Positions 1 to 64,000 of a DNA stretch of 64,000 nucleotides are shown here, piece by piece. The notes beneath the pieces are model-generated. The model did no database searches. It had not been told where the DNA came from and was given only the letters and a program-made list of their open reading frames with translations. The stretch is from contig PUQB01000141.1 in NCBI GenBank assembly GCA_003024785.1, forward strand, positions 426,976-490,975. Direction: 5' to 3'. Positions within the stretch are counted from its first letter, which is position 1. Every line of letters begins with the position of its first letter. The DNA comes from Selaginella tamariscina (lineage: Eukaryota; Streptophyta; Lycopodiopsida; Selaginellales; Selaginellaceae). The position numbers and the translations under genes are program-made.

Positions 1-1273
1 ACAGCCGATAGGATTTTCACGGAACTAGGAATATCAAAGGTGTGTGTGTGTGTGAACAGCTATCATCTCCGCTGGCAAATCCAGAGAGAGAGAGAGAGAG
101 AGCCGGGAAGGAGGGAGGGAGAGGCATATAGGAATTTAAGCCAGTTGTTTAACACAAGTTTATACTAATATGTATTGATAACAGGAATCATGTAGAGCAA
201 TGCAAGAACACGTTCAACTGCTCACGAAGCAGTTAGAGCAGGTAAATATCACTGTTATAGTATGTGAGAACTTCGAGTATATATCTATATAATATATAAC
301 AATAGTATAAACATTTACTTCTTTGTTGCGAATTTAAGGCAAACGAGAAGCTAGACCGCCAACAAAAGCAGAAAGAGGAGTTACACAGATCCAATGGTCT
401 ATTAACTGCTGAACTGAAACAGGTAACACCCGCTCACTTGCATGTGTGTAATATTTCAAAAAATATATACATAAAATCTGCATAGGTGACAACAGCAAGG
501 GATGGAGCAGAATCGAACCTGAAGCTCTTAAGAACGGAGTTAGAATCTGCAAGGACCTTGATTGACCGGTACATTAGATTCTCTCTCTCTCTCTCTTCTA
601 ATGGTCCTTGTTATAAGTTGAGCCTTAAAGTATGCTTAAGTTTCAGATGTAGTATTAATAGTATTGTGTTTACAGAATGCATTGGAAGCCGTAAAGATGA
701 AGGAAAATGCTGATGATGCAGCTTGTCACATTGCAACCCTCCATTCGTCTCTCAAAAAGGTTTGTAATAGTTTGCAATGTCACGCTAGTTACACACACAT
801 GCATATATATACATCCTGTTATATATACATATAGCTGTGTAGTTAAATAAGGAACAAGTACTAGGAATACTCTGATATGATCTATATACATACATACATG
901 TCTAATTATTTATACATGAATATATATGTGAATAGTATCAGGAATCTCTCTCTCTCTACACACACACACACTTGTAGCAATGTATGAAGGGCACAGAAAC
1001 TTTAACTTGTTTAACTTGCAGGCTCAAGAAGAAATACAACTCAACTTGCAGAAAACAATAATTTGAGGTGTGTTTGTGTGTACAGTTATTATACCATATA
1101 ATCAAATACACAAAAGGTGTGTTTACATATAATATGATAAACATGTGTGTTATGTGTATTTCAGGAGCCATTTGTATGAGCTAGAGGAGTTTGAACAAGG
1201 GCAACTAAAGCTTCTCCAGACACACATTGAGAAACTACAATGTGCAAGACAGTCATGTCCTTCACGTGGGTAA
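1..1273 (+). CDS. C-terminal end of a long coiled-coil protein (partial gene)
   Basis: This is the 3' part of a multi-exon gene whose 5' part lies outside the window. Likely exons are 1-39, 185-241, 339-422, 486-568, 676-759, 1022-1067 and 1165-1273, all with GT-AG borders. Most are phase 0 and 57 or 84 nt long, as in heptad-repeat exons. The reading is rich in E, K, Q and L (for example QEHVQLLTKQLEQ, LRTELESARTLID, LYELEEFEQGQLKLLQ), so a coiled coil. It ends in CPSRG and a TAA at 1271-1273. Exons 4 and 6 are each one base short for the frame to join, like the one-base shifts in other genes here. I do not recognise the family; a kinesin or other cytoskeletal tail is possible, but no diagnostic domain is in view. 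Confidence 0.6.
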
Positions 1274-2160
1274 TGTGTTTAACAAAATATGTATATTTAA
1301 GTTCAATGTAAATAAGATTCTTTATTATTCATTTAATTTTGTTAATAATAAAATATAAGAAATAAATAAGTGATATTTTATAAGGGGAGAGGTTATTAGA
1401 TAATATAATTTTTTTATACTTCTTAGCAGCAAACTTGAGTTAGCCCTGCGTCCTCTTCTTAGTTTTCAATTTATAAAATATGATCTTATGTAGTAATAAA
1501 AGATAATTTGTTGTTATATCTTGTTTTTACTTATTTTTTAAATTTATTAACTTCATAATTGAAAGTTTCTTTTGGTTTGGCGAGAACTGTTTGGGTTATT
1601 ATAACGTTGTCTTTATTTATTTAAAATATTAAAAGAGCTTCCACACCTGTCTAAAACTGTTTAGTGTTAAAATAAACGACAATTGAGAATTTAAAATGGG
1701 TTAATGCATTTATCTGTACACATTATTTCTATATATAAATTATTTTTTCTCTGGTTTGTAGTGTTTATTAATAAATTAATTAAGATTAATCTAAATCCTT
1801 GGTATGTATGGTCCACACAATAATTCAACAGCATTATGATAACTTATTTTATGTGTATGTTGGAAAACATAAATAAACAAAATTAAATGTTTGAGAGAAT
1901 TCTATCATTTCATATATTTTAAAATTTTCAATAAATGGATAAATAATATATAATGTAGTTTTACACTATCTAGACATGTGCGTATATGGGTTACTTTTAA
2001 TATTTAAATTGTTCATCCGGTTTCAAAATCCAAAAGACTCTTTGAAAAGTTTCAATTCAAAAAACTATATGATATAATGTATGGTTATCAATTTTTTAAA
2101 TAAATTTCTGAATATAATATGTTAAGACCATGCATAATATATAATATTATAAATACATAA
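1274..2160. other. AT-rich intergenic stretch without a gene
   Basis: Roughly 900 bases of strongly AT-rich DNA between the coiled-coil gene and the SAMDC promoter. I see no convincing exon, RNA gene or transposon ends. The first few hundred bases probably hold the 3' untranslated region of the upstream gene. Confidence 0.6.
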
Positions 2161-2218
2161 ATTATTCGTGGTTGCAGAATTTTCACGGAACGTAAAATAT
2201 ACGTCACGCCCTTTAAGA

Positions 2219-2353
2219 AACGCGTGGCGCCGCCATTCTGCCACGTGTTTGATTGATGGCATATAAACGCCCTAATATGAGACCTAGAAACGCTTGTGCA
2301 GCAGAATTCTGGCAGATCCGTCATCGAATTATATTGCGGTTTAATCATCGGAG
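2219..2353 (+). promoter_or_regulatory. SAMDC promoter core and first leader exon
   Basis: A sharp rise in GC marks the promoter. It holds a CACGTG G-box at 2242-2247 and a TATA-like ATATAAAC at 2261-2268. Leader exon 1 then ends at a GGAG/GTAAGC donor at 2353. A second non-coding exon, about 2679-2737, also ends GGAG/GTAAGC. The transcription start is inferred from TATA spacing, at about 2290-2300. Confidence 0.5.
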
Positions 2354-2989
2354 GTAAGCCGCCATGAAATTATTGGAAAATCCCCTGTTTTAGTGTAAAT
2401 TCATCCTGAAAATTTCTCTTTTTCGAGTGTAAATTTGCATATGCTCATCTTTTCAGATCTGAAAATCTGTTTTCTGAGAGTAAATCGTCTTCTTTCCTGT
2501 TTATAGGGTTAAAAATCTTGTTTTCCCAATTTTCCTTTTTCCTCTTTATAATACATCGCATTTTGCAGAGAATTCCTGCTTAGGGTATAATCTTATCGCA
2601 AATAAATCCTCAATTCCTTCGATTTTGTGGAAAAATCCATATTTTGTTCATTTTGTTTTTCCTAATTTTTTAATACAGGTTCTCCGACAATTTTCATTCC
2701 ATTTACTGTTTTCATTCGATTGGCGCTTCATTGGGAGGTAAGCGCTAGTTATTACAGATTACAGTTTTATTATATCGGTAGAATATAATTTTTAAAATAT
2801 ACATGGCTTTCGTATTTTATAGCGAGTACATATATAAGAAGGCATTATTATTAATACTTTTATATGGGTTTATATACCATGTTTTTTTTATTGTTTGAAA
2901 AACAATTATTTTTTTAAAATTTACAATGGGTCTAGAACTTAGTAGTATAAGCTTGATATTAACAATTGCTTTTTTTGCAGAAAACTGTG

Positions 2990-2998
2990 ATGTTATGA
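2990..2998 (+). CDS. Tiny uORF of the SAMDC leader (Met-Leu-stop)
   Basis: ATG TTA TGA lies nine bases after the acceptor of the third leader exon (exon start 2981). Its TGA shares one base with the ATG of the next uORF at 2998. Plant SAMDC mRNAs are known to carry a tiny uORF overlapping a small conserved-peptide uORF by one nucleotide; together they adjust translation to polyamine level. The overlap is read directly here, the function is family knowledge. Confidence 0.8.
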   Translation: ML

Positions 2999-3281
2999 TG
3001 GACGCCATAGGAGGGGAGGACGACTCTAGCAGTAGTAGTAATTTCGGTTTAGGAGCAATAGTAGCAGCAGCAGTGGTAGGGTTCGATTCCGCTACGAAAT
3101 ACCTCTGGGATACGTAATTGAGGACGTGAGACCAAACGGAGGATTCGAGAAGCTCCGCCGTGCTGGATTCACTGTGGTAAGTATATAGATATACATATAT
3201 ATTAATGCACATACACATCATGTGTTATCATTTTCTAACAAATGTATAATGTATTTACAGTGCGTGAGGAAACCATCCTGA
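2995..3281 (+). CDS. Conserved-peptide uORF of SAMDC (polyamine-responsive leader peptide)
   Basis: This small uORF starts at ATG 2995 or 2998. It has a serine-rich N-terminus (DDSSSSSN), the family core YEIPLGYVIEDVRPNGG, and after an intron (3177-3260) the conserved end CVRKPS with TGA at 3279-3281. Plant AdoMetDC uORF peptides have the same plan: Ser stretch, EAPLGYxIEDVRPxGG core, and an intron just before the CVRKPS tail. The peptide stalls ribosomes when polyamines are high and so lowers SAMDC synthesis (family knowledge). The N-terminal and core parts sit in different frames near 3085, a one-base shift like those in other genes here. The alanine/valine-rich stretch between Ser run and core is longer than I expect for the family. 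Confidence 0.85.
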
Positions 3282-3407
3282 CATCGACTACGGGAGCTTG
3301 TCTAGTTTGTAGTTTAGGAGTTCAGGGGGCTGATTGGTAAGTTTTGCTGCACGGCGGACGGTCAGCTCCTGCTCATACAGTTAGGATTTCTAGATAATCG
3401 TTTATAA

Positions 3408-5217
3408 ATGGGACTCGAGATCCCTGGCTGGCTGCGGAGCCAGAGACTGTCCTGGCTTCGAAGGGTTTGAGAAGAGGCTGAAGTAGAGTTCTTGTCTGAT
3501 GCCAAGGTACCAACACACACACACTTATCTCTATCCCAGCATAGTTTACAATTAATTCTCTTTTGCTTTCCCATAGGTAAAGCTCGGACTGAGAACCATA
3601 TCTAGAGGAAATATCGACGGGTATGTGTGTATACTTATGTTTGATCTATGTATGTCTCCATGTATGTGCGCATGTGTTTCTGTGTATGTATATGGATGAC
3701 TCTACAGTATATATATATATATATAATGTATGTGACAGGATGTTGAAGGCTGCGGAATGCACAATAGTTGCAAAGCTCAGCAACGAGAGTTTGATTCTTA
3801 CGTGCTCTCTGAGTCGAGTTTGTTCGTTTACCCTTACAAGATGGTCATTAAAACGTGTGGAACTACCAAGTTGCTGAGGTACACATGCACAGATTACATT
3901 CATAATAGATATACATATATATACACTTATAATATGATATATATAATTCGTTTGTTGTTTAGGACGATTCCTGTGCTTTTGGAGCTTAGCACGGAGCTTG
4001 GGCTCGCTGTAAAGTCCTGTAAGTACAGCCGCGGTACTTTCTTTTTTCCGGAACAACAGGCTTTCCCCACAGAGACTTCTCCGACGAAGTCTCCTACTTG
4101 AACAGGTACTTATCGCTGATAGTGTATAAACTTATATCATGATATTTATATATACGTCGATAGTATATGAATTTTTGTGTATAATAGGTACTTTGGCAAC
4201 CTCGGTGGTAGAGGCTACGTGTTGGGAAGTCCGACGTCATCACATAAGTGGCATGTCTACGTGGCGTCCACAGCGGACAAATATTCCGTCAAAGATAAAC
4301 CGAGTTTCACAATGGAGATGTGCATGACGGAGTGGACAGGGAAGTTGCATCCAAGTTTTTCAAGGACAGGAACTCTACGGCTTTAAGGATGACAGAGTCT
4401 GCCGGATTGACGGAATATTGCCCAACGCTAAAATCTGCGATTTCGCATTCGATCCTTGCGGGTATATTACGTGGCACATTTTATACTATATAGATATACC
4501 ATGATGTTGTGTATATACATATGATGTCTGTGTAGGTACTCTATGAATAGTGTTGAAGGTGGTGCATACTCCACGATACATGTGACACCGGAGGAAGCCT
4601 GTAGCTATGCGAGCTTTGAGACCCTGGGTTATGGACCTGAGAATGTGATCTTAAGGCTTTACTCAACAAGGTAACTGCGTGTTTGTGCATGTGTTATTCC
4701 TCCTATGCTATGTATTGACAAGTATAAGATGTTAACAGGTTCTCAAGTGCTTTAAGCCGGGCTTCTTCTCAGTCGCAATATATGCAACAGAGAGTAGGAA
4801 GGGTTTGGGTTCGTGGGGATCTTCTGTTTGTCCAGACGGATATTCCTGTGTGGGGAGTACTAGGCAGGAATTGGCTAATGGAGAGGTGGTGGTTTATCAC
4901 ACTTTTCGGAGGCTTGAGGTATGTACACGCACACACGTAACATGTATACACAGTGAGATCATTAGAGAACGGCTGAAGTTAAAACCTCATGAAAGTATTT
5001 GAATATTTATGTATGTATGCAAGCGTATAATAATATGGCTTTGATACAGGGTTGCGAACGGGACTGGATGGTGGATCCGGAACCGTTGATGGCGATCGGC
5101 GGTGAGTTGGACGTGAAGAAGCAGTGGCTATGGAGCACAGAGATTGACTCGCTGAAGGTTATGAAAATGGTACAGCTAGTTAGTCATCTTCCACGCAGTG
5201 TGCAGCCCGCTGCATAG
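3408..5217 (+). CDS. SAMDC: S-adenosylmethionine decarboxylase proenzyme
   Basis: AdoMetDC makes decarboxylated AdoMet, the aminopropyl donor for spermidine and spermine. The proenzyme cuts itself between Glu and Ser to make a pyruvoyl cofactor, and that site is visible as [14 protein letters not shown] (about 3800-3840), followed by KTCGTTKLL. Other family blocks are [36 protein letters not shown], the YSMNS and STIHVTPEE blocks, and [17 protein letters not shown]. Exons are roughly 3408-3506, 3577-3620, 3739-3878, 3961-4105, 4189-4461, 4536-4670, 4739-4918 and 5050-5217. The start was chosen as the first ATG after the last leader intron. Several one-base shifts occur, one in a T run near 3795. 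Angiosperm SAMDC main ORFs usually lack introns, so seven introns is unusual. The mRNA carries both uORFs. Confidence 0.9.
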
Positions 5218-5693
5218 ATGCATACACCCACACTTCCTCTTCTTTATATCGAAATTTTAATACATTCTTTCCAGTTATATATATTACACATCTCTCTCTC
5301 TCTCTAACAGTTTTATATAGATATAAGTTTATGAGTTCATTTACGCCTGTGTACTTTCTGGCAGCATGTCGGCCATACGCTGTTGTATGAATATATATAT
5401 ATGCATGTACAATACGCAATATACACCTTATGTATATTTATTTTATGAAATATATATGAATTTAGTGATATATTAAAACTTTGAAGTCTGTAAGTTTAAA
5501 TAAAGGTAAAATTAAATTAAAATTGAATAATAAATTTTTTATTTTAAACCCTTAGATGTTTAAGGTTTTAAAAATATGTGTATATTATATATATAATATT
5601 ACAAACTATGTTACCCTGAAAGTGAATAGTGCATGCGGAATATCTTATATTTTTTAAGTTGATTGAAGCTGGCTTAATAAATTTTAATAGTAT

Positions 5694-5724
<31 letters not shown>

Positions 5725-5942
5725 ATAATATAATATATATGTTAAGAATATATCCAATTTAGATTTTTTGAACTTTATTATAAAATGTATTATTAATTAT
5801 TAAACACTTGTGTGTGTACGTCTGCTTATTTAAATTATTCATCATTTAAATTTTTAAATATATATATAATATCTGTGTACATAACTGTTTAAAACTTTGA
5901 TATAAATAATAATTCTATTTAAGAAATGATAATTATATAAGA
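5218..5942. other. Intergenic AT-rich DNA between convergent genes
   Basis: About 700 bases separating the convergent SAMDC (+) and SOSEKI (-) stop codons. It presumably holds both 3' untranslated regions. A TA microsatellite lies at about 5698-5725 and a short CT tract at 5291-5305. No further gene is visible. Confidence 0.6.
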
Positions 5943-7794
5943 TTAGAGTATATGTGTTTGGGAAGGTGGGTGTATTATCATGTTCACTGCATCTTGCAAG
6001 TTCTTCTCCCAATCCAGCCTGCTCTTACGAATCCTGCTGCAAACATACATACATATATACATATGCATATATACACGTATACATGTACAACACACACACA
6101 CACACACACACATATAATACGTATATATTACCTTTCTTGGGGATATTCCCACAAACTTTCCTTCTCAAATTTGTCATGCTCTTCTTTTGTACGTCCGTAC
6201 GTATTTTCCTCTACAGTATTTCCGTACGTTTTCTGGCAGTCAACTTCGTATAAGGACTCTACACTCATTCTTGACGATGCACTTGATTTTCTTAAATCGT
6301 ATAAATCGCTGAAATCACTGTACAATAACGTATTATATATATAAAATGAAATATAATATTAAATAATATGTAAAATATATTATTAAGTTATTGTACCTGT
6401 TTGAGAAAGAATGACGTGGTCTATTATTATAATTTTTAGATTCATTTAACTTGTTATTAGGTTGACGTAGTTTGACTCCAACATTCCCATGGTATTTTAT
6501 TCCTGAATATAAGTCCATGGGTCCTTTTTAGTTTTACTATTTCTGATGTATTTTCGATATCCTGCAATATTAGTATATTAATAATTTATTAATATATTAG
6601 TAATTATTATTTTTATAATCTATAATTATATAATATAACAGTTTATTAAACTGCACACACAATATGTTTTAATAATAAAATTAGTATCCAGTATTGCATA
6701 TTATATTAAATATAATTACAAAACTAGTTTTTATATAAAAATATACCTTTGGTAAATTGTCTTCAAGAGTTGTGAGTTTACTAGTGCAAGGAGATGGCTT
6801 TTCGGCTCGAGATTGCTCATTAATTGGTGTGAAACTTGGTGTCAAACTCGATGTGAAACTTGGTGTCAAACTTAGTTTGTCTTTGTGTTGCTCGTCTCCT
6901 GTCTGAGTTGCTGCATCATTGTTGTGCTCTGTTAATAGTAAAATAAATCAAAATAATACACTGTTATATATAAAATATATACTAATGTGTATGTGTATAC
7001 ATATGCATGTGTGTGCGTGTTTGTGCATGTATGTATGTAAACCTGAAGTTGTTCTTGTTTTGTAAGTCTTCACGGTGTCTATAATACATTCATTCAGTGG
7101 TAAAAGAGTGGACTTATGATCCTTAACCATACACTCATAATCATTTCTTAAACTTTCTGCATTACAAGTCAATTAATTAATTAATTAATGTAATTTAGAT
7201 TTACATGGTTATTGTATATATATACTAAACCTCAGATAAATTTCAGGCAGAGATGCATATACATACATACATGTGTGTGTGTATGTATACACAGACACAC
7301 ACACACACACACGCATATACACTTTACCTCCATCTACAATTTCAGAGCCTTTCAATATATATTCTGAACCGTTCATGGGAAGAATTATGTCATTGTCCGA
7401 TACATCATGCCAAATAAAATCATTTCTGTATTCTCTGCAATAATCATACATATACATATATATACATATAACATGTGTTTGTATATATGGTGTGTATAAC
7501 ATATACATCTACACACACCTCTTGTATGACCATGAGAATGTGTCTGGCATTCTACGTCCACGTATTGCAACAAGCCTCCGTTTAACATCTGCTAAATGAA
7601 TGATTAGATTATATGTGCATTTATATACACATACGTATGTGTATATATGTGTGTGTGTATACATATACACATGATTTACCTCTAAGGAGCAAACCGTTGT
7701 GTTCTAAATAGCCAACATCAATCAAATGTGGATGCTCCAAAACTCCTCCGCGACATAGATAATATATAACTTGTGCTTGTTTTAAATTGCTCAT
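5943..7794 (-). CDS. SOK: SOSEKI-type polarity protein (DIX-like domain, DUF966)
   Basis: SOSEKI proteins polymerise through an N-terminal DIX-like domain and mark cell corners and edges in plants. Exon 1 (7680-7794) reads MSNLKQAQVIYYLCRGG then LEHPHLIDVGYLEHNGLLLR. Exon 2 (7519-7588) gives VKRRLVAIRGRRMPDTFSWS. Exon 3 (7328-7434) gives EYRNDFIWHDVSDNDIILP followed by GSEYILKGSEI. These three exons cover the diagnostic domain and their splice phases join. Exons at about 7043-7163, 6748-6930, 6397-6561, 6132-6317 and 5943-6036 carry the variable tail, with a short SLTPSFT tandem repeat; the tail ends NMIIHPPSQTHIL. The 6397-6561 exon does not stay open in one frame, so the tail is less certain. 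Leader exons may lie near 8100-8600. Bryophytes are known to have few SOSEKI genes. Confidence 0.85.
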
Positions 7795-10087
7795 TTTTTA
7801 GAAAACAATATGAAAATTATATAGAAATATTAAATTTTTTTAAAACTTATGTAAAAAACACACACAGAATGTGTGTGTGTGTAAACTATCTATATAGAAA
7901 CATTGGAGATCTTTTGGACCACACTATTTCGGACTCATATAACACACTTGATATGAATAGACATAGAAGCTAACTATTTAACCCGTTTTTAACTAATTAT
8001 TGTATTCGTTAACTAACTTTAGTTAATTAAAGTTTAATTAAATATTAATCTCTTTTGTAAAAAGTCAGTCGCTGTATAAAGGCCTGCATTGAATTCATAT
8101 AAGAGACAAAGGAGAGGCTCACGCGTAGCCATCTGTAATTCTGTAAAAGTCACTAATTATTAAAAATAAAATTTAATTAATCTTATAAATATATATATAT
8201 ATATACATATATTAATTCAATATATGGTTCGCCAGAATTAATGAATCAGACGATGGACATTGAAAAAATGACATATTTAATATAAATATTTAATAAGTTA
8301 ATAATAATAAATAAATTTTAAATATTATCGACAGGACGGATTTGTTTCACTTTCAAAGTCAGGAATGGCAAACTTACGGCTTTCTGCATGCGCACTGTCT
8401 ATCCGTGTTAAACTATCTATTTATTAAATGCTTTAATATATACATATTTAAACTAATTACATAATATATTAATTAACTATAACTAATTATTTTATATTAT
8501 ATATAACTAAATTAATATTATTATTGCTATGCAAAAAACAAAACGTAAAACATCTGCCTGCCTACTGCCTTGATCACGCCGATCGGCCATAGAATGCAGA
8601 ACTGTGTTGAATATGATGGAAAAGAGCTTTCATATATACGTACAAAATACATAAATGTATGCTGTATACGTACATATACGGAACCAGACAACATCCGGCG
8701 GTTATATATATTACAAAATTAAATATTTGTAATTACAAACACTCCTGACTTGCTGACCTTATCATTCCCTCCCTCCAACGAAGTATTAAACATACCTGAA
8801 GACTGTGTACTTGTGTATATGTAGATAGAAAGATACATATATGGTGTGTATAAGGAGACACACGTATGGATATGTGTATGTATGTATATGTTATCCATCT
8901 TATACACTGTGTGTGTGTGTGTGTGTGTGGTCAATGTGGAAATGTCTTTCTCCAAAGTACTTTGGATTCAGATAGGACGGGACTTGATGTTTTTGTGACG
9001 ATGGTATTATGTTTGAAAGTCTGTTCATGTTTTCATGTTTTAATATCATGTGATTTTGCATATCCGATGCACAAAGCCCAATATTAATATCAATATTACT
9101 TAAACACATTACATATTTGTGTGTTTTAGACGTATGTTTGTTGTGTTAAGTTCCAAAATTGAGTCTTGTTTATATGCATGTAGTTTAATTAACTAAACTT
9201 TAAATCAAACTAATGAAGCATAAATAACTCGCATTATAAACTCACAATCCAGCCCTTTTGCAGTAGTAGTAATTAATTAAAACTTAATTAATTGATAAAT
9301 ACTAAAAACCAGGGAAAAACATGTATTTAAAAAAACTTATATATCCCAACTCATGCATTAACCTAAAGGTCTTTTTAAATTATATCCAAGTATATATAAA
9401 CTCATTAAAATAATAAAATTAATTAACTTTGAATGGATTGTGAAAACTAGCACATATAGTTTAAATTTTTGTTTCATAAATGATAATCGTAAAAAAAGAA
9501 GTCTTATTATATTAATAACTCTGTTAGATTCTTTGCGTAAGTTTATAAGGATAATTTAATCAAATGTGTATATATGACAAAATTTTACTATTTAAAATTT
9601 TACATTATTAACTTATTATTCGAAAATAACCAGAGAAGAGTTACTATTTTATTTACAACACACTATATTATTTTTTTTACATTTAAACAGAAGTTCCTAT
9701 TATATTAATAAGCAACCATTTTTTATTACGTCTTATTTTTATACATTTTACATCTTAAGAATGTTTACTCTTTTGAGTAAAAACATAAATTACAATATAG
9801 ATTCACATCTTATTTCTTAATAAAAGAGCTAAATTCAGATGTGTTTCATAAATTTCTCTTCATCGAATATAATAACTTAGATTAGTTATATATAATTTAT
9901 GATCAATGAAATAAATTAATACTATAAAAGTAAAATAATCATTGATTCTTTTACATCTCTTACAAGTGTGAAAACTTTGAGAATGAATCCCCCTCACCTG
10001 TATAATAACTAGTGTCCTCCCTTTTATTACCCAAGTAAAAGAATCTCTCTTCTACTTCTTAATATGAAGGGATTAATGAGTTATCCT
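7795..10087. other. Intergenic DNA upstream of SOSEKI
   Basis: AT-rich DNA with (TG)n tracts near 8908-8930 and short AT repeats. On the minus strand, GC-richer pieces at about 8560-8620, 8370-8412 (ending AAAGCC/GTAAG) and 8036-8145 could be leader exons of SOSEKI. The last piece holds an open 33-codon stretch beginning MATREPLLCLLYEF. I cannot show that they are joined to the gene. From 9100 to 10080 nothing but AT-rich sequence is seen. Confidence 0.4.
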
Positions 10088-10816
10088 TTAACTCATATAA
10101 TCTAGACTCGCTATCAAATTTACACCAGAAAACAAGGTTACATTTAATACTGCAGGAAAATATCTCACTGGATCACCTAAGAACATCTTCTCCGCATCAC
10201 TTATATGCAACTCAGTCCACTTCATGAATTCCACGTTGTACACCCACACACCACAGGCGTGTCGTAACTTATATAAACTGAGCCTCTATATATAAGGGGA
10301 GAGCGTACCCAAGGGTGCAGATCAATCTGTATCCAAGAGTTCGATTCAAAACAGTACCTTGCCATGCACCCAACAAATCCTTAACCTGCCCTATAATAAG
10401 AATTAAAAGTTCCCCCGACGTCGAGCGTTCTATAAACGCATTATCAACTTTGTTCATGAAACTGCAGTTGCGAATCATTATCCATTTGTTAGGGAAGGTT
10501 AAAGGACTGCCAATATAAAGTAAATTGTTAGCGGTGCATAATGTAAGAACTATATCCTCAAAACATGCTAAACAGTATATAAATGCCCAGTTGGATATTT
10601 AACATAGATGAATTCACCTGTGGATAATTTGTACATGTATAGTTTGCTGTAACTCGGTTTGTGGCTCACAAGGTACCCAGGATATCTTTCGTCGAGTGTT
10701 CGAGTGCATCCCTTTCTCCACAAGGGAGATACACTTAAACACTGAACAAGATCTTGACTAGGTAGCCTCTGAAAAATAGATTTTGATAAGTCGATAGAGC
10801 CGATAACCCGTTCCAT
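10088..10816 (-). CDS. F-box protein, short and frame-shifted
   Basis: The N-terminus reads MERVIGSIDLSKSIFQRLPS, then QDLVQCLSVSPLWRKG, the F-box pattern (LP, a run of Leu/Val, CxxVxxxWR) that binds SKP1 in SCF ubiquitin ligases. It is followed by YLVSHKPSYSKLYMY, CTANNLLYIGSPLTFPN, GELLILIIGQVKDLLGAWQG and VWVYNVEFMKWTELH, which look like blades of an F-box-associated propeller (kelch or DUF295-like). The pieces lie in different frames, with at least two one-base shifts, near 10575 and 10260. Read through, the product would be about 240 residues, short for the family. It may be a real single-exon gene hit by consensus errors, or a young pseudogene. The substrate is unknown. Confidence 0.6.
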
Positions 10817-10865
10817 CGTTAACTTTGAACAACCCTAGTTAACACATTAATACTCTTTATAAAGG

Positions 10866-10912
<47 letters not shown>

Positions 10913-13900
10913 GGTTTCCCATTGACCATTGAATTATTCAAGCGCTGTTAAGCTCGAACAGCCAAAATATATATATATATGGTCTAAATCAAAGTTCAAT
11001 TTACAGCTTGAGAAGAGTATACTCAAGGTATGTTGTTTGATGGGGCATGAATATACATCCAGTACAATAATTATGATGGATAGAACATGTATAAAAGATT
11101 ATAATGTAAAGTATTAAAGGGTTTTTCAATTATAATAAATTGGATGAGATAGTAGAAGGAAAAAAATTTTAGAACTATTTTTACACCTAACCTATTTTAA
11201 AAAATAAATTTAAAAATGTAAATTAAAAGTTTAAATAACTAACATACACGTTGCAATATGTTTATTGACTGCATACAAATTTAAAAATGTAAATTAAAAG
11301 TTTAAATACTAACATACACATTGCAATATGTTTATTGACTGCATATAAATATACACTGTATACAATTTCCCAACTTGAATGCATTAAAAAATATCAAATA
11401 TTAATGTGGACCACCTATTACAGTACTTTAATACTATGTGCATATATATGTGTGTGTGTGTGTGCGCGCGCGCGCGCTAATATGATTTTAGTATATGAAA
11501 ACATATATCAATATTAATTCAAACCATTATAGAAACACCATGTGTATATAAATATATACACCCGGATATACACAAGCATGTGTTTCAACAAACCGTCAAT
11601 GGAGGCAAACAAAGGGCAATTCCACAATTCATAATCTGGTGGTATTATATATATATTAAAAAAAAAAATAGAATGTATTTAAATAATTTTTAATTTGCTA
11701 TTTAACAATGATAACGTGTTTAATTAGTATTAATTATAAAACTTTGAAAGAGATTAACTAAATAATATACTAATTAACATATTTAAGGTAAATTAAGCTT
11801 CTAAAATGTGAGGGTGTGTGTTTATATTTATAATTACAATTTTTTAGTTCTTAAATTTATTTTTATACATTTTACATTTTTCACATTAACTTATAAATAA
11901 TTTATTGCATAAAAACTATATTATGTTTTTGTTAATTTAAGCTTTCTCATTAAAAATATATAAAAAGGAAAATATAAATGTAAATTTAAGTACCATAGAA
12001 AACTATACTATATTAAAATTAATTTAAGAATTTTTTTATTAAAATGTTAAATTTGAATAAGAATGATTTTAAGATATATTAAAAAATTAATTTTAAATAA
12101 TTTTAAATATGTACTGCCATCTCGTACTTTATAAATTGAGTATTAAAACATTTTTAATATTAATATAGTTCTTTGAGCACAAATAATAAATAGAAAATAA
12201 AAATATGTGACAATGCACTTACATGAATTAATTAACATATTGAATCTTCATAATGTATGTATATAAAATAAGAAAGTAAGGAGCTTAACTTAGTATAACT
12301 TTTTATATTATATTATTATAATGTTCAATTTAAATAAAACGGATAATATACTAAGTATAAAATTTAAAATAATTTTTAGCTCTATATTTGGTCATTATCT
12401 TATAAATTGACTACTAAATTTAACATAAGTTAAAATATATAAATAAAAATTAAAAAATGTGTGATTTTGAACTTACATAAATTAATTAAACATTAAATTT
12501 CCATATTATATATCATAGATGTATATATACACACATGCGTGTACACGCACATTTTTTCACACTTGTGAAGTTTAATTTATCTTAAATATATTAATTAATA
12601 TATTTATCTGGCTAATCTCTTTTACATTTTAAGATTAATAATAATTAAACGATGCTTAGATGGCATGCCACGTTATCATATGACCTAAACATATAGCATA
12701 TCATGTCATGATACAGAGGTAAAACCGAAAGAAACGTTTGCATATTTGCTGATGTGGAATTATAATTAAGCAAACCTAAATTTACCTTTAGTGTTTATGG
12801 GTGTTTTACCTTTATATTAACTTTTAGTTTTGATATTCGTTTCAAAATATATTCCTTTTATAAGAACTCAGAGGATAAACATGCTAAATTTAAAATACTA
12901 ATGTAATTTAACAAAGTCTAGTATATAGTAGATTAATTTTATTAACATAAATATACATCCTTTTTATATATTGTAACTTTATTAAAACTATTAATTTACT
13001 TTTAAAAGGGCACACGGTTGGTTCATTAGAATATTTTTTATATGGACGAATTTTCAAGTGAAGAAGTAAAGTTTCTTGTAAGTTAAATCTGTATATGTAC
13101 AGCATATGTCAAACAAATATATATATATATATATATAAACAAAATGTGATATATTAAAACTTACCTGCTAGTATAAAACTTGAAAGAATACAAATTAAGA
13201 AGTAGAAGTGGAAGGACAGGTTTATATTTGTTAAATTAATATAATTAGCACAGTGCATTATAAAGTAGATTAAATTTATCAAATATAATATAGATATACA
13301 TTTTTCTTTAATGTATAATTTTAGTTAAATATTTTCTTAATCGTAAGTAATAAATTTGTTAAGTTTATATAAATAGCAAGGCTAGTATATATGTAGTATG
13401 TGTTTCAAACTGTGCCCAGAAGAGTTGCCTCAAAATCAACTTTAATCATGTTCTCAATATAAAGTGTGATGTTGAAAACCTTTAAGACTCCAATACTTAG
13501 GAAGTAACCTATCCTTCAAACCAATTTACCTTTTTTATATAGTTCCAGAGTGTTTTGACTATCCAATCCAAATGATAAACTTTCTAGATATTATATAATT
13601 ATAAAAATTATAAAAATTGTGTATTATATAAATATTTATATAAACTATTAAATATAAACTCTTTAAATAAATATAGAAGTTTGAATTGCTAACAATTATT
13701 TAAATTTAAGGATATATAATGTATAAATATACATAAGTAATTTCGAGGGTGAGTAACTAAAATGTATAATTTAAAAATTTAGCTTAACAATAATTAATTT
13801 AATATTTAAAAATACCTTTTTAAAATGTAAGCTGAGAATTATTAATATGTCAAGTAAATCTTATCTTTATGTAATAATAGTAATTACTATGAAAAACTGT

Positions 13901-14019
13901 TATATTTCAAATTGTTGGAAATAAATATTAAATTGTTAATTTAATATTTATTATTCCACTATTGGAAACAATTATTAAACTTTATATACTATCTGCATGT
14001 TGTAATAAATCTTAAAATT
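10817..14019. other. AT-rich gene-free stretch
   Basis: Roughly 3.2 kb with no supported gene. It holds a (TG)n(AG)n tract at 10867-10911, a direct duplication of about 71 bp (11212-11283 and 11283-11354), a (TG)n(CG)n tract at 11450-11476, and loosely repeated AT-rich segments near 12050-12250 and 12370-12530 that each contain ACTTACATRAATTAATTAA. No transposon ends were found. Confidence 0.6.
11212..11354. repeat. Two-copy direct tandem repeat, about 71 bp
   Basis: A unit starting AAAAATGTAAATTAAAAG and ending near TTTATTGACTGCATA occurs twice head to tail, with only a few differences (for example CACGTTGC versus CACATTGC). It is recent, lies in AT-rich intergenic DNA, and has no coding content. 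Confidence 0.8.
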
Positions 14020-14029
14020 TTAGATAACT

Positions 14030-15110
14030 ATGGAGACAGCGGCTATGGACATCGACAGCGGAAAACGATGAACAGCCGCAGGTATTGAAGGATCTTATCA
14101 CGGAAGCTATAGATCTCTTCTCTCCCATACATCCAGATAGGTATGTCTAGTGTGTGTGAGCATATGTAAAAACATCTGAGAGCATATGTGTATAACAGCT
14201 AATCTCCTTTTCTATCTTTTTCAATTACAGCCGGAAAATGAACTGCGTATAAGCTGTATGCGTGTGCGTTTGTTGTGTGTGTGTGTGTGTGTGTGATATA
14301 TATGTTGCTGAGTATGCAATGGTGAGCAGTTCAACCTCAACCAAAAGAACAGCGGTCCAATTCAATCGTTCCGCTTCGACTCACTGAAGGTAGCGTGTTT
14401 GTCTTGTGCACTATGTATGTGTATTCTTTTTGGGCTTATGCATCGTTTATCTACCCATTCATGTCTATATGAAATACTGTACGTATGCTATATTACTGCT
14501 ATGAAACAAGATAATTAATCGTGTTCATTTGCAGGCGCAAATGGTTCGGATGCTAAGCCAGCACCAAGTCAAATCGTTCCTGCTGCACCAGGCCCTCAAC
14601 CTGCTTATAAGCCGTCTATACCACCACCAGAGAGGTATTTTCAAACTTTCCAGTATGTATGTTCCGATTTTCTAATGTGATGTATCCAGTGCGATAAGTG
14701 AACATCAGCCACCAAGTGCAGCCGTTATGAGAAGACTTCCTAGCAAGTGGCCGAAGCCTCACCTTGGAGGAACTATCGGGTAAAAATACGAATAAGCAAA
14801 CATGTCAATTCATTATTAGTGTTATAACTATTCTACTTAGGTTGTTGTTTACCAGGTTACTTGGGATGGGTTAGAGCGATCGCCTTAGACCCTGGAAATG
14901 AGTGGTTTTGTACTGGTTTTGCAGATCGTATAATTAAAGTAAGATGTTATAAATCAACTTACTTATTTCATTGTTATTTAATAACTGACTTAAACACGAT
15001 GTAGATTTGGGGACTGGAAGTGGTAAATTAAGAATCACTTTAATTGAGCAAATTGTAAATTTGATTGGGAGCGTAATGTCACTGAGCCTATTGCTGGTGA
15101 GTAGATCAAA
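14030..15110 (+). pseudogene. Truncated PRL1-like WD40 gene (pseudogene)
   Basis: Exon-like pieces match the N-terminal half of PRL1, the plant pleiotropic regulatory locus WD40 protein of the spliceosomal NTC/MAC complex. In order: VLKDLITEAIDLFSPIHPD (about 14078-14140), PAPSQIVPAAPGP (about 14550-14635), HQPPSAAVMRRLPSKWPKP (about 14700-14760), and the first WD repeat [20 protein letters not shown] ending IIKIWG (about 14860-15015). PRL1 has seven WD repeats; here the match fades after the first, in a degraded stretch (GSGKLRITLIEQIV in a shifted frame) near 15020-15100. The pieces keep GT-AG borders, so it arose from genomic DNA rather than a retrocopy. A functional PRL1 is expected elsewhere in the genome. 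Confidence 0.65.
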
Positions 15111-15349
15111 CACACACACACAAGATGGGTCTAATATTTTAGTAAGAATATACTTAATATCTAATGGGAAGATATAAGAATATACTTAGAATATATTTGG
15201 TTAGTTAGGAAATGGCAGGGAAGGCAGCATAGTCTCACCAGTGGTAAAGAACAGTAATCACAATGAAGATCGTCCTGTTAAGGATTCTCCACACCCAGTA
15301 AGTTATTTATATCACCTATCATTTTTAAAATTGATATTTATTAAAGTTT

Positions 15350-15384
<35 letters not shown>

Positions 15385-17626
15385 CTATGTTTCATAGATG
15401 CTTATACACTCATAATAATGCCTTTTCACACAAATTTACTTCAAAAGTATTTTCAATCAAAATCATATAAATACTTCTTAATGGAAATTTGATCTCTTTT
15501 ATCACCATCAGTTATGTTTATTATATAGATTATACCTGTATTACAGTTGTACCTTATGTAGAAGGATTTATATAAGTTTAATATATAACATAAGTTTAGA
15601 AAAATTAAATATGTTTTAAGTAAATTTTATTTGCACATAACACATAAAATTTTCTTAATTTATTTAATTTATGTGTGATTATATTCACACTTGACAATGG
15701 TTATTTTTTAGTGTGATAATAATAATGTTATTTAATTAGTGAAAATCAAATTATTCTAGTTATTCTTTAATGTAATAATAATGTTATTTAATTAGTAAAG
15801 CATCAAACTTTTCTAATCATTCTTTAGTGCATAATATTAATGTTATTTAATGGTGAAGAATCACATGTTTCATTTACCTCCAAATATTAACATTTATTAA
15901 AGTTCCAAAGTAAACTGATACATTTTAACTTCTTGATAGTTATTAATATTTTTATAAATTAAATATACAAAGAGATGAATGTGTCTAATGAAAATTTCTT
16001 CATAAATTAATGAGTTTTTTTTTTTACTTGTGAAGATTCTTTTTAATATAACTTTCTTTTATGCATCTACATCAATATGCTGTTTTATAACATTGTGGAT
16101 TATGAAGTATATTAATAAATATAAAAACCCAAAAACTAAACATTCTGGATATATGATTTTGGTATTTTCATTTAAACTATATAAATACCAAATGGCACGT
16201 GAAAAATCACATTAAACCCGAAACTACTTATAAGTTTGATCCCACGTCGGATTTAAGTCAAAACACAACAGTAGACCCACATTTATATTTATTAACTTAT
16301 CTAAATTTGGATGGCTAAGATTCTTACACGCATTTGAAGATGACAGTTTCATCTTACGTGTCATGCACATAATCTATTAAACAGAATATTGGTATATGTA
16401 AATATATAATACAATTAGCACACTAAGTTAGAATGTTTAATATTGGTATCTGTAAATAAATAATAGATATTTAGTAATACATTTAGCACAGGATAAGTTT
16501 AAACAAGGTTGGATATAATATATATATATATATTACTAATTTACATAGTTACATTAAACCTATTTTATATTGATATAATATTTATTATATATCTTTGCTA
16601 GACAAAGTTTAAATGTGATAATATAACTAAATAAAATTATGATTTAAGAATATTATCACATTTTCATTCTTAAACTTATGATTTAAGAATGATAAATGTT
16701 TTATGTATGTATACAATATTAATTAATATAATATACATTTATGTTTAAAATTTATATATATTCATTATATTATATTAAATAATTAATATATTTCAAATAA
16801 ATCTTTTCTATTAAAATTAAAAATTATTATAATTTATAAATTTACATTTTATACTTAAAATTATCATTAATGTCATAATGAATTCTTTGCAGATGATTTA
16901 TCCATTCCATAATAAATTTATTATTTTTTCATTGTTTTTGTTAAAACTGATTTTTAAAATTTCATCAGTATTCCATCTTAAAATATTTATACTAAGTTAG
17001 ATTTATATTAATAAAACTTTAAGATAACCACAATTAATGTAAGTTATAGAATATATATTTTATAAGAATATACAAATATTTATTTTTAAATCTTATAACT
17101 TCACTTCACTTCACATGCATGCATGTTACTTTAAAATGAAATTCTAATTAGAATATTTTATATAGATGAAATTTTATTTATCTTTAATATAATTTATAAT
17201 AAATTATGTCAAGGAGAAGGCTTCTTTAAATTTTGGAGTGTTCTCTTATCTGGAAGATTATAAGAAAATAAAGCAGTCTAGAACAATTAAAAGATGGTTG
17301 TTACATTGCCTTTCATCTCCAGTGTTTTACTTGGCGTGAAGCATACATGAAAGTCTTCTCTTATGACTTTATTAGTCAAGTGATATTAGTGGTTCCACTC
17401 TTGCGACAATATACACAAACCTTGATTTAAACATATTTAGTATATTTTCTCTCATACCCGATGACACAATATACTATGTAGTATTAAAACCTTCTATACA
17501 TAATGGAAAAACCGGTCGTGAGATGTTAGTTTTCTAGAGAAACTAGATAAGAGAAAGTTCAGAGACCATTAGGTGGTATTACAAGGCTATATATAATTAA
17601 TTAGATAGATAGGTATCAGTTGAGGC
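15111..17626. other. AT-rich gap and P450 upstream region
   Basis: About 2.5 kb. A short GC-richer piece at 15205-15300 reads SPVVKNSNHNEDRPVKDSPH and could be a stray exon, but nothing adjoins it. There is an AT microsatellite at 15352-15382 and an imperfect triplicated unit of about 60 bp at 15712-15880 containing AATGTTATTTAAT. The last hundred bases hold a TATA-like CTATATATAA at 17587-17596, about 30-40 bases before the P450 start, the best candidate for its core promoter. Confidence 0.5.
15712..15880. repeat. Imperfect triplicated AT-rich unit of about 60 bp
   Basis: The segment containing AATGTTATTTAATTAGT, then ATCAAA and TTCTAGTTATTCTTTA, is repeated three times with mismatches. It is a plain minisatellite with no coding potential. 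Confidence 0.6.
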
Positions 17627-19188
17627 ATGGAATACCTATGGATATCAACAGCTTTAAGCTTATTTACCTTAGTTCTATGGAAAATATGGAGCTCTAAGTC
17701 ATCTTCATTGTGCCATCCCCCTGGGCCTCCCAATAAGCTTCCTGTTATTGGCCATCTTTACCTCCTTGCAAATGTCAAGCTCCTTCCACATGTTTTATTT
17801 GCTCAGCTAGCGAAGAAATATGGGCCAGTCATGTCTTTGCAAATGGGATCCCGTCCATTTGTAATAGCATCAACTAAGGAGGCAGCAGAAGAATTCCTCA
17901 AAACTACCGACACATTATTTGCTTCAAGGCCACAATACACTCCTTTGGGACGTATTTTCTCCTATGATCACCAGGACCTGGCAATGGCTCCTTACGGAGA
18001 ACGCTGGAGGCAAATGCGAAAGATTGTAACAGTTGATCTGCTGGTCCTCGCAAGATAGAAGCCATGAGGCCCAAGAGAATGGAAGAGATGACACGGATGC
18101 TGCAGGAGATCTCCATGCTTTGTGGTCAAGTCGTAGACGTGAGGTCTACGCTGTCCGAGGCGATGATCAACTTCGTATGCATCATGCTTATCGGCAAACG
18201 CTATTTTGGCCAAGGTACAGTGGACAGGAAAGAGGGAGAGAAGTTCCTTGAGATAATCGAGGAGATTCATCATCTATCTGGCAAGTTTTCCATCGGGGAG
18301 TTACTCCCTTGGCTCAACTGGGCCGACCTGGACAAGGTTGAGTCAAGGTTCAAAGCAATGGCAAAGCGTGCTGATGAATTCTTAGAGAATATCATTCGAG
18401 AGCATAGAAACAAGCAGAAAGAAATTGCTGGTGAAGATGAAGACTTCGTTGACAATCTTCTTAGGCTGCGTGACCACGGTGAAAAATGCCTACAGGGAGC
18501 GAGTCTCAAGGGGCTGATGATCGTAAGTTTAAGCATTCCACTTTGTATTTATCTAAACACCTATATATCTGCAGAACTTGTTTGCTGGTGCATCAGACAC
18601 ATCTAGCACGACACTGGAATGGGCATTGGCTGAACTTGTCAAGAACCCAGTGTGCATGAAGAAAGTTCAAGAAGAGATATCTAGGGTTGTAGGAGAGGAC
18701 CGGCTTCTTCGAGAAACTGATGTGCCAAATCTGCCATACCTGCAAGCGGTGGTCAAAGAAGTGTTCCGCTTGCACCCGCCCACCCCCTACTACTGCCTCA
18801 TAGTGCCACTACAGACTGCAAAGTGATGGGATAACATCTCCAAGGGTACGACACTTCTTGTAAACGTCCATACCATTGGGAGGGACCCCATGTTATGGGA
18901 GATCCTCATAAATTTCTTCCGGAGAGATTTCTTGGTCGTCATATTGATGTGAAGGGGAAGGACTTTGAACTCATTCCATTCGGGGCAGGACGAAGGAGTT
19001 GTCCAGGGATGGCTGTGGGACTTAACAATATTCACCTTGTGCTTGGTAACCTTGTGCATGCGTTTGACTGGAAGGAGCCCGAGGAGAATGGGGTTGATAT
19101 AGAACACGAGGTGTTTGGCCTGAACTTGCACATGGCCAAGAAGCTCGAGCTGATACCATCTGCCCGGAATGTGACTATAAAAATATAA
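17627..19188 (+). CDS. Cytochrome P450, CYP71 clan (A-type)
   Basis: This is a membrane-anchored haem monooxygenase of plant specialised or hormone metabolism; the substrate cannot be told. In order: an N-terminal anchor (LWISTALSLFTLVLWKIW), the proline hinge PPGPPNKLPVIGHLYLL, helix C WRQMRKI, I-helix AGASDTSSTTLEW, the K-helix region VVKEVFRLHPPTP, and the haem loop PFGAGRRSCPGMAVG with the Cys ligand near 19000. One phase-0 intron (about 18523-18575) precedes NLFAGASDTSS, the position common in A-type P450s. About four one-base losses interrupt the frame: near 18045, and three clustered at about 18795, 18832 and 18893; one is in a C run. All motifs are intact, so it is either a functional gene with consensus errors or a very young pseudogene. 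The length is about 500 residues, as expected. Confidence 0.85.
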
Positions 19189-19499
19189 TATTGTTATCTT
19201 TTATTAAATATTAAACTTTTATATTATATTAGTACAATTTATTCTTATATTATTGTTATACCAATTATAATTTTTACAATTTAATATCAAAAACTTTTTG
19301 TGTGTGTGTGTATGTATTTTCACATAGTTATAAATGTAAATTTATAGTCGTATATTTCAACTTTACGATCTTAGATGCCAAGAATGTAATAAGTTGAGCT
19401 TTTTCAATTTCATAATCTCTTAATCTTTATGCAAGCAACCTAACCACCGACACATTTTGTAAGTGCTTCAAGCTCCTTAAACATTAGAAAATAGTTGAA

Positions 19500-20260
19500 G
19501 GAATTGTTATACCAAAGCCTCTTTGTGAGCCACACAATGTATTGGTACAATATGAAGGACAATTTCAATCGTACAACTAAGCTGATTGTTGACCTTGCAT
19601 AGTGCTACATCATATGTAGCAACTTCTATCAACCTTTCTAATGGTAATCCAATCTTTTTCAAGAATGTAGTAACTGAGTGTTTACCAATCCGTCTTTGAT
19701 GAAGTACCTTTAGGTACCTTGTTACAAGCTCGCATACTAATAAGAACTTCACATAGATGATGAGATGGTGCTCTAGCCTATTGTCTATAGATTGTCAAGC
19801 AAAATGCTATAGAAAGGACTTGCAAAGAGCTCTTTTTAAGAACTTGGTAATAAGCTTGACGAGCAACAAAGAGAAAAGACTTATAAGCCTTTACATTTGT
19901 GTAAGCTACATATTCATCTTGTTGTTGCATGTAAGGAGTCCGTGAACTTGTGAAATGAACAATCTACTTCAAACTTCTCAATAAAATCCCTCTTTTGTGC
20001 AATTTGGTAAAACTATCTTCATCAACATCATTACTCATTGCCCTTGAGAATTCATAATCATTGTTGTGGTGGTACACTCTTCTCTTTTAATCTCTTTTCA
20101 GTTACAATATGATTCTTAGATTTTACATGAGTCTTGATGGCTCTTTTTGCAAAGTTGTACAGCCTCTTATAGTAAAGACATTCTCCTTTCTAAACTCAAT
20201 GTAATAGGAGCACTTCATTTTCATTTGGGTAGACACTTGCTCTAAGAAGTCAAGATATAC
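19500..20260 (-). pseudogene. Decayed hAT-like (TTF/DUF4371-type) transposase remnant
   Basis: The minus strand reads KIGLPLERLIEVATYDVALC, then HIVPIHCVAHKEALV, which resembles the active-site and IHCVAHREALA blocks of TTF-type zinc-finger/hAT-like transposases common in plants and animals. Downstream is ELVTRYLKVLHQRRIGKHSV. Further upstream on the same strand (about 20050-20240), pieces such as MKCSYYIEFRKENVFTIRGC match the N-terminal part of such proteins. Stops and shifts are frequent and the catalytic Asp-Gly motif has changed, so it is inactive. No terminal inverted repeats were identified. It is a plain DNA-transposon fossil. Confidence 0.55.
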
Positions 20261-22163
20261 TAATTGCCAATCTTCCTTGAATCGTTATGTAGCCCCCACC
20301 ATGTTTACTTTGATCTACATATATCCTATAAGTACTACTATTACTACTTAAAATGGATAAAACATTACTCAAATTTGTTTGCCGAGTGTCCTTTTAGGGT
20401 CCCATTTTGTTCATTGTATATGAGTACTCAGTGCCAGTGGGTCATTGTCGCTACTAATGTCTTCCGCTAAGGTTCAAAAACCCATTAAAATTAAAAATTT
20501 TGCCAATGGGTCACTATGTCCCCAAGGTTCAAAACCCATTAAAAAATTAAAAATTTTTAATAACATTACCTTTCTTTTGAAGGGTCATATATTTCAATGC
20601 CATTCTTTATGAAAGTTTTATTTTAAACATAACATTTTTTTTGAAAATCTTCATTAAAAATTGCCATTTATAAAGTTTAAAAGCCTCCTGAAAGGTATGA
20701 AAGCCGTCAAAGCCGAGGCATGATGTGTATATATACTTAAATGTAGTCTGCACGATACTCTATACATAGAAATATACTTAATATATATACATATCTATAG
20801 AATTACAGAAAGATAGCGTACGGCCTTGCCATATATGTACAAGCACATTTTGTGTGAGAGAGAGTATGTAATAACCATAACTATTAATCTATGTATAATT
20901 AGAATATTATATAAACTTTGAACTAATCCTTGATCATGCTTTTGTGCATAAATATATATTCTCATGTATTTTCAATATTAAATATGCAATATCGTGTATG
21001 TATATGTATAAATGTGCAGCTTCTATATGAAATTATATTGAATGACATAGATTCTCCATAAATGTATGTAGTTTTGGATCTTGTATAGGTATAGTATGTA
21101 TATTCCTCACATTTGCTTATGTATATATATAGCATGTATATGTATGAAATTTAGCTACATAGAACTACATATATTGAATATATGTAATATTTGTACATGA
21201 AATTAACATCAATGAAATTCAAACTAAAAGATGAAATTAACATCAATGGATCTAGTGGTTGACGGCTAGGTGCTCCTCAACAACAAGGTGGAGGTGAGTA
21301 GGGGGGTAGCTTGAGGTTTGCAGGGGGACAATTGGAGGTCCTAGGAGGAGGGCTGGATGTCCCATAGAGGAGGTGTAGAGGTCCATGGACAATATTGAGT
21401 CATGCTTTATACAACATGCTTGTGGTCATAACAAAATTCTAGATTGATGCAGAACAAAGGTCCACAAGAGGACAACCATGGGCATTATGAGCCTTGGTTA
21501 TGGCAGTGATAGCTATAGGTCATCATAAAGAAGGACGATATAGGTGGCCATCATAAGATTTCAAGAAGTAGGTGAATGATAGTGACATGGTTGACTGCCA
21601 ACCATTGGACCACGTGGAAAGTGTCGATCACACTATACGCAAAGATGGCTTTAACACAAAGATGCAAGTTGTAACTAAAATGGGCATGGCTATAGTCCCA
21701 TTTCCTAATAATTAGCAATTTTAGCTATTTAATTAGCATTTTCTAATATTAAAGGAATATTCTTTAGAATATATGTTTGAAAAGAGAATATTCTTTAGAA
21801 TATTCTATTTTGTATTCTACCCTTTAATAAATTATAGCATTCATTGAACAAAAATTAATAACATTATAAAAGTAGAATGTATTAAATTATATAATATATT
21901 GCCTAATATAACAATTAAGGAAGAGCATAAGAGGTACATTATATAAATATTGATGTTGTTATTAAAATATTAATATTTAAATATAACATTAATTAAAAAT
22001 TTGTAGTAGTAATAATATATATAAAAATCCTATAATAATATAGTCAATCTTCCATATCATTTTTTAAATTTATATAGTTAAGTATAAATTTGGTACTATT
22101 ATTAAAGAGTTTATAATAATTATGAATATTAAATATATGATATTTTATAATTTTGTAATTGCT
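20261..22163. other. Gene-free stretch with a GC-richer unidentified patch
   Basis: Mostly AT-rich DNA. At about 20430-20560 a short segment is loosely repeated (GGGTCATTGTCG/GGGTCACTATGTC with GGTTCAAAAACCCATT). From about 21240 to 21690 the base composition becomes markedly less AT-rich, with runs such as GGTGGAGGTGAGTAGGGGGG, but no frame stays open and I do not recognise it; a transposon remnant is the likeliest guess. From 21700 the AT-rich background resumes with repeats of AATATTCTTTAGAATAT. Confidence 0.4.
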
Positions 22164-25100
22164 TTAAGCTTCAGAAAACATACATTCCCTTGCAGTTTTG
22201 TTAATCGTGACTTTATCAACGCTTCTTGACATCCACCCATATCGAATGGATTTAACATTTATAAAACATGCTGGGTCTTTTTGATTGGGAGACCATGTTT
22301 TCTCTAGGCATCCATTATATCTTTCGCTCTCCTTCTCGTGTCGCCTTTTTTGTGGTTTGAACCATGCAACCTTAACAATACTATTTTTTGTGATTACTTC
22401 AGGTGTGTCGATAATTTGACCCATCCAAATAGGCTGATTATATGACGCATCTGGAGTAATGAGAACCATCATTAGTTTTTGAAGATCCTTGCAGCAATCA
22501 AAGTATGCTTTAGGTTTTTGGTTCCTTTGTCCAACAAAGTGTGGGGTTTGCACTTCCACATCACTACTGGCTTCTATGTCGTCTATGCTCAGTGATGTCA
22601 TTTCAATCTCCTCTCGCCACCTTGTTTTAGGCCAGAAAGGGTGTTGCAATTCTGTACTTGTGACAGTAGGCCCTTCCAACTCTCGAACAACAGTCTCCCA
22701 ATAGTTGACCACATGCTTATATAGTTCTGAGTAACCAGTTGCCTTATCAGAATTCTTTGGCATCGATTTTTGAACCCATGCCACATATTTTTTGATGCCA
22801 TCAATAATAACCTCTTGTTCCTTGAGCTGGGCACTCAATGGAATAGGGTCTGGTTGTCCTTCTGGGAGAAGTGGCTTTCCATCCTCTCCACTTTTGAAGA
22901 GCATTAAGCCCTCTTTCGGTAACCACTCCTGCTCTGATGGCCGTAACTTGTACTGCATAATAGGTATACCATCTCGTATGGAGAAAAAGAATTGTAGCGG
23001 CACAAGGTGACCAACTAAAGAATCACTCCCTTCTTTTATACTCCTTGAGAAATTTTTTGAAGTCTGGCACCTCAGTCACAAGCAAAGCACAACTTTTTTT
23101 GGAGATGCAATTTTCAAAAAGATTCATCATATGCGGTAAGGTAAGTGCACTTGTCCTTTTTGTAGAGTTGGAGACCTTGCTGAAGAACGCATCAATATCT
23201 TCATGAGTGTGACCAACCATAAGGAAACTGAGCGTGATTGTTTCAAACACACCTTTGGCAACAAGCATTGACAAGTATGCTAGCACATATCTAGAAAATA
23301 AAAGTAAGTATGAGCTTGAGAAACCCTTAAGTAAAATGATTTACCTATTTTTGTTCTCGCCTGCACAATTATCCATCTGTAAAAGCAAATGACGAGGAAG
23401 CTTATTTGATGTTGAGGACACATGTACACTATTTGAGCTAGATCCCTCCACTGAACCTGAACTCTCAACAGGGCCATCTGTTTTTTGTGCAGGTTGCTGA
23501 CAATGCCTCTCATATTCCCAAGTAGCCTCAAGTGCAGACGTGTTCATGAGAGCATTATGTAAAGGTTGAAGGTGTTGTTTCTTCACTTTGAGATCACTGA
23601 TAGGACTTGTCTGTGAGTGGGCTTCAAGGTTTCTGAAACACATGGCTAACGACCCAATAGTGAAATTGGAGTCGCTAGACCAATGTGGAAGTGAAAAGTG
23701 TCCATATGACTCACAACCGTGTCCATGTGTTAGCACACCTGTCAATGAAATCGGAAGTTTCATGACATTTCCAAGGCACTTTGGTGTTGCAAAGAGCTTT
23801 GGAATGCTGGTCTTTGAATGATCCATCTTGTCATGGATCAAGCACAGGTACTCTGATGGGCGTGACACAGAAAGCATGCGGTGTGCATAGTACTGAGACC
23901 GGCAAGTTTGTTGTGCAATCATGTGGGCCTCCATCTTCCTTTGAATGGTAGTGATCTCCACCAAGGTTTTTGCACAAGCCTCTGCAGCCTTCAATGATGT
24001 ACAAGTGTCACACTTAGAAAAGCTAGAGTGTTTTGCAATCTCCACATCCTTAAAATGAGTATTCCATATGTTGTTGAAGGTACCAGTGCAGATTGCTTGG
24101 AGCCCCATCAAACTGAGGCACTTGTTCACATGTTCACACAGTTTCAATTGAGTGTAGATTGAAGGTAAAACCTTGAGATTTTCCCTGACCCCTGCATTTG
24201 TGGTTCGGCATTTGTGAGGCATCCTGTCTGCATTTGCTTCCACAAAAGCCTTGAGTATCTCTATGGCTGCCATGATGTGAGAGCGGGTTTTGACCAAGCG
24301 AGTGTTCCCATGAACTGAGGTTCGCGCTCCATCTAGCCACTCATCCCTCCGACGGTAGAACGTGGTCTTTGGGATCCCGTATATACTGTACCAAGCTTTG
24401 AAGCAGATGGCCACCTTATTAAATACCATGGATGTACTCTGATAACCTGTGTCCGAGGCCATTCCATCAATACACCCAGTTAGTGCAGCATATACAAACT
24501 CATGCCTTTGCTTTTGGGTGAGCATACGAAAGACATGTCTACATTGGGTAATTTCATTCCGGTCTGCCATCTGACAACACTTCTTCTTGCAACAGTCAAT
24601 CGTGGAAATGCTCGTAACACTTTCGGAAGATGTAGGATCCATCTTTACCCTCTTGCTGAAACTTGCAGGGGAAGATCTACAACCCATGAATCGCCTTTTT
24701 CTTACAATAGGACCAATGCAAGGAACCTCTTCAAATATGAGTTGTTCTTCCGGGTTGTTATTATTGAAATCCAACCCAGAATATGTTGAACCATCTTGCC
24801 GTCTTAATTCAGATGTTCGCCACCTCACGAGGGATCCAGGATACAATGTGCCATTAGGTGAAACCTCTGTCACAACTACACCCACGAAGTCGGACCCTAG
24901 TTTCTCTTCTGACACTGCTTCCATTGGATTTATAGCTGTGATGATGCCTCTTCCGACTTCAATCTCACGAAGAAAGAGAATCACCTCATCCATCACAGCA
25001 GGCAAGCCATCATCTGGTAAACTCGTGCTACTATTTGTTTGTGACTCTGCATATTCTGTGTCAGCCTTGACTTCATCCAAATTCCACAATACAGGAGAAC

Positions 25101-25281
25101 CCTCCTCAAATTCCATTCCCAGAACCTCAACATGCTTGTAAATGGTGTTCACCCATACGTACACACAAGATCCTTGGGCAATATTGTGACATGATGCATT
25201 ATTATCTCGAACTTCCACAGTTCCAGTGCCAACTATCTCGTTGTTCCGAAGAAGACATACTTTATCTCCAGTATTAAACAT
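22164..25281 (-). CDS. DUF7869-like protein with RNase H/DDE-like motifs (transposase-like)
   Basis: Two long exons, 23343 to about 25288 and about 22164-23289, are joined by a 53-bp GT-AG intron. The N-terminal third has a domain I do not recognise. Then come a Cys cluster (CCKKKCCQ), a helix-turn-helix-like GIPKTTFYRRRDEW, a second Cys pair (SKCDTCTSLKA), and three spaced acidic motifs: LIHDKMDHSK, LLLQMDNCAGENKN and VGHTHEDIDAFFS. The last two are the hallmark of DUF7869-type proteins, and the trio resembles a DDE/RNase H catalytic core (inference). The tail is over 250 residues. The first in-frame ATG is at 25279-25281, but the exon opens right after a TGTGCAG acceptor, so a 5' exon is likely; a consensus donor CAA/GTAAGTAT on this strand near 26274 would place palindrome array 1 in intron 1. 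One one-base shift lies near 23025. Confidence 0.7.
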
Positions 25282-25433
25282 ATTGTCCTGCACATAAATA
25301 ATTGTATTATTTATGATATCTGTTTATGCAATATTTTAAGAAATCTGAATTACGGTTACTTAATAATATGCATATGCAATAATACATAATTATGTTTAGA
25401 GATAATATCTCATGTTTGATTAATACAACTGAT

Positions 25434-26106
25434 GGGCGGGATTAATCCCGCCCACGAATCCCTCCGACGAGGAACGGTCGGCGGGTATAATCCCGCCGCC
25501 GACTCAACCCCTTCGGAGAGAGTCGGCGGGATTAATCCCGCCTTGGACTCCCTCCGACAAGGAAGAGCCGGCGGGATTAATCCCGCCGCTCTTCCTCCTC
25601 GGGAGTCCGGCGGGATTAATCCCGCCGACTCCTCCCGAGAGAGTCGGCGGGATTAATCCCGCCGGACTCCCGAGGAGGAAGAGGCGGCGGGATTAATCCC
25701 GCCGGCTCTTCCTTGTCGGAGGGAGTCCAAGGCGGGATTAATCCCGCCCACAATTCTTACGACGGGGAATGGGTGGCGGGATTAAACCCGCACATAACTC
25801 TCTCCAAAACTATGATTTCAAAGAGATCTCGGGATAATCCTGTCCCCAAATCTTAAAACAGGGATGGTGGCGAGATTAATCCCGCCACCCCTTCCCTGCC
25901 TCCTAAAATGGTTGGCGGGATTAATCCCGCCGACAACTCTTTCTAATAAATTCTGGTAACTCTTCATCAGTTGAGAAGGTTATCGGCGGGATTAATCCCG
26001 CCACTCTTTTTCAGTGGCGGAGAAGCATTGCCCGAGATGGTGGCGGGATTAATCCCGCCACCTCTTCGAAGAGGCGAAAAAGAAATGGCCGGATTAATCC
26101 CGCCGC
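25434..26106. repeat. Palindrome array 1: about 14 copies of GGCGGGATTAATCCCGCC
   Basis: An 18-bp perfect inverted repeat recurs about every 38-46 bp for the first eight or nine copies, then more loosely to 26106. Roughly ten copies are exact or nearly so; others differ by one to a few bases (for example GGCGGGTATAATCCCGCC, GGCGAGATTAATCCCGCC). Linkers of about 22-28 bp are GC-rich and partly inverted copies of each other. The surroundings are strongly AT-rich, so the block stands out in composition. It lies just upstream of the first visible coding exon of the DUF7869-like gene. Confidence 0.95.
25525..25748. repeat. Large nested palindrome (about 224 bp) within array 1
   Basis: The two arms, about 105 bp each, match as reverse complements with only about one base of difference. 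They meet at a loop of about 13 bases (TCCTCCCGAGAGA) near 25637. Each arm contains 18-bp palindromes and linkers such as TTGGACTCCCTCCGACAAGG, matched by CCTTGTCGGAGGGAGTCCAA in the other arm. The structure is a hairpin made of hairpins. Confidence 0.9.
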
Positions 26107-27560
26107 CCGGTTAACCTAGAATATTAAGTTAAAAGGATATTTAAACGGGATAAATCCCTAACGGAATATATTATAATCCTAATGCATTCCTAAACCCCTA
26201 AATTGTAATTTTAAGAGAGAATGTAAGAGAGTGAATCTTTATAAGTATTTTTAAATTTGTTTATAATACTTACTTGTAAACAGCACTGAAGGCGCCGTGC
26301 TTTCCTATAAAGAATAGCACCCAATTTAATCTCGCTCCTGAGATGATCACTATGAAGAAAAAAGAAGATCTAAAGAGTGAAAAATACAGAAATGAAGAAA
26401 CCCTTGCCGGAGAAAGAACCAGATCTGAATTTGAGTGGGAAATTAAATGCATTTTCAAATTTACATGTCAGACCGACAATACATATGTCAGAAATTCAAA
26501 TTTTTTAAAAAGAACAGAAAATAAAATTTAAGATGAGTTGACACAAATATCCGACACTCTGACATATATACTCTCCAGTTCCAATGAGTATTTTAAAATT
26601 GCATTTAATGTTATTCAAGTGATTCAAGCTGTTTAATATTACGAAATTTTAGACTATATTCTACATTCTTAGTATTCAAGTATATTTATATTATATATAT
26701 ATATATAAATATACTTATACAATAAATAAATTGATATATTATTATGTATCATTTAAAATATATTCATAGTCTGTTTATTATTATTATTTTCTTAATTACT
26801 CGAGTATTTAGTTTTCATTTCCTAGTATCAATGGGATATTCTTTAATATTTTATTAATATTTGAAGAATATTCTAATATTAAACCTGATTATCATAATTA
26901 AATTAGTCTTGTTCTTAATTATTGCAGTAATTATTCTACATTTGTATATATTAATGGGATTTTCTCAATTAATTTGTTATTATTTCAAGAATATTCATGT
27001 GTTAAACCTTATTATCAATATTAAATTAATACACACTATGAACATATTTTAAATTATACATAATAATACATCATTTTATCTAATATATAGTCATATATAG
27101 TTTTAATAATATATATATTAATATCATTTCCTTAATTACTTGAGTAATTAATCTTCTTTATATTAATGGGATATTCTTTATTATTTTCTTATTATTCCAA
27201 GAATATTCCAATATTAAACATGATTATGATAATTAATTTAGTTAATTATTTGAGTACTTAATTTACATTTGTATATATTAATGGGATTTTCTCAATTAAT
27301 TTCTTATTATTTCAAGAATATTTCAATGTTAAACCTTTTTATCAATATTAAATTAATATATATTATTAAAACTATATATGGCTATATATTAGATAAAATC
27401 ATATATTATTATGTATAATTTAAAATATGTTCATAGTGTGTTTATTAATATTATTTTCTTAATTATTCGATGTTTGTTTTGCACACATATATAAACACAA
27501 TCATAAATTTACACACGCATTACAAGAACTTACAAAAACACATATGCACACACATGCACA
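26107..27560. other. AT-rich spacer with repeated segments between arrays
   Basis: Very AT-rich DNA. The segment AATGGGATATTCTTTA / AATGGGATTTTCTCAATTAA recurs four times (near 26830, 26950, 27165 and 27285), each followed by a TTCAAGAATATT-like motif and TTAAACCT. On the minus strand a GTAAGTAT donor near 26274 may end a first exon of the DUF7869-like gene. No open reading frame is convincing. Confidence 0.5.
27028..27450. repeat. Foldback element: inverted repeat arms of about 90 bp
   Basis: The left arm, about 27028-27120, contains AAATTATACATAATAATACA and ATATATAGTCATATATAG. The right arm, about 27355-27450, is its reverse complement with a few mismatches (CTATATATGGCTATATAT and TATTATTATGTATAATTT). 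The interior is about 235 bp. The right-arm sequence also occurs once more in direct orientation near 26738-26810. It resembles a foldback or MITE-like insertion, but no target duplication was identified. Confidence 0.7.
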
Positions 27561-28580
27561 ACCCTAAACCAAACTGAAGAAATATGTTGCTTCTTTATTG
27601 AAAACATCATGTTCAACGCATGTATGATATATGTACTCAATCTGTGTGTATGTAACACATTGAATTTACATGTGTAATATTTATATTAAGCTTGTTGGGA
27701 GCAAACCCTAAACCCTAAACCCTAAACCCTGTAACATGTACAAAAAAATTTTTCAACACTCTCTCTTCACACGCATGCATCCATCCTAAACCCAAACCCT
27801 AAATATGTAACACAATGAATTTACTCATGTAATATGTATGTATGTCTGTGTGTATACACGTGTGCATGTATATATGTGTACTTTCTGTCTTCTCTCATAC
27901 ATACACACCATGCATGATCCATGTTAATATGTACTGTCTCTCTTCTCTCAAACATACACACCATGCATGATCTATAATATGTACTCGGTCTCTCAATATT
28001 ATGTACTAATATGTATGTATGTCTGTGTGTATAATACACACCATGCATGATCCATAATATGTACTGTCTCTCTTCTCTCATATACTATGTATGTATATCT
28101 GTGTATAATATGTGTAAGTATATATGTGTACTAATATATGCAATGTGTACAAAAATAATTTTTCAACACTCTCTCTTCTCTCATACATACACACCATGCA
28201 TGATCCATCCTAAATCCAAAACCCTAAACCCTAAACCCTAAACCCATGTAATATGTATGTATGTCTGTGTGTATACACGTGTGTATGTATATATTATGTG
28301 TATTAATATATGCAATGTGTATGTATGTATTGATACACATGAAACTTTAACACTCTCATGGACACACACATGTTAAATCCCTGCATGATTTATATTTTTG
28401 GGGTGTATGTGATACACCCACGCACACGCACGCGCTAATAATATAATGAAAGAATATTCGTTTAGGGCGAATCTATATTTTATTCTTTTTAGGGTTTAAG
28501 TATATTCTCAGAAGGAATATTCTATTAGGGTTAATATATATATTTAATTCCTTTAGGGTTTAGGTATATTCTTAGGGTTT
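27561..28580. repeat. Interstitial telomere-type motifs with variant minisatellite
   Basis: Plant-type CCCTAAA units occur as four tandem copies at about 27704-27731, a degenerate set near 27786-27803, and about four copies at 28217-28244. Then the opposite orientation appears singly, as TTTAGGGTTTAGG and TTAGGGTTTCAAG at 28549-28580. Between them a minisatellite of about 100-130 bp is repeated, built of CATACACACCATGCATGATC and GTATGTATGTCTGTGTGTAT. The orientations converge on about 28.4 kb. Confidence 0.75.
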
Positions 28581-28626
28581 CAAGAGGCGGCGGCTGTGAA
28601 ATCGGCGGCGGCGGCTGTGCACACAG
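28575..28626 (+). other. Possible 5' exon (GC-rich, donor CACAG/GTGAGA)
   Basis: A GC-rich stretch of GGCGGCGGCTGTG units directly follows a telo-box-like TTAGGGTTT (a common plant promoter motif) and ends at a good donor, GTGAGATC, at 28627. It could be the first, non-coding exon of the ParB-like gene downstream, which would make the tandem repeats and array 2 its first intron. This is inference from signals alone. Confidence 0.3.
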
Positions 28627-28931
28627 GTGAGATCTGTGTGTGTGTGTGTATGTATGTATATATGTATAGGAGTGTGCGTATAAATTTATTTATTAGTTTT
28701 ATCTCTCGCACACACACGCACACTCCTGTGTATGTATATGTGTGTGGGTGTGTGTTTGTTTATCTGTATGATTTTATTTGTTTCGCTCACACACGCATAC
28801 ACACGATATACATATACACATATATATATATACCTATATACATATATACATACATATATTATGTGTACCAGTATCTGTAAATTTTTTTTATTGATCTATC
28901 TCTCCCACACACACGCACACTGCTTTACACA

Positions 28932-28973
<42 letters not shown>

Positions 28974-29617
28974 CAATGCATATTAACAAATAGTATACAA
29001 CACTAGTTTATATATATGCTTATATATTCATATGGGTTATATATCTATATACACACATATATATATGTGTGTGTTTATCTGTATAATTTTATTTATTTAT
29101 TAGTTTTATCTCTCGCACACACACGCACACTCCTGTGTATGTATATGTGTGTGTGTGTGTGTTTGTTTATCTGTATGATTTTATTTGTTTCGCTCACACA
29201 CGCATACACACAATATACATATACACATATATATATACCTATATACATATATACATACATACAACACTAGTTTATATATATGCTTATATATTCACAGACT
29301 CTCTCTCTTTCTCTATGGATTATATATCTATATACACACATATATATGTGTGTGTTTATCTGTATAATTTTATTTATTTATTAGTTTTATCTTTCGCACA
29401 CACACGCACACTCCTGTGTATATATATGTGTGTGTGTGTGTTTGTTTATCTGTATGATTTTATTTGTTTCGCTCACACGCATACACACGATATACATATA
29501 CACACATATATATACCTATGTACACACATATATTATGTGTACCAGTACTGTATAATTTTATTTATTTATCTATCTCTTGCACACACACGTACACTCCTAT
29601 ACATACATACATACATA

Positions 29618-29650
<33 letters not shown>

Positions 29651-29712
29651 TATATATGTGTGTGTTTTTATCTGTATAATTTTTTTATTTATTAATTTTA
29701 TCTCTCGCACAC
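28627..29712. repeat. Tandem GT/AC-rich higher-order repeat, units of about 280-410 bp
   Basis: Units share TTATTAGTTTTATCTCTCGC, CACACACACGCACACTCCTG, a (TG)n run, TTTGTTTATCTGTATGATTT and TTCGCTCACACACGCATAC, then CATATATACATAC. Starts lie near 28683, 29093, 29375 and a partial one near 29681. Open frames across it are low-complexity artefacts. It ends directly at palindrome array 2. Confidence 0.8.
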
Positions 29713-29721
29713 ACGCTAAGC

Positions 29722-31350
29722 CCCTCGACGCGGGATTAATCCCGCCGCTATAGGTTTATGGCCTCGGCGGCGGGATTAATCCCGCCGCTATATGGTTGGG
29801 GCCATGGCGGCGGGATTAATCCCGCCGCCGAGGCCCTTCACGCAGGCTATGGGCGGCGGGATTAATCCCGCCGCTCTACGACAAACCGAAGAGCGGCGGG
29901 ATTAATCCCGCCGCCCATGGCCTGCGTGAGGGGCCTCGGCGGCGGGATTAATCCCGCCGCTCACCCATGCCCTGCGCGGAATGCGGCGGGATTTATCTCG
30001 CCGGCAATGGCCTGTGTGAAGGCCCTAATGGGCGGGATTAATCCCGCCGGATTCCGCGCAGGGCATTTACAGGGGATGGGCGGCGGGATTAATCCCGCCG
30101 CTCATGAGGCTAACCGAAGAGCCTGCATGAAAGATCCTGCACGGAAGGCTAACCGAAGAGCCTGCATGACATGTCCTGCGCGTAAGGCGGCGGGATTAAT
30201 CCCGCCGCCCAGGGAATTCACGCAGGACATGAACGGCGGGATTAATCCGGCCCCACGCTCATGCCCTTCGCGGAGGGCGGCGGGATTAATCCCGCCGCTC
30301 AGGCACTTCCGCAGGATATAAGCGGCGGGATTAATCCCGCCCCCACCCATCCCTGTTCAAAATGCCGCAGCCAATATATATGTGTGAGCGCATGATTTAC
30401 GAGAGGGGCGGGATTAGTCTCTCCGAACCTTCATTACCCGGTGGCGGGATTAATCCCGCCACCCTTCTTTTTTTCCTCCATTGGTATGTTGAATCAATCC
30501 CGACTAACTCTGTCTGAGACGGAGAAGGTTTACAAAATACCAATGGAGGGAACTGAGAAGGGTGGTGGGATTAATTTCACCATCCCTTACATGGTGGGCG
30601 GGATTAATCCCGCCGCGTACGCATGCCCTGCGCGGAATCGGGCGGGATTTATCCCGCCGCCATTGGCCTTCCTGAAGGGCCTAGGCGGCGGGATTAATCC
30701 CGCAAGATTTCGCACAGGGCATTGGCGTTCGGCGGGATTAATCCCGCCGACTAAGGCCTGAGTGAAGGGCCTGGGACGCGGGATTAATCTCGCCGCGTAC
30801 GCATGCCCTGCGCGGAATCGGGCGGGATTTATCCCGCCGCCATTGGCCTGCCTGAAGTGCCTAGGCGGCGGGATTAATCCCGCCCGTTCCGCGCAGGGAA
30901 TTGGCGTCCGGCGGGATTAATCCCGCCGCATAGGGACCGAGTGAAGGCCCTGGGCGGCGGGATTAATCCCGCCGAGTCTTCAATGCCTGTTGGAGGAATG
31001 AATCCCGCCACCCTTCCTTTGTTTTCTCCATTGGTGAGTCGGACCAATCCCAAACGTTTCTGTCTGAGACGTAGAAGGTAGAAGGTTTCAACATACCAAT
31101 GGAGAGAATTGGGAAGGGTGGGGAAATTCATTTAACCATCACTTACATGGTGGGCGAGATTAATCCCGCCCCCTCTTCTGGATCACTGAAGGGGTGTGAG
31201 AAATAAATCCTGCCCAGTTCTCTCTGAAACCGAGAAGGGTGGCAAGATTAATTCCGCACTCCCGTTCAAGGCCTCCAGAAAGGTGGCGAGATTAATCCCG
31301 CCCACTCTTTCAGGAGGCATTGAAGGGGTGGCGAGATTAATCCCGCCGCA
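29722..31350. repeat. Palindrome array 2: about 31 copies of GGCGGGATTAATCCCGCC
   Basis: The same 18-bp palindrome as in array 1 repeats at about 40-49 bp for long stretches. Roughly half to two-thirds of the copies are exact; variants include GGCGGGATTTATCCCGCC, GGCGAGATTAATCCCGCC and broken ones near 30408, 30563 and 31190. Copies decay toward the right end. Linkers occur in both orientations (CATGCCCTGCGCGGAAT and ATTCCGCGCAGGGCAT). Duplicated blocks include 30610-30700 against 30791-30880, and 30470-30600 against 31000-31140. The array ends about 340 bp before the first visible coding exon of the ParB-like gene. Confidence 0.95.
29807..29960. repeat. Large nested palindrome (about 154 bp) within array 2
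   Basis: Two arms of about 71 bp, each holding two 18-bp palindromes and the linker CGAGGCCCTTCACGCAGG (inverted as CCTGCGTGAGGGGCCTCG in the other arm), meet around a 12-base loop, ACGACAAACCGA, near 29878-29889. I count about two mismatches between the arms. Its design matches the nested palindrome of array 1, although the linker sequences differ. Confidence 0.9.
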
Positions 31351-31461
31351 CCTTCCATGTGAATATATATGTGTATTAGTATATATAAGTTGCATATCTC
31401 ATTTTATTTACTTTTATCATCTTATCATAATATTTCGAGTAAAAGCTAGGAATCTATGTAA

Positions 31462-31548
31462 AACTGTCCAGAGCTCACATTTGTGGTGGTTCTAAAACGA
31501 AATGTTATCTTTCTTTTGCACTAACACAAATGTGAGCTTCGGACAGTT
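31462..31548. repeat. Inverted repeat upstream of the ParB-like gene
   Basis: AACTGTCCAGAGCTCACATT, continuing TGTG (31462-31485), is matched in reverse complement at 31525-31548 with two mismatches out of 24 and a spacer of 39 bases. It lies between array 2 and the first coding exon. It could be an operator-like site, a leader RNA hairpin or the trace of a small foldback element. Confidence 0.8.
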
Positions 31549-31690
31549 AATTACGTCTACTTCTCTCTGTGTATTATTTTTGTATATTCGGGTTTATACA
31601 AGTGTGTGTGCGTTTTTATATAATTTATATTTATAGTGTATTATTTTGCAGAAGGACGATTTGATCAAACAAGGAGATCGAGTCATTAGT

Positions 31691-34600
31691 ATGGAGTCGT
31701 CGTCAAATTCTGGGTAAGAATTAAAATAAAATCTGTTATACTCGGATACTTGAACTAATCATTTTTGTATTCAGATGTGGAATTGAGGTGACATTAAAGA
31801 CAAGAGCAGGAGAAGAGATGGGCAGGGGGATTCTGGAATCAACTTGGCCATATTTTAAGATAAATGGGAAGCGCATTGGAGCAACCATGGCTGCTGTCAA
31901 ATTAACCTCTGTCACATCTCATGGACAAGCAAAACAATGGAAAGTAGATTCGCTAGTCAAGCACCCGAAAGCAGGCTGCGAACCCAGATTGGACGATGCT
32001 CGACACATATGCCTTGTTCCATCCAATGTCACGTTCTCGGATCCAGAGGTCGTCAGTTACAACATTAATTTCGGGTGGTTTTGTCGACTTGTGGATAATG
32101 ACGTTCACGTGTTCACTAATGATGTTGACCTTGGAGTTCTTCTTCAACTCAACGAAAGCCCATCTATGGAGGGGATCCATCTGGATGTCTACTTCGAAAA
32201 TCTTCAGACTCATCGAGTAGGTGTATTGTCAGGAGATATTGCTTCACAATACAGAAAATCAGCAAGTGAAGCAATCTTCCCTCTTCACATTGAAGAAGAA
32301 CACAGCGACATCATAATGGAGATTGAGAGGGTGGCTCGGTCTCAGGTTCTCTACAGATCACGTTCAATTTGCTTAGGGAGCTTTGGGAGCTGGAAGAGTG
32401 TACCGAGAACACTAGAACAGCTGCAGTCGGGGATCACACATGTTGATTCGGATCGCAAAAGAAAATCATCAATCGTTTTGTCAGCTGCACCTGTGGCATC
32501 TCATGCTGCAATAAGTCACAAGGAAATGATGTTGGATGATAAGATTTATCCTTGTAGGGTTAAATATTGCAGCGTCAACCCAAACTTCAATTACAGGCCA
32601 CTCAACCAGGAACGTGTAGCTGAGCTCATGGAGAAGATGAAGGACGACAATTCTTATACCGTTCCACATAATGCTGTTTTGTGTCCATACTATGAAAGAA
32701 GGAAGGGCGCTGACAAAGTCTGGATCACAACACCAGAACAACTCATGAAGATTCAGACGGAGAATAAAAATCTATCAAGTACTACATCATTAGTGGCCAG
32801 CACACAATAACGGCAGCCCAACGACTTCTCGAGGAACACAACAAAGGAACGATGGCAACAAAACTTTCCGAGCATACCCGTGAGAAGCTGACAAAAAGAT
32901 CGGCGTTTTTAGCTAAGCCGAATCTCACAATCGAGCAGTACCATAAGTTATCGGCGGAATGGGACGCTGCCGACACCAACCACTACAACAGCAAAATATG
33001 GGAGAAGTTTAAACACACGCGAGCCGTGTGGGAATCTCTTCAGCGACCACAAAGAGCTACCGCAGGGAATACACAATCTGCGGAATACCGGGTAAGCAAA
33101 TTGTTTGGGCGGGATTTATCTCGCCGGTATATTAATCTGTCTTTTTCCTCAGAGAGTTGAAGAAATTGCAGCAGTTGATTTTGCCCAGGTGGGCGGAAGG
33201 AAACATCCTTTCTGATGATGTTGATTTCTTGCCCCGAAGATAAGATCTTTGCCAAATGGTTGGGGATTATGGAATCCTTTTCAAAAGGAACACTGAAGAA
33301 GAAGCAGACAAGTGAAGGGGAGCCCTCAGAAAAGTCTGCAAAGAAACCCAGTAAGACGCCGAAGGCTAAGTCTGTTCAATCTACAAAGGATGTAGACAAC
33401 GATTTCAAGCTCACATGGTTGAAGCCTTTAAATGGAACAACGATGGAGGAGATGGAAGTCTTGGCTGATTTGGTGATCGATGGCAAACTACAAATTAATA
33501 ACAGCAGCCCAACCTCTCCTTTTCATCTCAAGGCAATGGAGTTGAAGACGGTCAGGCATTTCAAGGAGTGGTTGGGAATACACTGCCACAAACTGGGTTG
33601 GACCTCGACTTCAACATATGAAGAGGTCAGCAAATATTTGCATGTGACGAACGATGATATGCTTGTCGAATGGGTGAACCAATCGGAAGATCTGGGCAAG
33701 AATCTATTGCACGCCAACGCCAAAAAGGAGAACATTGGGATGACGCCTTCTCTTATGGCAGTCCTTCAGCAGCGGAGAACCGAATTGAACCTTATAAAGG
33801 AGGATGCTACAAATCACGACAAGCCCTACAGATGTTTGTTGTTAGATTCGGAGACTTTATGGGGTAACATCACTGCTTGTAGGAAACCGTTTCAATTGTT
33901 CGTGATGGATCGGCGGGTGTCAAAAAATCTTTCGACAGATAGGGCACTAGAGGATCTGGTGGAGAAACTTAGCCGTGCAAGCATATACATAGAAGGTATT
34001 TATTATTGAATTCATGCTTGCGCTCTTCACTGATACCTACTTTTTCAGGTATTTATTTCTTGATTCTTGCTCATGTCACCGATACTTTTGCCTTCGCCTT
34101 CGCCAAGAAGAATAGACATCGTTGGACAGGATTTTATATGAACGATGCTAATCCCAAGTGCATTGATACCGTTGTTCACTTGGTTGTTAGGAATGCGCCA
34201 AACAATTTCAAGCTTCCAAATGACTGGCCAGGCATCTGTTTGCACTCCAACGGCCCTGAACCTCCATCCGATACACCGATAGGTATGAGTGACGTATTCG
34301 ACAATGTACGTTATCCAAACATTACAAGTCAAGCGGCACGGAGCATCGTCAACTTGATTAGGGGTCCTCACAGTGATGCGTGGGTTTTTGACTACTGCAC
34401 TAGGGGGTCTTGAAGGAGTGTTACCTTCGGCATACATGTGTGTTTGCCGTTGAAAAGGATAAGACCATGGTTGAGGACCTGAACAAGTGGATAGATTGGG
34501 TCTCAACTGAGTACCCCAACGATTCCATAAAGGCGTATTTGAGAAAGTTCCCTCCAGATAAGTGCGATAGCTCTGAAGGTGAATCTGGTTCAATCTCGGA

Positions 34601-34790
34601 GTCTGAGAACGAACTTCAATCAGATATTAGACCGGAAGTTATCTCGAGGAGTACAGAACATTCGCACACTCCAGGACCCATGGAAACATCAATAGAAGAT
34701 GCAGAAGATCTTGAACCATCTCACAAGCGGCTTAGACCTTCTTCGCCTCACTCAGAAGGTAATAGCGAAGAAGAATTGATAATGAATTGA
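31691..34790 (+). CDS. ParB-like domain plus degenerate DNA-methyltransferase-like protein
   Basis: Coding starts at ATG 31691 in a short exon (to 31713) and joins in phase to the exon from 31775 (CGIEVTLKTRAGEEMGRG). The first 250 residues are unrecognised. Next is a ParB/sulfiredoxin-like domain: PLNQERVAELMEKM, then in another frame YYIISGQHTITAAQRLLEEH, matching the ParB pattern ending in GxHR and AA. The usual Arg is Thr here. After an intron at 33092-33152 and a basic, Ser/Lys-rich linker, a domain like beta-class m6A/m4C methyltransferases follows: ITSQAARSIVNLI, WVFDYCTRG (place of motif I) and CVFAVEKD. The catalytic DPPY is not seen; FVMDRRVS is near its expected place. The tail is acidic. 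About four frame breaks occur. ParB-methylase fusions are known in phages; this would be a eukaryotic relative (inference). Confidence 0.6.
33108..33125. repeat. Solitary array palindrome inside an intron of the ParB-like gene
   Basis: GGCGGGATTTATCTCGCC, a two-base variant of the array palindrome (an identical variant occurs in array 2 near 29983), lies in the 61-bp GT-AG intron 33092-33152. It is the only copy I saw outside the two arrays. Confidence 0.85.
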
Positions 34791-35063
34791 TAGAGTGACG
34801 AATAGTTGTAAATGAGTGTAACATAAGGCATTTTTGTATATTTCTTTTATATTTGTACAGAAAATAAATTCTCAAGGATTAATGAAGCTTTTAGTTCAAA
34901 CATGGGTCACACATTAACAAGGTAAAATAATATACCTTGATAATTTTAAGGTCAGCTAATTATCATTTTGCAGATGTAATGAAATAATTGAGAACATGGA
35001 TTTTCAGCATTGCCATGAGGTAAGAGAGGGGTTTGGCGACAATTTCTTGTGCCACATGTCAGA

Positions 35064-36228
35064 ATGACAGAGTTCATGCAGGAAATGGATAATAATGCAG
35101 CTCAAAACATCGTTACCATGGGGGCCACTTCATCATCATTTTTATTGGCTTCAGTTCCGAAATCAATTTCTTCAGCGCATGCAATATCTGAATCTTGTAA
35201 GGATGATGTACAATTAAATGATGAAGGGATAGGCAACGAGATAGTGGCAACGGATAAATGTGAAAGGGAGCAAACAAGTGATTTGCAAAGTATTCAAGAG
35301 GCAACGCTATCTCATGTTACTCATGGCCATATTGTGTTGTTGGATGTCAATGGTGTTCTGCTTCATCGACAAAGGCCCCAGGATAGAAAAAAGAAATCAA
35401 ACAAGGAGATTTCATTCCTTGTCATGGTAAATTTCGATATGATATTATTTTTCGTCCAGGGTTGGATCGTCTCTTTCAAAAGCTTAAGGAGATGGGTGCG
35501 CTTGTGGGGATTTGGTCATGCATGCAGATTCATAACTTAACACCGCTGTTGAATTTACTTAAGAAACATTGTAGTGTTGCAGAAGAGGTGATTCGTAAAG
35601 ATTGGATTTTTGACCAGCGAATGTGTCATAAACCTCTCGAATTTCAAATATAAGAAAGGAAAGCAAGCCATACTTCTTCAAGAATGAAAGAATAATTGGG
35701 ACTCATGGGGAGATCAGTCGCTTAAGGATAATGAAGAACGCACAGATGTTAGTAGTAGACGACTCTCCTCAGAAGGCTATGCTCAACCAAAACATTGCTT
35801 GTATTCATCCAATCACTTTCGATCCATATTCTGATACCGATATCATGGATGAGCTAGTGAACTACTTGGATACGTGCCTCAGAAAGAAGAATCTCGAAAA
35901 TTTTTGTGAGCAGTATCCACCGTATCATACATTTCCTGAAGCTTTTCTTTCTCGTGATATTGAATTTTATAAAATGAAGGATAGCAACCGGGCGCTTTAT
36001 AATATTATTCTTAAGGAACGTCAGTTTTTAGATGAGCCTTTATGCAGACCTTCTCTTATCACATCTTATGTATTAACAAGGATGGCAACTCCCAATTGCA
36101 TTCGTGAGAGTGTTAAGTGGTGGCAACAACATCAAGATATTGACCAAAATGATTTGATTAATCCGGAGAGTGATGATTTAGACAAAATGAAAAGATTTCT
36201 TTGTATGATAGAAAGAAAGTATTTATAA
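35064..36228 (+). CDS. FCP1/SCP-like HAD-family phosphatase domain protein
   Basis: The protein has a divergent N-terminus of about 90 residues, then a HAD/FCP1-like core. Motif I reads HIVLLDVNGVLLH, with Asn in place of the second Asp, as also seen in some plant FCP-like proteins. Then come FRPGLDRLFQKLKEMGALVG (the FCP1 block in which the substrate strand follows RPG), GIWSCMQIHNLTPLL, and motif III/IV MLVVDDSPQKAMLNQN. The C-terminal part is of unknown type (WWQQHQDIDQNDL). FCP1-type enzymes dephosphorylate proteins such as RNA polymerase II tails; with the changed motif I this one may be catalytically altered. About two frame breaks. A small exon (about 34975-35019, ending at GTAAGAG) may precede it. 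It follows the ParB-like gene in the same orientation, about 270 bp away. Confidence 0.6.
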
Positions 36229-39200
36229 AAAATTAACATGTTGATAAGAAAATGATTTCATTTGTAATTATGTTTGATAGTATTTCTTCATTATTGTAAA
36301 CTATTTTTAGAATAATATGAATATTCTAAGATATTTTAGGAATATTCCTTACTAAGTAAGGTTATTGAAGGATTAATTAATTAATTAATTAATATTTAAG
36401 GCTTAATTACATATTAATTAAATGATTAATTAATAATTAAAACTTAAGTATTAATTAGTAATTTATTTTATATTCCCATTTTCACGTATCATGCCCACTT
36501 TACATTTACAACGTGCATTTTGTGCAAACCCATTCTTTTTTGTGATCTTTTTTAATAACAGTTTTGCCACTATTGTCGAACATAGAATCTAAATTTGATT
36601 GGTCCCTTGGAATATTTATAATGCTATAATAGTCATTCGTTACTAAGTGTACACATTTTGCCTCATCTTTTTTTAGCTTTTCTCTTCTTTGTGACATTTG
36701 TCATTTCACTATGTTCTTAGAGGTAAATTAGAAATAAAAAATAAAACATGCCCTAAAAGATACATATTATTTCACTTTGAATAATTGAATCTCTCATTGC
36801 ACTTTTTTATTTTAGAAACTGCAAAACTTACTCATTTTTTAGCTCATATTTCACCTTGAACCAAATCATTTTGAAACCCCTTAAAATTAATTCTACAAAA
36901 TTACCATCTACCACATTTAATTAATATTTAAGAATCTCAATTATAACCATGGTTACAATAAAACTTTAGTGCTAAAACACCAAAAAATCTCAACAAAGGT
37001 GATTAGAACATAGTGAAAAGAATTAAATAAAAAATTAAACTAAAAAATAAAAGGGCAAGAACAATTTGAAAATTAAATGCTTTAATCATATATTATCTAA
37101 AGAAACACTAATAAATAACCCCATCTCATATGCTTAAACACATATAACATGTGTTGTACATGTTGTAAGATTTAGAATGTCCAAGATGCTTACGTGGCTA
37201 CTTACATATTAACACTTTCATGTTATAAAATATTTTTTTAAAATATTCTATGCATATTCTTAGCATTAACATCTTAATATCAAGTTTAAATATACTTTAA
37301 TATATTCTTAGCATGACATCATAACATAAATATGCTTTAACATTGATATCAATGTTGCATTAATACTTGTTATTTAAGTTTCATGAACTTACACATAAAT
37401 TTACACGTATGTTTGTTACAACATTAAGGACTTCTTTGTGATAAGTAAATCTTCAACATTAAAGACTTTTAAATTTGATAAACTTACACATAAACTTTCT
37501 TTACAACACTAACCCCTTCGTGATATATTGAAATTTTCATTATGATTCTTTAGCACTGAGGACTCTATTATGACAAATAAATTTTAATTATAGATTCTTG
37601 GGTATCGATGAGTGTATTGAGTTATCCATATCCTCAAGTTGGAAATTTCATTATAATCATTCAAATAATTAGAGTTAAAAACATTATTTTGTCATGGTCT
37701 CTATTTAGTCATTTAGTTCTTCATTACTAAATGTTAAAGCTTTAATTGAGTCGCATGAATTCTTAAAGCAAAAAGTTCCTTATTGACATTAAAAACTAAA
37801 GTGTGCTAACAAAAATAAAAATACATACATCTATATGTCTCAAAATTAAGAACTACATGGTGTAGAAACACTAAACATAGTAAGACTACATATAGGTGCT
37901 GTACACATCCTTTTGTTTATTATATTTATCCTTATTAATATATTTTAATATCAATCTTTATTGCAAATTTACCATTCTTTAACTACTTTGATCTAAGATT
38001 ATTTTACATTTTAAAAAAATTTAATTTTGATTTCATTGGTGTATTGGCATTACACTTAAAGACCTTAGTCTCATTAGCTTAGTTGTGTACTCGTATTTTA
38101 ATTTATTAAATTAAATTTATTTATTTTTATTGAAACTCTATTTTACTTCCATTTGACTTTCATATTTAGGAAAAATATCTTCCACAAAGAGAATGACGTC
38201 CTTCATTGATAATTTAGTATTTGTTTGTGGTGAAAATCTAATAATTAAAATTGTTGTAAAGTCAAATGTTACACTATCATTCAATAAAGATTTCATTCTC
38301 TAACAAACATTGCTAATTTAAACATTAAATTAAATATATTAAAATTTATAAACTTACATTGATAATAATAAATATTGTTAATGTTATAGTGAATTTATTA
38401 TATTTCTATTTTAGTGTTGCAATATTGATTTTTAACCAAATTTGCTTTTGCTTTAATGTCTTATCTATTGAATTTTTTTTTAATCTCTTTATAATTATAA
38501 TGATAAACTATAGTATTTTATTTATAAACCATCAAGATGTATTTAAGCTTTGAAATATAAAAATTTCTTTAAAAATATGTAAATATTTATTTCTAAAACC
38601 TTGTGAAAGATTATTTTAAATTCATGAAAAATAATTTAAACCACGACTTAAGGATTTAATATAATATATATATATATGCACATAATCTTTCAATTCTAAA
38701 CATATTTTCTATATTTTTATTTTAATTAAAGGCAAACAATATGTATATTGATGTAAGTATTACAAAGTGTTTTAAACATTTAACATTGATTAATGATCAG
38801 TGTTTAAATAATACAAAGCATCTCTAAACTCTTAGAAATCAATTAAGAGATGTATAAGATATCTAGTTTAAACAAATATATATAAATTAAGTAAGATTAC
38901 TTATTCACAATAGCATTCTTTCCAACTACGGATCAAATGGAAGGGATTTGTGATTTTTCGTTTTAAGTTTGACTATCTATAGTACATGTGTATGCAGACA
39001 CAAGCAATACATAGATAGTATTTTCATTAGAGAAAAACTTGTAATTAATATTTTGTGTAATTAGTTTAATTCTTGATGATACGTTAATTATTGTTTATTA
39101 TGTAACTAGTTTGGAAGTGAATGTATATGATAACTAAACGTTGTACCCCATGAAATATATTTCTTAACTCGATCGTTACCATCACAAAATTTGCATGCAC

Positions 39201-39460
39201 GTGAGGTCTCCCTGACGGTTGTTTCATCATTGGTTTTCAATGTAAAAAAAGAGTGTACAAAGAATTTCTATTGTAAGCTAAAACGAAGATTTGACACATA
39301 TATATATATATATAATATATATATATATATATAAAGCTCATTTGTTGAAAAGTAATCATACAATATATTTCTAAATTTTAATATATAATATTGAACTTTT
39401 TACCTTTTTTTTGTCTATATGAAATATAGGAAGCTAATTGTTAAACATATTTATGCCTTG
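36229..39460. other. AT-rich gene-free stretch
   Basis: About 3.2 kb of AT-rich DNA with ATTAATTAATTAAT runs near 36375-36450 and a TA microsatellite at 39300-39335. No exon, RNA gene or transposase piece was recognised. Many lines contain AACATTAA-type words, suggesting an old decayed repeat, but no unit could be defined. Confidence 0.6.
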
Positions 39461-39464
39461 TGAT

Positions 39465-39540
39465 GGGGGTGTAGCGGTTTCTCTATCTTTCAAATTTCAT
39501 TAGGTTAGCCTGAATTCCGGGTTCAACTCCCGGCACCCCC
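39465..39540 (+). pseudogene. tRNA-like sequence, degenerate
   Basis: A 76-nt segment has a perfect 7-bp acceptor stem (GGGGGTG at 39465-39471 with CACCCCC at 39534-39540) and a perfect T arm (CCGGG-TTCAACT-CCCGG, 39517-39533) carrying a pol III B-box. The A-box region (TAGCGGTTTCT) is weak, and I cannot fold a proper D arm or anticodon arm. It is therefore a tRNA-derived relic or the head of a SINE rather than a working tRNA. Confidence 0.55.
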
Positions 39541-39725
39541 AATATATATTTTAACCTAAATTAGTGGCGGACTAAAACTCAAATCCGGGTTCAAATCCCG
39601 GCGACTCCCATATTTTAACCTTTTTCCATCAGACATATTTTAACCTTTTCCAATTGTATTTCGAGTAACCTTTTCCAATTCTTAAACACTCGAATTTCGA
39701 GTTCGAATCCTATCCCATATTTTAA
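39541..39725. repeat. Two further T-arm-like modules with ATATTTTAAC spacers
   Basis: CCGGGTTCAAATCCCGG (about 39585-39601) and the weaker TTCGAGTTCGAATCCTATCC (about 39695-39714) repeat the T arm and B-box of the tRNA-like sequence just upstream. Each of the three modules is followed by ATATTTTAAC, so a tRNA-3'-half-plus-spacer unit seems to have been tandemly copied and degraded. Confidence 0.55.
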
Positions 39726-40959
39726 CATTTTGTTCATTATTATTACTTTGAGAACCCAAAAACTTTACCACAACCTATATTTAATCTTACGCACGCACAC
39801 GCACACATGCTTATACAAATACACATATGAGCCAGCTGTGTATGTATGTATGTTTTTTTTTATATAGAATTAAACTTTATAATAAAATTGGAAATGAAGT
39901 AATATTAATATGTAATTATTATATATAGATGTAGATGTATAAGTGCATGTATAGCCAAATATAAACTATTTATACACATGTAGGGTACTCTTTAGAAGTT
40001 ACGTTTTTTCTTTATATATGAAAAGTATGTATAGGTACCACAATCTTTGCACAATAAATCATATATAGATATTTATAAATATAATGTTTCTCTCTCTATG
40101 TTAACATATATAACGTGTATCATATATATATTATATATAGTATATGTAAACCATTCAACTCTGGAACAATATAACATAATCCATATAGATAGACATGCAC
40201 ACACCTATATATGCATACACTCATATTTTGCATTACAGAAGATATATGTTGTACTAATATATTTTCATACATACGTATTTCTAAAACATATGTATACATA
40301 CACATTTATTCACACACACACACACGCACACGCACACACATACACAAACTAAGAATGCCTTAATTGCACGGGACGTAGTTTATCTTTCCATTCAATGTCT
40401 ACTGAAGAATGAGTACTATTAAGAACCTTTTAAAATGTTGTATTCGTTTTCTTGATTGAGATATATATGTTTTATATAAACACTTCACACACACATGCAT
40501 CATTCAGTGTGTTAATGTGTTCATAATAATAATTTAACTCATAATATATATTAATTATTTAAATAACATTTTTAATTATTAATTTAATGAGATTTACTTG
40601 TGACTATGAGGTTTATCAATGACTTTAATAATTCGTTTTACTTTCTTAATTATAATAATAAACTTGAACTTAGGAGCTCATAATTACCGGGAATAAATGA
40701 ATAAATACAATAAATAAAAAATATATATACAACTAAATGATCAAATATGAGTTCAAATAACCTTGTATAGCAATAATATGGCCAGCTGCTAAAATAAATC
40801 TGTAAGCTCCAAATCTGCATTTACCAACCCAAATTTATAATAAATTAAACTTTATATATTATGTTAAACTATAAACATAATATTTCATTACAAACTCATA
40901 TAATTTAAATTGAATGTATTTTTAACTATATGTTTAATTTCACAAACCTTGGAGATCAG
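39726..40959. other. Intergenic AT-rich DNA with CA microsatellites
   Basis: AC/CA-rich tracts (for example 40311-40342) and AT-rich DNA, with no supported gene. The right end probably contains the 3' untranslated region of the SAC phosphatase gene. Confidence 0.5.
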
Positions 40960-45215
<4,256 letters not shown>

Positions 45216-45239
45216 GCACCTTGAAAATGAGAAATGCTG

Positions 45240-46498
45240 GTGAATTCTAGCAGAAATTCGCTAGGATTGTCTGGAAATCTGTATATCTAGACAATCAGGG
45301 CATCTGTACAGGACCACATATGCAGTTATTCACGAGATCTTCACAGTAATCCGTGAAGACAAAAGCCTACCTTTCTGAGATCATTTCAAAGAAGAATGAA
45401 CAGGAAGCAACTGCGCCGCCGGACGAGACCAATGCACCTTGTGGTCCCAAATGCTCTGTTAGGTTAGGTTAGGTTTTGTACTGCCATAATATGCTAGAAA
45501 TATTCCCATTTACCCCAAAGAATATTCACTTATATACTTTAGATATACGCAATAATTGCGTATGTATACATTTGCAATATGTCCTCATATGTATGTACAT
45601 ATACAGAGAGTTACAGTGTTGGTACACATAGATATGTTTGTGGAGCATCATATATGTTAAATCAGTATGTATTACAATATTCTTTTTACTGTACATAGAT
45701 TCCTGGCTATAGCATATAATGAGGGCCATGCTATAGAATATAAAATCAAATATCTAAATATATAATAAATATATTAATATATTCTTCCACCGCGGACCTT
45801 CTCTACATTTTATGTCCTGTGTGTATCTAGAGAAGCTTCACTCATTCATGTCTTTAACTCACTTGTGTGTGTGTGTGTGTGTAATATATTGTGTATGTAT
45901 GTGTTTTATTAATTCATGTTTAATTAAGTTAAACTATATTTGAACGACCAATAGTCTGGCGTGTGTAAATCAGCTATTCCACCCACCAAACAAAAAACAA
46001 AACAAGATTACTCATTTAGGGTTTTTGTTAGGCGGAGGAGGGTCGAGTAGGGAAATGTCTCACCGATTCGGCAGTTGGAGTAGCCACGCCCTTAATCCAG
46101 GTAACTCCTAGCTGGCCGCATTTCCGCATTTCCTCTAGGGTCTAGATCGGCGTCTTCAAGCAGCGCCAGACGTATACTGGTATGTTCTTACCGCTTTCAG
46201 CTCGAAATCGTGTAAAATCGTTTTTTTCTGTGTTTTCTCTCGAAAATCGTGAAAAATTCTCTAAAATCCCTCTTTTCTGGTGTTTATTTCAGTAATTTCT
46301 GTTATGAAGGCAGTGGCGCCCTATCTCTCGCCACATTTCTCTTAGGGACTGAATCGCACATCTTCAGGTACGTTCTTCTGTGGAAATCCATTTTTTAATG
46401 TGTTTTCTGTTGAAATCTCTCGAAAATCCTCATTTCTGCGCCAAAAATCACTCTTTTCGGTGTTTTCTCAGTGATTTTTAACGATCCCTTTCAAGAAA
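45240..46498. promoter_or_regulatory. Head-to-head promoter region of SAC and KEG with leader exons
   Basis: SAC runs left and KEG runs right from this 1.3-kb segment. GC-richer leader DNA of SAC lies at about 45235-45460 and ends near three copies of the hexamer TTAGGT. Leader exons of KEG are at about 46030-46100, 46135-46180 and 46300-46367, separated by putative introns starting GTAACTCC, GTATGTTC and GTACGTTC. A TTAGGGTTT telo-box, common in plant housekeeping promoters, is at 46017-46025. A TG microsatellite is at 45865-45884. A shared promoter of about 500 bp is inferred. Confidence 0.5.
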
Positions 46499-49400
46499 AT
46501 GAAGCTCCCGGTGTGCTCCGTGTGCCAGTTCACGTACAATGAAGAATCCAGGGTTCCACTCATGTTACAATGCGGCCATAGCTTCTGTAAGGAGTGCCTC
46601 GCACACATGTTTGCAATCAGCACGGATCATACCCTACTCTGTCCGAGGTGCAGGCAGCCGTCCAAGGTCGGTAATTCTGTAGAAGCGCTTCACAAGAACT
46701 TCGGAATGTTGTCGCTTATACGCCGTGCGGAATGCCGTGGAGAATCGGAAGACGAGTCCGAGAATGAATCCGTCGATTCTTCGTCCGGGTTGATGGCCTA
46801 TAATTGTAGCGGCATTCCTGTTGATCTCGGATCACATGTGATGCGGCTCGTGAAGCAGCTTGGGTCCGGACCCAGGCCCGGACAAGATGTTTGGTACGTA
46901 CACATACAGACACACATTCATATACACACATGTATGTATATTGAATTGTGTGCAAATTACGATACAGCGTATATTGGGGCCTACAATTTAATTATTATTT
47001 GTATATTACTAGTTAGTCAATGTACAAACAACAAGAATATATGTATTAGATCACATACACGTAATTATGTGTAGATGCGTGTCGTATATATTTTGGAGTA
47101 TAGCCGCATAAAGCAAGCCATGATCTGTAAGGTCATTTAACTAAATGTTCAGATATTTAACGTGTTTCTTTTGACGTACATATAGCAATAATATATAGTA
47201 TATATTCTCTGTGAGAGAACATATCTTTTTGAAAGAACTGTACAAAACATCGTATTAAGACATGCGCCTCAAACATATGCACGCGTATATGTATAAAGGT
47301 TCGTCTTTATTACTGCAGGTCTGGGATCCTTTCGGGCCCTGGGGGATGCCGCATAGAGTTGTAGTGAAGAGAATCGATGATTCTGTGGGAATGGAGCTAG
47401 AGTGGGTGCAGACGAAGATTGACAATCTTCGGAGAGCAGCAATGTGGTGTCAGAATGTCTGTGCTATTCACGGGCTTGTAAGAAGGATGGGAAGTTGTGC
47501 ATTGTCATGGACAGATATAACGCTTCTGTTCACTCCGTGATGCAGCAAAATGAAGGCCGTCTTACACTTGAGCAGATTCTTAGGTAATGCTTATTTTGGT
47601 ATGTGTGTGTATGTGTATGCGTGTGTTTCTTATAATGTGTTAGTATTTTTATATAACGTATACACTTGTCAGACGTTTTAATTCTGCAGATACGGGGCAG
47701 ATATTTCCCGAGGAGTAGCAGAATTACAGGCAGCCGGAGTAGTATGCCTGAATTTAAAGCCGTCCAATTTCTTACTGGACGGTAAAGGTCGGGCGGTAGT
47801 CTCTGACTATGGAATAGCGGATATACTCAAGCGTCCAAACTGTCCAAGGAGCCGAGCCGGGGAAGACAGCGCACAAAAGGGGCACTTTTGTATAGACTGT
47901 GCCATGTTGAATCCGTGTTACATGGCCCCTGAAGCATGGGAACCTCTACGGAAGTCGACTATTAATCTCTTCTGGGACGATGCAAATGGGATTTCTGCTG
48001 AATCCGATGCGTGGAGCTTTGGGTGTTCGCTTGTTGAGATGTGCACCGGTGTAAAGCCGTAAGCTCTCTCTCCCTCTCTCTCTCACACGCACACACACAG
48101 TATATGTTCTGAAGGCATTATGTTTGTCTCTATCTCGGCATGCTCGTTGTTATTTAATCAGGCTCTTGTGTGTGTGTATACCATGTACAAGTTTATACAG
48201 AGTATATGTAATAGTACCTTTCTCATAAAATGTTAAGACACATTGTAGATGTATATTGTCGCTTATGTGTATGCATATATATACTCGTACCTATTCAACA
48301 CGTACATGGTCATTTAGCTAGAGACGTGCATAATATTACATGAACATTATGCAGATGGGTGGGTTCAAACCAGGATGACATATACAATCAGTGGTGAAGC
48401 TAAAAAAACAGCCGCCTCAGTATGTAAACGTGGTTGGAGGCGGCATTCCAAGGAGCTTTGGAAATGATTGGTGATTGCCTACAGTTTAAGCCGTCTAAGA
48501 GGCCTAATTTTCACTCTATGCTTGCTTTGTTTCTTCGGCATCTTAGAGAGATGCCTTTGACTCCTCCTGCGAGCCCCGACAAGTAAGTTGGGGTGTCTCT
48601 GTGTATGTGTGTGTGTTTCCGCACGCGTACGTTTGCGTAGGCGTGTGTTATACACTCAAGACACATTATCTTTGTGTGTGTGAAACTACGCTGTAGTTGT
48701 AATATACGTACATATACAATCAAATGGGAATACATACATGTAGGTGAGATGTGACATGTATATATACGAAGTGTATGTATATATCTACGTATCTTCTGTT
48801 TCTAAGTGACGTATTCGATATACAGGTACCTTGAAACAGAAGTAACGTGTCTTCTGTCTGTAATGTTAGTTGCTGCATGTCATACGTATATGTGTATAAT
48901 GAAAGTATGGTGTGCCCATGCAGTGATCCAAGTAAGGATTCTAATGGCACAGAGCCGTCTCCTTCATCAACATTGGATTTCAGGGATGCCACTCATACTT
49001 ATCTTCATCAGCTCGTATCAGAGGAGATGTGGACGGAGTGAGGTATTTATAAGTCAAAATGCTGTATAATATGTATTACATGTGATACACGTTAAGTAGA
49101 TGCTATATATATTTTGTTTGTACTACATTCGTTGTAACTTCTATAAACTGTATTTAAAGTTCTGTGTTGATCAGCATGGTGTTTAATTTCAATAATATAT
49201 CTTCCAAATTCGCATATAGAAGGTTTTCACATACTTGGTAATGTGCAGAATTATGGAAACATAATGTAGAGAATAAAAGACTTAAGAGGTGTTATGCATA
49301 ACATCATTATTACTAATATTCCGCAGGGAGCTGCTTGGGAAGGCATCTTCAGCAGTCTCAGGACGCTCGGTACGCGCCCTTTTAGAGAGCCAAAACTGTG

Positions 49401-52400
49401 AAGGGCAAACTGCATTACATCTTGCTGGTACACATCTCAGTTTATGTTGTATGAATGTGTGTGTGCATGTATAGATATTTATTCTATTGTTAACATTTAA
49501 CAATGAAATGCAGCGAGCAGGGGACATATAGCAATCATAGAGCTCATCTGCGATTATCCAGAAGCTGACCTTGAGATATTGGACAAAGATGGTGATACTC
49601 CTCTCGTGTGTGCAGCTGGTTTTGGTACTCCTGAGGTTCTCCGGCTCTTATTCGGCGTGGTGCTAATGTAAATGCTCGTTTGAGGGAAGGTCTTGGCCCC
49701 ACTGTTGCACACGTTTGTGCTTTCTACGGTCAGCCCGATTGCATGAAGGTATGTGTGTGTTTGTGTGTGTGTGTGTGTTCATACACGTACATATGGATTT
49801 GTATGTATGTGTTCTGTGTACATAAAGATAATTTTAACCTCCGTCAAGAGCGATTATGATTGAAAGCATTGTACTCGAATTATAAGAGTATACAAACGAT
49901 TAACTAAATCCAAGAACAAATAAACAAAATAATTATATGACTGTGTAGTGACTCAACTTAATTATCATTAGGAGACTATAATTGACTATAATGGATTGAA
50001 GCTGTATGTTTATTGCGCTTATTATTTATTTTTAGGAGCTCCTGATGGCTGGAGCTGATGTAAATGCTCTTGGTGATGAACAAGAGTCAGTACTTTATCA
50101 AGCTATTGTGAGGAGAAACACAGATTGTGCCATTGTAATTCTGGAAAACGGTGGTTGTACATCCATGAGTTCGTGCAGTAGGGAGAATTACACGTAAGTA
50201 TTGGTCTATAGATATAGTATAAATTATAATACTTGTTTGTGCTGTGTGTGATGTTGCAATGTAATATAGTTATATTCAAAATTATGACATTACTAATGTG
50301 TTTATTTCATAATATTTACTGAATTTAGTTAATAACTTCAATAAATATTATATCTATAGGTATAGCATCAGTGACTTCTTGGACTCTTGTTAGTGTCTAT
50401 TGTGAGTTGTTATTCTACAGGTATAGCGACAGCGAGTAATAACTAGCTAGGCTTCAAATTTACACATGCACACACACACATAAATATAAAACGTTGCATT
50501 AGTATACAGGATAACATATATACATACAGACACATCCACATTTTGTTTTTGCAGTGCTTTACACATGTGTGTCCTCACTGCGAATGTACCTGTAATGAGA
50601 AAATGGTCAGAAATAGCAGCAGGGAGGAAATAGAAGATGCGCTGGAGATTCCCAGTCCAATGGGAACAGCTCTGTGCATGGCTTCCTCCCTGAAAAAGGC
50701 TCACCAAGAAGGTCTGGTTGTCTAGTGAATGTTATATACACATCTTACATGTTTACTATGTATGTATGTTGAGTATTATGCCTTTGCAGAAGCTAGAGAA
50801 CTAGAAGATATTACTGTATGTCGGAGCGGATGGATCTGCATGGGACCCTCATGGTCAGACTGCTATGCATGTTGCAGCTGCAGCAAAATGATTATGAAAT
50901 GGTCAAGGTATTCATTGTATAGCTTTTCGTTCTATATACTAATGAAGTATAATTACACCATAGGCGCATGTTTATACACATGAAGGCCACTATGCATTCG
51001 ATAACTTACTTCTTGCTGAATTAGTCGGGTGGATAACATACCTATACATTAATAAGAGTCATACATGGATCACATACCTAGAGTGCTACATGATTCACTT
51101 GTATGCCACAAGTATTTACTGGATAGATCTACTAGCACTTAAAACGTATGAATGTGTATATCTTGCTGATGGTATTATTTCTAGATTATCTTGGACGCTG
51201 GTGTGAGTGTGGATGTTCGTAATGCACACAACTCGACCCCACTCCATGTAGCTCTAACAAAGGGCTCAAAACAATGTGTCATCTGCTGCTAGACCGAGGC
51301 GCTAGTTGCAATCTGCAGGTAACTCATGCACACACACAACACACACACAAATACACCTAGTGTATATAGTTGACTTGAATACTACCTGTCTCAGGATGAG
51401 GATGGAAATACAGCTTTCCATATAGCAGCGGAAATGGCTAAAATGGTTCGTGAAAATATTGACTGGATTGTGATCATGCTTAAACAATGTGATGTTGGTA
51501 CAGATATTAAAAATCACAGGTAAGAAGTACATACATACATGTGTATGTATATATGCAGATTATGTAGATTATCAATGGCTGGTTTAGTTTAATGGGCTAT
51601 GTATATAGTGGCAAGACTCTACGTGACTTACTGGAAGCCTTGCCTCGGGAATGGATTTCGGAGGACCTTATAGACGCATTAAGTGAGAAGCAGATCGAAC
51701 TTGCACCGACAGTGTATGCTTTATATCTATATGAGAACATTAAGATAATAAGCATACGATATTCGTCGCTATCCATTTGCATGTATAGGATGTACGCTAA
51801 GTATATCTGTTTATATCTGATATACAGTGTTTTAGTGTACAGTGCATATATGGTATGTGGGGTACAGCTGTATAATTTCTGTCTACTATATATGCATTAG
51901 CACTATAATTTCTGAATACTATATATGCATTAGCACTATTTTCTCGAATACATATATTATGAATATCTTTGTATATTTAAACTACGTTATTCGGTTTCAG
52001 TTTTGCGGTGGGAGACTGGGTGAAGTTTAGAAAAACTATAAGCACGCCAAAGTACGGATGGGGTGGTGCAAAGCCATGGAGTATTGGATTTGTACAAAAT
52101 ATAATCGATGCGAATACACTGTCGGTCTCCTTCTGTTCTGGAGAAGCAACAGCATGTGTTCAAGAAGTTGTGAAGATGATCCCACTTGATCGAGGGCAGT
52201 CCGTCAGATTAAAGCCAAACGTAAAACAACCAAGGTACAGTGTTGCAACTCGCATACATACATGCGCACATACACACACAATGCATACAAACTCATATAC
52301 GTATATTATACATTTTAACAATGTTAGACTTGTATGACAACCAGAGAAAACAAATATTCATGCGTAACGATGCAATCCTCAATTAAAAGTATAACTCATT

Positions 52401-55400
52401 GCACAATAGAATAGTGCATTCACCGCATATTTTTATATTATTGTAGACACCGCGTATATGCATGCGCTGTGTACACTGTACACTACCGCTTAGACACAAT
52501 TTACACTTAACACTAATATACATAGCTGTTATATACTCGTCTGGGCATGTTTATGAACATAGTGCGTTTTGTGATACATATTTTATTGAATGTATGCTGG
52601 ACATGTTCTCTAAGATTGTAGGTTTTTTATATTGCATTTAGACCGTAATATACATGTGTGTGTGTGTGTGTGTGGTGGTGTGTGTGTGTGTGTGTGTGTG
52701 TGATTATTTGAGAGAGTTTATTTTTGTAACTTAAACAGGTTTGGTTGGCGTGCGCCACGTGAGAGCATTGGAACAATTTTATGCATAGACGAGGATGATG
52801 GAATACTACGAGTAGGTTCTCAGGTGCATCTAGGGCTGGAAAGCCGACCCTGCGGAAATGGTATGTATCTATATGTATATTAAGCACACAGTATAGTCAA
52901 AATACATGTGCATCTTTGTGTGATCTCATTATAGGCATGTCTGTGAATTCAAACATTCAGACGTGTATATAATACCTACAAATATAGATACGCGAGATGT
53001 TCACCTACGTAAACATTTTCTGTTCTGATTAAGCTAATTATAATTATTGCTAATATTCAGGAAAGGGTTGAAGAGTTCAAAGTGGGTGACTGGTTAAGAT
53101 AAAACCATCTCTGACGTCTGCAAAGCATGGACTGGGATCGGTGACACCTGGAAGCATCGGTGTCGTCCACAGTATACGGCCAGATAACAGCTTGCTACTA
53201 GACTTCAGCTATCTGTCAAGTCCCTGGCATTGTGAGCCTGAAGAAGTTGAACAAGTTGAGCCTTTTAAGGTTAGAGCACGTACATGTACAACTATGCAGA
53301 TATACATATGCACGTATTTATATAAACAGATCAACTAATTTATATGATTAGAAGATGGTTATATTGTATGTTTTTGAAACATAAGATTTATGCTGGTACT
53401 TATGAATCGATTGTATAGGCTCTCTCTCTCACACACACACGTAAAATGGTGTAACGTTCATGTATTTGAATCTTCAGGTGGGAGATCGAGTTTGCGTAAA
53501 GAGGTCGGTTGCAGAACCGAAGTATGGTTGGCAGGGGAAACGCATCATAGCTTGGGGAGATAAGTGAGGTTGGCAGTGACGGGCTTCTTCTCATTGACGT
53601 TGCTGGACGCTCAACCAATTGGCAAGCAGATCCGTCTGACATGGAGAAAGTAATGATTTCAAGGTGAGATACATGTTACATACGCATATAGAGTCCTTCA
53701 TGTGGAATGTGTTTGTATGGCTATGGTGTGCTGATATATACTTATTCAAGCTATACCCACGGTAGTTCGTTTAGGTGGTTTACTTTCACATGTGAGTATC
53801 TTCTGTATGCATAATTTCACGAACTTGACATGTTCTTAGCTGTTGGCCTGATCATTCATATGTCTTACTCACCCAGACCAAATAATAATGGTTTTATGGA
53901 GATTCATTGTATGTTACGTTTTGGTATGCAAATTTACAGTCATGTATGCATGCCATCTGTTGATATGTCTATGTGTATGCTTGTACGTGTCGTTGCGTGT
54001 GCGGCCGGTAAATTACAAGAGTACGGTCTCACATGCCCAATAACAAGACAATATGTTTTAGGTGTCTATTTTCACGTTTCTATGTGTGTGCTCATGTATT
54101 CTTCCCCTCGTTATGCAAGTACGTTTTATGTTAGAGTCTATTTCTGCACACACCGCACACATATGTAAACGTATATTTGTATATATTTATGTGTAAAGGA
54201 GGAGAAAATATGTTACAGGTGGATGATTGGGTACGGATAAAAGCGTCAGTAAGCTCACCAAAGTACGGATGGGACGATGTAACACGAACAAGTGTGGCGT
54301 GGTTTTTACCTGCATGAGGGAGATATGGGTATCGGTTTTTGCAGCGCGGAGCAAGCCGTTCATGTGCTCGGTGACTGACGTGGAGAAGGTTACGCCTTTT
54401 GAAGTCGGACAAGAAGTGCGTGTTGCACAGAATGTGACTGAGCCCCGTCTCGATTGGTCTGGTGAGACCTCGGCTTCTCGTGGGAAGGTTGTCCGAATCG
54501 ATATGGACGGTACACTAAACGTAAGTACAACTTACATACATATGCATATATCCGTAGAGCAGCTCTGCATATTTATACACATTTATCTATATGGTGTGTA
54601 TACATTATTTAGAGATCTATAAGTGCGTATGTTCCTACGAGTTTATGTTTATACCTATTTCGTGAACACGCCCACTGGATTATGCAGGTGAAGGTAGCGA
54701 ACAGGAGTACACTGTGGAAAATAGCACCGGGAGATGCAGAGAGGTTATCAGGCTTCGAAGTGGGTGATTGGGTTAAGCTAAACCTTCCTCTGGGTTAAAG
54801 CCGAGCTATGATTGGCTCGGTTCAACAAATGACAGTGTTGCGGTTGTGCACAGTGTTTCGGACTCCGGCTACCTTGAGCTTGCAGGCTGCTTCAAACAAG
54901 GTCGATGGAATGCTCACTATACTGAAGTTGAGAAAGTCCCTTGCCTCCGAGTTGGACAGCATGTCGGGTAATACATTTATGCATATGTATATGTACATGC
55001 ATGTGCCTCTATATTTAAACATATGCATGCGTGCTTGTTGAAACTCGCGTACAGATTCTGTGAAGAAGTGCATACACCTGATCCCCCCCCCCCCCAATAA
55101 TCACTAAATAAAAGATTAAGCTGGTAATTGCAGTTTGAAAAGAGTATATTATCTGCACTATGACTGTTTGTGTGTGTGTGTGTGTATATAATATATATAT
55201 TCATAGCTAACATGTTGATGATAGGTTTCGCCCGGGAATTTCCGAGCCCCGATGGGGATGGAGGGGATGTTCCCCGGAATCCCACGGGGTAATTATTGGA
55301 GTCCACGCAGATGGTGAACTACGTATAGCGTTTCCGGGATTAAGCTCTCCATGGAGGGGAGACCCCGCAGACGTCGAAAAGGAGGAGATTTTCGACGTTG

Positions 55401-56245
55401 GAGACTGGGTTAAAGTCAGGGACGATCTCCAGGACACTAAATACGGCTGGAAAGGTACTTATTTTAGGAAAAACACACACATGTATGTGTGAGAGACACA
55501 TCTATATATACTTGTGTCGTCACGCATCTATAATATCTTTATGTCGTAGACACACATGTATGTGTGAGAGACACATCATATAATATAGTTATGTGGCCTT
55601 TTTCAAAATTACTACAATAGAAAACCTGTGGTATATGCATGTATATGGACACAGGAGACACATTTATGTAAATGCACAAACAAAGAACACACACACTTTA
55701 TGTTGTTCTAATTGTGGGAAACTGTGATAAAGGTGCAAGGCCAGGGAGTGTGGGAATAGTACAGGTCAAGTATAATGCATGTTACAAACGTTATTTTATG
55801 CTGATGCTATATAACACAGGGGATTGGTCATGAGCTGGACGAAAGAGCTGTACTTGTGGGATTCTGTGGTGAGCAAGAGAGATGGATCGGTTTACCTTCA
55901 GAGGTTGATAGGGCTACTCCACTAAAGGCGGGACAACAGGTGTGCGTGTGCGTGCGTGCGTGTGTGTGTGTGCATCGTATAGAATAAAGATGTCAAAGTG
56001 AGCGAAATTTTGTTTGTTAACTGTTGGAGAACATGGTTATGAATATAGTTCATATCTACGCTATTAGTTTTATGCAGTATAACCCGTAAATTAAACCCAT
56101 CCAACAAATAGCAAGTTCTTGAAAAACACAAGTGTGTTTTTGGTTACTGTTGCCTTTAATTTGAATACCTTGTTATTATATGATATATGAACATTTTATG
56201 TTGTTACAACTTACTTAATATATATATATAGAGAGAGAGAGAGAG

Positions 56246-56276
<31 letters not shown>

Positions 56277-57142
56277 TAGTATCACGCAATTCGTGTATTA
56301 GTATGTATCTATTGTTCATGTATATTCAAACGACACACATGCATCTGCGTGTGTGTGTGATCTATGCATGTATGTACATAGAACTGAAGTTTAGTGATTT
56401 TACGCAGCTGCGTGTTAAGGCAAGTGTAGGACAGCCGAGGTTTGGCTGGTTAGGAAATGATCACGACTCTGTAGCTACAGTATCTTCAGTGGATGCTGAC
56501 GGCAAGTTGAGGGCATATTCTCTTGCCACTCAACGTGCTTGGGTTCTAGATCCTGCTGATGTGGAGCTTTACGAGGAACAACCTATATGTATAGGAGACT
56601 GGGTAAGCCGTGTATATATGCACGTTCATATATACATTGGAATATGTGTATATATACATGCGCGTTTTACTTATCAGTAGATACATGTGTATATACGCTG
56701 TCTGTGTCATATATGAACAAGCCAATGAACAGGTACGTGTAAAAGCGAGTGTTCCGACTCCAACTCATCAATGGGGAGAGGTTACACACCGGAGTATTGG
56801 AGTGGTGCACAAGATTACAGATGATGGGTAAGTTTTCCTTTTACAAGGTGTGAGAGATTGAATATTGTTTCTTGTTACTAGGGACTTGAGGGTGGCATTT
56901 TGTTTCCTGGAGAGGCTATGGGTATGCAAACCAGGGGAGATGGAAAGGGAGCCGTTCAGGATTGGAGATCGGGTAGAAATTAAGAACTCTGTGATAACGC
57001 CACGTTGGGGATGGGGTAACGAGACGTACGTGAGCAAGGGTGTAGTACAGGGGTGGATGCAGATGGCAAGTTGAGGATAAAGTTTGCCCGTCATGGCGGA
57101 AGGCTTTGGGTGGGTGATCCAGCTGACGTCGAGCTTATTTAA
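46499..57142 (+). CDS. KEG: KEEP ON GOING-type E3 ubiquitin ligase (RING-kinase-ankyrin-KEG repeats)
   Basis: KEG is a multidomain RING ligase of the trans-Golgi/early endosome that degrades ABI5 and other targets in abscisic acid signalling (family knowledge). Exon 1 (46499-46893) encodes the RING: CSVCQFTYNEES, CGHSFCKECLAHMF, CPRCRQ. Then a kinase domain (about 47319-48582; GVVCLNLKPSNFLLDG, VSDYGIADIL, YMAPEAW, SDAWSFGCSLVEMCTG), ankyrin repeats (about 49326-51710; TALHLA, GDTPLVCAAGFGTP, GKTLRDLLEALPREWISEDL), and a long series of HERC2/MIB-like KEG repeats to the end (GDWVKFRKT, KPNVKQPRFGWRAP, VKASVSSPKYGWDD, GISEPRWGWRGCSPES, ASVGQPRFGWLGND, ITPRWGWGNETYVSKG). The end GDPADVELI matches the family. 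Over 20 exons. At least ten one-base shifts are scattered (near 48400-48470, 49650, 53095, 54290, 54790 and 57050), most of them losses in short runs. Domain order and length match the family. Confidence 0.93.
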
Positions 57143-60100
57143 GGTTGTGTGTGTGTGTGTTGTGAGAGAGAGAGAGAGATACTTGCATAATACATAGACA
57201 CGCTCTTATATTGGGTCTATGTTCTATATGAATATGATAGATATATGTAATCTCGTCATCTGGTCGATATATAGAGACGTTTATACATCTATGTACACAT
57301 ACAGGTGTGTGTTTGTGATGTGTTACATTCTAATTAATGGAAAGCACAGATTAGATATATCCATGGGTGGGGTTTACTGAGGAGCATTTGACGACGATAC
57401 AGGGGTTCGTATTCTTTCATTTTAGTGTTCTTTTTTTTCTTTTTTTCATTTTCTTTTTAATTTTTCTGGTGGACATTCCGATTCTGCACCTGGTTAGTAT
57501 GTATACTAATCTTATTTATTATGTATATATTACTCTTACAGATTAATTGTTTTATATACATATAGATGTTGTTTTACTGTTTATGACAGGGAGTGTGTAC
57601 ATAGTACTAGGAGGGCTTTAGAGTCGCATCGTCACCAGGTTCTTTGAATAGTTAGGGAATTCTTTTGCTTCTCTCGTTTGAGAGGCTACTTCTGTTTGTA
57701 CATTGATTTATATTATATACATATATACATTTATTAGTTGATCCTGTATACACTTATACTACGTTGGCTGTATATACGTATGTATGCGTACAGTATGTTG
57801 TTGAGCACGAAGTTCTATATATATGAGACAAACGCTAAGGCGGTATGTATGTACACATAACTATGGTATCTGTCTTGTTGAGAGAGAATACTTTTCAAGC
57901 CAATATTATCGCACCCACACAGGTAGGATTGACAGGAATATTTCTTAAAATGTTCTTAATATTATAAAGAAATGATGATTAGTTGGTATTATTATCTGTT
58001 GATGTGAAATAATATTGATATATTTTAAGTATATTTTAATTTTATAATTATTTTGATTTATGCAATCGAAAGAAATAATGATAATATATTTTGATTCTAT
58101 AATTATTTTTACTTATACAAAACTTCAAATTCAAAAAAAAGTGTCTTTTTAATTCAAAATTTAAATATTGTATTAAATATATTACATTATATATATTCAC
58201 TATTAAAATATTGTTAATTTTTAAGGATAATATAAACTTACTAAATTGTTTATATTGTTAGTCTCCTTTTCCATTTATAGAGAATTTCAAAGAATTTATT
58301 TAAATCTCATTTATTGTAAGTACTAAATCAACATATGGTGGGTGACTTGAGAAAGATCTCTAATATTATACAGATTAGAAATAGTTTAAAAATTGCTCTC
58401 ATTTGAAGCACTCAATGCAAAAGGAATATCTTATATTCCTTCTTTAATAATCAATTTAATTAATAGAAAAACTTTTTTAACATGGTCTTTAACAAATCAA
58501 CAATAATAACGAATCGTACTTAATAAAGTTTATATGTTGTTAACAATTTTATTTGACATCACAATGTAACCCACTTTATATTGAATAAATACATATTGCT
58601 CTTCTTTGTATAGAATTTATTCTTAACAATAACTCACTCTTTACAAATGTTGTACATATTTTTATTATAAATAAGAATATTGTTAAAAAAGATCTATACA
58701 AAATTGTGTATGTAACTTTTAAACACCTTAGTCATTAATAAAATGAATGTGGTTAGGCAATGGCATAACCGATGTTCAAAGTTAATGTTGAAAATAATTT
58801 TATATGAATGGATTGTTTCACATTAATATGATAATACCCATTGAGCAAATTTATTTTAGTAAATATTATAACTCCACCGAAATAATTTCACACATGACAT
58901 GGCATCATGTCCTTCACTATTTGTTTGTTGAAAGTTTTATAATTTATACAAACCTTTATGGTGTCATCTTTTCTTTTTCAATACCAGTGTATTAAATAAA
59001 GACTTACTTAGTTATATAAAGTTATATTTTAAAAGTTATATCATTTATCTTTTAACTCATCATGACTCAATCAAAATGACTTATTTTATTTTAATACAAT
59101 CATATGTTTTATACATCTTACAAGTGATAAGTCATGAAGTATTTTAAAAAGGAAGACATTAATAAACTCTTCGAGAATAACTTTAATAACAACTTCACTA
59201 AAGTGACATTAGAAAAATTTAACTTTCATATATACATAAAAAAGATTTAATATTATTTATTATAAAGATATTTCTTTAAAGACATAGAAATATACTTGTT
59301 TAAAAACTTAAATTTTATTTCAAATCAAGTGTCTTTAACTCCACCGTACTTAAGCTTTATTTATTTGATATTTCACTCGATTTTAAAATTCACACAACTC
59401 ATTTTAAAACACTTTAGTTTCACAAGAAAAAAAGTTTTTATTTATGAACTACCCTTTATTAAGGTTATCTTATTATAATAAAAATATTAATCTTAATAAG
59501 CTTATATTTTAAATTAACAATAATCTTAAATTAATCCATTATTATTACTTGTAACTTAAATTTTTTCATGAATTCTACTTCTTGATTTTGCATTGTAATC
59601 TTTATCAATTCATTATTATTATTTTTGAGTTAATTTTGTTTTTGCCTTTAAGTTTTTTAAATTTTTGCTGTTGTCTTATAATAATTTACATATATATATA
59701 TCACAAGGCATATTTAAACTACAAAGTATAAATAATTTTAAAAATATAAAAATATTTATTTATAAAACTTATAAAAAACAATTCAAAACTCAACTTTAAT
59801 TTTCTTCCTCAACCAATCAAATATTTTACCCTCGTAATCTTTGCCATCTTATCTCAGTGCAAATGACTGACCAATAACATTCATCATATGTGTGCTTAAG
59901 CATACCCAAATACACACCCATGTGTGTGTGTGTGTGTCTATATATATACGATATTTTTATAAAGCATTAATAAAAAGTATATACCTTTGGTATAGTAAAA
60001 TATACTAGGAATATGCACTTTTACATTTAATATAAATCAATTAATGAACCAGTATGAACATAATTTGTGTGTGTGTGTGTGTGTGTGGACTACAGAAAAT

Positions 60101-60543
60101 GCGTGTGTGAGAGAAGACATGTGAGAGTATGTCACACACACCTTCCAGGAAAGCCTGTGTGTGTTTGTATTTACAAAAAAAAATAAATTGTTTTCTTCCC
60201 ATAAACATATTATAACCACAGACACGTGTGTATATGTATGTATGTATGACATGTTGGTCTGTGTTCCTCGTATGATATATACGAAGTATATGCACAGTTA
60301 CACACATATACTTAAGAACAATGCTGTGTATGTTTGTTCTACTAGTAAAGATTATCATTATTTGAATTATATATATAAACAAAAGAGGCAAAACATGACT
60401 CTGTTTCACGTAAAAAGTAGATTATTGGTCACGATATGTTTTAAATATTATACACTATACGTACATGTACAAATATGTATATACGTACGCATATATGCTC
60501 AACTAAGAGTGTATTTACCGTATGTGAATGAATAATGAACTCT
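57143..60543. other. Intergenic stretch after KEG
   Basis: 57143-57900 is moderately complex and probably holds the 3' untranslated region of KEG (GA tract at 57165-57179). From about 57900 to 60540 the DNA is AT-rich with a (TG)n tract at 60065-60088. No gene is supported. Open frames near 60041-60535 are low-complexity. Confidence 0.6.
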
Positions 60544-60750
60544 TTAGCAAGCCTTTACCACCTCTTTATCAGCATCAATCATGGATTTAATGTAGAATTC
60601 ACCAGCCTTATATGAAGACCTCACCATTGGCCCGGAAGCAACATATCTAAATCCCTGCAAAAACCATATACAGTCGTAACTAACATGAGTCTAAACTTTG
60701 CTAAACATAATAAATATCGTCGCTTTGTGTGCGTGCGTACGTGCATTTTG

Positions 60751-60799
<49 letters not shown>

Positions 60800-63088
60800 C
60801 GCGCACGGCGCAAACACACACAGCCATACCATATCCATGCCGATTCTTCTATATGTTTCGAATGCATCGGGCGTAACATACTCAGACACAGGCATATGCT
60901 TCTTAGTAGGCCGCATGTACTGCCCCAAAGTCATAACATCCACTCCGGCTTCCCTCACTTGGCTCATCGTCTCCACAACCTGTGAATACATGCGTATAAC
61001 GTATGTACACACACACACCACGTCTTAGATATACATGTTATACACACACACACACACACCACGTCTTAGATATACGTGTTATACACACACACACACACAC
61101 ACACACACAACATAGACACACACACATACCTGTGCAGAAGTTTCACCACAACCAAGCATAATGGAGGTTTTTGTGAGGATTCCAGGGGGTCCTTTAGACT
61201 TGGCCATTTTGAGAACTTCAATAGATTGCTTGAAGTTAGCTCTTCTATCACGTACAGAGCTCTGTAGTTGTTCTACTGTTTCTATGTTGTGTGCAAACAC
61301 ATCCAGTCCTGACGTAGCAACTCTTTCCACACATTCTGGGTCTCCTCGAAAATCAGGGACTGTAATTAATTACATCATTACAATGGTAATATGTAATAGT
61401 AAACTAAAGTAAGTGTCATAATGATACTACATGCATATTAATATAACATACTATGCTATAAACAGTAGAGAATATACATGTACATCATACACAATAATGT
61501 GACAACAATGGTTCTTAAATACTAGAATCTATATATAATACACATACATCCAAGCCCTCCATGAGCAAGTTTGTCTGTTTGTGTTTGTATTATGTTGACA
61601 GTCATTAATGACAGAATTATTCTTCAATAATCATGTTGTCCCTCAATGACCACACACACAGTTTACCTAGGGCTTCGACGAGCATCTGGGGCTTGTGTTG
61701 CTTTATTCTTTTGTATGGTCTCAGAAAAGTGTCCACTGCCCTGATCAGGTAAATCGTCTCTGTCAACGCTCGTAAGCACCACATATTCCAAATCCCATGA
61801 AGCAATCGCTTTTGCTACATTCTCAGGCTCATCCGGATTGGGTGGTGGTGGTGCACGAGATGTCTTCACCGCACAAAATCTACAGTACAAAAGCCGTCTT
61901 TAACTAATAAAAAATTTAACCTTTATATGAATCTGTTGATATAAATGTTCAGAAATAAACGTGTCCATATGCATATACAAATATATTAACAACTGGATAT
62001 ACACATAACAATTTAGAGTCGCATATCTAACATGCTCTAGCACACACCCACCCACCACCCACACAATCACACACACACACACATAAAATATAACAAAAAA
62101 AAAAAAAAAAAACACCAAGTTTTTGCATTACGTTTCAATAGTGAGTGTGATATGCGGACTCAGATCAGATAATAATCACCGCATGCATGAGAATAAACAT
62201 CTATCAAACTTTTAGTAACATATAACTACAACACCGGAAAGCAGAACAAGAATGCAATTCAACACATAAAAACCCATGGAGTCAAGTACTAAACATTAAA
62301 TATACAAAGGCATAAACATACATACACACATATAATATATATATACACACAGTAATGCATACCTGCATCCTCTTGTACAAGTATCACCAAGAATCATAAT
62401 AGTAGCAGTAGCCGTGCCTGTTTCACCACCCCCAGCACTCGGCAATATTCGGACACTTAGCCTCCACGCAAAACAGTGTTCAATCCGAGCCCACGGAGCT
62501 GCGTCTTGATCCTTGTAAAGTTTTCACCGCCAGGAATTGTCCTCTTCATCCAATCTGGTTTCCGCTTTGGATCCTGCCGTGTACCCACTGCGACAGAGTA
62601 TTCTTCGGTACCCTGTATGTGTATATGTGTGCGTGTACGCATTTTATCATATGATTATACATACATTTTAACAAACAAATACAAGATATACAAACACACA
62701 GACACACGCACGTTTATGTACAATGTGTGTGTATGTAAAATAAGGTTACACGCATTACAATCTAGTGCACATGCTATTATATATATAAAGACATATATCA
62801 TGAGCACATTACCATCCTGAATGCATGTATACAAGTTACAACTTCACACATGTGTGTGTGTATGTGTTGAATTGTATAAATGCATCTAATGAACAGATTT
62901 ACCATTACGAAATCACTGAGATCGGGTACATCGCTGGTCAGACGCTCCCTGAATGCGGCAAGTGCAGGAGATACAGATTTCTCTGAATTTGCCAAGGAGG
63001 ATGCGCTGGATTCAACCGAGAATCCTGCACTTCGGATCCGCATCGGCTCTAATAGATAATTCATCCTCCCCAGCGCCCTGCGCGCCAT
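60544..63088 (-). CDS. LIP1: Lipoyl synthase, mitochondrial type
   Basis: This radical-SAM enzyme inserts two sulfurs into octanoyl groups on lipoyl domains of pyruvate dehydrogenase and the glycine cleavage system. Start ATG 63088 gives an Arg-rich, Asp/Glu-poor presequence ([19 protein letters not shown]) typical of mitochondrial import. Exons are about 62903-63088, 62364-62613, 61669-61880, 61131-61360, 60829-60981 and 60544-60656. Motifs: the auxiliary cluster segment [12 protein letters not shown], radical-SAM CxxxCxxC as TCTRGCRF/C split by an intron, [42 protein letters not shown] and [20 protein letters not shown], ending [10 protein letters not shown]. One-base shifts lie in homopolymers near 62470 and 62435 and near 61705; at least one is an extra base. 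All cluster ligands are present, so the gene is very probably functional. Confidence 0.92.
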
Positions 63089-63407
63089 AGCCACACACAC
63101 AATGCGATGAACCCAAATCCCTAATTTCCCATTAGCCCTAATCCCGAAGCATTCTTATATACTTGATCTGAGCCGTCTATATTTGAATCCGACGTTTGAA
63201 ATTGCATAGTCGTTTGTATATGGGAAAAGAGGTTCACGAAAGCATGTTTATATGTAGTTTGAAAGTAAGATTTATTCATTTCATCTTATATTACATATTT
63301 AAGAATACTATATGCTACCTTCTACAATAGGTTACCAGTTCGTTTTCATAAACACACACATATACACGCACGCACACACACACACACAAACACACATATA
63401 CGTACTC

Positions 63408-63813
63408 TCACTTGACTTCAACATCTATAAGCTTCTTTGGAGCATCTTTCTTCTTGGGAATGCTGAGATAAAGAACCCCATCTCTATACTCCGCCTTAAT
63501 CTGCTCCACCTCGGCCTCGCCAGGAAGACCAATATGCGTCTCATATCGGTCACAGCTCTTCCCCCACTCGTCCTCCTTCTCTTCCTCCTCCTCGTGCTCT
63601 GCTTTTATAACAAGCACGTTGTTTTTATCAAGGTGACCTCGATCTCATCCTTGCTGAAACCCGGTAATTCCACTCTCACCTTGAACTTCTCCTCGTTCTC
63701 GGTGCTGTCACACGCAGGCAGCCTCCCTTGTTGTTGTCCTCCTGTGTAGAGCTCCTCGATCACGTCTCGCAGCCGTGGTAAGTTCCATATTGGCTTGAAT
63801 GGGTTCCATACTC
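63408..63813 (-). CDS. Small heat-shock protein (HSP20), organellar type, partial
   Basis: This is the last exon of a small heat-shock protein, an ATP-independent chaperone with an alpha-crystallin domain. It starts after a TTTACAG acceptor at 63814 and reads VWNPFKPIWNLPRLRDVIEE, then KFKVRVELPGFSKDEIEV, VLVIKAEHEEEEEKEDEWGK, YETHIGLPGEAEVEQIKAEY and DGVLYLSIPKKK, ending LIDVEVK. The I/V-x-I/V dimer motif and the conserved GVL box are present. The presence of an upstream intron and the acidic insert after KAEHEE fit chloroplast or mitochondrial members better than cytosolic ones. A one-base loss near 63628 separates the two halves. The N-terminal exon, with any transit peptide, lies beyond the window. 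The gene is in tandem with LIP1, about 320 bp upstream of it. Confidence 0.85.
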
Positions 63814-63839
63814 CTGTAAACATGTAAGTATGAAGATAT

Positions 63840-63856
63840 TGTGTGTGTGTGTGGTG

Positions 63857-63911
<55 letters not shown>

Positions 63912-63975
63912 CTACATATAACTAGAGTTATGTAAACATAAATGTTGTGTGTGTGTGCGTGAGAGAGAGACATAT
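63840..63975. repeat. Compound GT/GA microsatellite in the HSP20 intron
   Basis: (TG)n and (GA)n tracts lie just inside the intron upstream of the last HSP20 exon, with a second short GT/GA set near 63943-63970. They may be prone to length error in assembly. Confidence 0.8.
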
Positions 63976-64000
63976 AACTAGAGTTTATTTCAATCAAATG

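Follow-up and report, generated by a model that had tools for sequence, protein, structure and literature searches.

Within the 64-kb stretch of DNA analysed here (the window), two arrays of an 18-bp palindrome, GGCGGGATTAATCCCGCC, sit just upstream of the two divergent genes of a DNA transposon, one array per gene. Comparison of the sequences suggests that the arrays are promoter-proximal operator or enhancer blocks bound by a predicted element-encoded protein, a reading to which we give a probability of about one half.

Results

The arrays lie within a dispersed DNA transposon

Positions 21662–36518 of the window are one copy of a dispersed, many-copy DNA transposon of ~14.9 kb with terminal inverted repeats, and this copy holds both arrays (the element, the arrays, and the spacer between them are given without strand). 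The limits of the element were set by the terminal repeats together with the loss of homology. The terminal inverted repeats are 27 bp, ATGCAMGTTGTAACTAAARTGGGCATG, and the termini begin with ATGCA. The left repeat, ATGCAAGTTGTAACTAAAATGGGCATG, occupies 21662–21688 on the plus strand, and the identical 27-mer is found at C1:182274, 323972, and 2054336; the right repeat (36490–36518, minus strand) is altered in the window copy relative to other copies. Among the five copies in which both ends were seen, a 4-bp target site duplication is identical in three (ATGT, TTAT, and ATAA) and matches at three of four bases in one; the window copy has none, its flanks being AAAG on the left and TTTG on the right with no matching 4-bp duplication.

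Exact matches to the 18-mer number 27,128 across the 300.7-Mb assembly. The matches listed cover 100 of these 27,128 places, all of them in 11 stretches of contig C1 that we fetched, and element-homologous DNA is present in 11/11. A free-standing satellite was rejected because at these 100 listed places the arrays are not independent of mobile elements. The sequence-only reading had named as its refutation an ordinary satellite scattered genome-wide, with spacing explained by one tandem monomer; this holds by half, in that the many sites and a ~45-bp monomer are there. The context is a mobile element. Likewise, the genes that it described as divergent accessory genes flanking the arrays are divergent, but they belong to the transposon. 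In five of seven loci on other contigs (C585, C660, C982, C649, and C722), arrays were found where they were predicted by distance to DUF7869 matches; at the predicted place in the other two there was nothing (C633) or spacer sequence (C1182). These seven loci were drawn from the first nine listed rows of DUF7869 matches. Separately, a viral collection gave one exact match to the 18-mer, in a 13.5-kb locus (L001), which we take as chance after reading 120 bases around it.

Genes of the element

The left gene (22164–25281, minus strand) encodes a transposase-like DUF7869 protein, with exon 1 at ~25281–23345, an intron at 23344–23291 placed by its splice sites, and exon 2 from 23290 to ~22164; the window copy has one frame break, near 23023. 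The product matches Pfam PF25273 with an E value of 2.5e-12, and its homologues P0001 and P0002 are 34% and 36% identical to it (E 1.3e-99 and 3.5e-96). It carries DNCAGENKN and GHTHEDID, with candidate acidic motifs. The Pfam entry for DUF7869 assigns no function, and our literature search returned no paper on this domain. The homologues P0001 and P0005 also match TNP1/En-Spm (PF03017) at 6.6e-4 and 2.9e-3, both below cut-off.

The right gene (31691–34790, plus strand) has exons at ~31691–31713, 31775–33090, 33153–33994, and 34049–34790 and encodes an orphan protein of ~970 aa; the window copy has frame breaks near 32768 and within exons 3 and 4. Pieces of this protein gave no Pfam or NCBIfam match above cut-off and one weak match to a PHROG of unknown function (0.042), no homologue was found in database searches, and none of it was recognised as a DNA-binding domain. 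A miRNA-like hairpin with 24-nt arms (31462–31548, plus strand; −45.3 kcal/mol, z = −7.57) lies between array B and the start codon of this gene; it is kept with small changes in eight aligned rows including the window, one arm being 3 nt short in L020. A NIF/HAD-phosphatase-like open reading frame (35340–36228, plus strand; Pfam PF03031) lies close to the element's right end; it scores 2.4e-7 in the L011 copy, and in pieces from the window it scores 2.6e-5, which clears the cut-off, and 0.0041, which does not. Pfam searches with ten pieces of the element's open reading frames gave only DUF7869 and NIF above cut-off.

Copies and spacing of the palindrome

At ≤3 mismatches the window contains 43 copies of the palindrome, 42 of them in the arrays, one in an intron, and none near the ends of the element, whereas 100 dinucleotide shuffles give no copies. 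Relaxing the threshold to ≤6 mismatches gives 49 sites, which bears out the earlier count of about 45 copies in two blocks. Array A (25434–26104) has 14 copies at ≤3 mismatches, 10 of them exact, and lies ~150 bp upstream of the left gene's first ATG. Array B (29729–31347) has 28 copies at that threshold, 16 of them exact, and ends ~345 bp upstream of the likely start of the right gene. The solitary copy (33108–33125, plus strand) is within the second intron of the right gene (33091–33152), and both the site and its intron are present in nine aligned rows; as two of these rows, L019 and L020, overlap at this point, they represent eight distinct copies, that of the window among them. The spacer between the arrays (26105–29728) is AT-rich, with microsatellites and short CCCTAAA runs, and its identity is roughly 65–87% between subfamilies and about 96–97% in long matches to L014 and L020.

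The spacing of the palindromes has its mode at 44–46 bp and otherwise ranges over 33–51 bp, with jumps of 57–161 bp. The proposal that neighbouring sites share a side of the helix fails: with a turn of 10.5 bp, the spacings in A are 114 degrees out of phase (resultant only 0.32) and those in B 100 degrees (only 0.48). Between blocks A and B the palindromes are 0.93 identical and the linkers 0.378, compared with 0.344 for shuffled linkers, and thus the view that the linkers differ between arrays while the palindrome stays constant holds. Three linkers near block edges match a 27-bp linker common to a divergent element, and so most of the palindrome spacing is accounted for by an ancestral tandem monomer of ~45 bp. 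The arrays also contain inverted duplications of whole repeat units (pairs I5 and I7) and long inverted repeats whose arms are 74–99% complementary among the pairs listed.

Divergence of palindromes and linkers

Between subfamilies, the palindrome/linker mismatch ratio is 0.37 in array A (215/4518 versus 700/5470) and 0.38 in array B (97/3706 versus 425/6243); within subfamilies it is 0.88 and 0.66, respectively. Under stricter filters, in which L016 was left out as a probable segmental duplicate of L015 and low-identity blocks were dropped, the ratio is 0.31–0.43 between subfamilies and 0.73–1.03 within them. In a neutral simulation of the arrays the pooled ratio is 0.95–1.08, and the lowest single runs reach 0.33 at 4% divergence in A (0.60 at 12%) and never fall below 0.72 in B. 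Differences fixed between subfamilies occupy 14/540 palindrome columns versus 125/903 linker columns, and the palindrome frequency (2.6%) is lower than that of exon 2 third codon positions (28/323). The between-subfamily comparison, which is in effect one comparison of two lineages, supports a constraint that would bear on the palindrome and not on the repeat unit as a whole.

In the right gene, fixed differences in the introns (6/176) and 5′ leader (9/310) are about as rare as in the palindromes, and non-array columns adjoining the arrays are as fast as linkers (45/294), so fast linkers may account for part of the contrast. Private changes are found in 69/540 palindrome and 178/903 linker columns, far above the 24/1311 of exon 2, and this excess in the arrays suggests that units are misaligned or have exchanged sequence. 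Constraint on the palindrome could be imitated by gene conversion. What had been suggested was selection on, or copying of, the palindrome as opposed to simple tandem duplication; the slower change of palindromes than of linkers between subfamilies, set against a simulated ratio of ~1.0, agrees with this, with the caveat of equally slow introns and leader. A ~45-bp monomer is also visible.

Symmetry and decay of the palindrome

Across 356 palindrome copies, the majority of changes are one-sided. Complementary double changes are in excess at positions 4/15 (11 versus 3.2 expected, or 6 versus 3.8 counting each distinct sequence once) and weakly at 3/16 (4 versus 1.4, or 3 versus 2.3), and at no other pair. 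Seven of the 53 copies with exactly two changes are perfect palindromes, where ~1 is expected, and these seven are of two sequence types only (five and two copies). The symmetry said to be kept in diverged copies is therefore seen at one position pair and faintly at a second, but not in most changes. C-to-T and G-to-A changes make up most of the decay and are strong at C14/G5 and C15/G4. Because such decay spares A and T, and because the site lists were selected by similarity to the 18-mer, we rejected the idea that the near-invariant central ATTAAT proves a protein footprint. In a decayed copy with no exact site (L045), the 18-mer is the majority sequence of 15 sites, themselves picked by similarity to it.

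The observed/expected ratio of CpG is 1.03–1.10 in the arrays, 0.59–0.66 in the linkers alone, and 0.56–0.67 in the flanks. Since the linkers alone match the flanks, protection from methylation as a CpG island was rejected, and nothing suggests lasting freedom from methylation.

Discussion

In the operator-array reading, each palindrome would be the putative binding site of a DNA-binding protein, acting as a dimer or through a paired domain, and each array an operator or enhancer block that belongs to the divergent promoter region and may keep the element's genes expressed or regulated, for instance against host silencing. The likeliest binder would be element-encoded, whether it is the transposase or the orphan protein of the right gene. 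A ~45-bp tandem monomer was probably the origin of the arrays, and its linkers were turned over through tandem and inverted duplication while selection held the 18-bp site; after insertion, the palindrome sites would decay like other DNA. If the arrays do load an element protein, the perfect 18-bp palindrome would be a ready handle for finding that protein, and the 27,128 exact sites in 300 Mb would give the host genome a large stock of binding sites carried by the element.

The binder might instead be a host transcription factor, the transposon having amplified a host promoter site, which we consider possible but unlikely. This fits the promoter-proximal position and the palindrome constraint equally well, and the palindrome has inverted GGAT half-sites, which we take to recall plant GARP-type or bicoid-type sites, but no host promoter with the 18-mer appears among the 100 listed of 27,128 places, all of which are in element-bearing stretches. 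Similarly doubtful is a functionless tandem repeat within the transposon, in which concerted evolution (gene conversion, hairpin-guided repair) homogenises only the part common to all units, or in which linkers are unusually fast. The slow introns and leader strengthen this explanation and weaken the operator-array reading, and the 45-bp ancestral monomer, the whole units duplicated in inverted orientation, and the within-subfamily ratios that fall below 1 (0.66–0.91 in some cases) all agree with it. However, conversion would be needed between subfamilies and yet be slight after insertion, and the lone intronic palindrome outside the arrays keeps its position in eight copies.

Plant DNA transposons carry arrays of transposase-bound motifs, and the palindromes could in principle be transposase-binding sites for assembly of a transpososome, like the subterminal repeats of CACTA/En-Spm. 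This precedent and the weak PF03017 matches of the left protein's homologues speak for such a role, but the arrays are placed centrally, where the genes start, with none near the terminal repeats, and we regard it as very improbable. We give least credence to repeats that act as folded RNA or DNA, with long inverted repeats yielding hairpin transcripts and small RNAs: the inverted repeats exist and symmetric double changes are in excess at 4/15, but most changes are uncompensated across the palindrome, and the 89 Rfam matches in the element, largely on array hairpins, are all below gathering scores.

CACTA/En-Spm elements have CACTA/G termini, 3-bp duplications, and subterminal motif arrays whose repeats are bound by TnpA. 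The present element is like them in having short-motif arrays within a plant DNA transposon, but its arrays are central and promoter-proximal, its termini are ATGCA, its duplications are 4 bp, and no palindrome of the window is near its ends, so it was not assigned to this group. Sola-type and other superfamilies are DNA transposons with 4-bp target site duplications, a feature shared here.

ParB binds palindromic parS sites that occur in multiple copies, and palindromic multicopy sites are found here together with a ParB-box-like stretch, YIISGQHTITAAQRLL, picked out by eye in the right-hand protein. A ParB-like identity was rejected, as the protein has no profile, PDB, or database support and no homologue; ParB families are absent among the Pfam, NCBIfam, PHROGs, and PDB sequence matches at a maximum E of 10 (HMMER filters drop most above ~0.1). 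A single-sequence model has a strand/helix order compatible with ParB, but its pLDDT of 44.5 is too poor to count. That the right gene encodes a ParB-like clamp diverged beyond easy recognition, or another new DNA-binding protein, loading at the palindromes and spreading over the transposon, with centromere-like or anti-silencing loading arrays at both promoters of a eukaryotic mobile element, would be a long shot. Searches of the literature for ATTAATCCC/GGGATTAAT gave none on a transposon by title among the matches listed, and those on ParB in eukaryotic transposons, Sola and 4-bp duplications, subterminal palindromic arrays, new moss transposons, and CACTA gave nothing on this element among the matches listed, which is not proof that it is undescribed.

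The VANDAL/VANC system is one of anti-silencing, in which an element protein binds the motif and DNA methylation is removed. In Arabidopsis VANDAL elements, the target motif of VANC lies in arrays in non-coding regions, that of VANC21 being the 9-mer YAGTATTAY (Hosaka et al. 2017, PMC5735166), and these arrays arise through tandem repetition and vary from one related element to another (PMC5735166; Sasaki et al. 2023, PMC10398659). VANC (DUF1985/DUF287) and VANA genes are absent from the Pfam results for the ten open reading frame pieces. By analogy, the present arrays would resemble VANC target arrays in design, not by descent, and if they load an element protein this would be another, unrelated plant transposon that uses short-motif arrays to control its own silencing or expression. 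Both systems are large plant DNA transposons with a short motif in non-coding tandem arrays, but VANDAL pairs the VANA transposase with VANC, whereas here there are DUF7869, an orphan second protein, and a perfect 18-bp palindrome.

Palindrome arrays in the window

The sequence-only reading described two arrays of an 18-bp palindrome between divergent genes, and this was borne out by a search of the window at ≤3 mismatches, which returned 43 matches as against 0 in 100 shuffles. Array A (25435-26104) holds 14 copies, 10 of them exact, and array B (29729-31347) holds 28, 16 of them exact, i.e., the exact 18-mer makes up 26 of the 42 array copies; a single further copy lies at 33108, in the second intron of the right gene. 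Relaxing the threshold to ≤6 mismatches gave 49 sites. From these counts, we conclude that the array observation stands, with corrections, and that the palindrome arrays are a real, ordered feature.

The arrays are promoter-proximal. Array A starts about 150 bp upstream of the first ATG (25281) of the left gene, the likely ATG (31691) of the right gene lies about 345 bp beyond the end of array B, and 3.6 kb of AT-rich DNA separates the two arrays. The intron copy is kept in 8 distinct aligned copies, window included, and no palindrome copy was found near the element ends within the window. We also predicted the location of array A from DUF7869 matches on seven other contigs (from the first nine listed rows), and an array was at the predicted place in five (C585, C660, C982, C649, and C722, the last decayed and without exact sites), while C1182 had spacer sequence there and C633 nothing recognisable. 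The inter-array spacer of the window contains short telomere-like CCCTAAA runs at 27703-27730 and 28209-28245.

The mobile element carrying the arrays

The exact 18-mer, which the sequence-only reading had not matched to a familiar repeat class, has 27,128 occurrences in the assembly containing the window (300.7 Mb, 1391 contigs), and its reversed control occurs 0 times there. All 100 places listed lie on contig C1 in clusters, several of which are paired 3-4 kb apart; 11 stretches (L010-L020, with L019 and L020 overlapping by 1 kb) took in all 100, and window-homologous DNA was present in 11/11. With the spacer excluded, long matches to the window are 91-99% identical except in L018, which is part of a divergent rearranged element and is 76-89% identical. 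Homology runs from 21662 to about 36518, ending there in several unrelated flanks, and both ends carry a 27-bp inverted repeat. Of the five copies with both ends visible, three are flanked by identical 4-bp duplications (ATGT, TTAT, ATAA), one has flanks matching at 3/4 bases, and the window copy has none. The window copy spans 14,857 bp, compared with 14,798 bp for the longest complete relative among the copies examined (C1:796442-811239). Thus, the palindrome arrays are carried by a mobile element and, as to their kind, can be understood as arrays of sites borne on a transposon.

Two element copies on C1, one at about 901-912 kb and the other at about 920-931 kb (L015, L016, L033, L034), share an identical 20-bp flank on the left, pointing to a segmental duplication. 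In the divergent relative (G000 contig C1:2054336-2072500; L018, L025, L019), palindrome clusters are often about 480 bp apart.

Unit structure and divergence

As first proposed, linkers differ between the arrays and the palindrome does not: linker identity between A and B is 0.378 (shuffled linkers, 0.344) and palindrome identity is 0.93. Three linkers towards the block edges match the linker of the divergent element (C1:2054336 onward) at 0.67-0.78, with a null maximum of 0.52, and therefore a 45-bp tandem monomer was likely ancestral. There are also inverted duplicates of whole units, and sites in the divergent element are spaced 28-29 bp apart alongside 43-46 bp. Neighbouring sites do not share a helical face as had been supposed, since spacings of 44-46 bp leave adjacent sites offset by roughly a quarter turn or more. 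The claim that diverged copies keep their symmetry survives in part, with compensation at positions 4/15 and weakly at 3/16 but at no other pair; the perfectly symmetric double changes (7/53) are two sequence types, seen in the divergent element, whose symmetric variants are GGCCGGATTAATCCGGCC and GGCAGGATTAATCCTGCC. The near-invariance of the central ATTAAT was not taken to prove a protein footprint, because it is confounded by C-to-T decay.

The copies form two subfamilies, one comprising the window, L014, and L020 and the other L010-L013 and L015-L017; L018 and L019 were excluded from the array comparison. Aligning copies pairwise across the two subfamilies, we found differences at 4.8% of palindrome positions (215/4518) and 12.8% of linker positions (700/5470) in array A; the array B values are 2.6% (97/3706) and 6.8% (425/6243), respectively. 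Within subfamilies, the values are 3.6% (170/4659) and 4.1% (303/7345) in A, and 1.9% (67/3616) and 2.8% (184/6571) in B. When L016 (probably a segmental duplicate of L015) was dropped and alignment blocks <85% or <90% identical were removed, the palindrome/linker ratio was 0.31-0.43 between subfamilies and 0.73-1.03 within. Simulated arrays that mutated uniformly and both gained and lost units, treated by the same method, gave pooled ratios of 0.95-1.08, with single A runs at 4% divergence reaching down to 0.33. Counting columns with a different base per subfamily, one exception allowed, fixed differences fall in 14/540 palindrome and 125/903 linker columns (Fisher p about 3e-14), and private changes number 69 and 178 (two-by-two test with fixed differences, p about 3e-5); this is one comparison between two lineages, and columns are not independent. 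Palindromes thus diverge less than linkers between subfamilies, with more similar decay within them.

The slower change expected of palindromes holds between subfamilies, but introns (6/176 fixed different) and the 5′ leader (9/310) are equally slow, and columns that flank the arrays without belonging to them (45/294) change at the pace of linkers, so that the contrast may come from unusually rapid change in linkers and not from unusual slowness of palindromes. In exon 2, fixed differences are 28/323 at third codon positions, 13/324 at first, and 13/321 at second, and private changes in the arrays are far above those of exon 2 (24/1311); the intron, leader, and exon 2 comparison counted L019 and L020 both, though they are pieces of one copy. 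Gene conversion is also a possible source of the palindrome/linker contrast.

Proposed function

We infer that the palindromes are putative protein-binding sites, at which a bound protein would regulate the two divergent genes of the element. The nearest functional parallel is the Arabidopsis VANDAL transposon protein VANC, which is described (PMC5735166, PMC10398659) as binding a short motif tandemly repeated in the element's non-coding regions and as inducing DNA methylation loss. VANC and VANA (the VANDAL transposase) families were not found among Pfam matches in the element, so the likeness is in design only.

Genes of the element and its neighbours

The left gene, on the leftward strand, encodes a DUF7869 domain (2.5e-12). 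Five homologues at E <= 0.01 emerged when 5.8 billion proteins were searched, of which two are full-length (1055 aa at 34% identity and 1060 aa at 36%), and a DUF7869 search of the window's own genome gave 4249 first-look candidates, with at least 300 matches from the 150 scored. The rightward right gene is an orphan of about four exons, whose protein had no family match above cut-off and no homologue in protein searches. Its leader contains a miRNA-like hairpin (31462-31548; z = -7.57, 24-nt arms) that is kept in aligned copies and has no overlapping Rfam match. Downstream of the right gene, still inside the element, lies a NIF/HAD-like ORF (35340-36228), perhaps a captured host gene and perhaps inactive; it has DVNGV at the place of the family motif DxDx(T/V). 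Small insertions and deletions in the window copy and its relatives may reflect decay or assembly errors.

Genes near the element look plant-like. Two consecutive cytochrome P450 reading frames lie at 17627-18606, and at 46499-56680 a RING domain precedes a series of Mind-bomb SH3_15 repeats, an arrangement similar to that of the plant KEG E3 ligase.
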